Positions 1 through 64,000 of a DNA stretch of 64,000 nucleotides are shown piece after piece; position 1 is the first letter of the stretch; every line of letters begins with the position of its first letter. Source of the stretch: Asparagopsis taxiformis (taxonomy: Eukaryota > Rhodophyta > Florideophyceae > Bonnemaisoniales > Bonnemaisoniaceae); contig JALQPE010002910.1 of the NCBI GenBank assembly GCA_030407315.1, positions 1 through 64,000 of the forward strand, read 5' to 3'. The notes under the pieces are model-generated. The model ran no database searches. It was not told the DNA's origin and saw only the letters and a program-made list of their open reading frames with translations. The position numbers and the translations under genes are program-made.

Positions 1-648
1 TTGCAAGTCTTGATCTGGAGCAGCCATCAGAGGTCAGCAAAAGACGTAAACCGGTTTTAGGAAAGGCCACAGGCTCATGGATTCCTAGGCCCAAGTACAT
101 TAGCTCGGCACAGATTGCTTTGCCGACCTCGAGAATCATCTTGTTCTTGAATTGATGTTCATCCATCTGCTCGAGATCGTCGCAAATCTTCTTCTTGAGA
201 TAGAGAACCTTCCCAAACGAGAGGCCTGTTGCTCTGCTGTTACCTCACCCTTGTTTCGAATCTGATGCCAGGGATCATTGGAACTGTCTTCAGCAGAAGA
301 ATGAACAGGTTTGAACTTCTGGGCGTAGAACGTGAACAGTTCATGTGCTGCGTTGCCCACAGTCGAAGAACGGAAGATACCACTGAGTACATGGGCACCC
401 AAGAGATTGAGAGTTGACCTAGCTGTTGCAAAGAACTTCTCTGCACAGCAAGCTGGACCACTGCACGCTATACAATTCATATCGGCAGCAGCTGCACTCA
501 AAATCTCCTGTCGGATTGTTTCGTACAGCTTGCTGTCGATATAGTACTTGACCCTAGAGTCTGACGGTATGGTGTTCGGGAGAATATCCATAATCCGTTC
601 ATCGACTACCCTGTCGGGGAGGGGATTTTCCTGCTCATCGCTGAACAA
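1..648 (-). pseudogene. 2OG-Fe(II) dioxygenase-like domain, copy 1 (frameshifted, runs off window)
   Basis: This is the C-terminal part of the ParB/dioxygenase gene, copy 1. An open frame of 170 codons starts at 648. Its residues from about 34 (VKYYIDSKL) align with the start of the copy 2 dioxygenase at 5031 (MKYYVNGKL), and IFRSSTVGNAAHELF matches IFKSSTTADAIHELL. Near 200-225 the homology leaves this frame: a second frame, open to the window edge, reads KKKICDDLEQ then ICAEL and AFPKTG, matching KSLCDDLED, ICAEC and AFPSTG of copy 2. This is a single-base frameshift. The predicted metal-binding motif would lie beyond position 1, so activity cannot be judged. In this copy the segment before VKYY (DEQENPLPDR ... 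SDSR) is continuous in frame with the dioxygenase part and aligns with the C-terminus of the copy 2 ParB protein. That points to an ancestral single fused gene. Confidence 0.7.
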
Positions 649-2608
649 TGGAATCTCCTCGGTTGAACGTTTTCACCGTACGGTTAGCTTCCAGTCTTCC
701 GCGCTTCGGAAGGGGCTCTTCGGACTCTTCTTCTACCTCCGACTCTGCCTGACTGTCGCCGCCAAACCGTAGACTCTCCGTTCTCTGCCGTTTCGACCTG
801 CGAAGTGTCTCGACTGGCTCATTCACCGCAAGCGGTGGTGCATTGAGAGGGAGACGGAGGAGAACAGATCCCAATTGCTTCTCAGAACCTGCCACAGTGG
901 CATCAGGGGTTCCTTGAGCCTGCTCAACTGCAGGAACGGAAGTGGCAGGAGCAGGAGGGGTAGCAGGAGGGGTGGAAGGGGCGGGAACGGAAGCGGCAGG
1001 AGGAGGGGTAGCAGGAGGGGTGGAAGGGGCGGGAACGGAAGTGGCAGGAGGAGGAGGGGTAGTAGGAGCAGGAGTAGAAGGGGTAGAGGGGTAGAAGGGG
1101 TAGAAGGGGTAGAAGGAGTAGAAGGGTAGAATGAGCACGAGGAGCAGGAGGGGTAGAAAAGGCAGGAGGGGTAGAAGGGGCAGGAGGAGTAGGACCAGAA
1201 CGGGTAGAAGGGGTAGAAGGCTCATCTGATTGGGGCGTAGATGGCTTCGGCGCATCTTCAGATGGCTGTTCATTGTGAACAATGACCCTTTGGTCTTCTT
1301 CCATGTCCACAACGCCCGTGGAAAAGCGAAGCTGCTCATACATTTCGTCGGAGACGAGAGCATGCTTCGTACCGCTGTTATCGTCGGTATTGAAGTGCAG
1401 GAGGGTCTCCGCGATACTGTTCGCAATAACAGTCTCCTTTCCTGACCCAGTGTTCTTGAGCTCGGAGTAGAAATGGTCGAGCGGAGGCTCCATCATTTTG
1501 TGAGCAGCAACCGGCTCGGACATCTTGAACACTTCAATCAAAACACGAACGAAAGGATTACCAAATCCTCTTGTCGTCCTACTCAACTGACGCAGATCTC
1601 GCATGCGTGTCCAGAGAGCTGTTATGAGCAAGATGAACCTTTGCTGATACTCCGAGCCGCGACGGAAGTCTGCCATGAAAACGAGATCCATGTTGCAGCC
1701 ATACATGTCTACGGACTGCTTGAAGACATCGTCGTTGATGTCACGGCCTTCTTTAACGGCCCTTTCCTGTTCCGCAGCGAGAATTTCCTTGGTGAACATG
1801 CTCGGTACGGAACTCCAGAACTCAAGCGCTTTGTTGTTCACAGTCCGGAAGCCTTTCGCAGCAGTCACGTGCTTGTTGATGGCTTGGTAGCCCAGTTTCG
1901 ATATCGACAACTGGCTGTCCATGATGACCTGAATGCACTTCCGATTCGGTTCACCAACATGTCCTTGGTCGTGAGCAGTTGGACCACAGAACACACTCGG
2001 TCTGCCAAAGAAACAAGGGCAACATCATGCGTGAGTGTGTTTGCTTGAATGGACAGCCCGAGTACTTCAAAAGGTGTGAAGTACTCATCGGAAACTTCTT
2101 CTGTCCCTGGGCGCCTGATCAAAGCCACATCGATGTTCCTGAATGACGCAGCATACGGATGTTGCCCTTCCGGGTCTTCACGAATGCACTTCTGGAGAGC
2201 CGCAACGCGATGGCCACCATCGATGTAGAACGTTTGAAGGGTGGGGGTTGTGCTGCCTTCACTGGGAAGGAGCATTTTGCAGGCAAGGATTCGGGAGATT
2301 GAGGAGGTGAATCCTTCCCTCAGGAACTTCTCCTTCAGCTCAAGCACTCTCCCTTCCCTAATATGACGAGAGAATAGGGGGGGTCTGTGCAAATCCAAGG
2401 GAGACAGCCTGTGGTCAGCTTTGGGACAGTCTGACAACTGAACCTCGGCGGTGACAGAGTTATCGTGACCAGGGCTGCGAGAAGGGGCGCGAGAGCGAGA
2501 AGGGGCGCGAGAGCGAGAAGGGGCGCGAGAGCGAGCGGAGGCCCGACCGCGAGTCGAAGCGCGAGCAGGGGCGGGGGCAGAGGGTTTGGAGCGAGTGCGA
2601 GGAGCCAT
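635..2608 (-). pseudogene. ParB/sulfiredoxin-fold domain protein, copy 1 (frameshifted)
   Basis: The likely start is the ATG at 2608. It opens a basic N-terminus with three RAPSRS repeats; the same frame upstream of it shows no homology to copy 2. The ParB/Srx-type region includes SPLDLHRPP, a helix, EGFTSSI and the signature IDGGHRVAAL at about 2220-2230. Homology to copy 2 then changes frame near 1940-1960: LADRVCSVVQLLTTKD is in frame 1 and KGFRTVNNKALEFWSSVPSMF in frame 2. It changes again near 1085-1135 inside Pro/Ser/Thr-rich repeats (ATSVPAPSTPP type), and once more near 645-670. The tail is acidic, then basic (EVEEESEEPLPKRGR), like a nuclear protein. With at least three frame breaks next to retrotransposon ORFs over 1500 codons that are intact, decay is more likely than sequencing error. 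The ParB fold is recognised by motif only; the central conserved region (FWSSVPSMF, ALWTRMRDLR) has no family I can name. Confidence 0.65.
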
Positions 2609-2610
2609 TG

Positions 2611-3045
2611 AAGGATGATGGAAAGCAGGAATGGAGAGAAGCTTGATTGAGTGTACGACCCCGATAACGACGATACAGAGACGATTAAGATAGATTATTT
2701 CGCTACTGCAGTCTGATAAAGGATCAAACGTGAACAATCCGTTCAACTCTGATTTCAATTTTTGTTTATTTCTAGACCACTTGACTCAGATCAAGAGTAA
2801 TACTCGAAATTCAGTTAATTTCTGCGGCCAAATACAATCGCTATACGACGAGTTCACACTCAAAGTGGCTAAACAGGTACGAGTTGGTCATGGTGATTAC
2901 CCCAAAACCACTCAAGTAATAACTACATAATGCTGAAGTCACATACTTCCCAGCATTTTGCACCAACTCGTGGAGCTGATGCGTACATACCAATGCATCT
3001 GTATTCAACATGAACCACGAATAAGTGGGCTTCGGCCAATGAGTG
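2611..3045. other. Region upstream of copy 1, no gene seen
   Basis: This AT-richer intergenic stretch lies between the copy 1 start and the repeat array. Only short chance open frames are present. The last 50 bases already carry fragments of the array (CCAATGAGTGCACTGCACCTGG), so the array decays gradually toward the gene. Confidence 0.5.
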
Positions 3046-3780
3046 CACTGCACCTGGCTTGAGAAACTAGGAATAATACCCGGTATTATTTTGGCCTCCC
3101 AAACGCCAGGTGCACCAACGCCATTGGCCGGTGGTAGTTTGGACAACCTCGGCCAATGGGTTGGTGCACTTGGTCTATACCGACCCAAAATAATACCGGG
3201 TATTATTTTGGCCTCCCAAACGCCAGGTGCACCAACGCCATTGGCCGAGGGTATCGGCTACCACCGGCCAATGGGGTTGGTGCACTTGGTCTATATCGAC
3301 CCAAAATAATACCGGGTATTATTTTGGCCTCCAAAAGCCAGGTGCACCAACGCCATTGGCCGGTGGTAGTTTGGACAACCTCGGCCAATGGGGTTGGTGC
3401 ACTTGGTCTATACCCCCAAAATAATACCGGGTATTATTTTGGCCTCCCAAACGCCAGGTGCACCAACGCCATTGGCCGGGGTATCCGGCTACCACCGGCC
3501 AATGGGGTTGGTGCACTTGGTCTATACCGACCCAAAATAATACCGGGTATTATTTTGGCCTCCCAAAAGCCAGGTGCACCAACGCCATTGGCCGGTGGTA
3601 GTTTGGCAACCTCGGCCAATGGGGTTGGTGCACTTGGTCTATACCGACCCAAAATAATACCGGTATTATTTTGGCCTCCCAAAAGCCAGGTGCACCAACG
3701 CCATTGGCTGAGGTTATCCGGAGTACCCCCAGGCAATGGGGTTGGTGCACTTGGTCTACACCCACCCAACTTTATACCCG
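3046..3780. repeat. Tandem array 1: six ~116-bp palindromic units in alternating orientation
   Basis: A near-perfect 27-bp palindrome (centre ATACCGGGTATTATTTT) recurs at about 3068, 3184, 3301, 3416, 3531 and 3648. Between cores each unit is a long stem-loop: GCCAGGTGCACCAACGCCAT on the left arm is the inverse of the right arm (ATGGGGTTGGTGCACTTGG). The loops alternate strictly between type A (GTGGTAGTTTGGACAACCT) and type B (GGGTATCCGGCTACCAC), and B resembles the reverse complement of A. Successive units are therefore inverted relative to each other. Long open frames through the array are repeat artefacts. The array lies 440 bp upstream of the copy 1 start. Confidence 0.9.
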
Positions 3781-4092
3781 GCCAGACTCCTGTTCTCAGG
3801 AACTGAAAATTTTACCGGGGATAGTAAACGATGTATTATAATACCAGGTTTTACTATCTGCTATCGTTTCTCGCATCTAATGAAGAGGTTTAGAATTTGC
3901 AGCTCTTGTAGCTAGAGCTTTCTGTGGAGAATAGCTTTCTGCATGTGGTGTTTGTTACATTTGTGAAGTTGATCTGACTATATAAAGAATCCATGCAGTA
4001 TCTCTTTTATCATGTTCTATTGGAATTGTGTTTATTACTCTACGGATTCATACCCAACTAAGGCTTCAACACGGCTGGACAGATGCCCTTCA
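3781..4092. other. Intergenic, downstream of copy 2
   Basis: The array ends in degenerate fragments (TTTATACCCGGCCAGACTCC), followed by an imperfect inverted pair, GGGGATAGTAAACGAT and GGTTTTACTATC, around 3820-3870. No gene is seen. The 3' end of the minus-strand dioxygenase lies to the right. Confidence 0.5.
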
Positions 4093-5031
4093 TCACTTCA
4101 ATTTCGAATTGCCCTCCCAATGTCCAACGACATATTCTCCTTCTTCACTTTGATGCTGCTCAGTTTTGAGGAATATGTGAGATCGGATCGGGAACTTGTA
4201 TTGAAGACCCTTATTGCTCTCAAATCCTTCCTCGTGGTGATAAACATCCCCTCGGCAGACAAGAACAGAATATGGTGGTACTTCACACCTCTTCATTGGA
4301 ACTCTGTATAACTCTCTGTTGGGATGGGATAAACAGACATGACTGTAGGGTGCAAGCACGAGGCCGAATCCATCTGCGCCGCTTGACATCATGAAGTAGG
4401 ATGGCGGAGAAGGGGGACTGTTAACTTCATCGATTCCCACTTCATAGTCTGTATGTCCAGCACGAGGTTTAGTCCGCTCTCCAGTCAGCACTAAAGTAGT
4501 TCCAGTGCTGGGGAAGGCCATCGGGTCCTTCCCACTAGTCCTCAATTCCAAACATTCCGCACAAATACCTAGACCGAGCTCAACAATCATCTTCTTCCGA
4601 TAGAGATTATTATTGTTATCCTCGAGGTCATCACATAAGCTCTTCCGCTTTGTTATAAAGATTCCTCTGCCCTTCTCACCTTCTTCATCAGAGTTTTTCC
4701 CATCCATCATAGCCATGCACCACGGTGTCCAGTCCGGATCTCTGCGGGTGTCACCGGATTCAGAGTTCTTCTTGGCATCCTCGAGACGTTCCTCAAACAA
4801 CGCAGAAAAATGAAGGAGCAGTTCGTGGATCGCATCTGCAGTAGTAGAAGACTTGAATATTCCGTCCAGAATTGTAAACCCAACCAAGTCTATTTCATTT
4901 CGTTTCTCTCGGAAATAAGCCCTCGAGAGAAACTCAGCGGAAACATTTTGTGCCGAATAGGCACTCGCTGCTGCTTCAGCGACCTCGGCTCGAAGCGTAT
5001 CGACCAGTTTCCCATTCACATAGTATTTCAT
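4093..5031 (-). CDS. Predicted 2-oxoglutarate/Fe(II)-dependent dioxygenase-like protein, copy 2
   Basis: This frame has 312 codons. The N-terminal 90 residues are helical and conserved in copy 1. The C-terminal half has the layout of a double-stranded beta-helix 2OG-Fe(II) oxygenase: H193-T-D195 (in KPRAGHTDYEV), strands with hydrophobic alternation (GLVLAPYSHVCL, YSVLVCRGD), a distal histidine at 265/266 in RGDVYHHEEG, and R283 in FPIRSHIFL, which would hold 2-oxoglutarate. Spacing fits the HxD...H...R pattern. Such enzymes hydroxylate or oxidise nucleic acids, proteins or small molecules, and the substrate here is unknown. Its ATG overlaps the stop of the upstream ParB-domain ORF by 4 nt (ATGA). 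Copy 1 shows the two parts in one frame, so the ATG may be an internal Met of a frameshifted fusion rather than a true start. The assignment rests on motif reading only. Confidence 0.6.
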   Translation of the reverse strand: MKYYVNGKLVDTLRAEVAEAAASAYSAQNVSAEFLSRAYFREKRNEIDLVGFTILDGIFKSSTTADAIHELLLHFSALFEERLEDAKKNSESGDTRRDPDWTPWCMAMMDGKNSDEEGEKGRGIFITKRKSLCDDLEDNNNNLYRKKMIVELGLGICAECLELRTSGKDPMAFPSTGTTLVLTGERTKPRAGHTDYEVGIDEVNSPPSPPSYFMMSSGADGFGLVLAPYSHVCLSHPNRELYRVPMKRCEVPPYSVLVCRGDVYHHEEGFESNKGLQYKFPIRSHIFLKTEQHQSEEGEYVVGHWEGNSKLK

Positions 5032-7616
5032 CGACTGTCGGGATGAATGATAACAGGCAGTTTCGCTTCTATACCTTCCTCCACATCTTTGTCAGGGACA
5101 TCATTTTGTTGCCTGTCCGAATACTGACCTCCTTGAACCGCGTGGACTGCAGCGTCTTTGCCGGATTGCAAATTTGCGTCTTCACGCATCTTTTGCTTCT
5201 TCTTCTGCCGCGGCCTGCTGGTATCCTCTCCCACCAGGTCAATAACCTCTTGAGGGGTGACATCCACCAATTTCCGTTTGGATCGTAGAATCATTGGCGG
5301 CGTCTCCGTATTCCTCGGCTTTGCCTTTAAGGGCACGAAACCACTGCTGTGCTTGGCTGTCATCAACTTCCTAGGCGTAGAACTGGTAACAGGTGTTTCC
5401 GTGTCCTCCAGCTCAGGTAAAACAGGTAGGCCGACATCCGCTGTAGATAACATAGCGTCTCCAGTGCCATCACCCTGATTTCGTACACCTTTCATCGGGT
5501 CCTCCGTTGTCCTTCCAGAAGAATGTTCGGGACATTCTTCGCGGACATCTTTCGTTCCAGACCCATCGCTCTTCCTAGATTCAGGACCTCCTTCACCATC
5601 TCGACCAGTTCTTGGATGACCAACTGACATATTCGCCGGCGACTTTCCACCCTGCTCTGGTCTGAGCGTGGCACTTCCGGCTGCCACTGGGCTAGGTGAT
5701 TGTTGCAGGTCATTTTCATCACCGTGGTCATTTCTTCCTCGATTTGCACCAGCTGGTTCAAGCTCTGGAGTTCCTACGTTCTTCTGCAACACATCCCCAA
5801 CTTCACAATCTCCAGGTTTCGAAGAATTGTTCTCGGTAGGCGCAGTAGGCACTGCGCGGTCCGTTGTAACCTGCTTTGCGCTTTCGGAATCTGCCGCTTT
5901 CCCTGTCGCCTCTTCACCAACCTGTGTTGCAGCACCGACCTCAGCGTTAACACGATCCGATATTTCCAGACTGCCCTGTGTCTGCTGTTGGGTAAGTACA
6001 TTTGGACTCTGTACCACGTCCGAGCGATCAATGGCAGCATTTGAAGTATCACCATACGATGCGGATTGTTGTCGTGGTTGAGGTGCAGTATTCCCTTCCA
6101 AGGATTTTCGCCTAGTCCGCCTTTCCTGCACACCTATTTCAGGCGCGACGGAATGGTCGAGAGAGTCATCCGATAGAATTGGGCCGTTGAAAACCACATA
6201 ACGGATTTCTTTCATCATAGACCGCGTCAATGCTGCACGTATACCTCTCCCAGTTGGTGCGTCGGAAGGATAGAAATCTTTGAGGACAGTCAAAATGCGA
6301 TATCGTATGGTTTTTCGTGTTCGTCCACCTGGCTCCGGTACTTCATGTAACTTCCTGAAACATGGATGAGGTGAGGAATGCCAGGAGTTTTCTTTCCGTA
6401 CAGCTTTCTCAAGTATGTCATATATTTCACACATGCTGTAGCACCACTTTTGCGCGCATGTCTTTAGACTTATACCACCATCTCCTTTCCTACGTTTCCA
6501 CATCGTCCACATTGCAGTGAGCTCTAGAATGACAAGTTTGGTGTCCACCGAAGCTTTTCGAAACGCAGAAGCGAATAGGACGTCCACAGTGCATCCCTGC
6601 ATATTCTTCGAGTCTGGCGGACTAGTTTCAGTTGCAAATCGACTTGGGATAGCTGACCAATGTTCGAACGCCGGGTTATTTACGTCTCCGAAGCCCTGCG
6701 CAATCGAAACGTACTTCATCATGATTCCTTCCTGACAACCTGGAATGACCTTGTTCTCGACTACAACTTTTGTGCACACATTTACCTTCGCCTTCATCAA
6801 GCCCTTCATCATCATGAACTTCATGACCGTACAGACGTGGTCAGCAATAGAAACTTCTATCACGTCATGAGTCTTTTCGTTCAGCTTCTGCGATATTCGC
6901 ATCACTTCAAGAGGATGAAACATTTCACGGGTTCCAGGTGGTCGGATGAAGTCAACGCTAATGCTCCTCAGTCTCCATCGATCAGCAACTGTCGGTTTGT
7001 TTTCCACAATCGACTGCAAAGCGCTGATACGATGACCTCCATCAATGCACTGCAGTTTCTTCCGTCCGTCTGACCCCATTGTTTCACAGATGGTCATTCG
7101 GGTGCCAGTTTCCAGAAACCCCTCGGTAGATATTTTGCTGACCAGATCGCGCACTCTGGCCTCCTGCACAAGACGAGAAGTTGATTCCGGTTTGGCAACA
7201 TCTAGCGGATTGATCATTTTAGGTTCAGTCCTGCATTCGACAATGTTGATGTCAATCCCCATCACAGACTCTTCTGATGCTTCCATGCCAGCAGGACTCC
7301 CCTCGCCTTCACGGACGTTAGACCTCTCCCTGTTTTTCGATTTCACCGTCCCAGGAGTAGATGGAAAGCGTAGAGTGTTTTTCCCAGATGGTGATATATC
7401 ACCAAGGGTTTTTGCTGCCTCTATCATGGCAGCGTCTGCTCCCTGAATGGGTGTCTGGCTATCTGCCGTCTCCCTTCCCGCTGCAGACGGAGTCCCTCCA
7501 TCACCAGAACCTCCGGAGGGTGTTTTATCACCGCCTACCGTCGTTGCAAGTCTCTCTGCAACGCTTTCGACGGTATCCTTTGGTTCCGCAGCGCGCTCAG
7601 TGTCGCTTCCGGCCAT
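5028..7616 (-). CDS. ParB/sulfiredoxin-fold domain protein, copy 2 (862 aa)
   Basis: Residues 1-115 are low-complexity and polar. Residues ~120-270 look like a ParB N-terminal/sulfiredoxin-type domain: INPLDVAKPESTSRLVQEA, a helix, ISTEGFLETG, then CIDGGHRISAL at 191-200 (the GxHR element of the fold), then SVDFIRPPGTREMFHPLEV and HDVIEVSIADHVC. Residues ~270-480 form a second conserved region shared with copy 1 (AFEHWSAIPSRFA, ELTAMWTMWKRRK) that may be helical. Residues ~480-800 are a long disordered Ser/Thr/Gln/Glu-rich tail. A basic patch near the end (RPRQKKKQKM) suggests nuclear targeting. Known ParB-fold proteins are CTPase DNA clamps or nucleases, while sulfiredoxins reduce peroxiredoxins; the catalytic cysteine of sulfiredoxin (GGCHR) is absent here. 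The stop overlaps the next ORF by ATGA, and array 2 lies 250 bp upstream. Confidence 0.65.
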   Translation of the reverse strand: MAGSDTERAAEPKDTVESVAERLATTVGGDKTPSGGSGDGGTPSAAGRETADSQTPIQGADAAMIEAAKTLGDISPSGKNTLRFPSTPGTVKSKNRERSNVREGEGSPAGMEASEESVMGIDINIVECRTEPKMINPLDVAKPESTSRLVQEARVRDLVSKISTEGFLETGTRMTICETMGSDGRKKLQCIDGGHRISALQSIVENKPTVADRWRLRSISVDFIRPPGTREMFHPLEVMRISQKLNEKTHDVIEVSIADHVCTVMKFMMMKGLMKAKVNVCTKVVVENKVIPGCQEGIMMKYVSIAQGFGDVNNPAFEHWSAIPSRFATETSPPDSKNMQGCTVDVLFASAFRKASVDTKLVILELTAMWTMWKRRKGDGGISLKTCAQKWCYSMCEIYDILEKAVRKENSWHSSPHPCFRKLHEVPEPGGRTRKTIRYRILTVLKDFYPSDAPTGRGIRAALTRSMMKEIRYVVFNGPILSDDSLDHSVAPEIGVQERRTRRKSLEGNTAPQPRQQSASYGDTSNAAIDRSDVVQSPNVLTQQQTQGSLEISDRVNAEVGAATQVGEEATGKAADSESAKQVTTDRAVPTAPTENNSSKPGDCEVGDVLQKNVGTPELEPAGANRGRNDHGDENDLQQSPSPVAAGSATLRPEQGGKSPANMSVGHPRTGRDGEGGPESRKSDGSGTKDVREECPEHSSGRTTEDPMKGVRNQGDGTGDAMLSTADVGLPVLPELEDTETPVTSSTPRKLMTAKHSSGFVPLKAKPRNTETPPMILRSKRKLVDVTPQEVIDLVGEDTSRPRQKKKQKMREDANLQSGKDAAVHAVQGGQYSDRQQNDVPDKDVEEGIEAKLPVIIHPDSR

Positions 7617-7865
7617 TGCAAAGATTTGGACGCGTAGAGAAGCCGTTCAGGATGACAAAGACACCTTTTCTCTCCGACTACACGATCAAGAGATATTCCT
7701 CTTTCAAGGTGGTATTTGGCGGGAAACGATCTCCCTACACGTTTAAACGTGAAATATCAGTTATTGATTCACCTTCCACGCGCTCCAATTGTATTCGGCC
7801 ATCTGTCATTCCTCGACGAAGGACTTCCCACACACAATTCCTTCGTTCCCAAAACCATCCCATTG

Positions 7866-8792
7866 CCATGAATCATAGTACTCCACTTGTCACTGGAGCC
7901 AGAAAACTATACGGGTATTTTTCCACTGCATTGGCCAGGTGCCGGTCCCCATTGGCAGCAGACAGCAATCAGTCACAATACTCCACTTGTCACTGGAGCC
8001 AGAAAACTTACCGGTATTATTTTCCACTGCATTGGCCAGGTGCCGGCTCCCCATTGGCCAGCAGACAGCCATCAGTCACAATACTCCACTTGTCACTGGA
8101 GCCAGAAAACTATACCGGGTATTATTTTCCACTGCATTGGCCAGGTGCCGGCTCCCCATTGGCAGCAGACAGCAATCAGTCACAATACTCCACTGTCACT
8201 GGAGCCAGAAAACTATACCGGGTATTATTTTCCACTGCATTGGCCAGGTGCCGGCTCCCCATTGGCAGCAGACAGCAATCAGTCACAATACTCCACTTGT
8301 CACTGGAGCCAGAAAACTATACCGGGTATTATTTTCCACTGCATTGGCCAGGTGCCGGCTCCCCATTGGCAGCAGACAGCAATCAGTCACAATACTCCAC
8401 TTGTCACTGGAGCCAGAAACTATACCGGGTATTATTTTCCACTGCATTGGCCAGGTGCCGGCTCCCCATTGGCAGCAGACAGCAATCAGTCACAATACTC
8501 CACTTGTCACTGGAGCCAGAAAACTATACCGGGTATTATTTTCCACTGCATTGGCCAGGTGCCGGCTCCCCATGGCCAGCAGACAGCCATCAGTCACAAT
8601 ACTCCACTTGTCACTGGAGCCAGAAAATTATACCGGGTATTATTTTCCACTGCATTGGCCAGGTGCCGGCTCCCCATTGGCCAGCAGACAGCCATCAGTC
8701 ACAATACTCCACTTGTCACTGGAGCCAGAAAATTATACCGGGTATTATTTTCCACTTCATTGGCCAGGTGCCAGCTCTCCATTGGATTATGC
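7866..8792. repeat. Tandem array 2: nine ~104-bp units
   Basis: The phrase CACTGGAGCCAG starts units at 7891, 7991, 8094, 8197, 8301, 8405, 8508, 8612 and 8717, a period of about 104 bp. Each unit carries TATACCGGGTATTATTTT, then CATTGGCCAGGTGCCGGCTC, then CCCATTGGC and a spacer (CAGACAGCAATCAGTCACAA). GGAGCC and GGCTCC are inverted across the core. The core and the GCCAGGTGC/CATTGGC elements are the same as in array 1 although the rest differs. Units vary by small indels, and the first and last are the most diverged. The array lies 250 bp upstream of the copy 2 ParB-domain start and just 3' of the transposase gene. Confidence 0.92.
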
Positions 8793-9044
8793 GAACTCAA
8801 CTTTGTGGAACTAGGAGTCCTGCAACTCGCGGCTCCATCTCTAGTACCAATGGCATCATACGTACGTAAGTGCGTACGCTCTTCGCAAAACACACTTTAT
8901 TTGTGCGCATGGAACAAAATCCCACACTATTCTTCAAACGACATGTACAAATTTTGTATAGCATTTGTTGGAAGACTTGATCAGGACTGCTGCTAAATGA
9001 ATTACGAAAGTTTACTGATGTATAAAACACTGTGCTGGAACACT

Positions 9045-10331
9045 CTATGCTGAACGTGGTGGGTATCCATCTTCTCTAGTTAAGACGCTCACTTCACCAC
9101 CAGAAAGAATATCACTATTGTGCTCTACAATGCCACTTTGTCTATCGTATGAACAAACTCCTGACTCGCAGTTATGTACGTGCAAAACTTCTCGGACCCC
9201 GTCGTTCATTTCAACGTGAACTATAGTATCATTCCCACCTTTCCGGTACATACCGTCTCCAGTGCATGTCAAGGGAATGCAGACAGCATATGGAGTTTTC
9301 TGCTTCCATTTCTTTGCCTTCTTCTCCTCTCCTTGCCCTACCACAATAAAAAAGGACAATGTGACGAAAAGGACACGTCTGGAACATGTGAATTCCTCCA
9401 TGCTCGTCCTGCTATGGGCGGGTACTACTATACCAGCATCATACCATCCATCTTTGCACACTGCTTGAATGATGCTTCCAGGTTCAGCACGCCCTAACCT
9501 CGATTCGCTCTCAGATCCCTCATGACTAGTGCGCACTCTTTGTGCAGCAGTGAGCCACCATAGTCGTTCACCATGTTGAGACCCGTTTACCTGTCTGGTT
9601 CTGAGAAAAGTTTCAGAAGCTTTACGTATCCTTGCCATCATGACGGTTTCTTCTGCCGGAACATTTTTCGCGTCTTCAACAGATTCCCCTCGCCACCGCG
9701 TGATTGGACAGTGGGTGCTCACCATAGTACTGCTCCTCTCTGATATGAGATGGAATACAGGACTTAAGAAGCATCTTTTTGCTGCCTCTTCTGTCGCATG
9801 TGGACTCTCCGAAATTCCTTTTCCTAGTGCAAAATACACGCGTCTGCAATCGGCAGACGTCCATTGTTTTGTATTGTGACCTACCGCACCCAGCGTGATG
9901 GCTATTCGTGCGAGCCAGTCATCGGCCATGATGAGCTCCATTGATGACAGATGTTCATTCTTATGGTTCGAGTTTCGAACCCCTCTTTTAAGAGGCTGGT
10001 GCATTCTCTCGAATAAAAGCTCTTCCACATGTTTCGCAGCTCCAAAAGCTGGTAATGTATGTACGCAAAATTCTATCAACCGATGCATGTTCGGTTTGTC
10101 CAGATGTTTCATTGCAATAGGATCCTTCTTGCATACCTCATGCAGTTCTTTCATATAGTCTGAAACAAGAGCTAGAATGTGGTCATGACGTCCGCCATTC
10201 TCGGCCTCGAACCTCCTGGTTGACTCAAGTCCATCTATCCACCATGTTGGGATGAATCGAATGCTGGCAACAACCATTTGAAACTTTTTCAGCAAACGAA
10301 GAATACGTTCAAGTTTTTCATACCGTCCCAA
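9045..10331 (-). CDS. CACTA/Plavaka-like DDE transposase, C-terminal part (second frame)
   Basis: A 428-codon frame overlaps the end of the upstream frame (10289-12745) by 43 nt in a different phase. Residues 70-130 hold the most transposase-like stretch: KPNMHRLIEFC, then FGAAKHVEELLFERMHQPLK. This fits the C-terminal acidic residue and the following histidine helix of CACTA/Plavaka-type transposases (K-H ... E...H...K). After it comes a region not recognised, rich in Cys and basic residues, ending at 9045. The switch between frames lies near 10320-10340, where IGNSWDG of the first frame appears to continue as YEKLERILRLLKKF here. One indel, a small intron or ribosomal frameshifting would each explain it. 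The ATG at 10331 is probably not a natural start. Confidence 0.5.
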   Translation of the reverse strand: MGRYEKLERILRLLKKFQMVVASIRFIPTWWIDGLESTRRFEAENGGRHDHILALVSDYMKELHEVCKKDPIAMKHLDKPNMHRLIEFCVHTLPAFGAAKHVEELLFERMHQPLKRGVRNSNHKNEHLSSMELIMADDWLARIAITLGAVGHNTKQWTSADCRRVYFALGKGISESPHATEEAAKRCFLSPVFHLISERSSTMVSTHCPITRWRGESVEDAKNVPAEETVMMARIRKASETFLRTRQVNGSQHGERLWWLTAAQRVRTSHEGSESESRLGRAEPGSIIQAVCKDGWYDAGIVVPAHSRTSMEEFTCSRRVLFVTLSFFIVVGQGEEKKAKKWKQKTPYAVCIPLTCTGDGMYRKGGNDTIVHVEMNDGVREVLHVHNCESGVCSYDRQSGIVEHNSDILSGGEVSVLTREDGYPPRSA

Positions 10332-12745
10332 GAGTTCCCGATGACGATACGAAATGCCGAATAAAATGCTTGGGGAGCTACAACGAGAACAGCGAATATA
10401 TCGCTCATGTTCATCGATAATAGGTAGTTCTGCCCGAATACCTGACTCTGACTACTCAAACAGAACATTCGGAGGGTATTCAGTAGAACTGTTTCCGCAA
10501 CATTTCGAAGTACAGGTGTTGCTGCGGTGATTGTGGCATTCATCACATCTTGAGCCAGTCCGGAGAGCAGATGGTCTGGGGCAACTACAGCAGAGCGATA
10601 TGGATCGAATTGACAAGGAACAACTGGAACTCCTTCTTCGTTTGTAGGAACTCCTCTCCGCACACGATTAAGGGATTCACTCAAATTATGGAGTGCCTTA
10701 TTCTCAATCGGATCTAGGCTTAGTCCAAGAACTTTGAGCTGATCTTGCGATGCGACTTCCCTCACAAGCTTGTTTCGGTGCATTCCTCGGGCATGCGTAC
10801 TCATCTGACTGTTTAGCAATGCTGTGTATGCATTTCGTGAACCTCCACTGCTGCTCATATCTTGCTTTTCGAAAATGCAGCTATGGCATGGTGTATTACT
10901 GGTGTGACCACGGACATCCAGAGTATGCGAAACAGCTGGGTAATCTCCGATAAATCCAACAGGATCCAGGAATATGACCACATCTTCTCCATTTGCATCT
11001 TTCGCTGGAAAACCGTCTGTACTTCCCTTCACAATGTCGGGTACAACTCTCTCAATTACAACATTTGTTGAAACTCCCGGGGGAACGAATCCAAGAACGC
11101 GGACTGCGTGGAAGCTTTCTCTCTTGCTTGGCTGTATGCCTAATGGAAGCATATAGCAGCCACCAAAACTTCCTTTCCGGCTTGTGAACGGCTGGAAGTC
11201 ATCAGCATATAGCAGAAATCGGTATACGATATATTTCCTGCCATCTGAAAGATTCCCCTCACTGCAGGCATCCATACGTTTAGAGCCGGGGTGCCATCTA
11301 GACCTCTTGTCTGGAGCTCCTATGAGCTGGACGTCTTTCACCCGAATTTGTTCGCGATGTAGCTGCCCAGTTGCTCCCCTTGTGGAGCAAATGAGAAAAG
11401 TCGCATGTTCAGAGCGTCCCTTTTTCAGATGTCTGTTCACGAGTAGTAACTCTTCAAATGTGCTCCCATCAGACTTACTTTTTGGCCGAAACAGAGTGAT
11501 AGCGTCACCTGCCCGAATATCATTGTTGCAATGTTCTCCGTCGAGCGTTGTGGTGGAGACGACACGCCTCGCATTTCTTTTCTCAGTTTCTTCCATTGCA
11601 TCGATTTGCGGGTCTATCACATCTTCCATATTTGATTCTTGTTGTTCTTCTCCGGTTGCAAGATAACTTGCAATGATGATAGCTTCAATTCTCCAGTCAC
11701 TCCTTGCTGTAAAACTTCTTCTGCTCCTAGAATTCTTTCCAGTTTCGATGTTCTTTCCCTGTTTCGTTCTGGCTCCTCCCAGCTTAGCCACCAGGGCCTC
11801 TTGATTTGTCGTCGGCATACATATGATCCTCAACTCGTCTCCATGTCGGGCGTATACCTTTCTGTGCATCTTGTGACCGTCATGATCTGATGCACTTACC
11901 GAAATGCGATGGAATGGGTCATTCAGAACAGCTGAACGGCATTTGACAATGAAAGAGTTTTCAATACTTTCTGAAGCAATTTGATATGCTTCATCTTCTC
12001 TTTCATCACTACTATCCCTTTTACTAGACTTTATGCAGTCCAGAATGGGTCCGGTCTGTATATCCCTTTCCGCCCATGTGCTCGGTAGCACGACTCGTAC
12101 CGATGTAGTACAATGAGCTCTACGGCTACTAGACAGTCCTGGAGACATCTTTCCAAGCCTAGAGCCGCTTTTTGTTACATCTATTTCACACGTTGTATCC
12201 ATGCTTTGTGGGAAACATGTTTTCAGAATGAACGGTAAAATGACTTTCCTCATGTACGAGTCGCTAGGTGCTTGATCCGAAATGTCCCGCTTGAAATTAG
12301 ACATCTCACGCATACCTTCATAGTCCTTGCGTTTCATCCGTAGCGTTCCACTAAGCAATATTATTGCAGAGAATACTGGCCAGGTCAGCAGTTTATCCAC
12401 AAGTCTGCGGTCATCTTCCGCTGCCTCTTCTCCGTCGTGGTCATCACAGCTCTCGGCCGAGCTTTCCTCAGAGCCTATAGTTTCTTCTTCTCTCGTAACT
12501 TTTCCAGCCTCAAAAAATGCAATGTGCTCTTCTCCATTGCCACTAGAAATATTCTCGTCTTCAGCAGATGCTTTTCCGACGTTTTCGTCCGGTATATCGG
12601 CGTGAACCTCGAATGTTTCGTTCGAAACTAGCGGGGTTTCCCCATTTTCGTGCCTTGTCCCACTTTCGTATGGGATTGGCAATGATTCAAACCTTCTCCG
12701 GGTTCTTCGAGGTGTACCTTTCTTCCGAACAGCTGTTCGTTTCAT
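10289..12745 (-). CDS. CACTA/Plavaka-like DDE transposase, N-terminal and catalytic part
   Basis: This frame has 818 codons. The start is a basic peptide (MKRTAVRKKGTPRRTRRR) suited to nuclear entry, followed by an acidic linker (residues 45-115). The transposase-like core is at about 505-625: FLLYADDFQPF (first catalytic Asp region, D515/D516), YMLPLGIQPSKRESFHAVRVLG, a divergent strand-helix segment with FIGDYPAVSHTLD, then the zinc-binding HTSNTPCHSCIF. This order (D...P...S, Y-L-P-R, D-x-P, C-x2-C) is typical of Plavaka/KDZ/CACTA-related transposases of fungi and other eukaryotes. About 680-760 is LHNLSESLNRVRRG and a Pro-His segment (VAPDHLLSGL) that fits the family's insertion before the last acidic residue. 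The protein continues in another frame at 9045-10331. No terminal inverted repeats were identified with confidence. Confidence 0.55.
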   Translation of the reverse strand: MKRTAVRKKGTPRRTRRRFESLPIPYESGTRHENGETPLVSNETFEVHADIPDENVGKASAEDENISSGNGEEHIAFFEAGKVTREEETIGSEESSAESCDDHDGEEAAEDDRRLVDKLLTWPVFSAIILLSGTLRMKRKDYEGMREMSNFKRDISDQAPSDSYMRKVILPFILKTCFPQSMDTTCEIDVTKSGSRLGKMSPGLSSSRRAHCTTSVRVVLPSTWAERDIQTGPILDCIKSSKRDSSDEREDEAYQIASESIENSFIVKCRSAVLNDPFHRISVSASDHDGHKMHRKVYARHGDELRIICMPTTNQEALVAKLGGARTKQGKNIETGKNSRSRRSFTARSDWRIEAIIIASYLATGEEQQESNMEDVIDPQIDAMEETEKRNARRVVSTTTLDGEHCNNDIRAGDAITLFRPKSKSDGSTFEELLLVNRHLKKGRSEHATFLICSTRGATGQLHREQIRVKDVQLIGAPDKRSRWHPGSKRMDACSEGNLSDGRKYIVYRFLLYADDFQPFTSRKGSFGGCYMLPLGIQPSKRESFHAVRVLGFVPPGVSTNVVIERVVPDIVKGSTDGFPAKDANGEDVVIFLDPVGFIGDYPAVSHTLDVRGHTSNTPCHSCIFEKQDMSSSGGSRNAYTALLNSQMSTHARGMHRNKLVREVASQDQLKVLGLSLDPIENKALHNLSESLNRVRRGVPTNEEGVPVVPCQFDPYRSAVVAPDHLLSGLAQDVMNATITAATPVLRNVAETVLLNTLRMFCLSSQSQVFGQNYLLSMNMSDIFAVLVVAPQAFYSAFRIVIGNSWDGMKNLNVFFVC

Positions 12746-13279
12746 CTCTTCTCTTTGGATTCGAGAGAACTTTGCACAAATTGTAGATTAATGTCAACTA
12801 GTAGGCAACTAATGAGATGGTATCCGTCTCTTTTTAACCAGGCCACTGTAATAGTTTATAGTACCTATATTTTCTTACCGTTACATCTTATCGAAAACTT
12901 CACACTGAATAGTGTCCTACCTAACTCAAGGAACAGGTGACTTGATTTCCCATGTTGGGTTCTTCAGCGATCTTTAATGCCTCCAACGATTCCTGCTTCC
13001 TTTTCTGAATGAAATACACGAATCATTTACAATTTAGCTTCAGTACATGGTATAATAGGCCTCAATAGTAATCTTGTTATGGTAATAAACTATATATAGA
13101 TGAGAACACGGTTGCAATTCTCTTTCGGATTGTCTACTACTCTAATTTACAGCATTTATTCGATGTTTCTCCTTCAGTATGCAGCTAAACATCAATACCA
13201 AGACTTTTAGGTTGGTTTGACATTGCGTAGGGGCATGATTTCTATTTCTGCTAATTTATCACGTCCAGAAAATTTGACA

Positions 13280-13332
13280 GATCATCCGCTGCCAAATCAT
13301 CTGCCACATCATCGTCTGCCAAATCATCTGCC
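13280..13332 (+). repeat. Short tandem repeat, ATCATCTGCCAA type
   Basis: Four imperfect 12-15-bp units (ATCATCCGCTGCCAA, ATCATCTGCCAC, ATCATCGTCTGCCAA, ATCATCTGCC) run in a row. No coding frame is supported here. Confidence 0.7.
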
Positions 13333-13582
13333 TTCCAGTTACGACGAGGTCATTATGAGTGGATGAGCTGTCTATTTAAGGCTGTTGATGCGCGACGTAT
13401 AGGACCATTTCATCATCCGGTTATCATGAAGATGACAGGTAAGGCTGGTACGTTGTCGAGTAGGTATCTTTCCCCTCTCTCATTTCTTTCCACATGCTTT
13501 CCATGAAAGATAGTGCACTAACCATAAATATCGTTCTTCGCTGATCCTATTCTAGTCTATTGATTGCAAATGATTCTGGCAT

Positions 13583-13652
13583 AGGTATTGGTTATAGGTT
13601 GGAATGACGAAAGCTTGCAAGCTTTCGTCATTCCAACCTACAACCAATACCT
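13583..13652. repeat. 70-bp near-perfect palindrome
   Basis: Two 35-bp arms meet with no spacer at AAGCTTG/CAAGCTT. The left arm, AGGTATTGGTTATAGGTTGG and onward, equals the reverse complement of the right arm except for one base (TTATAGG against TTGTAGG). With one further mismatch the symmetry extends a few bases on both sides. It would form a strong cruciform or hairpin. Confidence 0.92.
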
Positions 13653-14149
13653 TTGCACGCAAAAATAGTTCAATGATGGTAAGTTTGTTCATTCCATTCA
13701 TACTCATGTTCTTCTCATCCTTTACAATACTTTTCTATATCCGATTGCTAACCTGTTGCAAATCATCTGTAATGGTGTTTATTTCCCTCCTGTCTGAACA
13801 TCACATGTAGTTTTGAAACAGCGAGGAACTCGATTTGCTTGCACAATAGTCCTGGTTGTAGAGATAGTAAGATTTTAGATACGATAGTTCGATTTAATGA
13901 GTAGTCTAGTCTAATGATAGAACTGAAACATTCCTTCAGGCATCGTTGTCCTTGCTACATAAAAATTCTGACATCCTTTTAGATCACACTTGGTTATCCC
14001 TACACACTTCTATGAAGACCACCGAGAGAGATACTCCATTCTGCCCGACATTTCGTAGCCAGATGCCTGAACATGCGGCTGGAATGGCATTTCCACCTCA
14101 TTCTATCGTCCTGAACATCAATTGTAGGCACTAGAAAGTATTACCCTAG

Positions 14150-15340
14150 GCATCATATTCTACTACTTTCCCGTTCTGTCCGAGTCAGTACCGCCAGGCA
14201 CTACAATTTACTGGTTCAGTATAGACTTCCCGGCAGTAAATTGTACTGTCTCAAGCACTAGTTCCAGGTAGTGAAATGTACTGCCACAGGTAGCACTTCC
14301 AGGTAGTACACTGCACTGCCACAGGCAGTAACTGGTACTGTCCTATGCCCCTGTCGAGTACAACACTATCAGACAGTACTTTACGCTGATCTGGACAGCT
14401 CTATAATACATCAAAATCTACTACTTTTTGTAGTGCTGTGGGGCAGCAATTCACATATCCTGGAGCAGTACAGCGTGGCAGTGATTTACACATACGCAAG
14501 TAGTAGAGCACGGCAGCACTTTCCACCACGGCAAGTAGCACGGTACGGTAGCACTTTTCGTATCATAAAGCAGTACTATCAGGCAGCTTTTCCCAGAGAC
14601 TATCAGCACCTCATTTCATTGCTTTCACACATTTCGTCAGACATCATAATTTACTGTCCCCACTCGCTTCCACAGGCAGTAGAATACACAGCCTCGAAGC
14701 ATGTCTGCTGTCATCATATTCCACTGCATTACTCTACTGCCAGAACATAGACTTGTCACTACCTGTAAGTACAAAAAAAAGCAGCACCACACAGCAGCAG
14801 AAATTACTGCTTTGTCCAATAATAGAATACAGTACATTTCTCTGCCTCTGCCATGACCTGCAGGCAGTATCATACAGTACATCGGGGCACTACCTAAATA
14901 TAGCAAAATGTGCTGCCGTCATTCGGGCCCGCAGCCAGCACAGAACGCTGCCGGAAACACTAGCTTCTACTGCCACACGGTGCATCCCACGCCACCAAAT
15001 AGTACTGCCGTGGGCCATATTCCTGGACAGCATATTTTACTCCCTCCCCGTGCTGCCCAAGTCAGCACAATATACTACTTTATTTTACAGGCCAATGTAG
15101 CACAAATCACTGCCAGAAAGACAATCTAAATCCAGCAACTATCACTGCCTCCCACCACTGCCTCACCTCATACATCCAGGCAGTACTTTCTACTGCCGTC
15201 GGCAGCACATGGCCACTGCCTCCGGGCAGTGCACTGTACTGCCGGCAAGTAGGGCATTAATTTATATTTTTACAGTACTAAATTTTACTGCCTCAGGCAG
15301 TAAATTTTACTGCCGTACAGTACTGCCCCAGGCCCGATTT
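14150..15340. repeat. TACTGCC/GGCAGTA-rich non-coding region
   Basis: I count about 15 exact copies of the heptamer TACTGCC or its complement in 1.2 kb, with many one-base variants, spaced irregularly and often paired as an inverted couple (for example TTTACTGCC TCA GGCAGTAAA near 15290). The region has no supported gene. It ends abruptly where family 1 chromovirus pol sequence begins at about 15354. It may be a subterminal region of a DNA transposon or a regulatory cluster. Confidence 0.75.
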
Positions 15341-15397
15341 CAGACACAGTAGTGCGTTTCGCTGAAATTCGCGAAGACCGAGATCTTCAAGCGCTCG

Positions 15398-17953
15398 GTG
15401 GACTACCTGGGACATACTATTTCGCCTGGAAAGCTCTCCATACCGACGACGAAGTGCGACGCGCTGCGCGATGCGACGTACCCGACGACGAAGACGCAGC
15501 TGAGAAGTTTCCTAGGAACTTGCAATGTATACCGCCGATTCGTCGAGAAATTCGCGTTCGTCGCGGCGCCGCTTACGCAGTTGCTAAAGAAGGACCAAGG
15601 AGACAACTTACCCGCGCCGACGCCGGAGCAAACGCGCGCGTTCGAATCATTGCGACAAGCGATGTTGTCTCCGCCAATGCTCCGTCTACCGCGCGAGGGA
15701 CACCCGTATGTGCTCGATACAGACGCGTCGCAAGGGCAAATCGGATGCGCGCTACTTCAGCTAGACGCGGACGACGACGTACTACATCCAGTCGGATACT
15801 GGTCGCGCACGCTTAACGACGCGGAGCGCAACTATTCGACGACGGAACGCGAGTGCCTCGCTGTCGTATGGGCAGTTTTGCTATTACGCGCATATTTAGA
15901 AGGACGAAAGTTCACGGTTCGCACCGACCATAATTCGTTGCGTTGGATCCTGAACATGACGTCCGCAGAAGGACGACTCGCGCGCTGGAGATTGCGACTC
16001 GCCGAGTTCGAATTCGACGTCGAATACAAGAAGGGAAAACGCCACGTTATCGCCGACGCGCTCTCGCGAATGGCCACGCGAAGCTGCGACGAGACGGTAA
16101 TACCGGACGAGATACCCTGCTTCGACGCCACGAATATCGTTGAGCCGCACGCGGACGCTTATGCGCGAACCGATACCGCGCTACTATGCGACTACGCAGA
16201 ATACTACCCGAGCTTGGACTGCCTACTGGCAACTCGGTCGTGCATCGAACCGCCCGTGTCCACTGACGAGTGGATCCGCGAACAAGCGACGGACGAATTC
16301 TGCCAAAACGCGAAGCGCGACGTCGAAACCGCGCAGCGTTCACGCTTCCACCTATCCCCCGACGGGATACTAATGAGGACCGCTCCGCTCGACGACGCGA
16401 CGCAGATAGTTGTGCCCGAAGCGATAAAAGGACGTATTCTGCGAGCGAACCATTACGCGGTAACTGCAGGGCACCCGGGCGCGCGACGCATGTACGACGC
16501 AATTCGACGCGCGTATTACTGGCCGATGATGAGCGTAGACGTCTACATCACGGTGAGACAATGCGATGCGTGCGCGCGCAACCGCGTTACGCAATATCGC
16601 CATACGAACGCCCTGAAGCTATTCCCCGCTACGCGCCCGCTCGAAGACGTCGCTATCGATATTCTGGGACCGCTGCCCGAGACCCCGCGCCAACGCCGCT
16701 TCGTACTCGTAATCGCCGATCGCTACAGCAAGCTCTGTCGACTCATCGCGCTCGGACGCGTATCCGCGCTCGCCGTCGCAAAAGCGTTTTGCCGAGATTG
16801 GGTCTTCGTTTACGGACCGCCGCGCACGCTACTTTCAGATAACGGACCGCAGTTCCGCTCGAAGCTGTTTCAGGAAACGTGCGCGCTAATGGGAACGCGT
16901 AACATATTCACGACTACCTATCACCCGCAGTCGAACGGGCAGGTCGAGCGTATGAACCGTACCATCGTCGCGACGCTGCGCCATTACGTCGACGAAGAGC
17001 GAAAGAATTGGGACGAGCACCTAGACGCGCTGGCGTACGCATACAACCGCGCGATACACCGCTCGACGAATACGTCGCCGTTCGAACTCACGCTCACGCG
17101 CTACCCCGTATCGCTGGGGACGGAGCAGGTCGACACGATTCGCAGCACGCCGTTCCTCCGCATGGAGTTCCTTGCGAAGCTATCCGACGCGTACGTGCGC
17201 GCCGCGAACGCGCTGAAGAAAGCGCAAGCGAGATACAAACGCGACTTCGATCGCGGCGCACGCACGGTGAACAAGAGCATCAAGGTTGGCGACCAGGTAT
17301 ATCTGGACACTCGCGCGGGAGCGACGACACGAACGCAGCGCGACGACGGAACGCGCCCTTCGAAATTGGACTATCCCGTGTCAGGACCCTTCCCGGTCAC
17401 AAGCTGCCGCGGGCACACTTACGAAATCATAATCGACGGTGTGCCCGAACTCGTCAGCTCCGACCGTATTCGCCTAGCACCGCGCAACGCAACGCGCGCG
17501 CCGGTTACGCCAAGCGGCGAAGAAGGGGTGACTGACGCGGAGGACACAAGCGACGCAGCGCGACGTGACGAACGCGTACTTGATGACGCACGCAAGGTCA
17601 ATCCTGAAGCAGGATATGGAACGCGGGAGTTCATGATTGACAAACTGACGGCTGAAGGTGTCGATGACACCGGAGCGCCCGTATTCCGTGTACGCTGGAA
17701 GGGCTTCTCTCCGCGCGACGACACTTGGGAACCTGAAAGCTCGTTACCTGCACCCATCGTTGCCCGTTTCCGCCGCGACCGCGGACGCTCCGCCTCTGAA
17801 AACACTGCGCGCAACGCCGAGATTGACGCCACGTCACCGCGCAATCGTAGAAAGCAACCGGCACGCGGCGACGCCCCACGTATAACGCCGCCTAGCCGCG
17901 CGAGCGCGCGCATCGCGAGTCGACGGGCGCCTTCGCATGCACCGCGCAATTGA
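15398..17953 (+). CDS. Chromovirus pol, partial (RT end, RNase H, integrase, chromodomain)
   Basis: The homologous frame opens at about 15356 (VSLKFAKTE), and the ATG at 15398 is only the first Met left after truncation. Visible domains are the RT thumb region (YLGHTISPGKL), RNase H (VLDTDASQGQIGCAL, then STTERECLAVVWA and RTDHNSLRW), the integrase zinc finger (H...H...CDAC at YYWPMMSVDVYITVRQCDAC), the integrase core with D-D-E at VAIDILGPLPE, LLSDNGPQFRS and QSNGQVERMN, and a C-terminal chromodomain (VFRVRWKGFSPRDDTWEPES). It is very close to the copy at 58537-62766, with scattered substitutions. Lacking the RT catalytic YLDD region and protease, this copy cannot be autonomous. Confidence 0.93.
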   Translation: MDYLGHTISPGKLSIPTTKCDALRDATYPTTKTQLRSFLGTCNVYRRFVEKFAFVAAPLTQLLKKDQGDNLPAPTPEQTRAFESLRQAMLSPPMLRLPREGHPYVLDTDASQGQIGCALLQLDADDDVLHPVGYWSRTLNDAERNYSTTERECLAVVWAVLLLRAYLEGRKFTVRTDHNSLRWILNMTSAEGRLARWRLRLAEFEFDVEYKKGKRHVIADALSRMATRSCDETVIPDEIPCFDATNIVEPHADAYARTDTALLCDYAEYYPSLDCLLATRSCIEPPVSTDEWIREQATDEFCQNAKRDVETAQRSRFHLSPDGILMRTAPLDDATQIVVPEAIKGRILRANHYAVTAGHPGARRMYDAIRRAYYWPMMSVDVYITVRQCDACARNRVTQYRHTNALKLFPATRPLEDVAIDILGPLPETPRQRRFVLVIADRYSKLCRLIALGRVSALAVAKAFCRDWVFVYGPPRTLLSDNGPQFRSKLFQETCALMGTRNIFTTTYHPQSNGQVERMNRTIVATLRHYVDEERKNWDEHLDALAYAYNRAIHRSTNTSPFELTLTRYPVSLGTEQVDTIRSTPFLRMEFLAKLSDAYVRAANALKKAQARYKRDFDRGARTVNKSIKVGDQVYLDTRAGATTRTQRDDGTRPSKLDYPVSGPFPVTSCRGHTYEIIIDGVPELVSSDRIRLAPRNATRAPVTPSGEEGVTDAEDTSDAARRDERVLDDARKVNPEAGYGTREFMIDKLTAEGVDDTGAPVFRVRWKGFSPRDDTWEPESSLPAPIVARFRRDRGRSASENTARNAEIDATSPRNRRKQPARGDAPRITPPSRASARIASRRAPSHAPRN

Positions 17954-18072
17954 CGCGCGGAACGGGGCTGAACATGCCAGTTCCGCCCAGCGGAACCGAC
18001 GCGTAGATAAACACGCGGGCCAAGCCTCCTATCGCCGCTTGTCGTTTTCGCCGCGCAACCGCGCCACCGTTT

Positions 18073-18500
18073 GCCACGCAATCGCGTTCGTCTTTCGCCG
18101 CGCGACCGCCAAGTGTCACATCGTCGCGCCACCACGCAATCGTCTTCGTCGCACAACCGTCGCCTGTCGTTGCATGCCGCGCAACCGCGCCATCGCTACT
18201 ACGCAGCCGTTGTCGCTACGCCCTCGCCGCATGCCGCCCTCGCTACGCAATCGTTTCCATCGTATGCCGCGCAACCGTTCGACGCAACGCGACCGCGCTT
18301 GATCGACGCCACGCAATCGCGTTCGTCTTTCGCCGCGCGACCGCCAAGCGTCACATCGTCGCGCCACCACGCAATCGTCTTCGTCGCACAACCGTCGCCT
18401 GTCGTTGCATGCCGCGCAACCGCGCCATCGCTTGCCGCGCAATCGCCAAGCGCCACATCGTCGCGCCACCACGCAATCGTTTTCGTCGCGCAACCATCGC
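18073..18500 (+). repeat. Direct repeats in the element's 3' spacer (~235-bp period)
   Basis: A ~125-bp block (CGCCACGCAATCGCGTTCGT at its start) occurs at 18073 and again at 18308. A partial third copy follows from about 18430. Short motifs such as CACGCAATCG and CGCGCAACCG recur throughout, and the second chromovirus copy has similar but more diverged sequence near 62950-63060. Confidence 0.8.
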
Positions 18501-19034
18501 GTTCCACCGTCCGTCTTCCGCGCCTGCACGAACCTGAGCGGCAACCGTAGCCGGGAGTCTACGTGCCGTCCGCTTCCCATCCCCCATGCCGACAACGCCA
18601 GAATCCCCAGGAGTGGGCACGCCCGACAGCGCAATTACGCGCGAAAAAGGGAGGCGCGCACACTGGATTGGTCGTTGCGGGGGAGGGATTGGCCCATACA
18701 GCATGGCCATTTACGGGGCTGGAAGATTATAGGCCGAAAAACGAGCCGAGGCCGGGGCAGGCCAAAAATGGACGGCGCCGATCTGCCCCGACGCCGTGGC
18801 GAGATGCTTCCTGATGGCGCCCCCGGATTGGCTGTTCACATACGCGCGCACGCGACGAACCATACGGGTGGCAGGGAACGACGCAGAATACCGGCAAGCG
18901 AAAGCCTCCGCTGGAAAGAAGGGATGCCACCCACACGCCCGTCCTCTTCGTCCAGGAAGGCCATGGCGAACCCCAACTCCCGGAAGCGGGAACCCACCTA
19001 GACGCTCGCTAAAAACGAGGGCATTAGAGACCCA

Positions 19035-19335
19035 GCCCCGAAGCGCGAACGAGATGCGACGAAATGCGAAAGAAGCGCGTCGAGACGCAACGAAGCGCGA
19101 ACGAAACGCGAGCGAAATGCAAACGAAGCGCGAACGAAACGCGAACGAAATGCAAATGAAGCGCGTCGAGACGCGACGAAGCGCGAACGAAACGCGGACG
19201 AAATGCAAATGAAGCGCTTCGAGACGCGACGAAGCGCGAACGAAAACGCGGACGAAATGCAAACGAAGCGCGTCGAAGCGCGTCGAAACGCGACGGAACG
19301 CGAACGAAAACGCGCCGAAATGCAAACGATACGAG
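19035..19335 (+). repeat. Degenerate tandem repeat, GAAGCGCGAACGAAACGCG type
   Basis: Imperfect short repeats alternate GAAGCGCGAACGAAACGCGA with ATGCAAATGAAGCGC and CGTCGAGACGCGAC over about 300 bp. All reading frames through it are repetitive and were not called. Confidence 0.85.
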
Positions 19336-19738
19336 CGACGAGAACGCACCCGCCCTGTATGCCTACCGGCCAACAGCTCCATCTCCCTCTCTCCCGCCTC
19401 GCCCCACGCGCCCCCAACCGCGTCGCTCGCGAATCCCGAGCGTCGAAGCGGTCACTGGGCAACCACCGCTTCAAGCGGCGACTCGCGCGACGAAATTCGC
19501 ACTGGACCTTGGCTAGCTATAGCTCCCCCACCCGGGCGTCCGCACGACATTCCGAGGAGCCGCTGGACGCAACCGCAGTCGCGCGCGGTACACCGTCGCG
19601 CCTACGCATGCGCCGCAAACGCAATTCGCGCCGCGCGTACGAAAGGAAGGATGGCTAAGGCGAAGTTAACAAAACACAAGAGGTTTAATCAAGGGAGTAG
19701 AATGGACTACCGGCTAGCCTGGATGCGTACGAAGGAGC

Positions 19739-22699
19739 TCACTCGCGTGCGTTATCCTCGCGGCGCGTGCGTCGGCTCGAAGAACTGCCCGTTGCGCCGC
19801 GCGCGCGAGCACGACTTGAAGCCGTGTCTGCTTGGTGATTGCGTCGTCGCTCGGGATTCAGCACGCGCACGACGCGCCCGTCTTGCACGCCAAGACGCAA
19901 GGGAGGAACGCTGGGACGTGCGGACGCTGCGGCCGCCGCGCGAGCGCGAGTCGTTGGGCGCGCACCTCCGCGACCAGCCCCGTCGCTTCCCACCGCGACC
20001 GATGCATCACCTCCCCCTTCCGCTCCCTCGTTAAGTCCGCTGACTGACTGCGTCTCGCTGTTAGACACCACCCCCGCCGCGGACGTTTCGGGCGACCGCT
20101 GCACTAAGCCAACGATATCATTCAGCGTCGTACCGAGGCGATGCGTGCGCTCGATCGTATCCTGGATCCTACGAACGGTCTCCCGTTCACGCGCAGTATA
20201 CACCCGACGCACCGCCGCAACACGCTCCGCGCCCCGTTGACGTTCGCCCGCGAGATTCGCTTCGACATCGCTAAGCGCGCGTTCCGCCCGTTCCTGCGCC
20301 GAAGTAGCAGCCTCGCAACGTTCTTGGAGGGTCGTGATCATCGCGCGATTGCCGCTGGCAGCCCGTTCGTAATTCGCCACGCGTTCTTGCAAGTCACCGA
20401 TGTCCTTGTGCATCCGCTCGATCCGCGTCGCATCTTCCCCGGCCTTGCGCTCTAATGTCGCCTCGCGTCCAGCCGCGTCCTTAAGTGTCTTCTCAGCCTC
20501 GTGCAAGAGACTCACCGCTTCGTCGCGCGTTGCGTTCGCTTTGGTAAGGCGCGCCGCAGCGTCGTCGCGCGCTTGCGCAATCGTCGTCACCCGCGCCAGC
20601 GCCTCGTCACGGCTCTGCTCGACCGATGTCAGACGCGCCAGTGCTTCGCTGCGGCCCTCCACGGCGGAAGCCATTCGCGCCAAAGCGTCATCGCGAGCCC
20701 CTTCGAGCAACGCCACGCGCGCCAACGCCTCCTCCCGGCCTTTTTCGGCGGCGGCAAGCTGGCCCCGCAACACGTTCGCGTCTGATTCGGCCAGAACATC
20801 ACCCGCCTCGTTGACAGCGGCCGCCGCGTCACTTTCCGCCACGTTATCAGCCGTTGCGTCGCCTGCGCCCGTGCGGCTGCCCGCAGCAGCACCGTCACCC
20901 GCGCCGCTCTTCGCCGCGCTGCTGACCGCCGCCCCGCCGTCGCCCGCACTGCTGGACGCCGCAGCCCCGCCGTGGCCGGAAGACGCCGCTTTCAAGGCCT
21001 GCAACTCGTTGTAAACCTTCACGTACTCCGCGCGCAGCGCCGCGTCGAGTCGCTCGACGTCGATAGGAGCGCGCGGCGGCTCGGAGAAAAGGGAATATCG
21101 GCCGTCTCGGAAGCGCCGACGTTCGATCGCCAACAAAGCCGCCATGCCAAGATACTGCGCATACTCGCGCGAATCGGTCGCGCGCATAACGTGCAGTTCG
21201 TTAGTAGATAGCGCGGACAACACGGCATCAACGGTAACGACATCGTGCGCCTCTAAATGCGCAAACGCGTCGCGCGACGGATTGCGCGGCGACTTGAGAA
21301 GGAGATGTGGAATTTCAGTATGCCGGTGAACACCAAGCGAACCATGCGCCCAATCGACGACGCCGCGCTCCGCGCTCCAGGGCAACCACTGCCCACCCTC
21401 CTTGAAGTCCATACCAGGCGCGAGATCGAAAACCGGAGTTTCGTCCCACGCGCACGCGCGATGCTCCGTCAGGAGACTTTCGAGATGCGCCGCCGTATAC
21501 GTTCCGCCCCGCACGATCGCCGAAACGCCGACGCGCTCGATTCCCGCGATCAGTTTTTCGCTTAAGCGCAAGAAACGACGTTCGACGTAAGCGACGTGAA
21601 GCCACGCGGCGGCAACCATCACCACCCACTCGCTTAGAGCGATAGCCCAGAAATACGAACGAGCCTCGACCGGAACGTCGCGCCCGAGCAGTACCGACGG
21701 CGCGTAGTGGAACACGCAGGGAAGCGGCACCGACAACGAGTCGGGCGCTTCCGGCCAATCGCGCGCATCGTAACGCGGGAAGAAAGCGGCGACGCGGTCA
21801 TCAGGAAACTCGCGAAATTCGATATCGCGATACGTGACGAAGTAGCCCGACGTGCGCCGCAAACGCAACTCGCGCCGCGCTTCCGGGCGCATATCCGCGT
21901 TAAGAAACCATGGCACACTCGCCTCCCCTTCGTGCTCGACGTCGTTCCACGGAACGCCGCCGTCAAGTAAGAAGCCCGCACTGGGCGCCGCGGCCCATGG
22001 ATCGACTCGCGCAAATTCGTCGCGACGCATCACGCGCAACCGGGCCAAGTGGCGTACGAGCCGTTCGTCGGCTTCGTCTTCGAGAAAGTACGCGTCGCAC
22101 GGTAAGTTCGCGGGGACCGCCAAATCGCACAACGCCGATTCGCGCCGCGCGTCCCACACCGCTTGCGCGTCCTTGTGGCCGGGTAACACGGCATAGCGCG
22201 ATACGTCAGCGATGCGCGTCCATTGAAAGCGCTGCGGGAAGAAGTGGCGACGGCCCAATTCCGCCCACGTCGGCATAGGGCGTGGCATGAAACGGAACGC
22301 GATCGGGTCGTCGTAGCGCGCGCGCGGAATCGACTCGGGAGCGTCTTGCGCGGCCGACGGAAGCGAAACGGACGCAGGCGCAGGAACCGAACGAAGCGGG
22401 ACGCCGCTCCCAGAACGCGCAGCAGACGCAGAAGTTGGAGTCGCGGTCGCATCCACCGTAGCGACAACGTCAGACGACGCGACGACGCCACTGCCGCCAC
22501 GGCCGCTCGCGGCTACGGGTACGGTTGAGGAGGATGCTTGCGCCATGGACATGTAATAGGGACTCTCCGGGCTTGAAAGAGAAGGAAACGCGATGCGCGC
22601 AGGGCGAGGAGACGCGTTCGTGGGCGTCGACGGTTCGTCGCGAGGCGCAGCGCCGACGCGAAGCCAACTCGGCAGAGCGTTATTATCGCGCGACATCAC
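19739..22699 (-). CDS. Antisense ORF of the chromovirus, 986-aa coiled-coil protein of unknown function
   Basis: This ORF lies opposite in strand to pol, between the pol stop and the 3' LTR, starting 186 bp from the LTR. Residues 1-125 are Ser/Pro/Ala-rich. About 126-560 look globular and Trp/Arg-rich (MPTWAELGRRHFFPQRFQW, LSEWVVMVAAAWLHVAYVE, GGQWLPWSAERGVVDWAHG). About 600-900 are a long coiled coil with roughly 14-residue repeats (RDEALARVTTIAQ, RSEALARLTSVEQ). The C-terminus is strongly basic. The sense strand has no long frame here, so the ORF is unlikely to be a shadow. I do not recognise the globular part. It shows no signal peptide or clear membrane segment, which argues against an envelope protein. 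Antisense extra ORFs between pol and the 3' LTR are known in some plant Ty3/gypsy elements. Confidence 0.7.
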   Translation of the reverse strand: MMSRDNNALPSWLRVGAAPRDEPSTPTNASPRPARIAFPSLSSPESPYYMSMAQASSSTVPVAASGRGGSGVVASSDVVATVDATATPTSASAARSGSGVPLRSVPAPASVSLPSAAQDAPESIPRARYDDPIAFRFMPRPMPTWAELGRRHFFPQRFQWTRIADVSRYAVLPGHKDAQAVWDARRESALCDLAVPANLPCDAYFLEDEADERLVRHLARLRVMRRDEFARVDPWAAAPSAGFLLDGGVPWNDVEHEGEASVPWFLNADMRPEARRELRLRRTSGYFVTYRDIEFREFPDDRVAAFFPRYDARDWPEAPDSLSVPLPCVFHYAPSVLLGRDVPVEARSYFWAIALSEWVVMVAAAWLHVAYVERRFLRLSEKLIAGIERVGVSAIVRGGTYTAAHLESLLTEHRACAWDETPVFDLAPGMDFKEGGQWLPWSAERGVVDWAHGSLGVHRHTEIPHLLLKSPRNPSRDAFAHLEAHDVVTVDAVLSALSTNELHVMRATDSREYAQYLGMAALLAIERRRFRDGRYSLFSEPPRAPIDVERLDAALRAEYVKVYNELQALKAASSGHGGAAASSSAGDGGAAVSSAAKSGAGDGAAAGSRTGAGDATADNVAESDAAAAVNEAGDVLAESDANVLRGQLAAAEKGREEALARVALLEGARDDALARMASAVEGRSEALARLTSVEQSRDEALARVTTIAQARDDAAARLTKANATRDEAVSLLHEAEKTLKDAAGREATLERKAGEDATRIERMHKDIGDLQERVANYERAASGNRAMITTLQERCEAATSAQERAERALSDVEANLAGERQRGAERVAAVRRVYTARERETVRRIQDTIERTHRLGTTLNDIVGLVQRSPETSAAGVVSNSETQSVSGLNEGAEGGGDASVAVGSDGAGRGGARPTTRARAAAAASARPSVPPLRLGVQDGRVVRVLNPERRRNHQADTASSRARARGATGSSSSRRTRREDNARE

Positions 22700-22876
22700 G
22701 AAGCGCGAGTGCGTGTGGCGTTAACGGAGCGAGCGCGCACGGAATGGAGACAGAAGGATGGAAGAGAAGCAGAAGGATGGAAGAGAAGAAGAAGATTGGA
22801 AGAGGAGAACAAGACAGGAGAGAGCTGAAGGTGTGCACAAGAACGTTACGCGCGAGGACGCGCTGTGAAGTTAGTC

Positions 22877-22884
22877 GGGGGGAG
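22877..22884 (+). other. Polypurine tract of chromovirus copy A
   Basis: GGGGGGAG lies immediately before the 3' LTR (TGTGGTGC...), the expected place for the plus-strand primer. Confidence 0.75.
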
Positions 22885-23692
22885 TGTGGTGCAATTTAAG
22901 TTGGTCGAGGGAACCGATGCGAGCGCGCGCGTTTACGTTAGTCCGCAAGCATCCGTTTGAGTTAGTTTAGTAAGCGAGCGTACGCGTGGCGCCTTGATTA
23001 CGTGTCACGGAGCGTCAAAGCGAGCGCGTGTGCGCGTACGTTGCCACGAAACCGCGAGCCGCGCCACGTGTAGCGATTTCCGCGAATTTCCCTTTATTTC
23101 CCTTTTTGGGTTTTTTATGACGAAAGTCTTTTTCCCAAAATATTTCCCTTTTTGCGTGCGAGCGTGCGGCCGCCGCCGGCCGGCCACACAAGGACAGCCT
23201 GTCCCAAGTAAGTTAGCTATTAGTGGTCGCATGGCTTCGCACCCTACCAATAAACAGTCAGCACTTTCGCAGCTACGAGTTAAGCGTTGAGCGCGTCGCG
23301 AGGACCGATTGCGTTACAACGTTGCGTGCGGATTGCTCACGATCGCCGACATACGTGCGCGCGCGCCGCGTTTACCGACCGTCGAATTGCGTCGCACCGC
23401 GAGACCGCGCGTTGCGTCGCCTACCGCTAGGCCAGGGATTTACGACCCCTGCGTGGATCGTGTTGAGCTCGAGTTTACTCGGTGATCTCCCCCTGAGATC
23501 ACGGCTTGCGCCGGCCCGCGAATCCCGTGTTGCGATCGACCCTGCGCGTTCCGCCGTTGTACCACCCGATCGCCTCCGCGACCGAGCGACGTGCGAAACG
23601 CAAGTTCACGAGCGCGTTACGGTTCAACACGCCCTGACAAGGCAAGCGATTCTAGAACTCTCCTAGTGACCGCCATCCCGGCTGGTCCTACA
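22885..23692 (+). repeat. 3' LTR of chromovirus copy A (808 bp)
   Basis: It begins TGTGGTGCAATTTA and ends GGCTGGTCCTACA. It aligns over its length with the 5' LTR at 55154-55944 (shared landmarks TTTTATGACGAAAGTCTTTT, CCAGGGATTTACGACCCCTG, TGAGATCACGGCTTGCGCC) but with many substitutions and small indels, so the two copies are not recent sisters. A TATTAGTGG/AATAAACAG stretch in the middle may hold promoter and polyadenylation signals. Confidence 0.92.
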
Positions 23693-23843
23693 AACAGCCC
23701 CGTATGTCAACTGTGCATATCAACTCAAGTCACACACATTCTCCTCTCGCACCATCCCCATAACACGATCCAAAAGAAAAACAAACCACGAGGAACAAAC
23801 AACCTATGCCAACGCACCGCCAAAAGATAGATCACCCCTGATC

Positions 23844-24908
23844 GTGCGATTTGGGCCGGATAAGACGTTAAACCAGAACACCAAACGCCTCACAGACGCC
23901 AACCCCACCGCAAACCCAAAACAATCTGAAAAATCAGCCGCTTTCCACACTTGGCACCTGATTTTCAACCACATAAACCTTCGCACACTCCAGAAAATGG
24001 CCATTGAAGAACTCATACCACTTCCTCCGATCCTAAAACAAACCCCGCCACCGCTAACGTGCTCTGGATGCCAGCACGGCAAGCTCCGCCCCAAACCGCA
24101 CACAAAAACAAACCACAACTACTCTGTAGGAATCGCCATATCAAGCGATATCTGCGGACCAATATCACCCACGTCAATACACGGTAACTCATACTTCATA
24201 ACGCTAGTTGATACCTACTCCAGATATATCATGGCCCGCTTCTTGCCAAACCGCAAAAACATACCAAAAACACTGGACAACTTGATATCCATCTTTCAAA
24301 ACCAAACCGGAGTAACTCCTCAAATCCTAACCACGGATAACGCCCGCGAATACATATCAACCGAGGCAAACAGCCTGTACGACTCATTGGGATTGGAACA
24401 CCGCCTCACGGTTCCCTACTCACCGCAAGAAAACGGCATCGCCGAGCGCATAAATGCGATTCTGATAAACGCTGCAAGAGCATCCCTATTCCACGCCGAC
24501 CTCCCCCTCATATTCTGGGAGGACGCTGTACGCGATACCATCTTCAAATACAACATAACAAGACACTCCACAACTGGCACACTCCCATACACTATTTGGC
24601 ACGGGCAGGCACCATCCATAACACGCCTATACCCATTCGGCGCAATCGGTTCCATCCCCTCACGCACACCGGGAAGAAAATTAGACGCCAAGGGAATCGC
24701 AGTACAGTACATGTATGCCGAATCCCCAACATTCATCACGGTTCGTACCATAAATGCCTCCGAATACCACCGCGTCCGCACAGTCGATTTCAATACATAC
24801 TACCCCGAACAAGATCCTGTCAGAACTATGACCACCGCGCGTAAATCCCACATCCCACACCCCGACCCAACCCATATTGAACCCACTACACCTCCCCAGC
24901 GTCACTGA
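23844..24908 (+). pseudogene. copia integrase region
   Basis: The 354-codon frame starts with the pre-integrase zinc motif (TWHLIFNHIN ... CSGCQHGK). The integrase core follows: SSDICGPISPTSIHG (first Asp), LTTDNAREYIS (second Asp) and PYSPQENGIAERINAIL (Glu). The frame ends after a GKR-like segment (IGSIPSRTPGRKLDAKG). In copia elements this continues straight into RT, but here the frame closes at 24908 and the homologous peptide (ANRYPDATEW) continues in another frame with a stop at 24945. The protease and gag are absent. Confidence 0.88.
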
Positions 24909-24914
24909 AACAAG

Positions 24915-25590
24915 CCAATCGATATCCAGATGCCACCGAGTGGTAAAAAGCTCACAACGAAGAACTGGCCAAACTGGATAAAAATGGTACAATCAAGTGG
25001 ATTCCGGATAGCGACGTCCCACCAAACACTCAAACGATCCCACTAACAATGGGATATAGATACAAACGCACGGCAGATGGCACCATAATCGAGAGGAAAG
25101 CACGATGCGCCATGCGGGGAGATCTAATGAAACCCAACATACACTACAACCCCACGCATACCACAGCACTAATGGCCGACAAAGCAACAATACGCCTCCT
25201 CTTTGCCGCGGCAGCAGCCGGCAAACACGCCATCTGTCACTTCGACATGACATCCGCGTACCTGCACGAACACTACCACTACGAGAAGCCCGTATACGTC
25301 CGGCAACACCCACAATTTGATGGAAGCCTAAAACACAAGAGCAGATATGGCATCCTAATCCGAAACCTATACGGAAACCCATCCGGCGGCTATTACTACA
25401 CACAAGGTGTAACAAAGTTCCTAAAATCCCACGGATTCACGCAAAGCCAACAAGACCCATGCCTTTTCTACAGGATCAGCAACCAAGCGAACTTTACCCT
25501 CATAGCAGCCAGCTGCGACGACTTCCTCATTGTTGCATCCCGCCAAAAAGTCATCGACCAGCTTCACTCCACTCTCTCCACGAGATATGG
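24915..25590 (+). pseudogene. copia reverse transcriptase, first part
   Basis: The homologous frame runs from about 24915 with a stop at 24945-24947, then is open through 25590. It contains MGYRYKRTADGTIIERKARC, FDMTSAYLHE (first catalytic Asp region), NLYGNPSGGYYY (NLYGLKQ-like) and the catalytic loop SCDDFLIVA, where most copia enzymes read YVDD. The frame is cut by the solo LTR at 25591 after TRYG and resumes at 26382 with IKNLGKPTKYLGW. Confidence 0.88.
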
Positions 25591-26376
25591 TGTCAGGGAT
25601 CAGCCCTCTAGACCTCATGGTAAACACTAGATTCCTGTTCTTATAACACCATACCCCGACCAACCAATAAGATAGTACCATTCCACAGAGACCAAAGCTC
25701 CCAACTACAAGGGAAGCTTACAGTAACCACTCCTACGAGGCTACTTACAGCTTTCCACATACCTTACACCACCTAGGAGACACTTGAGCAGGCTACTTAC
25801 ATGTTATGATAGACTTACAACACCTGTCATGTGACTGACACGGTTACTTACAAGATTACATGGCTTTTTCAGCCACTTTCGCCCCACTTACAGGGTTACT
25901 TACACACATACGCCCGTATGACAGGTAACTTACAACTGTAACTGACGGAAACCTCGTTTTTTCAATGAAATTTCAACTGTAAGCTTACATGTAAGAAATG
26001 TAAGCTTACACTGTAAGCCGCCCTGCGGGGCCCGGTCGCGCCCGGCTCCAGGTTTCCACGTGTCAGGGGTTCCTGCCGAACATTGCTGGACTCTTACACG
26101 TGTTACATTGCTGGACTCTTACACGTGGCCCTCCCTGTCACACTCTCCTTATGACCGTTTCCAGATCCGCCACCACCAACAATATCTCCCATTCTCCCCT
26201 CCTATTGGTTGATCTCCCGATGCCTACTCCTCGTAGCTCCTCGTAGTTACCCTTCATTTTACCCCTCCTAGAGCTACCTCCTAGTCTATATAAACTACCC
26301 TCCGCTCCCCACCTCAGGGATTCGGAGGTACCTTCGACCGGAACATCTTCTCCCAAGTTGTGCCTTAACCCCCACA
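25591..26376 (+). repeat. Solo LTR (786 bp) inserted in copia element B
   Basis: It begins TGTCAGGGATC and ends AACCCCCACA, with the 5-bp target duplication TATGG at 25586-25590 and 26377-26381. The copia frame reads on across the site once the insert is ignored. It carries many copies of TTACTTACA/CTTACAG in the first 400 bp, a 25-bp tandem duplication (ACATTGCTGGACTCTTACAC at its start, near 26083-26130), and a TATATAAAC box near 26285. It belongs to a family not otherwise present in the window. Its strand is assigned from the TATA box. Confidence 0.9.
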
Positions 26377-26381
26377 TATGG

Positions 26382-27422
26382 CATCAAAAACCTAGGCAAG
26401 CCAACGAAATACCTCGGATGGACAGTTAATTACAGCACCGCGGGCATCCACATCTCCACCCCACAATACATCGAACAGGCACTAGCCGATACGAGACAAA
26501 CCACGGCCAACCCCAGTCCTAAACCGTACACGGACGGTGTTCCACTCCACGCCCCGGACAACACAGATGAGCCATGCCCCGAGATTGCAGAGATATACAA
26601 AGCAGTCATCGGAACAGTACGCTACGTTTCTGACTCAACAATACCGGACATATGCTTCGTCGTAAGCAAACTGGCAGCAGCTAACCACCGCCCCACCAAG
26701 CGCCACTGGGGACACCTCAAGCACCTCGTTCGCTACCTAAAAGGAACCATCACCACGGGAATACTATACAAGCCATCAAACACAAAATCCATACCCCTCC
26801 AATCATACACAGATGCGGACTACGCAGGAGACAAAACGGATTCAAAATCCACAAGTGGCGCAATCCACACTATAAATGGCTCCCCAATAGCATGGATATC
26901 AATTAAGCAATCCATGCAAGCCCTCTCCACATGCGAAGCAGAATACATAGCAGCAGCCCTCGCAGTCCAGTACACACAATGGCTCCGACGCGTACTATAC
27001 GAACTACGCTACCTGAAGAGCCAACCACGTTGTACATCGACAACCAAGCCGCAATCTCAATTGCTAACAATACCGCACCCACGAAGAAACGGAAGTTCAT
27101 AGACCTCCGCCACCACTTTCTCCGCGAACACATACAGCGCAGAAACATTACCCTTCAACACGTCCCATCACAAGAAATGCTCGCAGATATATTAACGAAA
27201 CCGCTAAAAGGCCAACACTACACACGACTAAAGCAGCTCCTAAACATCTGTGACGCTCCACAACCACCTCCAAACATACGCAACCTGCTCTCCGTGAAGC
27301 AGGGGGACTGCCACTACGCCGCCAAGAAGGAAACGGCGCAGCGAAACAATGCTCCACTCCAAACTGCCTGCGCTATTGCCACTACGCTTGCTGAGCCAAC
27401 AGCACAGCATACGATGGCATGA
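26382..27422 (+). pseudogene. copia reverse transcriptase end and RNase H
   Basis: The frame continues the RT (NLGKPTKYLGWTVNY) into the connection and RNase H domains: RYVSDSTIPDICFVVSKLA, then SYTDADYAGDKTDSKSTSG (first RNase H Asp), ALSTCEAEYIAAA (Glu), and after a frameshift near 27015 TLYIDNQAAISIANN (Asp), RKFIDLRHHFLRE and SQEMLADILTKPL. All catalytic carboxylates are visible across the two frames. The TSD base run TATGG is shared between both sides of the solo LTR. Confidence 0.88.
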
Positions 27423-27640
27423 CAACATGTCAATAGAAGGACGGCGGCGGAAGCGCACGGCCGAAGGATAAATAGGAGGTAGGTTGAGAGAACAATAAAC
27501 AGAGGTACGGCAGTATCATTATACAAGCTATGATCGTTGCACGTCACGCCAGTCACATATCTACCAGTCCTTGCGTAGATAGACCAATAGCGTATTTCGT
27601 GTGTCCACATCGCATAAATCACTAATTGCTGTCGCAATGA

Positions 27641-29346
27641 AAGCGGCGCCCGCCACCAGTGTCGTGAAGTGCCTGTTCATTACTCTGTTAATCGCAATGG
27701 TGCGTCACGTACAGTATATTCACACTCGAGGAATAGTAACTTTTGCGTTATATTCGGCATTTGACTGTCAGCATAATTAGATTATAAGATTATAGTAGTA
27801 ACCGCGTTAATCACTCCGAACCTACGGTCTAAGAGGATTACTGTTTGGGCAATAACTATATCCACATAATTCACTCGACGGGCGGTTCTAAACTGTTTTG
27901 GTATGTTAAGGTATGCCGCATATCATCAATATCTGGACCGTCTTCATACACACGGTGAATACGAACGTTTTATCCGCAGAGATTCTCCTAAACGTGTAGA
28001 CAGCATGTGGCCATCAAATTGTTGTTATTTCCCTGCGCAACGCTGGATACACTCGTAGTAATGGCCCTCTTGTTACCACGAAACTTAAAAGTTAGGATTG
28101 TTTGGAGTCAAAACAATTGACAGACCGCAAGTTTATATCCATCATTCTTTTCCAGTGTGAACGCTAGACTCCAACGTTGTTCTTCCAGTACGAATTTTTT
28201 CAACAGGTGCTTTCTTTCTTTCGTACATATCCTCAATCAGCCCATGCTCCACTACGAACATAGTCATATTCAGATATCTTTCCCCAGCTCCACTTTACCA
28301 ATATATCTGTCTCGTATACACTGTACACCTTCTCCTCCCATGCCCACTGTTGGGATATCCATATAACCAGGCGACATGCCAACTCTAGTGTCTGCGCAGG
28401 CACAACATTCTTTATAGTCTAACACCCACATTACCTCGTTTTCCGTTAAACATTCTCCAAATACCCCGTCATCCTATTCCCTTTTCTTCCTGTTGGTGGA
28501 AATTCCCAAGATGGAGCTGTAACCATCTTAGCCAGACTGGCTATGTGGTAAAGTGGTTTTACTATTTTGACATTTCCCCATATCCCTTACCACTTTCCAT
28601 GTCTCCCCATTCCCCCATCAATACCATCATCATCAGAACCTTCCACCACTTACCAATCTCCTCCGTCTCACGATAAATCTCGTACTTACGTCCTTGAAAG
28701 GCACACACACTCAAACACTTACACTTTCCTTCCGCAATTTGTAGAAACAGAAAACATGTTCTGTTTCCACGTTCCACTTTAGTGCCGTGCCATGTTTTTC
28801 TACCCTCATCCTACACATCAACACCAAATGACCCCAGCTACTATCTACATTCATGCCCGCAATAGTATGAGCCGACCACCATAAACATGATCTGGCGCCG
28901 CTTATACAGGCGTAGTGTGCATCACTTTATACAATCAAACATACATTTTCACTTGCATCAGGTGTATCTCGGGTGCACTGGGAGTAGTAGAAGTATTACA
29001 TATCATCAACGTGAAATATATCTGTTTCCTTGATTATTTACAAAGTCACTCCAAACATGTAATACAATGGGTTTAGTCTGTCGGTAGATTCTCCTCGTAC
29101 TCTTCCTACACGACGACATTGTATGAGCTTTGAAAATCTCCTTTGTCACATTAGTACACATTTACTCGCAAGATATCGTTCCGTTGCGATAGTGCACCCT
29201 CACACACCTGAATCTACTAGCTCCCATCATTTGGCCGAAAGTACATAAAGCTTCAGTTCTGCGAACATGTTCCTCACACCCTAAGCCCAGCCTTTCATCC
29301 ATTGCAATCCCTTCCACTTCTGCCTTGCACTCAGCATCCCACCACC
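27641..29346. other. Intergenic, no gene supported
   Basis: This stretch has balanced to AT-rich composition, only short frames, and one 77-bp mobile element (28348-28424). The final 100 bases are the presumed promoter and leader of the secreted-protein gene at 29347. Confidence 0.5.
28348..28424 (+). repeat. 77-bp TG...CA mini-element, copy 1, with 5-bp TSD
   Basis: It begins TGTTGGGATATCC and ends TATAGTCTAACA, flanked by CCCAC on both sides (28343-28347 and 28425-28429). It differs from the copy at 49028 by a single base. The TG...CA ends and 5-bp duplication are typical of LTR-retrotransposon ends, suggesting a solo LTR of a very small (TRIM-like) element. Confidence 0.85.
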
Positions 29347-30744
29347 ATGCATACGCTTTTCTCAGTCCTCAACATCATTCCAGCTCTTTTGCTGCTCTGC
29401 CTTCTTTCTCCGACATCATGTGCCCACACTCCGAGACCATACACTGCTAATGGTGGTACTCTGCAAAAACCTTCCCTCAGAAGAACCTCCAAGCTCGCAA
29501 GTACCCTTCGTGCGAGCAAAAATTCCTATTTCAATCGCTACATAGTGCGGGACCGGCCCAAAACGCCGTACTCGAGAAGGGTCGGTTTCAGGGACTTGGA
29601 AATCAACTCCACGAGACAGCATCGGCACCGGAAGCCGACAACTCAAGTGAAACAGTACTCCAGTTTCAAGTCAAGATTTCCTGACACTCGGAACAAGTTG
29701 AACCGTAATGCATTCAGACGAGACCATGCGCAGAGTCGACAACTAGAAGCAGATACGGTTCCTACGAAAGAAAGACAAAGTTCGGGGGGACTAAGTCTAG
29801 ACCCATGCAGTACGCAGTCTGATTGCGCTGCGACTCACTTTTGTGCATTCCGTGACGATAACAATGCCGAATCTCCGTGTAATGGAGAATCCAGCTGTGT
29901 TTGTCTATCAAATAGTCTGGATGATTTCTTCTGTTCATGTGCAGAACCTAAGTGTCTGCCTGGAGAAATCTGTTCAGGAACTACGAATCCTATATGTATT
30001 TCACTTGAACTTGATCCCCCACCTATTGAATGTCCGCCAGGAACAGGCCCGCAACCTCCTATCAATGGAGCCTCTGGCACGGGAATATCTCTAGAGCCAT
30101 GCACTACATCATCTGATTGTGCTGTAAGTCACTTCTGTGGCTCCCGAGATGCTGACGATAGCGGGTCTGTTTCTGGATGTAATGGCGGGCCCGACTGTAC
30201 CTGTGTCGCTGATTTCCTGGATTACGTCACCTGTTCATGTACAGAGCCTGAGTGTCTTACTGGTGAGTTGTGTGGTAGCAGTGGAGATTTCACCAATGTC
30301 TGTGTCTCAGTTGCACTCGATCCCACGCCTCTTGAATGTTCCACTGGCACAGCAGGTTCATTCGAGTCATGCAGTACATCCTCCGACTGCTTTGATTCTC
30401 ACTTCTGCACCAACATCGATAACTTTCTTGACGATAGTACTATGTCCGATTGTGATGGAGAGTTGGGGTGTGTCTGTTTGCCAGATGATCCTGAGGACTT
30501 CTCCTGCTCATGTACTGAGCCGGAGTGTCTTACTGGTGAGTTGTGTGGTAGCAGTGGACTTTTCACCAATGTCTGTGTCTCAGTTGCACTCGACCCCCCA
30601 CCTCTTGAATGTTCCGCTGGCACATCAGGCTCCCTGGAATCATGCAGTACATCCTCCGATTGTCTCGATTCTCACTTCTGTGCTAACGCTGATAACCTCC
30701 TTGACGATGGTATCGTGTTCGATTGTGATGGAGAGTTGGGGTGT
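29347..30744 (+). pseudogene. Secreted cysteine-rich repeat protein, 5' part (disrupted by retrotransposon)
   Basis: The ATG at 29347 (context CACCATGC) starts a clear signal peptide (LFSVLNIIPALLLLCLLSPTSCA); a Met 15 codons earlier would bury it. A basic linker follows to about residue 145, then four repeats of about 80-90 residues, each with about a dozen cysteines: SxxSDCxxxHFC ... CxC ... CSCxEPECLTGELC ... NVCVSVALDPxPLEC. The fourth repeat is cut at 30744 by a 5.6-kb LTR element, and the frame stops 24 nt into the LTR. The reading phase matches the 3' part at 36389 once the element and one GGTGT copy are discounted, so the gene was probably functional until recently. The role is unknown; an extracellular matrix or wall protein is possible. 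Confidence 0.8.
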
Positions 30745-31128
30745 TTTTGCTCGCATGTAGAACAATAAATGTCGCTACGATGGTATCCTTTATTCTCGAG
30801 GTCCTGACCTAAGAAGCTAGATATATATATTCCTTCTAGTTCCCTTGTTCCCTGGATCCCAAACGCAAAACAAGTACAGAAAACATCATTGCTAGGGCAA
30901 GGTACGTAGGGCGACTCTTGCCAGCCTTCGTAGGGCATGAAGGGTTCAGATCGATACTGAATATCGATAGGGCAGCTTGACCTGCCACAATCATTACAAC
31001 AGCCAATTAACAATGTGTAAAACGCGCCGTGCCAAAAAATGTCATACAAAGTTACGTTAATTGGACGGTGTTGAAATAGGAGCAGAGAGCACTTGTCACG
31101 GCGCACAGAGTGCTAGCGGCGTGCACCA
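30745..31128 (-). repeat. 3' LTR of family 2 element (384 bp)
   Basis: It reads identical to the LTR at 36000-36383. A small frame within it (SLLLFQHRPINVT and onward) occurs in both copies only because the LTR is duplicated. Confidence 0.95.
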
Positions 31129-31150
31129 GTCCCCTCTCTGGACGCAGGCT

Positions 31151-34100
31151 TCAAGCCTGTGAAGCAGCCACCACTAAATCTTGATCATGGAACTTAGCCA
31201 GAAAATCAGCCAACATACTTGGGATGTCTTCCTTCATAATATCAAATGGTTCCCAAGTTGGGTCTTCATCTTCAAAGCCTTGCCATTTTGCTCGCACTTC
31301 ATACCTCTTAAGATCAGTGTTATAGCGCAAGTCTAGGAGTTTCTCGACTTTGTTGTAGTGGGGGTTATTATGAGCGATGGTATCCAGTAAACTCTCTGTA
31401 ATATTCAACTTAGAATCGGCGTAGAATTTCAATCGGTTAACATGTACCAGAGCATGAGAACCGCTTATAAGGTCTTCAACTTCATACACGAATTCTGACT
31501 TAGCCTTTGTGATGCGCCTCGGACCTCGCCATTTCACTCGAAGTTTATGGCCATCATTCATGATGCGCGGCGCTACGAGAACAAAGTCTCCAGCATCGAA
31601 GTTGACCTTTTGAACATGCGTTTTCTTGTTGTGAGCTTCAACAGCTAAGTCGCGTTTGCGTGTGCGGCGAGAGGCAACCTCCTTGTGAATTTCATCCAGA
31701 TGTTTCATCAAATTTTGTATGCCAACAACCTTTTGAGCACGAATGAATGTCAACGATTGCGGTTGTACACCTGTACTGGGCTTAATGGATAGAAGAGGAC
31801 TATCAGCTGCAAGTCCAGTAAAGGCCGTGACAGGAGCAACATTTCCCATAGAAGCACGTTTAGAGTGGTTCAAGATACTTTGAATCAAACCGACAATCCG
31901 TGGCCAATCCTTCTCATCAAGCCTGAACTCAGACAGAAGTGCCCTTGCAGATCGAAGCACTTGTTTACAGACACTCTCCACTGTCCCATTAGACTGGGGA
32001 CAGTACGCTGTGGTAAAATGGTGATGCGCATGGAGACGTCGATTTAGTGCATTCATGACTGCATTTTTGAAATGTGAGCCTCTGTCTGAAACCCACGTAA
32101 AGCAAACACCGAACAATGAAAACCACCGTAGGAGCACTTCTGTAGTTGTATCTGCATCAGCCACTTTGCATGGCTGTAGCCACACAAAAGATGAAGCATC
32201 ATCTTTTAGTATGAGGACGTATTTATCCCCAGTAGAGCTTGGACCCATGAATAAGTAATCAAAATGAAGAACTTCATTTGGTTTGTCCGAATGCAATGCA
32301 TGACCTAAAGGTCTAGGCACTCTGTATCCATTGGAGGTACACAAACAGTGTAAGCATGACTTACAAAACGTGTTTATGTCATTCTCCATGGTACTCCAAT
32401 AGAAGTTATCCTTCACTTGTGTCAACGTTGTTGCTGCTCCACGATGTCCACCACTGCCACAATGTGCAATGACGCAAATGCGTAATTGAAGCTCAACTGC
32501 TGATGTAGGAATCCAAATTGAGCCATTGGAATTCGTGAATAGTCCATTAGTTTTCGTTTCCTGTGCTGGCTTCTCCCCTCCTTCAATTGCGGCCTCTTGG
32601 ACAGCGAGAAGGTCTGAGGGCCTTGGCCAATTCATATCAGGATCCCAATCTGGGGCAACAGGTGCAACAAAGAGTGAAGAAAGTGACGCACGGTATGTGG
32701 GAGTATTGAACTGGTTTGTAGCGACAGCACCCCAACGAGAAAGAAGGTCTGCCCAGCAATTGTCTTCTCCATTGATGTGAACGACGGTGTAGCGATACGA
32801 TGAAAGACGCATAGCCCAGCGCTCAACCTTGTGAAGAACATGCTTACCCAGTCCCTTCGATTTAGAGATAGGATCAAAAATAAACACAAGATTCTTATGA
32901 TCCGTAAACAGCCAGAATCCTTCCGGACGCAGCAGCATGTAATCTAATCGAGTAACTGACTCCACAACTGCAAACGCTTCTTTTTCAATTGTTGACCATC
33001 GCTCACTGGAACCTTTAAATGAGCCTGATAAGAATGCAAGAGGTTCATGCGTCTGCAATGAGAACTCTTTGTCCATATCAGCCTTGGGTATTTGAGTGAG
33101 AACACCAGACCAGTGATGTTCCGAAGCATCTGTAAACAAACAAAGGATCTTAGCTGGATCTGGGTGGGCGAGTGTAGCAGAATTTAGAAGCGCCTCTTTA
33201 ACCTTGATGAACGCATTCTGTTGAACAGTATTCCACAAGCCGTTCAATTTGATCTTTGAAACAGCTTGCTTTGTTCGCTTCCCAGACTGCTTGTAAACAG
33301 TTTCCAATGTATTGTGAAGCTCTTTGACTATGGTAGTAAACTGGGGGACGCATTGCCTCATCCAATTGGCAGCACACAAGAACTGCTGCAAATCTGCTCC
33401 AGTAATTGGAGGTTCCATGTCTTTCAGAGCACAGAATCTGCTTGGATCCAGTCTTATTCCATCTTTGCTGATATAGCGGCCACACCATCGCACTTTCTGC
33501 AGATACAGTTTGCACTTTCCGGCATGTAGCTTCAACTTATGCTCCTTACATATTGTAAAAAAGGAACGCAGAGTCCTCATCAAGTCTACATCGGTACGAC
33601 AATGGAGTAGCATGTCATCCAGCCATAACAAAACATAATCCCGGATCGGACGGCATAGTTTCTGTACACTGCTCTGCAGATATGAAACCGAATTGGTTTG
33701 GCCATGCATCACTCGTGTCGGAGTGAAAACTCCATCTTCGGTAATAAAGCTCTGACATTCCTGCGAAGAACGGTGTAATGGTAGCTGCCAATAACCTTGA
33801 CATAAGTCCATTGTTGCAAAAGAAGTTGCTCCAGCAAGCTTGTTACTTACCGACTCGAGATCGGGCATCGGCCAAACATAAGGGATGGTCTGATTATTAA
33901 CAGGCCTGAGATCAACAGTAAATCTGAACTTCTCGACACCTTGCTTAGGTACGATTAGCGGTGCACAAGCCCACTGGCTTGTGTTGTTTGGGTATACAAG
34001 TCCCAATTTAACCATCTCATCCACCTTCTTTCGTAAGAAAGACGCTTGACTCGGCGAATATCTTCTTTGCTTAACACGTACCGGTGCTGCATCGCGCTTT

Positions 34101-35980
34101 AGCATAATTCTCATAGGTTCAATTGCAGCAGGGGGATCTGCTCCCAAAGAGGTGCGGAAGATGTCAGCGAATTCAAACACTAAAGAACGCATTTCTGCCT
34201 GATATTCCTTTGGTAGTCCATTGTCAATTGCATCTTCTATTAACTTGTCGAGGAAATTACGGGTAGTAACTTGATCATGATGTCCTACTGGTAGGCTCGT
34301 ATCATCAAATTCATTCCGATTTAGTTCTTGGCCTTCACCTGACAGTATTGAGTTGGATGTATGATCAACTGAACGACCATTTTGAGGAAGAGCTGATGCA
34401 CTGCTAGCATTGTTACCCTCATTTACATATTCTTCACACTCATCAATTGGCAAAGATTCTTTGTCTTGCTGCATCGGTGCTAGAAGCAATCTTGAGAGCG
34501 CCCCTTTATCACACTGCGCCATATTTTCTTGAGCATCTTGATCCACTGTGAAACCGACATGAGAGAAATCTGCATCATGATATAATTTTCGTACAGCAGA
34601 CAAATGCTTGTCCAGATTAGATCCGATAGATTGTAACAGCGGCCTTGATAACAGTACTTCGGGCATTGGAGCATCAAATACCAAAAACTGGACGTTTCGA
34701 AGTCTTAATGGTCCTTGTGGTAGATTAATTGTGATCGATACGCATGCCTTCCTTTTTGCTGTATACAGCACTTCATTTCCTTCTTCACCAATACTTTGTA
34801 ATGCTAGACCCATCTTAATTGGTGATGGCAATGGGAGGACCGCCACAAATACTCCTGCTTGCGCACACTTCTCCAAATGATACTGGCTTAAAGAGGCATG
34901 GTCTGCACCGTAGTCTCCATTTAAAATGACTGGAACCTTGTCTGCCAGTGTAGCATTAAGGCGTCCAGGATAAAGAGTATCTACATTATCTCGAGATTCT
35001 GTCAATACGGGTGGATCCGGAGATAACCTGCTGAGCCTCCCTTGTTTCGCTCGATTGTCTCGAAATTCCTTGAGATACTTTTCTTTTTCCTCTTCCGAGG
35101 ACTTAGTACAATCCCTCAGATAATGCTTACCGTTGCATCGAGGGTTTAAACAATCGGGAAGAGCCTTTCCTTCCCTTGGTACAATCGATTTATCGGAAAT
35201 GTCTTTCGGACACTTGGGTGCTTTTGGTGGTCTGGACGGATTCGTACCACCCTCAGAGTTGGGTGTTCCATTCCCTTGATTAACTTTCTTCGTCGGTTTC
35301 ATTTTCTCACTGTTATTTCCAATACTCTTGATTGGTACATATTCTTCGCATGCAATAGCTCTCTTTACAACTCTTTTGTAGAAGAGAAGCCAGTCTTCCT
35401 CCAGATTATCTACGCCCAGCTCAATATCCTGTTCCATTCGTATTTTAAGAATTGGCGGCTTCAAAAGCTGACATATGTGCCGTACAGCCAGCTGCGGTTT
35501 GTCTTCGATCAAACGTTCCCATTTTCGATTCCTTAACAGCGTCTGGTAGTCAGTGAACAATGATTGAATGCGCAATTCAGCATCAGCTTCATGCACATTA
35601 ATTTTGATTCCATTCTTGATAGTTTCTTCCAGATCTTCTAGCGAGATTGATTCCAATTTTACCTCATCTTTTTCTTTTAGCCACGCCTCGAGTACCTCTT
35701 CGGTCAAGTCATCAAATTTGGAAACACCAGGGAAGGTTTCAAATGAAATTAGTGACAGTAAAAGATCACGATCGATGGAAGAACGCAGCGGGACAGGTGT
35801 TATGGAGCTCCCAGAGGACACAGCATCTTGCACACGCAATAAGTAATTTTCTCTAGCGAGAAGAAAATTGTGTATCGGATTTCGCCCCAATTTTCGCAGC
35901 TCAGGATGCGAAATCGGTGTGAACATTGGTTGCCCAGTAGACGGCCCCGCTTGAGCCATGCTAATAGACAGGGTGTTCAA
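31151..35980 (-). CDS. Family 2 chromovirus gag-pol polyprotein (1609 aa)
   Basis: A helical gag occupies residues 1-280, with a zinc knuckle variant near 285-300 (CLNPRCNGKHYLRDC). The protease is near 350: NGDYGADHASLS, with DYGA where DSGA/DTGA is usual. RT at about 660-850 has KFRFTVDLRPVNNQT, MDLCQGYWQLPL and the catalytic WLDDML in place of Y-x-DD. RNase H starts LFTDASEHHWSG; FTDHKNLVFIFD follows. Integrase has a zinc finger (H...H...CKSCLHC) and D-D-E at VLHFDYLFMGP, WVSDRGSHFKN and CPQSNGTVESV. A chromodomain ends the protein (YEVRAKWQGFEDEDPTWEPF). The first Met (35980) is 19 nt from the 5' LTR; a second Met at codon 8 is equally possible. There are no stops, so the protein appears intact. 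Confidence 0.94.
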   Translation of the reverse strand: MNTLSISMAQAGPSTGQPMFTPISHPELRKLGRNPIHNFLLARENYLLRVQDAVSSGSSITPVPLRSSIDRDLLLSLISFETFPGVSKFDDLTEEVLEAWLKEKDEVKLESISLEDLEETIKNGIKINVHEADAELRIQSLFTDYQTLLRNRKWERLIEDKPQLAVRHICQLLKPPILKIRMEQDIELGVDNLEEDWLLFYKRVVKRAIACEEYVPIKSIGNNSEKMKPTKKVNQGNGTPNSEGGTNPSRPPKAPKCPKDISDKSIVPREGKALPDCLNPRCNGKHYLRDCTKSSEEEKEKYLKEFRDNRAKQGRLSRLSPDPPVLTESRDNVDTLYPGRLNATLADKVPVILNGDYGADHASLSQYHLEKCAQAGVFVAVLPLPSPIKMGLALQSIGEEGNEVLYTAKRKACVSITINLPQGPLRLRNVQFLVFDAPMPEVLLSRPLLQSIGSNLDKHLSAVRKLYHDADFSHVGFTVDQDAQENMAQCDKGALSRLLLAPMQQDKESLPIDECEEYVNEGNNASSASALPQNGRSVDHTSNSILSGEGQELNRNEFDDTSLPVGHHDQVTTRNFLDKLIEDAIDNGLPKEYQAEMRSLVFEFADIFRTSLGADPPAAIEPMRIMLKRDAAPVRVKQRRYSPSQASFLRKKVDEMVKLGLVYPNNTSQWACAPLIVPKQGVEKFRFTVDLRPVNNQTIPYVWPMPDLESVSNKLAGATSFATMDLCQGYWQLPLHRSSQECQSFITEDGVFTPTRVMHGQTNSVSYLQSSVQKLCRPIRDYVLLWLDDMLLHCRTDVDLMRTLRSFFTICKEHKLKLHAGKCKLYLQKVRWCGRYISKDGIRLDPSRFCALKDMEPPITGADLQQFLCAANWMRQCVPQFTTIVKELHNTLETVYKQSGKRTKQAVSKIKLNGLWNTVQQNAFIKVKEALLNSATLAHPDPAKILCLFTDASEHHWSGVLTQIPKADMDKEFSLQTHEPLAFLSGSFKGSSERWSTIEKEAFAVVESVTRLDYMLLRPEGFWLFTDHKNLVFIFDPISKSKGLGKHVLHKVERWAMRLSSYRYTVVHINGEDNCWADLLSRWGAVATNQFNTPTYRASLSSLFVAPVAPDWDPDMNWPRPSDLLAVQEAAIEGGEKPAQETKTNGLFTNSNGSIWIPTSAVELQLRICVIAHCGSGGHRGAATTLTQVKDNFYWSTMENDINTFCKSCLHCLCTSNGYRVPRPLGHALHSDKPNEVLHFDYLFMGPSSTGDKYVLILKDDASSFVWLQPCKVADADTTTEVLLRWFSLFGVCFTWVSDRGSHFKNAVMNALNRRLHAHHHFTTAYCPQSNGTVESVCKQVLRSARALLSEFRLDEKDWPRIVGLIQSILNHSKRASMGNVAPVTAFTGLAADSPLLSIKPSTGVQPQSLTFIRAQKVVGIQNLMKHLDEIHKEVASRRTRKRDLAVEAHNKKTHVQKVNFDAGDFVLVAPRIMNDGHKLRVKWRGPRRITKAKSEFVYEVEDLISGSHALVHVNRLKFYADSKLNITESLLDTIAHNNPHYNKVEKLLDLRYNTDLKRYEVRAKWQGFEDEDPTWEPFDIMKEDIPSMLADFLAKFHDQDLVVAASQA

Positions 35981-35989
35981 AACTTCAGC

Positions 35990-35999
35990 AAGTGATCAC
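35990..35999 (-). other. Putative primer-binding position of family 2 element
   Basis: Directly after the 5' LTR the element reads GTGATCACTT. The same 10 bases occupy the same place in the 43.3-kb element. It does not start with TGG, so a normal tRNA 3'-end primer is not evident. Confidence 0.55.
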
Positions 36000-36383
36000 T
36001 TTTGCTCGCATGTAGAACAATAAATGTCGCTACGATGGTATCCTTTATTCTCGAGGTCCTGACCTAAGAAGCTAGATATATATATTCCTTCTAGTTCCCT
36101 TGTTCCCTGGATCCCAAACGCAAAACAAGTACAGAAAACATCATTGCTAGGGCAAGGTACGTAGGGCGACTCTTGCCAGCCTTCGTAGGGCATGAAGGGT
36201 TCAGATCGATACTGAATATCGATAGGGCAGCTTGACCTGCCACAATCATTACAACAGCCAATTAACAATGTGTAAAACGCGCCGTGCCAAAAAATGTCAT
36301 ACAAAGTTACGTTAATTGGACGGTGTTGAAATAGGAGCAGAGAGCACTTGTCACGGCGCACAGAGTGCTAGCGGCGTGCACCA
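36000..36383 (-). repeat. 5' LTR of family 2 element (384 bp)
   Basis: It is identical to 30745-31128 and is followed on the right by the target duplicate GGTGT. Confidence 0.95.
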
Positions 36384-36979
36384 GGTGTGTCTGTTTGCCA
36401 GATGATTCTGAGGACTTCTTCTGCTCATGTACTGAGCCGGAGTGTCTTACTGGTGAGTTGTGTGGTAGCAGTGGACTTTTCACCAATGTATGTGTCTCAG
36501 TTGCACTCGAACCCACGCCTCTTCAATGTACCCCTGGTCCAGTGATGCCTTCGCCTTCACCAATCGAAAATACACCAACTATATCACAGTCCACATCTCC
36601 GACCCCATCTCCGACCCCATCTCCGACCCCCTCCCCAACTGACGAAGTTTGTATTGATGCTCAAGCACTCTCCCACCTCCAATCACACCAACTCGTCTAC
36701 CAACACCATGCCGTCAGCAGAGTCCTCTGTGATAAGTTTGGAAGCTGTGCTACTCCCGGTCACATTGTACATTTCAATGGATCTGCAATGATGATGAAGA
36801 AGTATTGTAAGATTGCTGGATGTGAGGAACGAGTGATGGAGGTGAACAGTCCTCGGTACAAGAAGGGGATGCGTGTGGCATCGAAAACTGAGGGACTGGA
36901 GTATACGGTGTTTGCCGCTCGGTATGAGACGCGAGGTGAAGAGGCAGTTCTTGCGGCAGCGGTTCGAATGGGGCTTTGA
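36384..36979 (+). pseudogene. Secreted cysteine-rich repeat protein, 3' part
   Basis: After the duplicated GGTGT the coding frame resumes with CVCLPDDSEDFFCSCTEPEC, completing the fourth repeat. A linker follows with three SPTP-type repeats (TPSPTPSPTPSPTD), then a terminal domain of about 110 residues (EVCIDAQALSHLQSHQLV, VLCDKFGSCATPGHIVH, AGCEERVMEVNSPRYKKGM). This domain has conserved-looking cysteines and a hydrophobic core, but I cannot assign it to a family. It stands at the end of the protein beyond the Pro-rich spacer, as expected for a separate functional module. Without the retrotransposon the whole protein would be near 660 residues. Confidence 0.78.
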
Positions 36980-37143
36980 TATGAAAGTGCAGGTGGTAGC
37001 AGGGAAGAGTGAGATTGTGGGGAGACATTGAAACAAAGGGGAAGAATTTGTACTGTTCATATAACGGTGAATGGATAAATAACGGGAACATGTGGTAGGA
37101 TTTCTATGCCCATCTTCTCCTCCTTCGCCATTCATCTTAGCTC

Positions 37144-37220
37144 TGTTCAGATATCCATATAACCGGCCTACATTCCAGCTCTAGTGCCTCTGCAGGCACA
37201 AATTTTCATTAACGTCTAGC
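37144..37220 (+). repeat. 77-bp mini-element, diverged copy 3
   Basis: TGTTCAGATATCCATATAAC ... CTCTAGTG ... TGCAGGCACAAA ... matches the 28348 and 49028 copies over its length with about 15-20 differences. No target duplication is visible, so it is an old insertion. Confidence 0.7.
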
Positions 37221-39316
37221 TGCATATGGTTTGGTTTGAACTCTGTCCCACCAAGTTGATAACACCAAGTGATGCGTGTCTAGGAATAGTCTCTTGGGTG
37301 AATGAGGAATGGTCAAGATGAATACAATAAATAAATTATCTGCCTTGGATGTATCTAGGATGAGAGGGTGATTTTGTGAGATTTGCATCAGGATAGCTCC
37401 TGTTCTCGTTGTTTGAGTGCGTCACAGAGTTCGCGGTGAAGTGGACCACTCGGTCCCGGGAAAGCGGCAGGAATAAATAAATCTATTGCCAAATATCGTA
37501 CACGTCCAGCATAGATATATTGTATTCGCAATAGCAGCGACAAATTATCCCGAGGCCATTTTCTCGGGTTGACTGTCCCATGGTCCGTGTCATTGCAGGA
37601 CTGCGGTTGGACGACAAGTATACGTTACGAGGGGTGTGTCACCTATCGAATACGTGGATCACAACTGCGCGTCGCGGTACGTTTTCTGTTATCAAAGTGA
37701 ACGATCTCCGGTCTGACAGGTTGGTGTCGGGTCAGTAGAATCGGTCGGGATGGATGGAGCTGAGCTGAATCAACATGCCTACAGTTGTTGTGTTTTATGA
37801 TCGCTCGACACTTTCCAGCACTTGCGCCATGCGGGAGCGTGCATCTCAAAGATTTGCGCGTCACGCGCAAAACTTTATGATTCATGACGTGGCACAACAG
37901 GTGTGGGACATTTTGTCCATCGAATTGTTGTACGGTTCTGACAATGCAGATGCGCAAAAATATCTCCTCGACACCAGACTTTATGCTCGACGAAAATAAT
38001 TGGAGAGACCCAGATTTTTCAAATATATTCAGAGTACGGAAGTAACCGCACCGGTGATACAGGACATGGTATGGAGGCTAATGGTTTTCGGTTCCCACAA
38101 CAAATTTAATAAAAAGTTTTTCAAAAGGTTTGCTGTTTTGTAGTTGGTACCTCCGCCGTCGCGTCGCACGACAGGTCACCCAACCCGCCTGTCCACCGAC
38201 CGGAGTCGTTCCAACACAATGTGCACCGTTCCATCAGCTCCTTATCACTCCAGAAGCACGATACACGTACAGACGGGTAGGAACGGGCGGTGCAGAAACA
38301 CACCATAACTAACAATTTCTCTATACCGATCAACACTCGCGCCTTCCACACAGGAGCCGTCATCCCCTCTGTTCGGACCGCTCTGAGCACGTCGGGGCGT
38401 CTCGGCCATTCTTGACCATGCACTGCTTCCGAACTGCTGCAAGCTCACTGTGTTTCGTGACCAGATGAACTCGACGGCACTCGTGGGCGCGTTTCGTTTG
38501 CCACTGCTGGGAGCCTCCTTTTCGGTATCAGAGAAACGCATGTGAGAGGGTTTTTGTTATCAGCGGGTGGTTGTGCTGATATCTAGCGCACCAAAGTGTC
38601 AGGTGGGATCGATGGGCGACTACATACTTGATATGTGGGCATTGTGGGACTTTGCCTGATGGAACTGGAGTTTAGAAAGTTGTGGGCGGTATGTGATTAC
38701 CCGTTGTTGATTGGTCTGGACTATGTGAGTCGTTGGCTTGCGCTGTGTGAACAATCGTTGATACCAGAACCAGCTTTATAGCGTTCATGTCATGGCTTGG
38801 TGTCGGATTGGCGGATGATGCAGGCAAGAACATTGGACGGCCGATGGATTTCAGCGCTGTTTACATTCTATTGAGTAAATCGGAGTGGTTGGCTGATCGA
38901 CAAGTTGTTTCAACTCACGATAAACGTATTCAGCGAATGCTCTGCGTGCACAGGTCCGAATGCGAAGAGTGATCTTGTCTTTTCACAGCCATGCAGCAGC
39001 TACCGATTAGCTATTACAGAAACAACCGAGGTTGAGATCCGAGGCGAGCACTTCGGCCACCCACTGCCCAATGGACAGTGGCGTGTATTGAGTCATATAC
39101 TGACAGGTGGACCACTTAGAGGCCATTAGTTTGTGGACAAACATAGAAGTGCGAACGAAAAGAGCTTGGCTAATGTTTGGTTTGAATTTTGTGAGATCAG
39201 TCTCCGCTGCCTTCTTTATTCCTGCCTATCTGTTCGTTCCTCATAAATACGTTCACTCTTTTGTGTCTCGTGATCGTCGTTGTCGAGTATGAAAGGCTGT
39301 CTTGTGTTAGCATCTT

Positions 39317-39380
39317 GAAAAATACCTTTATCCTCGTGTAAGCTCCAAGTCACACCGGACCTGTGGTTCATTGGTTTTAC
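39317..39380 (+). repeat. 64-bp dispersed repeat, copy 1
   Basis: GAAAAATACCTTTATCCTCG ... AAGTCACACCGGAC ... GTGGTTCATTGGTTTTAC matches 42090-42153 with few differences. The family is unknown. Confidence 0.8.
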
Positions 39381-39819
39381 ACTCTCGAAAAGGTTTTGCA
39401 GGTCAGATAGACAACTTTCAAGCTACCCCGAGGTACTTCACGGTCGTATGTGCCAAAAGACACAAACTTCCTCAGCAGCATCCCCACAAAGCCTCCTCGC
39501 TTCTGGAAAGCACAAACTATTCGAAAACATACATGTTCGGGCTTCAAAAAGAGTTTAGACGAAATCTTGTTCGTTTTGTGCCCATACTACCCAATAGAAG
39601 AGAAGATCGTATCGATTTACATAACCAGGAAACATATCTTTATCATATCAATCAGATCAAGATAGAGCCTTGACAGATTCTTAAACTCCAAGTTGCAACA
39701 GCAAGTAGCTAACCAGAATTATTATGCGGCACAGAGAAGCAATCACATTAGCCATCGCTAAAATAGTCCCTAACGCCCGCATGCAAATGATCATGCGGTC
39801 CAAATCACATCAATTCAAT

Positions 39820-40755
39820 TCAAAAGTTGAATGAAAAGCGGATAATCTGTTCATTATCGTCCCGGTTTGAGCGACCAGAACGGCCTATTTCGAGAACACC
39901 ATCAAAGTAGACATTAATATTCCATACTGTCGGCCCATCTCCACAATTTCTGAAATGAGTTGCTTCAACAGTGTAAGTGCCATTTTGAACTCGAGGACTT
40001 GGCAAATACAAAGCTTCCTCACGGCGGACGAGGTTGAGACCGCAATTTGATAGAACATCGCGGACAAAGATTCCAGAATTAGTTGTCCTATTGAACCGGT
40101 CCAATACTTCTCCATCCGGTTCAGTCACACTCATATCTAGATCATCTCCAGTATCCCACTCCAACTCTATGAGTATTTTTGGAACAGTAATGTTGAAGGC
40201 AATGCAATCATTGGTATCGTTTAGATCCACAACATTTCCTGACTCTTCAATTGAAGTTAGAGGTAGATTGGCACATAGTCCATCAAGGAATTCGTTCTGG
40301 TTTCCGCGTAACCGCCTGTGTCCAACACCGGAAGCTATATCTTCTGAATCAGTAGTTTCAAACACCGTGATGAAGTTAGGCAAAAAACGTCGAGTGAGAC
40401 CTGTAGGATTATAATCACTTATCGGTGTTCCTGTAACTCCGCGACCAGTAACTTCAGCCTCACCAGTCGACAGTACAAGCAAGGGAGTATTTTCGTTACG
40501 ACGGCAGATAGGACCAGCGGAGGCAATATTTGGGATAGAGAAGGGCACTTCAGAGTCCCCGTTGCATAACGTAAAAGAGCATGTACTGCCACAGCTGACT
40601 GTCTGACGTTCTGAGGTGCTCAATTCATCATTTAAGATATGATGAGCAATTGATTTGGGGTGTTTGGCGACCTTTGATTTCGGCTTGGGAACCGAAGCTG
40701 CAGTCGACAGAACTGCCAATGTGAGAAGAACAAGAATAACGATAGGTTTTGTCAT
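39820..40755 (-). CDS. Secreted protein with a C-terminal beta-sandwich-like domain
   Basis: The open frame begins at 40845, but a TATAAATA box lies at 40847-40854 on this strand, right before that ATG, so transcription should start downstream of it. The Met at 40755 (or 40773) opens a good signal peptide (TKPIVILVLLTLAVLSTAAS). The mature protein begins with a basic segment, then a cysteine pair region (SCGSTCSFTLCNG). The C-terminal ~130 residues (ILIELEWDTGDDLDMSVTEP, NGTYTVEATHF, WNINVYFDGV) resemble the D-L-D-x-x-V-x-x-P-x-G beta-sandwich of extracellular domains of the YfaP/DUF2135 type. This likeness is by pattern only. There are several N-glycosylation sequons. The role is unknown; it may act in the cell wall or surface. 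Confidence 0.72.
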   Translation of the reverse strand: MTKPIVILVLLTLAVLSTAASVPKPKSKVAKHPKSIAHHILNDELSTSERQTVSCGSTCSFTLCNGDSEVPFSIPNIASAGPICRRNENTPLLVLSTGEAEVTGRGVTGTPISDYNPTGLTRRFLPNFITVFETTDSEDIASGVGHRRLRGNQNEFLDGLCANLPLTSIEESGNVVDLNDTNDCIAFNITVPKILIELEWDTGDDLDMSVTEPDGEVLDRFNRTTNSGIFVRDVLSNCGLNLVRREEALYLPSPRVQNGTYTVEATHFRNCGDGPTVWNINVYFDGVLEIGRSGRSNRDDNEQIIRFSFNF

Positions 40756-40846
40756 GATTTGAGGATGGGTCATCTTCTGAAAAGTCCTGATGACCGTCAA
40801 GCGTGAGATAGCAAGTAGGATGAGATCAAATCTAGTGCAGTGCATG

Positions 40847-40854
40847 TATTTATA
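40847..40854 (-). promoter_or_regulatory. TATA box of the 39.8-kb secreted-protein gene
   Basis: TATAAATA stands about 90 bp upstream of the chosen ATG at 40755 and a few bases upstream of the first in-frame ATG (40845), which it therefore probably excludes from the transcript. Confidence 0.6.
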
Positions 40855-41310
40855 TTGTTTCGGGCATTGACATGGTCAGATGCGCAGTTCACTTCCCGTC
40901 AGGTTCCCGGTGGAACATGCACGCAGTTGCGCAATTGTTTCTTCAGCTTTGTTGGGCTACAAAAGTGTGCATAAAGGTGCGTGGGCGGCAAGTGGTTCTG
41001 GTTTGTTTCATTTGAAGTGTATTACAACGCATGCACACAATGAGGCTCGTGCTTTATTAACGGCGATGCCTTGGAAGCGTCTCACGAAAGCAACAAGTTT
41101 CTCCTCCAAGGTTAGAACCAAATATTGTCAATAGTGTGTGTTGTCATTCCAAACATCGCATAGCTGCTCATGTTTGAACGAGTAAGTGCCAGAGTTGTAT
41201 CTGTTCAACATGCTGTACTGAGCAGAACGACATGTTAGAGTCTTTAGAATGTCTTGTATACAGCGTTCGTTTCACTCTGCAGTTTGTCAGGCGATTTGCC
41301 ACAACATGAC

Positions 41311-41684
41311 ATGGGATTGGACTACGAGATAAAGAAGGGCTGTTCTTTCCGTCTGGAGTGCATCCCCCTATAACAATAGTGTCGGCTAACGTCAACCGCT
41401 GGGGTGAGTGGTTATGGACTATCCGAATCTGGACAATATAAGCGTCGAGTTATTCTGACATCAGCAGCTCTCAACACGTCTCAGCACTACATGTGATATG
41501 GGATTGGATAGCGAGACGAATATGCATTGTCCTTTCCGTCAGGGGTGCATCCACAACAATGCTAGCGGTTGACATCAATCGTGGAGAGGTGCCTGGTGAA
41601 ATACTGTACGGACCTGGGCAATAGAAGACGTCCAGTTATTCTGACATCAGCAGTTCTAACGTGAGTCAGCAGTGATGAGACACG
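41311..41684 (+). repeat. Diverged 187-bp tandem duplication
   Basis: Two units start ATGGGATTGGA at 41311 and 41498. They share CTTTCCGTC, GTGCATCC, CAATAG or CAATGC plus GCTAAC/GCGGTTGAC, and end GTTATTCTGACATCAGCAG. They differ at many positions, so the duplication is old. No function is evident. Confidence 0.8.
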
Positions 41685-42089
41685 TTGCAAACTAAAGGGG
41701 AAGGTTCAGATCATAGAATCTCAAGACGCGCAGAAGATATTTTAACATCAAAACGATAGTGTAGGCACGATGAGTAGTTGGCGGGGCCTCTTTCTGTATC
41801 GGGTACAGTACGCAACCAAAAATTGGAGGGGCATCCCCTGTACCGGGGCTGGGCTGCGATTGATTGAATCACGGCTTTAGCTGCAATGCCAATTATCGAC
41901 GGCGACAATAACAGAACAGAGGCAGCCGCCAAGCAGCGCCCGATCACTGACGCCAGGTCAAGGAGCAAGCAGACTCGCCTCCCAGCTCCCACAAACCAAA
42001 CTGCATCGTGCTTTCCCCCATACATCCGTCTTACGTCTTTCGTCTCAATAGTGTCAAGTGGTGTTCTGGGCTGAAAACGGTAGTAATGG

Positions 42090-42153
42090 GAAAAATACCT
42101 TCATCCTCGTATGACCACTAAGTCACACCGGACATGTGGTTCATTGGTTTTAC
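42090..42153 (+). repeat. 64-bp dispersed repeat, copy 2
   Basis: It matches 39317-39380, including GTCACACCGGAC and GTGGTTCATTGGTTTTAC. No flanking duplication was recognised. Confidence 0.8.
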
Positions 42154-43345
42154 AACAAACTCACTTCTGGCCATACAGTGACAAATAACTCTACACTTAC
42201 AGCCACGTATAGCACCTATCCAGTACTTGGTCGTTCGCCGTCGCTCCACTCCTTCAATAAACAGCCAAGGGACTCGGATCTCTTCACATACAGTGATCAA
42301 TCAGTTTATGAGCGACCGAAAAGGCGCAGCTGGGCCATCGGGGCAGAATCCAGTGGCGTTGAATCAAGCAGCAGTGGCTTGTCCAATGAGAAGTCAACGT
42401 AATCTGCCCCTCAATATTTTCTCCTCTGCTGTACAGCCTCTAGGCTACATCGGTTAGCTCTGCTTGCATCACCAAAAGGCGATGGACAGTCCATGATGAT
42501 GGACTCCATGTTGCTCTGCGAAATAAATTTGCGGTATGACTGTCATTCATTTATGAGCTTCGTCTACATCCAAAAAATCCACATCATCACACGGTTCTTG
42601 ACAAACAATTTACGTTCTTCCACCTTTCGGCAGCACGTCATTCACGAAAACGCGTGGAAGATGCAAAGCAGAGAAGTGCCACTTTCGAACTACATGACCA
42701 TGAGTGCAGCGACAGCACGCACAGAAGAGCGTTCATTGTGCAAAAGTGCATGTGCCAGTTCTGGATGACCTCGGAACGACTGCGGGGACACTGCGCTACT
42801 TGAACACACACTTTAGGGTGTTCAATTTCGAACAAATATTGTTCATCTCGAGAGATCATTCCGCGCAGGCGACTTTGCTGCGCAGCGTTTCAGACAGAAT
42901 AGCTGCAGGGACCACGCACCGTCGCACATGAAACGGTCATTCGAGGATAAACGGCCCATTTGGACGTCATGTGTGTGGTAATTTGTGCAGCTATACCAAG
43001 ATGGTTAGCTCACATCTGCTGTAATGTGCCACGTGCACACACACGTGGACACACAGAGATACACCCGATGACGTAATACATTGCGTATGGCAGTTTATGT
43101 AACTGTCCAATGTATGTGGCACGAAAAGAAACGAGATCATATCTCGATACTTTTATTTATGAGAATGTGTTTCTACCAATGACGTGGACACATGTCAGAT
43201 CTCTGTCTGCAAGATGCAGGCACATTATGGAAGCAACCATCCATGCGTCGCCATGATGGCAACGTATGGAGCATAGAAAGACATTGCTACCGAACCGTGG
43301 CACAATAGATAGCCAGGTAGAAACAGTATAAATAGTGCGACTCGG

Positions 43346-43626
43346 TGTAGCCAGCTTGCATTTTATTGTAACGGTAATAGATGCAGCGGCTTGAAGTAAT
43401 TTTGGCAAGAACGATATTGACTTTCTGTCATTGCTGTAGCGCTTGTATCTACCTACAGTGACGACACCCTGCAAGCCAATGTGTCAGTCAATTCTCTTCA
43501 CGTACACCAACTAGTAGTGCCGTCAGTGGCGGCACGTTCATTTGGTACTCCAGAATCAGTACTTAAGTGCGATCTCTCGATGCACTTTTATGAAATAAAA
43601 AAGCTATCGCAACTTCAACAACCACA
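43346..43626 (+). repeat. 5' LTR of family 3 element (281 bp)
   Basis: It is identical to 48498-48778. The upstream flank CTCGG is the target duplicate. Confidence 0.95.
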
Positions 43627-43636
43627 GTGATCACTT
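43627..43636 (+). other. Putative primer-binding position of family 3 element
   Basis: GTGATCACTT follows the 5' LTR directly and is identical to the corresponding 10 bases of the family 2 element. Confidence 0.55.
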
Positions 43637-43762
43637 AGCAGTTTTAGCTGCGATCGGTCTTCTTCGACTGCGAGCAGGAACCGACTTCCTGCTTTCTCTA
43701 CGTCAACTTGGACCCTCGAAACTTTCTATTTTATTACCGAACTCCGTAGGCGCTCCGGGAAA

Positions 43763-46700
43763 ATGTCGGAAATGGAAGAGTCATCCGGCGTATCTATTCG
43801 AAAAACAGTGGCTGTATCTCCCACAATAGACCATCCCAGATTGGTCAAACAGGATGCTAGCTCTATTCGCGTATTCCTACGCCTATACGATCAGTACGCA
43901 AACGAGGTCATAGCCAGGGCCGTGCAGATGTCAAACGACGATACGATGTCTGTGGAAACAGCCAGGCCGGTGGACTTGAAGTTTTGCGTAGATCCAGAGT
44001 ATTTGGAATCTGCAATTGCTCTTGGGTTTATCCCTGACGCTCTGTCTTACAGACAGTTAACTGACGCCACACTACGCGCATTTCTGGAAAAGAAGGCAGA
44101 AGAATGTAAGGAATCAATTACGTTAAATGGGTTGGATATTATGGTCAATAAGAAACTGCGAATGAACATGCAAGACTCGTCTGCAGTTTCGCGCATGCAA
44201 TCCCTATTTGTGTCTTATCACACATTACTGAGACAAAATGGGCTTCTATGGGTTATTGAAACGTCACAGAACGTTGCGGTGAAGCACATTTTAAAGGCAA
44301 TACGGCCACATGCACTACAATCTAGACTTTCAAACGATCTAGAATTTTCACACAGTGTCCTTTCCAGTGACTTTAAAGGCTTTATGGAACATTCCATAAA
44401 GCTTGCAGAAGCATTCCAATTGGTCGACAGTGGGAAGTCCTATCAAAATAAGGACTCTACTGTTAGTGGAATGATGAAGGAAAAGAAAAAGAGCGAAGTG
44501 GGAAGTTCTGATGAGCCTCTTAAGATAACTCAGAAACAGCGAAAATCTCGCCCGCTGCCCCTTTGCCCGTTCAAACTATGCGTCCCAAGCGGGCGAAGAC
44601 ATTACGTTAATGACTGTCCATGGTCGAACGATGAGGAGAAAAAAGTGATGCGCGAGCAGCTCGCGGCTCGCAGGCCATCCAGCTCTACTCGCTCACAGAC
44701 CTCACAAAAGAGCAGTAAGGATATTGCGTGGAAAACAGGAAGACTGAGTAAGTCTCCCAGAACTACCCCTGAGAAGCGCAGTGACAACTGCAATGTCACC
44801 CTATCCGATGGCATCTCGTCAATACAGACGAATGGGAGGTGCGACGACGGAAGCGATGACAGCCTTGCATCGCCTGTCGTTGCAGAAAAGGCAGTAGCTC
44901 AAGGAATTGGCAGAATCAGAAAAATTCCTCCCGTAACTTTACAAGTGGCCCTACGGAAAGGAAGAAATGCTGAACAGTTTCAGTTTTCTCGGATCTGGTC
45001 GATACCGCGCACCATATTGCATCTCTCATCAGGGCATCTGGCCCTGATTAACACCTCGTTCTTAGTGGCAGATGATGCATTGGCATGTGAGGACATACTG
45101 ATAGGGCAGCCCATACTGCAACATTTGCAAATCGACTCTAGGACCTTGCTGGAGCAAAATAGGGCGATATTAGATGGTTCGGACTGCTCCGCAGTTGGTA
45201 ACCCAACTGTGCCACGTGGTGGAGGAGCTGTCAGCCGACTGATGATTGCACGGATTAATCATGTCGCAAATGAGGATGTCGAAAGCGCTTCTGTCCGCAC
45301 AAAACCATATCAATCTCGTCCGAGAGCAGACTATTTTGAGATTAATAAGGAACAGGATCCTTTCCCAGATGCCGCTTTATTGGGCCCTGTCGATAGTGAC
45401 CAACAGGAGGATGTTGGTGCCGCTATAAGGGAGTTACTCAACCGCGCAAGGGAATCTGGACTATCGGAAAAATACCAGGATACCCTGAACTCTATCTTAC
45501 TCAAGTATACAGACATATTCCGCACAGGTTTATCATCTGGTCCACCTGCGGACCTCCCACCATTACGAATTAAGCTCCATACCCATGCCCGTCCAACTCG
45601 AGTTAAGCTAAGGAATTACTCCCAAACACAGCGCGACTTCCTTAATGAATTCGTGCTCAAATTGGTTGAAAAAGGAATGGCTTATCCGAATCCGACAGCC
45701 GCATGGGCGGCTGCGCCATTGCTAGTACCCAAGCCTGGCCCCGAAAAATTCCGATTCACAGTAGATCTGCGTCCAGTTAACAGCCACACTGTGAAGCACC
45801 AATATCCAATGCCCAATTTGGAACATGAGATCTCTCAATTAGCGGGTGCCAAGTATTTCGCCACATTCGATCTCTCGAATGGCTATTGGCAGCTCCCATT
45901 ACACGAAGATAGCCAAGAATGTCAATCGTTCCTGACGCCGGACAATGTATATTCCCCTACACGTGTACTACACGGAACATCAAACGCTGTGGCGCATTTG
46001 CAAGCTTGTCTTGCAGAAATCATACCTCCAGCTCTCAAGCTGTCCACTATTACATGGCTCGATGACATTCTGTGCCATGGCGAAAGCATATCATCGCTCA
46101 TGAACACCATTGAATGCCTTTTCAAGATTTTTCAAAAGCATCGACTGCGCCTGCATCCGCGCAAGTGCAATCTTTTCACCAAATGTATAACTTGGTGCGG
46201 CCGCCAAATCTCCGAGCAGGGTATTCGTTTTGACCCACGCCGACTCGATGCACTGCTAAGCATGTCACCACCGACAAATGGAGCACATTTACAACAATTT
46301 CTGTGTGCAATGCAGTGGGTCAAGCAATGCATACCACGATACTCCGAGATCACACACCCCTTGCATCTCTTTGTCGAGAAAGTATATGCCAAAGTAACGA
46401 AGCGCACGAAAATATCTGTTTCCCGCATCTCACTAGCGTCTCTCGGATGGGGAGAGGAACAGCTCAAAGCATTCGAAGTATGCAAAAGAGCACTAGCGTC
46501 ACAAGTTACTCTAACTCATAGAGACTCTAGAAAAAGGCTTTGTGTTTACACTGACGCTTCAGACGTGATTTGGTCGGGCATCATCACCCAGGTACCAAAA
46601 GAGGAGCTTAAATTGAAACACTCTAACCAGAATCACGAACCTCTAGCATTTCTATCAGGGCGGTTCAATGAGACGCAGCTAAGGTGGTCTACTCTCGAAA

Positions 46701-48487
46701 AAGAAGCATATGCTATTCTAGCTTCTTTAGAACGTATGCACTGGCTTGTTTCAACTCCAGATGGATTTGATCTGTACACAGATCATAACAATATCATTTT
46801 CATCTTTGATCCACTTGCACTCAAACCTGACCTTGCTCAGAGCTCTGTGAAAAAGGTGCTTCGCTGGGCAGTTAGAATGAGCATGTACAACTACGTCTGC
46901 ATGCATATTAAGGGTGCAGATAATGTATGGGCGGATTTACTCGGGCGATGGTCGGCAACTCCTACAGTCCGCCGCATCATATCTATCCCTCCCCTCGTCT
47001 CTACTCAAGACAAAGAATTTGAATGGCCCTCAGACACAGAAATCGCGAGTTTACAGTCCAAGCATGTTTCCACACGCCCTGAAAGTGTATTCAAACACGA
47101 CGGGCTCTGGAAGAACCAAGCATATGCCGTATGGATCCCCGATGAAAGTGCAGACTTACAGTTGCGCATATGCATAGTAGGACATACTACCGCTGCTGGC
47201 CACCGAGGACAAAGTGCCACTGAAATTGCTATACGCAAACACTTCTTTTGGAAGTCAATGACAACGGACATTAGGACATTCGTCAAAGCATGTATTCATT
47301 GTATTTCTACCTTGAAAGGGGGAAAGGAGCCACGCCCGCTAGGTTCTGCGCTGCACGGATCAGAACCTAACGATCTGCTACAGTTTGACTTCCTAGAAAT
47401 GGCGCCAAGTAATACCGGTGCAAAATATATTCTCTTGTTGCGAGATGACTTCTCTTCATACGCATGGTTGATTCCGTTTGCTGCAGCAAATGCAGAAAAC
47501 GCAGCAGACGCCATTATAGAATGGGCGAGCACATTTACCGTACCGAAGGGACTAATGTCAGATGGTGGTAGCCATTTCAAAAATGACACAGTGAAACGAG
47601 TAGCAAAGGGGCTCAATACACCTCACCATTTTACACTACCGTACACTCCATGGAGCAATGGTGGCGTGGAAAGGCTGGGTAAGGAAGTCTTACGTACCTT
47701 CAGAGCTGTACTATCAGAGCTCCGTTTTCCACACTCCGAGTGGCCAGATCTTACTCCAGTAATACAGAGTGCACTCAATAACTCTCCATCACCACAAAGA
47801 CGCAACATGGCCCCTATAACCATCTTCTCGGGTTTGCCGCCATCTTCTCCAGTATCGACCTTCAAACGGTCCTGCACGGGGAAAATTGTTAGTGTTTCTG
47901 ATGCCCGAACAGAGCTTGCACGGAATCTAACCTCTGTTCAAGACAGGCTGGCCGAGCTCCACCCAGTTGTTCAGATCTCTCTAAAGGAGCATAGGGAAAG
48001 AGCGCGCAAAGCTGCATCACGTGGTGTACCAGCAGGTTTTAGTGAGGGTGATTATGTACTTATCGCGCGAGAAGACTTTTCGGCAGGGGAAAAGCTTTGT
48101 TTAAGATGGAGAGGGCCGCGCAGAGTTGTCAAAGCACTATCTGACTACGTTTTTCAGGTCGAGGATCTACGTAACGGTTCGGTAGAAGATGTTCATGCTT
48201 CGCGAATCCGTTTTTACTCCGATTCCTCTCTTGACAGTGAAGCGATTTTCCCTCACGTGCTGTCGTCCGAAACCGGTATGGAAGTGGCTCGCTTAATGAG
48301 CCTAGAAAAGAATAGAAGTGGACTGATGATCCATGTACGGTGGAAGGGCATGCCAAAAGAGGAGGACACTTTAGAACCTCTTGAGAAGGTTTATGAGGAT
48401 GTACCAAAGATGGTGGAGCGACTGCTAGCTCGCTCTTCTATCTCGAAATCATTGGCAAACGAAGCCAAAATCGCTCTAGGCCTTTGA
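43763..48487 (+). CDS. Family 3 chromovirus gag-pol polyprotein (1574 aa)
   Basis: The helical gag includes a CX4C...HX4C zinc variant (CPFKLC ... HYVNDC) near residue 275. The protease is divergent: GRCDDGSDDSLAS aligns with DYGADHASLS of the related element, giving D-D-G-S in place of D-S/T-G-A. RT has KFRFTVDLRPVNSHT, TFDLSNGYWQLPL and the loop ITWLDDILC. RNase H has VYTDASDVIWSG and YTDHNNIIFIFD. Integrase has a zinc finger (H...H...CIHC) and D-D-E at LLQFDFLEMAP, LMSDGGSHFKN and YTPWSNGGVERLG. A C-terminal chromodomain reads LMIHVRWKGMPKEEDTLEPL. The stop overlaps the purine tract before the 3' LTR. There are no stops or frameshifts, so the element is probably competent. Confidence 0.94.
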   Translation: MSEMEESSGVSIRKTVAVSPTIDHPRLVKQDASSIRVFLRLYDQYANEVIARAVQMSNDDTMSVETARPVDLKFCVDPEYLESAIALGFIPDALSYRQLTDATLRAFLEKKAEECKESITLNGLDIMVNKKLRMNMQDSSAVSRMQSLFVSYHTLLRQNGLLWVIETSQNVAVKHILKAIRPHALQSRLSNDLEFSHSVLSSDFKGFMEHSIKLAEAFQLVDSGKSYQNKDSTVSGMMKEKKKSEVGSSDEPLKITQKQRKSRPLPLCPFKLCVPSGRRHYVNDCPWSNDEEKKVMREQLAARRPSSSTRSQTSQKSSKDIAWKTGRLSKSPRTTPEKRSDNCNVTLSDGISSIQTNGRCDDGSDDSLASPVVAEKAVAQGIGRIRKIPPVTLQVALRKGRNAEQFQFSRIWSIPRTILHLSSGHLALINTSFLVADDALACEDILIGQPILQHLQIDSRTLLEQNRAILDGSDCSAVGNPTVPRGGGAVSRLMIARINHVANEDVESASVRTKPYQSRPRADYFEINKEQDPFPDAALLGPVDSDQQEDVGAAIRELLNRARESGLSEKYQDTLNSILLKYTDIFRTGLSSGPPADLPPLRIKLHTHARPTRVKLRNYSQTQRDFLNEFVLKLVEKGMAYPNPTAAWAAAPLLVPKPGPEKFRFTVDLRPVNSHTVKHQYPMPNLEHEISQLAGAKYFATFDLSNGYWQLPLHEDSQECQSFLTPDNVYSPTRVLHGTSNAVAHLQACLAEIIPPALKLSTITWLDDILCHGESISSLMNTIECLFKIFQKHRLRLHPRKCNLFTKCITWCGRQISEQGIRFDPRRLDALLSMSPPTNGAHLQQFLCAMQWVKQCIPRYSEITHPLHLFVEKVYAKVTKRTKISVSRISLASLGWGEEQLKAFEVCKRALASQVTLTHRDSRKRLCVYTDASDVIWSGIITQVPKEELKLKHSNQNHEPLAFLSGRFNETQLRWSTLEKEAYAILASLERMHWLVSTPDGFDLYTDHNNIIFIFDPLALKPDLAQSSVKKVLRWAVRMSMYNYVCMHIKGADNVWADLLGRWSATPTVRRIISIPPLVSTQDKEFEWPSDTEIASLQSKHVSTRPESVFKHDGLWKNQAYAVWIPDESADLQLRICIVGHTTAAGHRGQSATEIAIRKHFFWKSMTTDIRTFVKACIHCISTLKGGKEPRPLGSALHGSEPNDLLQFDFLEMAPSNTGAKYILLLRDDFSSYAWLIPFAAANAENAADAIIEWASTFTVPKGLMSDGGSHFKNDTVKRVAKGLNTPHHFTLPYTPWSNGGVERLGKEVLRTFRAVLSELRFPHSEWPDLTPVIQSALNNSPSPQRRNMAPITIFSGLPPSSPVSTFKRSCTGKIVSVSDARTELARNLTSVQDRLAELHPVVQISLKEHRERARKAASRGVPAGFSEGDYVLIAREDFSAGEKLCLRWRGPRRVVKALSDYVFQVEDLRNGSVEDVHASRIRFYSDSSLDSEAIFPHVLSSETGMEVARLMSLEKNRSGLMIHVRWKGMPKEEDTLEPLEKVYEDVPKMVERLLARSSISKSLANEAKIALGL

Positions 48488-48497
48488 AAGAGGGGAC

Positions 48498-48778
48498 TGT
48501 AGCCAGCTTGCATTTTATTGTAACGGTAATAGATGCAGCGGCTTGAAGTAATTTTGGCAAGAACGATATTGACTTTCTGTCATTGCTGTAGCGCTTGTAT
48601 CTACCTACAGTGACGACACCCTGCAAGCCAATGTGTCAGTCAATTCTCTTCACGTACACCAACTAGTAGTGCCGTCAGTGGCGGCACGTTCATTTGGTAC
48701 TCCAGAATCAGTACTTAAGTGCGATCTCTCGATGCACTTTTATGAAATAAAAAAGCTATCGCAACTTCAACAACCACA
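48498..48778 (+). repeat. 3' LTR of family 3 element (281 bp)
   Basis: It is identical to 43346-43626 and is followed by CTCGG (48779-48783). Confidence 0.95.
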
Positions 48779-48783
48779 CTCGG

Positions 48784-49580
48784 TCGTGCGAGGGGTGGGA
48801 GGCAGAGGCAGATCCGAAGCAGAAGAGAACCCAGAGAACCCCGGCCTTCGTGGCTATTGGATTGCCAACTCCCGTCATATCCCCTAATTGCATCGACTAC
48901 TGCTTGCAAAGCTTACCGAATCTCCACAATGTGGAGCTCATTTCAAACTCAGAAACACGGCGCAGAGCACATTAGCTTGGGTGCGCATTGGTATTCAAAA
49001 TTAGACTTGCCCAGCAGTTGTCTTACCTGTTGGGATATCCATATAACCAGGCGACATGCCAACTCTAGTGTCTGCGCAGGCACAAAATTCTTTATAGTCT
49101 AACATTACCTGTTATTGTCGCCGCGTTGATCGCCGGCGTGTCATTAAATTTCAGTGCTGAGCTGCAATCCTAGTGTAATGTACAAGTTATTCGTCAATAT
49201 GTTAAGAAATGACTCCAGGACTGAGTGGAACCACTTTGAAAAGCGAGTGGTATACAACTCTGCAATACAACGTGTGGGAAAGCGCGCCGAACACTTTCGC
49301 GAGTCGGCGATGACGAAAAGGCGATACTTGCTGGTACCTGATTGGTTGCAATCTTGATTTTCTTTGATGTGTGCCTTAGTATTTTTCCGAAGCGCTCGAT
49401 GTTATCTGTCTATATTCATGTCTGAAACAATAATATCTTCTCTTATGCCGAGCACCACCGTCAATCTCTTATTACTGGGAGGTGCGGTAACCAATCCCAA
49501 AACATGATATCCACCTATGTTCTTTCCTTGCTTTACGAAAGCTAAAATTTTAAAACATTTTCCAAAATTCATTCAGAACA
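48784..49580. other. Intergenic, no gene supported
   Basis: Only short frames occur. This is the target DNA between two retrotransposons and contains the best-preserved 77-bp mini-element (49028-49104). Confidence 0.5.
49028..49104 (+). repeat. 77-bp TG...CA mini-element, copy 2, with 5-bp TSD
   Basis: TGTTGGGATATCC ... TATAGTCTAACA is flanked by TTACC on both sides (49023-49027 and 49105-49109). It differs from the 28348 copy at one base. Confidence 0.88.
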
Positions 49581-49585
49581 CAATG

Positions 49586-49794
49586 GGTTAGATCGTCAGA
49601 GTCCGATGCCTCCTGGTTTACTTTGGATCCTATGTTAAACTATATACATTTCTATTGCTACTGTCGGTGGCTTCAGTTGCCACGTCCGCTTTGCGCTGAC
49701 ACTGTTGGTAGATTGCTTTGCTTCAGGAGTTAGCATCCTGATTATGGAGTGAGCTGTCCGTTGGCGACATGCGTTCGAAGTTAGCATCCTGACA
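49586..49794 (-). repeat. 3' LTR of copia F (209 bp, with 51-bp extra segment)
   Basis: On the element strand it starts TGTCAGGATGCTAACT. An extra segment then ends in a second CAGGATGCTAACT before it rejoins the sequence of the 5' LTR. The outer terminal base is G where the 5' LTR has T. The end of the RNase H frame (49723) falls inside this extra segment. Confidence 0.8.
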
Positions 49795-50562
49795 GCCCCC
49801 CTGTCGCCAAGGGGCAGCGAGTGAGGTCGATTTGGCGGTGAGGTTGTTATTATTGTGGACGGGTGCCGCTGTTATGCGGAGAATGGTTGTGAGCTTGGAG
49901 AATGTTTTCTTAGTTATTGGTTTTGTGAATATGTCTGCTAACATCTCTTCCGAGGGTAGGTACTGTAGCTCGATGTTGCCGGATTGGATGTTGTCTTGTA
50001 GGTGGTGGAAGCGGATGTCTATAAATTTTCTTCGTTTTGTTGGTGCTGAGTTAGTTGCAATTGCCATTGTGGACTGTGAGTCTGTGAATGTTAGTATGGC
50101 TTGATGTTTTGGTATCATTTTCAGTTCCTTCAACATGTTACCAATCCAGTTTGTTTGTCTGGTTGTTTCTGAAGCGGCGATTGTTTCGGCTTCACATGTA
50201 CTAAGTGCTACTAGCGATTGGCGTTGTGAGGTCCAGTGAATAGGGGCGTTATGAAGTGTATGGACTGATCCTGAAATGTATTTGCGGGTTGTCTTGTCAT
50301 TGGCAAAGTCGGAGTCTGTGTACGCAATGATCGTGTCTGGGGTTGTGAAGTTGGGGAATGATATACCTTGGTTGGGCGTGTGGATGAGGTATCGTACGAG
50401 GCGTTTTAGTAACTTCCAGTGTCGTATTGTGGGCTTATGGTTGGCTCGTGCGAGGCAATTTGTATAGAATTGCAAGTCGGGTCGCGTTGAGTCTGTGAGG
50501 TAGCGAAGCTCGCCAACTGTTTCTCGGTAATGTGTAGCGATGGATGGGTCAATTTGGTCGGA
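49723..50562 (-). pseudogene. copia F RNase H region, behind an in-frame stop
   Basis: These 280 codons are in the same phase as the main gag-pol frame, separated only by the TAA at 50563-50565. RNase H landmarks are visible: AYTDSDFANDKTTRKYISG (first Asp), VALSTCEAETIAAS (Glu), TFTDSQSTMAIA (Asp), KFIDIRFHHLQD and SEEMLADIFTKPI. The start of the region (RETVGELRYLTDSTRPDLQF) is the usual RT-RNase H connection. A single base change in the TAA would restore one polyprotein, so the lesion is probably young. Confidence 0.88.
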
Positions 50563-53500
50563 TTACGCGGGTGGCGATAGATCAATTCCGTCAGAGTAAA
50601 GGGATTCAATAGGTTTGGCATTGATCATGTTTGCTTTTGTGATAATAGAGCGTGCCACGTGTGGCTGCGATATGTGAGTGCCGTGTTCGTTGTATGTTAT
50701 TTTCCAATTGAGATATTTGGTGGGCTTCCCAAGCCGTTTGACAGAGTACTTTTTGGATAATGTGTGGTACAGTTCGTCAATCAGTTTTGTTGAAGATGCA
50801 CATACGAGGAAGTCATCGATTGTGATGGCGATGATAGTTTGGTGTGGGCCGTTTGTTTTGGTGAATAGGCAGGGGTCGGATTTCATTTGATTGTATCCGT
50901 GGAGTAGAAGGAAATTCCGTGCTCCGTCGCAAAATATTTTGCCAGCTTGCCGGGTTCCGTACAAATTTCCTTTTAGTTCGCCAGCAGTTTCGGGATGTTT
51001 GTACGTTCCGTCAAAGAGTGGGTGCTGTTGGATGTATACTGGTTGCGTGTGTTGGAACGGTTCATGGAGAAATGCCGAAGAAATATCAAGGTGTTCCGTA
51101 GGGAAGTTATGTGCTGCTGCGTGACCGAGTATAATGCGGATTGTTGTCTTGTCTGCAGCGAACGTTGACGTGTGGTTTGGGTCATAGTGGACGCCAGGTA
51201 GCATCAAGTCGCCGCGTACAGCGCAGCGTGCTTTTCGTTCTGTTATATCGCCGTTGGGGTCGCGTTTATAGCGATATGTCATCGTGAGCGGGAGTGGTCT
51301 TGCGTTTCGAGGAATGTGTGCGTTGGGTAGCCATTTGATGGCCTCCATTGTGTCTATTTTTGAAAGCTCTTCGTTGTGTGCCAGTGCCCATTCATCAGCG
51401 TCAGGGTATTTTCGAGCGGCTCGATGAGTTTTGGGGGCTGGTGTTTTACTTGTGATCTGTGTTGGTGTTTGTTGTGCTTTCGGTTGTTTTGTGTGGAAGA
51501 TCATATGTGTTGTGGCAGTTGGGTCTGATTTGGTGCTGTAAGGGTGGAAGTCAAGCGCGGAGATTCTTGAGTATTTCTGTGTCGCAGTGTCTCTGACAAG
51601 TATTGTATCAGGTGTTATGCCTGCGATGTATCGTACAAGTGTAGCTCGGTCTTCCAGTTTTGATTTAGGAGCTAGTATGGGTACGTGACCTAGTTGGCCA
51701 AATGCGTATAGGCGTTGGACGTTAGGGACCATTTGGTGCCATTCTGTGTGAGGGATTTTGTTGGTGACGGAGTGCAGAGTTAGGTTGCGTTTGAATACAG
51801 AGTCCATGAGTGCGTCTTCCCAATTTTTGTCGTCCATACTGCTGTGGGTGAGATTGGCTCGGACCGCGTCCATTAGTGTCTTGTTAACTCTTTCTGCAAT
51901 GCTGTTCTGTTGCGGGGTGTGGGGAATTGTTGTTATGTGTTTGATTCCTCGGGACCGCAATTGATCCTGCAATGACGTGCCTGTGTATTCTTTGGCGTTG
52001 TCGGATCTAAAGAATCGCGGATATTTTCCTTGACTGGTGTGAACATATTCCATGTGTTCTACGACGAGCTGTGGTATGAGTGTTCTATTCGGTATGCAGT
52101 GCAATGTGATATATCTCGTCTTTGTGTCTATGAATGTCACAAAGTACCGGTTGCCATGTGTGGATGTGGTAGGTAGTGGGCCACATACGTCGGAGGAAAT
52201 GTGGTCGCCAATTTGGTGGTTGTGAACGGTTGGCTTGTGCGGTGCGCTTTTTGTTTTAGCTTGCGCACATGCGCTGCATGTGAAGTCTTCAAAGGATGTG
52301 TTATTGTAAGGGGAGAGAGCAGGTAGCGTTTGGTGTTTGCACATTTTACGCATGGTTTGTGGATTGACGTGTCCTAATTTGATGTGCAGGTCGTGAGACA
52401 AGGAATATTGATCCACTGCTGGTTGGATTGTTAGAGGGTTGCGTGTTCGTGGTGGCCGAGGCGGTGCATTTTTGAGGCGATGTTCCTTGTTGATAGGGTT
52501 CGTTCGTCGTGTTGTGAATATTGGTGGGGGCGTCGTGGTTTCGTTTTGTTTTTCTCTCTTGTTGTTTGTGTTCGAGTGTGGGGTGTTCGTTGTGCGGGCT
52601 GAAGTGCTTTCTGGGGCGTTATAAGATTCACTTTTTCGCGTTTCAGCTCGATTTGTTGTATTTTGCGTGTTTTGTGGTTTGCTTTTCTGAGCTTTGGCAT
52701 TTGATTTAGGCGTTCCGTTGTTTGTTGTCCGCCATGGTCTATCCCATGGGATCTTTGCTCGCTTGGATCGCGTATTTTGTGACGGTGCATCTGGGTGTGT
52801 GCTTTGTGGTGCACGGGGCTTCCGTGTGTGTGTGCTGGTCGAGTGGGAGTGAGACGTGGTGGGTTGTGTCCGACTCGAGGATGAGTGAGTGTTGAAGCAT
52901 GACGATAGGGTGTGGCGTAAGGGTATTGGTTTATTGTGGACGATGTAGAGTCCTTGTTTTCTTGTTGCTATTTTGTGGTGTTCTTTTGTGTGCCTTGGAG
53001 TAATAAAGGCGTGTTGAGGAGTGAAAGTGACAGGTCCGTGATTCGATGCAAGTGTATGTACGGATACGAGGTTGTGTGTGAGCTCTGGGGTGACAACAGC
53101 GTCACTGATGTTGAGCATCAATGTTGGTGTCTTGATCTTTGTATTTCCAGAGTGTGTTATCGTGTGCCTATTGTTAGCTGCTGTCTTTGTGAATTGTGCG
53201 TGACTTACCGGTTTCATTCCGTGTTGTGGAGTGTTGAAGTGCGATGGGTCTGCCCCTGAATCGAGTACGATTAACTTACGTTCGGCTTCGGATATGCTTA
53301 CGTCGTCCTCATAGATTGGGAAGGAGGGGGCGTGTTCCTTTTGGGTTTCATGAGGGTATGCAGCCACTTCGTGTGCTTTGTTGCTGGACGACGCGCGTTG
53401 AGCACGACATTCTCTGTCGCTGTGGTATGGGGATTTGTGGTAGTTGCACCATTTTTGTCCATGGCTAGGTGACGGGTTGTTGCGAATTGCTCGGGAATGC

Positions 53501-54189
53501 CATGTTTTGGTGTAGTTTTTGTTTCTTGTGTTTGTGTAATGTTGACGAGATTGTTGCATGTGGTTACGGTTATGGAGGGAGTATAGATTCATGGTGTTGT
53601 TGTTGAGTTTGCGTGCTCGGATGCTGTTTGTGGCACGTTTGATGCGTGTGTTGAATTCTGCGATGGTGGCGGGAGGAGTTTGTATCATAATTTCGTGTGT
53701 CGTCTGTAGTTCGGGATTGTTTTGAATGCCTTGGATCATATATTGGATTGTTGTTTCTTCTTCGTTTATGCGTGGGAATTTTGCGTTTCGCATGGTGAGG
53801 CGCATTTGGGCATGTTGCGCCAGGAACTCGTCGACGTTGTTGATATTAAGAAGCGTTATGCTGCGTGCGTTTGAGTCGAGTATGCTGTGGTCGATAGATG
53901 TGAGTTCATTGACTTGATTGAGGATGTGGTTGGTTAGGAGGAATGGCGGGAGCTGGAGGTGTTCGTCAGTCAATTGATCGATAATGGCTTCGGGGAGACT
54001 GGAAAGAATGATGTGCGTTAGTCTTTCTTGCTGGCGTTTGAATTCTGTGAATTCTGCTGGGTCCTGTGGTGCAGTTGTGGTTGCTTCGAGGAAGTGTTCG
54101 AGCTTCAAGTCGTGGGTTATGGCTTGTAAATTGCGATGCCAGTATGACGCGTTTTGCGGTTGGAGTGTGGGGAGCGAGAAGGAATTCAT
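50563..54189 (-). CDS. copia F gag, protease, integrase and reverse transcriptase
   Basis: The frame opens at 54522, but gag-like sequence begins at the Met at 54189 (NSFSLPTLQPQNASYWHRNL). Gag ends with a zinc variant WCNYHKSPYHSDREC (C-x2-H-x4-H-x4-C). The protease is KLIVLDSGADPSHF. The pre-integrase motif and integrase core follow (ISSDVCGPLPTTSTHG, FRSDNAKEYTG, PHTPQQNSIAERVNK). RT has MTYRYKRDPNGDITERKARC, LDISSAFLHEPF, NLYGTRQAGK and the loop ITIDDFLVCA, where YVDD is usual. The frame ends at the TAA at 50563 and RNase H follows in phase. Codon use is not GC-biased, unlike its neighbour chromovirus. Confidence 0.9.
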   Translation of the reverse strand: MNSFSLPTLQPQNASYWHRNLQAITHDLKLEHFLEATTTAPQDPAEFTEFKRQQERLTHIILSSLPEAIIDQLTDEHLQLPPFLLTNHILNQVNELTSIDHSILDSNARSITLLNINNVDEFLAQHAQMRLTMRNAKFPRINEEETTIQYMIQGIQNNPELQTTHEIMIQTPPATIAEFNTRIKRATNSIRARKLNNNTMNLYSLHNRNHMQQSRQHYTNTRNKNYTKTWHSRAIRNNPSPSHGQKWCNYHKSPYHSDRECRAQRASSSNKAHEVAAYPHETQKEHAPSFPIYEDDVSISEAERKLIVLDSGADPSHFNTPQHGMKPVSHAQFTKTAANNRHTITHSGNTKIKTPTLMLNISDAVVTPELTHNLVSVHTLASNHGPVTFTPQHAFITPRHTKEHHKIATRKQGLYIVHNKPIPLRHTLSSCFNTHSSSSRTQPTTSHSHSTSTHTRKPRAPQSTHPDAPSQNTRSKRAKIPWDRPWRTTNNGTPKSNAKAQKSKPQNTQNTTNRAETRKSESYNAPESTSARTTNTPHSNTNNKREKQNETTTPPPIFTTRRTNPINKEHRLKNAPPRPPRTRNPLTIQPAVDQYSLSHDLHIKLGHVNPQTMRKMCKHQTLPALSPYNNTSFEDFTCSACAQAKTKSAPHKPTVHNHQIGDHISSDVCGPLPTTSTHGNRYFVTFIDTKTRYITLHCIPNRTLIPQLVVEHMEYVHTSQGKYPRFFRSDNAKEYTGTSLQDQLRSRGIKHITTIPHTPQQNSIAERVNKTLMDAVRANLTHSSMDDKNWEDALMDSVFKRNLTLHSVTNKIPHTEWHQMVPNVQRLYAFGQLGHVPILAPKSKLEDRATLVRYIAGITPDTILVRDTATQKYSRISALDFHPYSTKSDPTATTHMIFHTKQPKAQQTPTQITSKTPAPKTHRAARKYPDADEWALAHNEELSKIDTMEAIKWLPNAHIPRNARPLPLTMTYRYKRDPNGDITERKARCAVRGDLMLPGVHYDPNHTSTFAADKTTIRIILGHAAAHNFPTEHLDISSAFLHEPFQHTQPVYIQQHPLFDGTYKHPETAGELKGNLYGTRQAGKIFCDGARNFLLLHGYNQMKSDPCLFTKTNGPHQTIIAITIDDFLVCASSTKLIDELYHTLSKKYSVKRLGKPTKYLNWKITYNEHGTHISQPHVARSIITKANMINAKPIESLYSDGIDLSPPA

Positions 54190-54905
54190 TTTTGGGGCGT
54201 TGGATCGGTGTGTAGTATACGTGGCAATTCCGAAATTGCAAATATTTACGTTTTTCCGCGGAATTCGAATTTCGCCGGATACGACCGGCGACAGCAATGA
54301 ACGAACATTGCTGGCGCATGCGCGCGCGCAACCTGCACACGTGTGCAACGAACGTACTGGCAACGGCCAACGGACCAACGGGTCCCTACGTGTGACCCAC
54401 AAGGTCCTTTCCCATTCGGGGACGTTACGAACAGTGTTTACACTGTAAAGCGATGCCATCGTGGCCATATAGGTATTGGCATCGTGCCGGGAGGGAAAGG
54501 GGACAAGACAACGATCGAGCAACGGCTCTAGTCTACGACTGACTTCTACGTTTTACGTTTACGTTCTGCCTAACGAGGCTTCGTCTCCGTCGAGCTGCGT
54601 ACTCCCTACCCATCGCCGCACGTAAGGCTGATTGCGTGTAGTGCCTCCGGGCTTGGTTGAGAGCGCCTCCGGTGACGTACCACCTCGTTTGCTAACGTAA
54701 TCCTCGCGTGGATTGTTGCGTCGTGACGCTCGTGTCTACTCGCTAACCACTCTACCTTCTACCGTTCTAACAATACAGTCAAACACCAGCGGGTGGACTG
54801 CTCGTTTCGTTTCGTAAGGACAGCGTGTCCGTAGCTCGTACCAGCTATCTAGAACTAACGTGGTTCCACACGGTGCGCAGGGTGATAGAGAAAGGGCCGA
54901 TAACC

Positions 54906-55063
54906 TGTTAGATCGTCAGAGTCCGATGCCTCCTGGTTTACTTTGGATCCTATGTTAAACTATATACATTTCTATTGCTACTGTCGGTGGCTTCAGTTGC
55001 CACGTCCGCTTTGCGCTGACACTGTTGGTAGATTGCTTTGCTTCAGGAGTTAGCATCCTGACA
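54906..55063 (-). repeat. 5' LTR of copia F (158 bp)
   Basis: On the element strand it starts TGTCAGGATGCTAACTCC and ends GACGATCTAACA. It is very short for a copia LTR and is flanked on the right by CAATG. The following bases on the element strand are GGTTATCGGCC. Confidence 0.88.
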
Positions 55064-55153
55064 CAATGGATTCGTTCCTGAACGATTCAATCTCAGACTA
55101 GTGTAACCAGCGGATTAATTTGTCCATTGTAGAGCCGGCTATATCTTTCCTAT

Positions 55154-55944
55154 TGTGATGCAATTTATGTTGCAAGCGCGCGCGCGGGTCGGAGCGATGC
55201 GTCGCGTTGAGTCCGCGTGCATCCGCGTTTAGTTAGTTAGTAAGCGAGCGTACGCGTGGCGATACAATTACGTGTCACGGCGCGCTTGCGCGAACGCGTA
55301 CGATTGCGAGCTTGGCGCCACGTGTAGCGCCTTTTGCGAAATTCCCTTTATTTCCCCTTTTTTTGGGTTTTTTATGACGAAAGTCTTTTTCCCAAATATT
55401 TCCCTTTTTGCGTGCAAGCGAGCGGCCGCCGGCCGGCCGCGCAAGGACAACCTGTCCTTAGTAGTTAGCTATTAATGGTCGTTTCGCCTCGCACCTTACC
55501 AATAAACAGCCAGCATCTTCGCAGCTACGAGTTAAGCGTTTAGCGAATCGCGAGGACCGATTGCGTTGAAACGTTGCGTGCGGGTTGCTCACGATCGCCG
55601 ACGTTCGCGTGCGCGCTGCGCATAAACCGATCGTCGAACCGCGTCGCACCGCGATAGCGCGCGTTGCGTCGCACGCCACTAGGCCAGGGATTTACGACCC
55701 CTGTGTGGATCGCGTTGTGCTCGAGTTTGCTCGGTGATTTCACCCTGAGATCACGGCTTGCGCCGGCCCGCGAATCCCGTGTTGCGATCGTTCCCTACGC
55801 GTTCCGCCGTTGTACCACCCGTTCGCCAGCGCGACCGAGCGACGCGCGAACGCAAGTTCAACCAGCGCGTTACGGTTCACCTCGCCCTGACACGGCTGCA
55901 ATTCTAGAACTCCCTTAGCGATCGCCACCCCGGCTGGTCCTACA
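55154..55944 (+). repeat. 5' LTR of chromovirus copy G (791 bp)
   Basis: It starts TGTGATGCAATTTA and ends GGCTGGTCCTACA and is colinear with 22885-23692. The boundary is supported by the primer site at 55947. Confidence 0.92.
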
Positions 55945-55946
55945 AC

Positions 55947-55959
55947 TGGTCTCTCGACC
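55947..55959 (+). other. Primer-binding site of chromovirus copy G
   Basis: TGGTCTCTCGACC starts two bases after the LTR. The TGG start fits pairing with a tRNA 3' CCA end. The tRNA was not identified. Confidence 0.65.
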
Positions 55960-56521
55960 TAGAATTGCGCGAACCGACGTGCGAACTCAGCGAAGCACAG
56001 AAACTCCGCTTGGGGAAAACACGGGACGCCAAACCTATCGCTTACTCTAATTCTTCTTTTATCCGTTCGTCGTGCGCGACAGCGAGGGCGATTGACGCGT
56101 GCGCGCGTATCGCTATCCCGGAAGCGGTGCTATAGCCTCTCTGGTTTGTATAACTACCCTACCTTTACTACGACGATTCGCCGCGCGGAACGACGCGATC
56201 GAAGACGCAGCGCGTGCGCGCGCTAGTTCGCAACCCTAACGCGGGTTCGGCGGTGCCGAAAATATTGGGTTCGCGAGCGATCGAGACCCGTCTTCACGCG
56301 TTCCGAGCGAGGAAGAAGCCCTCCTGCGAGCGAACTCGTCCCCCTCACCCCTACTACGCGCGCCCGATACGCAGACAATTTTCGGGAAGCGCTTCCCTTT
56401 TTACTTGCCAATTTTTCGACGCGCCGACGCGAGATTTTGACGCGCGCCGAATTCCCCTTTCTCCTTCCCCATCATCCCTTTTTCCCTTTTCCCTAGGCAA
56501 CGATCGAACGCAACCGCGCCG

Positions 56522-58492
56522 ATGGATCCATCCGCGCCCGAGCGATCGAACGCGCCGACCGAACCGCCGCCAGTCGCGTCGCAAACGCACGCAGTCGACG
56601 CGCTGGTCGCTTCACATATCCCTGACCCTACCGCTTCTCCGTGGCCGCCGTTGCCGACGCAAGCGCTCGCGAGCATCGACGACGACGCGCAAACGTCCGA
56701 CGATGGCGCCGCAACGAAGCGCGAGGCCGAGTTCCGCGTTTCCGACGTGCACGCTACGCCGTCCGCAACGCTTCCGAGCTTGGTTCGACAAGTAGTGGAC
56801 GACCCTACGTTCCAATGCATGCTCCAGGCTGAAGTACGAGCTGCGGTGGACCGCGCCATCAAGGGCCAATCGCGTGGACTAACGGCTCAGATGAGGGCTC
56901 AAGTCCACAACCTAATCGTCACTACGATGGACTCCCGCGAGGAGCAAAATATTGAACGCGCGAACGTCGCTGCGCGCGAAAACCGAACGCGAACCGCAGC
57001 GCGCGCGACCCCTACTAGCTACGCGCGCAGCGCGGACCCCGAAGGATGGCTGGAACTGGCGCGCCAGGACCTGTCATTCGACGACCACCCGCGTTCGGAT
57101 AGCGACATTGGACCCGCACATCCCGGGCTGGTAGAGATCCAGCCGTTGAACGAGCTGTTCACGCGCGCGCTTTCGTACCGCACGTATCGCTTGCGTAATA
57201 CGGACCGCGCGTTTAACCGAGCAATTGCGAGCGAATTGGCTAACACCGCGAAAATGGTGCGCCATTCGATGCAAGGAGAGAATTTCACGGGCGCTGACGG
57301 AATCGCGGTACTATCGTTCCTGAAGTATTTCAAGAGCGCATGCGACGACACCGGCGTATCCGAAGGCGCAGCGTTGCCGATTCTCAAGTATTTCCTCGCC
57401 GACGAGGCGCGCGACACGTTCCAAACGTACGTGGGACGAACGTTCCGAGGCTCGCGCGCGGGCGTCGATTCGATTACGTGCTACGCGGAAGCCGTTCAGT
57501 GGCTCCTGCTGACCTATGCGCGCGAAGGCGACGTCGCGCAAGCGTATCGTGATGTGGCGCAACAAACGCAAGACCCGAAGGAAACCGAAACGCAATTCGC
57601 TACGAGACTACGACGCCGCGCGCTGCGCTGCGGCGATGCCTTTAGCGAGCGAACGCTTGTTTCTATTTTCGTCGATGGTCTACGACCCTATGCGCAACAC
57701 CTCGTACGGGACGCGCTGTCTCGCGACCCGCGTCGATACACCTTTCGAGAGCTAGTTTCTATGGCGCAGAGCCACGGGGACACGCACCGAGCGATGACGC
57801 CAACGACGAGCGCGCGACCGCTATTAAGGCGAACGCCTGCGCTCTACGTGGAAGAGGAGGAGACACCAACGGTACAAGCACTGACCGTGGGGCATACCCC
57901 GCCATCAGGCTTCTCATCGCCAAACGTCTCAACCTCCGCCGCGACGCCGCACGCTCCGCGCGAACGGAAGTTCTCGACCCCGAGCCCCATGCGAAGTCCA
58001 ACCTCGCTGGGCACCCCTTCGTCGAATTATCGCACGCCACGCTCTCGCGACGCATCGCCCGCCGACCGCTCGCGACGCTTTGCGCATAACGACGACCGAG
58101 AACGCGAACGCGCGGGACCGTACACGGCGCACATACCGCGCGCAACTTACCCACCGCCTATCGTGAGGCAGACGGCACCGGCCGACACGTCTCGCACAGC
58201 GGCGTTCCGCTGTCTGATATGCCGGAAGTTTGGGCACCCCATGGTAAGCTGCCCGCTGCTCTCATCCGAGCAACAGGCCGCAATTCGCGAGATGCATAGT
58301 CACGCGCGCCTAACGCCCGAAGAACTGAACCTGCAGCGTAACGTTCAGGTTTTCGAAGTTTCCGCGGACGATGACGCACGCGAGCGCGAAAGCGAACGCA
58401 CGCGCGAAGACGACGCGCACGACGGCGAGCTGCTCACGCCCCACTCGGTTCGCTTCGCAGAAGACCCGGGAAACGCCTACGAGGAGTCGTAG
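56522..58492 (+). CDS. Chromovirus gag (656 aa)
   Basis: Residues 1-90 are Pro/Ala-rich and unstructured. About 90-420 hold a retrotransposon-gag-type helical region (FLKYFKSACDDTGVSEGAALP, ETQFATRLRRRALRCGDAFS, SIFVDGLRPYAQHLVRD). A zinc knuckle CLICRKFGHPMVSC (CX2CX4HX4C) is near 565-580. The C-terminus is acidic. The ATG at 56522 lies about 560 bp after the primer site. The stop at 58492 is 44 bp before the pol ATG, and the pol frame remains open upstream across the gag stop at least to about 58441. Confidence 0.9.
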   Translation: MDPSAPERSNAPTEPPPVASQTHAVDALVASHIPDPTASPWPPLPTQALASIDDDAQTSDDGAATKREAEFRVSDVHATPSATLPSLVRQVVDDPTFQCMLQAEVRAAVDRAIKGQSRGLTAQMRAQVHNLIVTTMDSREEQNIERANVAARENRTRTAARATPTSYARSADPEGWLELARQDLSFDDHPRSDSDIGPAHPGLVEIQPLNELFTRALSYRTYRLRNTDRAFNRAIASELANTAKMVRHSMQGENFTGADGIAVLSFLKYFKSACDDTGVSEGAALPILKYFLADEARDTFQTYVGRTFRGSRAGVDSITCYAEAVQWLLLTYAREGDVAQAYRDVAQQTQDPKETETQFATRLRRRALRCGDAFSERTLVSIFVDGLRPYAQHLVRDALSRDPRRYTFRELVSMAQSHGDTHRAMTPTTSARPLLRRTPALYVEEEETPTVQALTVGHTPPSGFSSPNVSTSAATPHAPRERKFSTPSPMRSPTSLGTPSSNYRTPRSRDASPADRSRRFAHNDDRERERAGPYTAHIPRATYPPPIVRQTAPADTSRTAAFRCLICRKFGHPMVSCPLLSSEQQAAIREMHSHARLTPEELNLQRNVQVFEVSADDDARERESERTREDDAHDGELLTPHSVRFAEDPGNAYEES

Positions 58493-58536
58493 CGGGTGGG
58501 CCGGCTCCTCCTCACTCAACGGACACGCGACGCGCG

Positions 58537-61500
58537 ATGACGCAACCGCCGCGCGAAAAACCGCCTCCGTTACCACCCGAAACAGTGGTCCTGTTTCAGA
58601 CCCCTACCGCGAACTACAAACTCGAGATACGCGTCGGATATAATCTACGCACGGCCACCGCGGTGACCGCTGTGCTTGATACCGGCGCGGGCCCGAGCCT
58701 CATTCGCGAGAACGTATTAGGCGCTGATTGGAAGCGCCACGCTACGCCGCCAACGCTGCGCTGCGCGATTATCGACGCGAATGGACGACGCCTCGCGCCG
58801 AACGCGTCATTGCGGCTTAGCGTTCTTCTAGGTGCCCGCGCGCACCTTCAAACTTTCCTGGTGATGCCGCGCTTATCCGTCCCTTGCATTCTGGGAGCAG
58901 ACTTCATCGACCGCGTGGTTCGGATGATCTATACTGGGCCGCAGCGCGCGTTGCGAACCCGCTATGGGGACCACGTTCCGATGCTCCCACGCACGCCGAC
59001 GAAACCGCGCCGCGCACCGACCCCCAAGACTACCCGACCAACAGATTTCGCACCAATCCGCGTTGCGCGCCGCACGTCGATTCCGCCGCACGCGACGCAA
59101 GCTATCGAAGTCACCACGGGCGCTGACGGACGCTGCATCATGATACCCGCGACCGACCTCTATGGGCAGAAGTTGCTTCGTCTAGCCAACGGTGAAACGC
59201 AAGTTAAAAGGAACGTGCCCTTCAGTGTGCATGTGCACAACGCCGGCACCCGCCTACAGATATTGCCCAAAGGCATGAAGGTCGGCGCCGCGGTGCCCAA
59301 CCCCGTAGGTTGCCTACAAGTTGCACAAGAGGCGCCGACACCACAAGACCGACCGCCCGACGATGCGACGCCATGCAACGCGACGAACCCGCCGGACCTG
59401 CGCGAAGCCGACGGAATTGCGAACGCGACGCCGCATTGGGAAGACCTCTTACGCGCGACACTACGCGATGAGCGGGTAGACGACAACCTACACGCGCGAA
59501 TTATCGAGATGCTGCGAAAGCACGAGCGCATGTGGAATGGCACGCTCGGAGCCATCCACGCGACAGAGCACCGCATCGAACTGGTTCCGGGGTCGACCCC
59601 CGTCAACCAACCGCCGTACCGCGCCGGACACGCGTCGCGCGAAATTATCCGTACGCAAGTGGATAAGATGCTCCGCGCTGGAGTGATCGAACCTGCTACA
59701 TCGGAATGGGCGAGCCCGGTTGTAGTCGTGCCTAAGAAGGACGGGACTTCCCGCTTCTGCATCGACTACCGCCGCTTAAACGCCGCTACCGTCAAGGACG
59801 CGTATCCGATTCCGCGCATGGACGATTGCGTCGATTCGCTTGGTAACGCGACGGTTTTCACTACGCTAGACTGCAACTCGGGATACTGGCAAATCCCGGT
59901 AGCGCACGCCGACCGCGATAAGACTACGTTTACGTCGCATGTTGGTACGTATCGCTTCTGCCGTATGCCCTTCGGGCTATCGAATGCGCCCGCGACGTTT
60001 CAGCGCGCGCTCGATATCTTGCTCGCGAACGTGAAATGGCAACACTGCCTAGTCTACCTGGATGACGTAATCATCTTCTCCGCAGACGTAAACGCGCACG
60101 TGCATCACGTCGATGAGATACTGGGAATCCTCGGACGCGCTGGCGTTTCGCTTAAATTCGCAAAGACCGAGTTCTTCAAGCGCTCGGTAGACTACCTGGG
60201 ACATACTATTTCGCCGGGGAAGCTATCCGTACCGACGACGAAATGCGACGCGCTGCGCGATGCGACGTATCCGACGACGAAAACGCAGCTGCGCAGCTTC
60301 CTGGGGACGTGCAATGTATACCGCCGATTCATCGAGAAATTCGCGTTCATAGCCGCGCCGCTTACGCAGCTGCTGAAGAAGGACCAAGGAGATAACCTAC
60401 CCGCGCCGACGCCAGAGCAAACGCGCGCATTCGAATCATTGCGACAAGCGATGCTATCTCCGCCTATCCTCCGTCTGCCGCGCGAAGGGCACCCGTATGT
60501 GCTCGACACCGACGCGTCGCAAGGACAAATCGGGTGCGCGTTACTACAGTTGGACACCGACGACGACGTACTACATCCAGTCGGATACTGGTCGCGCACG
60601 CTTAACGACGCGGAGCGTAATTACTCGACGACGGAACGCGAATGCCTCGCAGTGGTATGGGCTGTGTTACTATTACGCGCATATCTAGAAGGACGGAAGT
60701 TCACGGTTCGCACGGACCATAATTCGCTGCGCTGGATTCTAAATATGACCTCCGCGGAAGGACGACTCGCGCGTTGGCGATTGCGACTCGCCGAGTTCGA
60801 GTTCGACGTCGAATATAAAAAGGGTAAACGCCATGTTATCGCCGACGCGCTCTCGCGAATGGCCACGCGAAGCGGCGACGAGACGGAAATACCGGACGAG
60901 ATACCCTGCTTCGACGCCGCGAATATCGTTGAACCGCACGCGGACGCTTACGTCCGAGCCGACGCCGCGCTACTATGCGACTACGCCGAATATTATCCTA
61001 GCCTGGATTGTCTGCTGACATCTCGAGCATGTATCGAACCACCCGTATCCGCTGACGAGTGGATACGCGAGCAGGCTACGGACGAGTTCTGCCAAAACGC
61101 GAAACGCGACGTCGAAACCGAGCCGCAGTCGCGCTTTCACCTGTCCCCCGATGGGATACTTATGAGGACCGCGCCGCTCGACGGCGCCACGCAGATAGTC
61201 GTGCCCGAAGCGATTAAGGGGCGCATTTTGCGAGCTAACCATTACGCGGTAACCGCAGGACATCCGGGCGCGCGACGCATGTATGACGCAATTCGACGCG
61301 CGTACTACTGGCCGATGATGAGCGTAGACGTCTACACTACCGTGAGACAGTGCGATGCGTGCGCACGTAACCGCGTTACGCAATATCGCCATACGAACGC
61401 CCTGAAGCTATTCCCCGCGACGCGCCCGCTCGAAGACGTCGCTATCGATATCCTTGGTCCGCTGCCCGAGACTCCGCGCCAACGCCGCTTCGTACTCGTA

Positions 61501-62766
61501 ATCGCAGACCGCTATAGCAAACTCTGCCGACTCATCGCGCTCGGACGCGTATCCGCACTCGCCGTTGCGAAGGCATTTTGCCAAGACTGGGTTTTCGTCT
61601 ATGGACCGCCGCGCACGCTACTTTCGGACAATGGACCGCAATTCCGCTCGAAGCTGTTCCAGGAGACTTGCGCGCTGATGGGTACGCGGAACATATTCAC
61701 AACGACGTACCACCCGCAATCGAACGGACAAGTCGAGCGCATGAATCGCACTATCGTCGCGACGCTGCGCCATTATGTGGATGAAGAGCGCAGAGATTGG
61801 GACGAGCATTTGGACGCGCTAGCATACGCTTACAACCGCGCGATACACCGCTCGACGAATACGTCGCCGTTCGAACTCACGCTCACGCGCTATCCCGTAT
61901 CGCTGGGAACGGAGCAAGTGGACACGATTCGCAGCACGCCATTCCTTCGCATGGAATTTCTCGCACGATTATCGGACGCGTACGCACGCTCGGCGAACGC
62001 GTTGAAGAAAGCGCAAGCGAGATACAAGCGCGACTTTGACCGCGGCGTGCGCACGGTGAATAAGGATATCAAGGTTGGCGATCAAGTGTACCTGGACACT
62101 CGCGCGGGAGCGACGACACGAACGCAGGGCAACGACGGAGCGCACACGTCGAAGTTAGACTATCCTGTGTCGGGCCCTTTCCCGGTTATAGGCTGCCGCG
62201 GACACACGTACGAAATCATAATCGACGGTGTCCCCGAACTCGTCAGCTCCGACCGCGTTCGCATAGCACCGCGTTACGCGACGCATGCGCCAACGACGTG
62301 GGACGACGTAGAAGAAGACATTAACACGGAGAACGCGAACGACGCAGAGCGACGGGATGGACGCGAAATTAATGAGGCGCGCAAGGTCGACCCGGAAGCC
62401 GGGTACGGGACGCGCGAGTTCATGATTGACAGGTTGACAGCCGAGGGCATCGACGATACCGGCACGCCCGTATTCCGAGTGCGCTGGAAAGGCTACTCTC
62501 CGCGCGATGATACGTGGGAGTCCGAAGCGTCCCTGCCCGCGCCTATCGTCGCCCGTTTTCGCCGTGATCAAGGGCGGCCCGCCTCTAAAATCGCTGCGCG
62601 CGCTACTGCCGACGGCCCTGCGACGCTGCGTAACCGCCGAAGTCGCCCAATGAAGCGCTCAGCCCCGAGGGAGGCGCCCGATGGCGCGCCGCGAAAAACG
62701 ACACCTACCCGCATCAGCGCGCGTATTGCAAGCCGACAAGCGACGCCCCGGGCGCAACGCAATTAA
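58537..62766 (+). CDS. Chromovirus pol polyprotein (1409 aa)
   Basis: Protease: AVLDTGAGPSLIRENV near residue 45. RT at about 350-560: VVPKKDGTSRFCIDYRRLN, TLDCNSGYWQIPV, FCRMPFGLSNAP and the catalytic YLDDVIIFS. RNase H: VLDTDASQGQIG, STTERECLAVVWA and TDHNSLRW. Integrase: zinc finger (H...H...CDAC) and D-D-E at VAIDILGPLPE, LLSDNGPQFRS and QSNGQVERMN. Chromodomain at the C-terminus: VFRVRWKGYSPRDDTWESE. All catalytic residues are visible. The frame is -1 relative to gag. Its first ATG follows the gag stop, but the frame is open upstream, so ribosomal frameshifting is possible. It is intact. Confidence 0.95.
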   Translation: MTQPPREKPPPLPPETVVLFQTPTANYKLEIRVGYNLRTATAVTAVLDTGAGPSLIRENVLGADWKRHATPPTLRCAIIDANGRRLAPNASLRLSVLLGARAHLQTFLVMPRLSVPCILGADFIDRVVRMIYTGPQRALRTRYGDHVPMLPRTPTKPRRAPTPKTTRPTDFAPIRVARRTSIPPHATQAIEVTTGADGRCIMIPATDLYGQKLLRLANGETQVKRNVPFSVHVHNAGTRLQILPKGMKVGAAVPNPVGCLQVAQEAPTPQDRPPDDATPCNATNPPDLREADGIANATPHWEDLLRATLRDERVDDNLHARIIEMLRKHERMWNGTLGAIHATEHRIELVPGSTPVNQPPYRAGHASREIIRTQVDKMLRAGVIEPATSEWASPVVVVPKKDGTSRFCIDYRRLNAATVKDAYPIPRMDDCVDSLGNATVFTTLDCNSGYWQIPVAHADRDKTTFTSHVGTYRFCRMPFGLSNAPATFQRALDILLANVKWQHCLVYLDDVIIFSADVNAHVHHVDEILGILGRAGVSLKFAKTEFFKRSVDYLGHTISPGKLSVPTTKCDALRDATYPTTKTQLRSFLGTCNVYRRFIEKFAFIAAPLTQLLKKDQGDNLPAPTPEQTRAFESLRQAMLSPPILRLPREGHPYVLDTDASQGQIGCALLQLDTDDDVLHPVGYWSRTLNDAERNYSTTERECLAVVWAVLLLRAYLEGRKFTVRTDHNSLRWILNMTSAEGRLARWRLRLAEFEFDVEYKKGKRHVIADALSRMATRSGDETEIPDEIPCFDAANIVEPHADAYVRADAALLCDYAEYYPSLDCLLTSRACIEPPVSADEWIREQATDEFCQNAKRDVETEPQSRFHLSPDGILMRTAPLDGATQIVVPEAIKGRILRANHYAVTAGHPGARRMYDAIRRAYYWPMMSVDVYTTVRQCDACARNRVTQYRHTNALKLFPATRPLEDVAIDILGPLPETPRQRRFVLVIADRYSKLCRLIALGRVSALAVAKAFCQDWVFVYGPPRTLLSDNGPQFRSKLFQETCALMGTRNIFTTTYHPQSNGQVERMNRTIVATLRHYVDEERRDWDEHLDALAYAYNRAIHRSTNTSPFELTLTRYPVSLGTEQVDTIRSTPFLRMEFLARLSDAYARSANALKKAQARYKRDFDRGVRTVNKDIKVGDQVYLDTRAGATTRTQGNDGAHTSKLDYPVSGPFPVIGCRGHTYEIIIDGVPELVSSDRVRIAPRYATHAPTTWDDVEEDINTENANDAERRDGREINEARKVDPEAGYGTREFMIDRLTAEGIDDTGTPVFRVRWKGYSPRDDTWESEASLPAPIVARFRRDQGRPASKIAARATADGPATLRNRRSRPMKRSAPREAPDGAPRKTTPTRISARIASRQATPRAQRN

Positions 62767-64000
62767 TGCACGAAGCGTTGCGGGCGGTGGGGTTGCCATC
62801 CACGTGCGTTTACGTCGACGAAGAAGCTGCGCGAGCGCCAGATGACCACCTGGCAGCGGTAAGCATCCAACGCAAACACAGCTACCCGCCTTGCATCACG
62901 CCAAACTACTATCAGCAGCAGGGACCGGGAGGAGATACGACTTATTGCCGCCAAGCGTCGCGGCGCCACGCAACCGCTTCGTCGCACAACACGCAAACGC
63001 TTCCTCGAACGCCTTGTAACCGTTTCGGCGGACGCCACGCAATCGCCGTTCGCGCCAACGCTCCGTCGTTCGCCACTCCCCGCGCACTCGACATTCTATC
63101 GCTGAATGACCTGGAACTACTGCCGCGCGCAATGAAGCGACGCCGCTCGCGAGCCGCGTACGTGTGCGCCTGACAGGTTGGACACGATTCGACGTTTGCC
63201 CGCCGCGCTACTACCCGCGCCGACTACCCGCGCAAAGACGCGCCGCCCCGGACTAAACTACCTGAATCTCGACGCTTGGCAACACACGAAGGGGCCCTCA
63301 CAGACGCTGGTCGGTCCGGCATCGACACGCGTCGCGCGGGACGCCACCACCGCGAAAATATTGAGCCCCCTCGCTGACGCTCGAGACGTTGCCTGTTAAG
63401 AAGTGCGATAAGCGCGAAAAGCCCATGACGGACGTTGCGTCAATCTCGCTAAACAGGCGCCACGCAATATTCGTCGCTTGCGTTTCGGTCGCCTTTCGTT
63501 CGCCACGCGACTATCCACCGTATACGCCGCAAAACGCCTTCGCCCCGTCGTCCGCAACGCGACGCCTGCACGAACGAGCGTCTCGCACACCGAAGGCTGA
63601 GGACCACCTCGCAGCCAAACTGTCGTGCACCCGCCACTGGAGTCACAGGGGCGCACCATGCCGCCAACGCACTTTTCGTGCGAAAACAAGGGGGTTGGTC
63701 ATCGATCAGGCGCCAGGTATGCAGGGGTGGCCCAGCGGATTGGAAATGAGGCCGTCCCAAAACTTGCATCGGGCTGGGACGGACGCGTTGCGAGGCCGCC
63801 GGCTCGACCCCCTCGTCGTGACAAGGCGTCTGCCGCTGGCGCCGTCTGATTGGCCGACCGCGTACGTGCGGACGACGGATCGCGCACGCCAGCGAATGAC
63901 GTCATCGCGTTGGCCACCTCGCGCGAGCGCAGCGCTGAAATCCGCCGCCGACCGCCAAAAATCGTGCGGAAATTGAGCGCGAATGCAGCGAAATAACCGG
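62767..64000 (+). other. 3' spacer of chromovirus copy G
   Basis: This is non-coding sense sequence after pol, with recurring CACGCAATCG/CGCAACCG motifs and a stretch at 63650-63900 that matches 18640-18960 of copy A. The antisense ORF, if present in this copy, would lie beyond 64000. Confidence 0.7.

Follow-up and report, generated by a model that had tools for sequence, protein, structure and literature searches.

Two paralogous genes at the start of the contig

The window, that is, the whole stretch of 64,000 nucleotides of Asparagopsis taxiformis DNA analysed here, carries at positions 1-15354, on the minus strand, a unit that consists of two related genes (A and B), the repeat arrays adjoining them, and transposase-like open reading frames. 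Gene B (4093..7616, minus strand), delimited by open reading frames and by comparison of copies, encodes a ParB-like domain, a long linker and a putative 2OG-Fe(II) domain; in the window it is split at 5028-5031 into frames of 862 aa (5028-7616) and 312 aa (4093-5031), which overlap by ATGA. Gene A (1..2608, minus strand), delimited in the same way, is a paralogue of B. Because the window starts at base 1 of the contig, gene A is incomplete, and its frame is also disrupted by indels. The two proteins are 32% identical overall, with 38% identity over the C-terminal part and 35% over the ParB part, and have in common the motifs DGGHR and HTD...RGDxYH...P[IV]RSH. The original prediction of two gene copies, each combining DGGHR with the HxD...H...R order of 2OG-Fe(II) oxygenases, thus describes real reading frames, with the motifs present in both.

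That prediction also pointed out that the junction between the two parts is one continuous frame in gene A (136-648) and is split by the ATGA overlap in gene B, which is indeed the case, and it proposed a single ancestral polypeptide. Other copies in the genome agree with this proposal: gene B is a single frame in the 20 copies that we fetched (1174 aa in 19 of them, 1173 aa in one), and an open frame of 1121-1195 codons is found in 52 of the 53 gene B matches listed, the window copy alone having 872. Compared with the copy designated C107, the window gene B shows 0 substitutions and one single-base deletion. Only the window copy carries this deletion, which produces the ATGA split and is perhaps an assembly error. 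Since the deletion is confined to this copy, an ancestral arrangement of two genes with an ATGA overlap is ruled out. Among the 20 copies of gene B there are 17 variable columns, too few for dN/dS; codon counts from the set are inflated, since one of the copies is frame-shifted.

The start of gene A is present in 19 of the 20 fetched copies, its frame staying open as far as the fetched sequence goes in 13, complete in 2, and interrupted in 4 (L013, L020, L025 and L031). The three copies read to a stop codon give lengths of 947, 980 and 997 aa.

Domains of the A and B proteins

The ParB/Srx-like domain of gene B (6831..7289, minus strand) was located by profile comparison with shuffled controls, using residues 110-262, and by the position of DGGHR, an instance of the GxHR motif, at 192-196. 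The ParB profile excluded L041, one of eight phage loci with ParB matches, since gene B itself had detected that locus, at E 5. Aligned to this profile with hhalign, A/B score 33.7, while the best of 200 column-shuffled controls reaches 21.3; one comparison gave a probability of 54%. Pfam contains no ParB match for A/B, and a search of the genome with PF02195 also missed them. ParB homology of the two proteins, as predicted originally, is therefore supported against shuffles, at the level of sequence profiles.

The putative 2OG-Fe(II) region of gene B (4150..4470, minus strand) is defined by a motif common to A and B, with H1055, D1057, H1127 and R1145 of the 1174-aa protein. The HTD at 1055, H1127 and R1145 recur in identical order in gene A, and HxD...H...R in this order and spacing is the pattern of the 2OG-Fe(II) superfamily. 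We call the C-terminal part a putative 2OG domain on this motif only: the motif half of the original assignment holds, and a family match to go with it is absent from Pfam, NCBIfam and PHROGs, and PDB sequences gave none when queried with either half of gene B or with a C-terminal A+B profile. Pfam includes a Tet_JBP model, and the Pfam scan found no TET/JBP domain in either protein, returning only a sub-threshold Cys_knot for gene B and nothing for gene A. Two structure models built from two-sequence alignments had pLDDT values of 34.7 and 33.7, and were unusable.

Several other matches are taken as chance. These are the sub-threshold matches of the ParB end of gene B to Cys_knot, Frtz, Peptidase_C8 and DUF2585 (best E 0.029); two PHROGs of unknown function matched by A/B at E 0.012 and 0.32; and, for gene A, a tRNA methyltransferase model at E 0.029, whose cut-off lies far higher. 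Scans of viral sequences and prokaryote genomes for relatives of A/B were unproductive, and phage tblastn searches with three pieces of A/B gave a portal protein as the best match, at E 0.09.

A multiplied element with a CACTA end

All 20 copies fetched from other places in the genome match the window, at gene B as well as in the sequence to either side, and the genome (141 Mb) holds 53 or more almost identical copies of gene B, counting genomic matches including the window's own. Because it is the complete unit that repeats across the genome, a tandem duplication in the host is ruled out. The duplicated gene pair is the cargo of a large, recently multiplied DNA transposon; the paralogy suggested originally stands, and the original prediction overlooked the transposon, which extends to 15354 in the window. 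The C107 copy was read for 24 kb from its 5' end, so that the element is at least 24 kb in size.

The 5' end of the element (14674..15354, minus strand), identified by comparing copies, begins with CACTACTGTGTC... at base 15354 and contains subterminal GGCAGTA repeats, 12 of the 16 sites in the 24-kb C107 read falling within the first kb; this clustering concerns the 5' end only. In all three copies compared the boundary is exact, with unrelated flanks, and the element starts with CACTACTG at the boundary of homology, so that CACTA stands at the 5' terminus in each. With at most 2 mismatches allowed, the genome contains 160 + 166 sites of the terminal 23-mer CACTACTGTGTCTGAAATCGGGC, versus 0 for a reversed-pattern control. 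The 5' 12-mer has 313 exact genomic sites versus 326 for the 23-mer, and this lack of a doubling counts against the CACTA reading. Genome-wide pattern searches for the 3' terminus gave nothing usable, and an Rfam scan of window positions 1-16000 gave no informative match. Judged from its 5' end, the element is a CACTA-ended DNA transposon.

A transposase-like gene (9045..12745, minus strand), identified by motifs and by comparison of copies, encodes 1233 aa in the C107 copy and is split in the window by a one-base deletion at about 10324. Its protein contains C620xxC followed by H651xxxxH, a motif type of the CACTA/EnSpm-Mirage-Chapaev-Transib group according to the C(2)C and H(4)H definition given in PMC12730594. 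A C(2)C/H(3-4)H pair arises by chance in 77 of 2000 shuffled proteins, and the protein has no match in Pfam.

Repeat analysis identified two arrays of palindromes between the genes. Array 1 (7865..8785, minus strand) consists of units of about 104 bp with a near-palindrome of the type AATAATACCSGGTAT, and array 2 (3072..3769, minus strand) of units of about 116 bp with a palindrome of the same type. In the C107 copy, all 27 of 27 near-palindromes are located between genes. Sites with at most 1 mismatch number 2282 genome-wide, versus 0 for the control, and gene B adjoins array sequence in each of the 20 fetched copies. Inverted repeats are present in the consensus units of both array 2 and array 3. 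CpG is depleted in array 1 (ratio 0.32) and array 3 (0.38), compared with 0.69 for array 2 and 0.81-0.90 for five genes, in a sample too small to build on.

A ParB-like, methyltransferase and SET gene

Beyond the window, the element contains a gene in reverse orientation whose predicted protein joins a ParB-like part to a beta-class DNA methyltransferase and a SET domain. The methyltransferase-SET frame is intact in 40 of the 40 copies listed. In all 19 pairs found (among at least 53 places listed for gene B and at least 40 for the methyltransferase-SET gene), this gene lies next to gene B on the other strand, 5.4-8.5 kb away as measured from where the 862-aa part of gene B ends. Pfam matches above cut-off are obtained for N6_N4_Mtase (PF01555, E 1.2e-13) and SET (PF00856, E 2.2e-5). 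The ParB-like part has no Pfam match; it matches phrog_1033 (E 1.3e-5) and, by tblastn, a ParB-like protein of a Leptospira phage (E 3e-6). A viral scan for relatives of the methyltransferase-SET protein was unproductive.

The predicted methyltransferase has DPPF at 667 and then, at about 850, FSGTY in place of FxGxG, so that the second methyltransferase motif is partly kept. The corresponding SET motif is NHS; the predicted SET domain has GEEIFVDYG, and NDS at the position expected for NHS. Given the FSGTY and NDS deviations, either domain could be inactive, as far as motifs can indicate. A DNA-modifying role for A and B, which the original prediction had put forward as a guess, is made more likely because this gene adjoins them.

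Comparison with known systems

Several described systems resemble parts of the element. Giant EnSpm elements with several accessory genes occur in another red alga, Bostrychia moritziana (Petroll et al. 2025, as reported in PMC12477816), and share with the present element the type of host, the EnSpm/CACTA type, the giant size and the accessory genes. Sola1-1_Ec32 of Ectocarpus, a 21.5-kb transposon in the same source, carries on the opposite strand a protein of 1104 aa combining a ParB-like part with an N4/N6 DNA methyltransferase; it differs in its transposase superfamily, and the terms 'SET domain' and 'dioxygenase' are absent from the main text of PMC12477816. Fungal TET/JBP transposons, in the portion of PMC12730594 that we draw on, likewise place 2OG dioxygenases on DNA transposons, some of them EnSpm, and these dioxygenases are proposed there to counter silencing; they differ in belonging to the TET/JBP family and to fungi, and 'ParB' is absent from the main text of that paper. 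The HarbingerS and MuDR transposons of Phytophthora, cited in PMC12730594, similarly carry a SET histone methyltransferase, but are of other superfamilies, and the passages on them mention no fusion of SET to ParB and a DNA methyltransferase. Finally, N4CMT of bdelloids is, like the present protein, a eukaryotic, bacterial-type permuted N6_N4 methyltransferase fused to a chromatin domain, and it acts at transposons; according to the sections of PMC8885841 used here it differs in being a gene captured from bacteria, fused to a chromodomain and serving in silencing, and 'ParB' is absent from the main text.

Thus, the parts of these sources that we draw on already describe algal transposons with ParB-methyltransferases, transposons with SET, and fungal EnSpm elements with TET/JBP. 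The fusion of ParB with 2OG and that of ParB with methyltransferase and SET may be new, the Bostrychia moritziana elements being compared by their description in PMC12477816 only.

Interpretation

We consider it likely that the unit is a giant CACTA/EnSpm-type transposon with accessory genes for predicted DNA- and chromatin-modifying enzymes: the ParB-like/2OG-like A and B, and the reverse-oriented ParB-like/N6-or-N4 DNA methyltransferase/SET gene. The ParB-like modules might direct these enzymes to DNA of the element itself, with the palindrome arrays as a possible target. There the methyltransferase and SET parts would mark DNA and histones, respectively, while the 2OG-like proteins would oxidise or take off a methyl mark. 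The element could thereby tune its own expression and evade host silencing. In its strongest form, this would be a self-contained epigenetic switch, in which the arrays serve the ParB-like modules of three enzymes as a common parS-like address, DNA and histone marks are written by one enzyme, the DNA mark is erased by the two 2OG-like enzymes, and chromatin state is set independently of the host; we offer this version as a speculation that is probably not correct as a whole.

Alternatively, the accessory enzymes may act on host chromatin or be passive cargo, and the arrays may serve in transcription initiation, as promoter features, or in replication, with a host factor or the transposase binding them. 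The arrays do stand before and between genes, like promoter elements, and transcription of the inverted repeats in arrays 2 and 3 could yield hairpins. Against this account, gene B keeps its place next to array sequence throughout the 20 fetched copies, and next to the methyltransferase-SET gene in every one of the 19 pairs. Reading frames are maintained as well: that of gene B in 52 of 53 listed matches, that of the methyltransferase-SET gene in each of the 40 listed, and that of gene A, over the part read, in 15 of 19. In addition, the Ectocarpus ParB-methyltransferase is read as possibly self-directed in PMC12477816. We regard this alternative as rather unlikely.

A second alternative concerns the C-terminal domain of A and B, which could have an unrelated fold or be a different kind of metal-binding jelly roll, with HxD...H...R a coincidence. 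This would agree with the missing 2OG family match, and the scores of the C-terminal part against PKHD and AlkB profiles fall within those of their shuffles. However, a positive control, AlkB against PKHD, scores equally low, and the profile test is therefore without power; moreover, HTD, RGD[VF]YH and P[IV]RSH are kept between paralogues that have diverged to 32% identity overall. We think a non-2OG fold doubtful. It is very improbable that a virus, or something virus-like, has integrated here in place of a CACTA transposon. Relatives of the unit's methyltransferase and ParB parts were found in phages (in a search that did not extend to eukaryote proteins), and the unit measures at least 24 kb, with a 3' part beyond the stretch read. 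But its 5' end is CACTA, repeats cluster just inside that end, its transposase-like gene has the C(2)C/H(4)H motifs, and the Pfam scan of five genes found no capsid or polymerase family.

Read as a transposon, the element appears to combine the writing of a DNA mark, the writing of a histone mark, and a possible oxidative eraser, each with a ParB-like module, and its repeated palindromes could be the address for these ParB-linked enzymes. In the sources cited above, to the extent we draw on them, epigenetic enzymes in transposons are known mostly singly. Since the element is recent and has many intact copies, binding and methylation are directly testable.

Copies and reading frame of gene B

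The genome searched was a 141.5-Mb assembly of 3156 contigs, in which the window is C2781:1-64000. An 862-aa part of gene B (window 4093-7616, minus strand), searched as protein against this genome, gives at least 53 matches at 99-100% identity, a lower bound because 53 of 2243 candidates were scored. We fetched 20 other copies for comparison, two of them shortened by contig ends; all 20 match the window across gene B and to either side of it, and only 17 columns vary over the gene itself. A pair of host genes is ruled out, since gene B is repeated genome-wide with its flanks. The element is a mobile unit that has recently been amplified, and its fused genes are intact in most copies seen.

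The original prediction described two overlapping ORFs in gene B and a single continuous frame in its paralogue, gene A (window 1-2608, minus strand). Both ORFs are present, with their ATGA overlap at 5028-5031, and the same place in gene A is indeed read through in frame. Among the matches listed, the open frame at gene B measures 1121-1195 codons in 52 of 53, the window copy alone having 872; in the fetched copies the gene is one ORF of 1174 aa (19 of 20) or 1173 aa (1 of 20). Relative to the copy on contig C107, the window's gene B has no substitutions and one one-base deletion, as does its transposase-like gene, while its part of gene A has 4 mismatches and 6 indels. Indels nearly free of substitutions suggest assembly errors in the window copy, although recent mutation may be responsible instead.

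Element ends and gene order

When the copies in the window, on C107 and on C1778 are compared, homology starts at CACTACTGTGTCTGAAATCGGGC and the flanks are unrelated. In the window this 5' boundary is position 15354, the element running leftwards. The terminus, with at most 2 mismatches, occurs at 326 genomic sites, versus 0 for a reversed-pattern control. On contig C63, three 5' termini lie at 12277, 20025 and 27776 in the same orientation, spaced by about 7.75 kb; these are perhaps shortened or tandem copies.

The C107 copy was read over 23,958 bases, short of its 3' end. Subterminal repeats are followed by the transposase-like gene (1233 aa), array 1, gene B (1174 aa), array 2, gene A (997 aa), array 3, a reverse-strand gene of 1169 aa, a forward gene of 462 aa and two further palindromes, beyond which the unread part begins. 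The 462-aa gene (917-2305 on the minus strand of the fetched stretch L033, forward in the element) has no match in Pfam, NCBIfam or PHROG. Past the last palindrome, a partial reverse-strand ORF with an acidic C-terminus (L033:1-310) enters the element's 3' part.

All 27 ATACC[CG]GGTAT sites in the C107 copy lie between its named genes, in blocks of 15, 5, 5 and 2. In array 1 most have one imperfect arm (AATAATACCCGGTATAGTT, the form of 13 among the 27 sites). The array units, of 104, 117 and 114 bases, differ largely in sequence and have the palindrome in common; GCCAATRG and GCACYTGG also recur in them. With at most 1 mismatch, the palindrome 23-mer occurs at 2282 genomic sites (control, 0), and 5 of the 6 contigs among the first sites listed also bear a listed 5' terminus, C52 being the one without. 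Repeated palindromes beside ParB-like genes invite a tentative comparison with parS sites.

Domains of the predicted enzymes

The element's third predicted enzyme, the product of the 1169-aa reverse-strand gene beyond the window, has a ParB-like N-terminus (PHROG 1033, E 1.3e-5; a Leptospira phage ParB-like protein, E 3e-6). It also matches the DNA methyltransferase family PF01555 (E 1.2e-13) and, at its C-terminus, the SET family PF00856 (E 2.2e-5), in both cases above the Pfam cut-off. Among solved sequences the methyltransferase part comes closest to DpnA and CcrM and the SET part to KMT2D/KMT2C, all of them weak matches. In the methyltransferase, DPPF lies ahead of the SAM motif, which is the beta-class order. 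FSGTY replaces FxGxG, and NDS stands where SET domains usually have NHS, so that both activities are uncertain. All 40 matches listed for this protein are intact, 40 out of 3786 candidates having been scored. Among the matches listed for it and for gene B, 19 neighbouring pairs occur, and in all 19 the two genes are on opposite strands.

A Pfam scan found no ParB domain in A or B. The sole PF02195 match reported in the genome lies away from them, at C1526:7582-7839 (ParB_N, E 8.8e-8), in an open frame of 290 codons; that contig is absent from the element listings. We compared a profile of A and B with one built from the third enzyme's N-terminus and seven phage proteins. The score was 33.7 at 66% probability (54% in a comparison run by the tool itself), against 21.3 for the best of 200 column-shuffled profiles and 17.9 for the C-terminal part of A/B. 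A ParB-like domain in A and B, as first proposed, is likely, judging from these profiles.

For the putative 2OG-Fe(II) domain, A and B share HTD, RGD[VF]YH and P[IV]RSH, whose order and spacing we take to fit the HxD...H...R of 2OG oxygenases, but family searches gave no 2OG match. Against ten PKHD-type proteins or AlkB, the score of the C-terminal profile was reached by 10 to 66 of 100 shuffles, but the AlkB-versus-PKHD control was equally low, which makes this comparison uninformative. AlphaFold models from two-sequence input had pLDDT of 34.7 and 33.7.

Relation to known elements and possible mechanism

Giant red algal EnSpm elements that carry several accessory genes, and ParB-methyltransferases in algal transposons, are already on record (PMC12477816, with reference to Petroll et al. 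2025 and Iyer et al. 2011); passages of PMC12730594 report transposon-borne SET genes and TET/JBP carried by EnSpm. Among the open-licence papers searched, which do not include Petroll et al. 2025, we met neither a ParB-2OG fusion nor a ParB-methyltransferase-SET protein. The ParB-like modules might direct the enzymes to the element itself, where methyltransferase and SET domains would write marks and the 2OG-like domains would oxidise or erase one of them. Analogous roles have been suggested elsewhere: TET/JBP enzymes encoded by transposons may counter silencing (PMC12730594), and the ParB-methyltransferases of algae may act in self-marking (PMC12477816).

Genomic setting

Directly adjoining the element's 5' end is a truncated gypsy-type pol ORF (window 15355-17953), 86.8% identical to the pol ORF at window 60143 and onwards, which places the element within a retrotransposon. 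The assembly holds 13 phycobilisome-family matches, 11 of them on the single contig C469, which suggests a red alga or, less probably, a glaucophyte. Two window ORFs, one with Cys-rich repeats (29302-30768) and one for a putative secreted protein (39820-40845), are perhaps host genes between retrotransposons.
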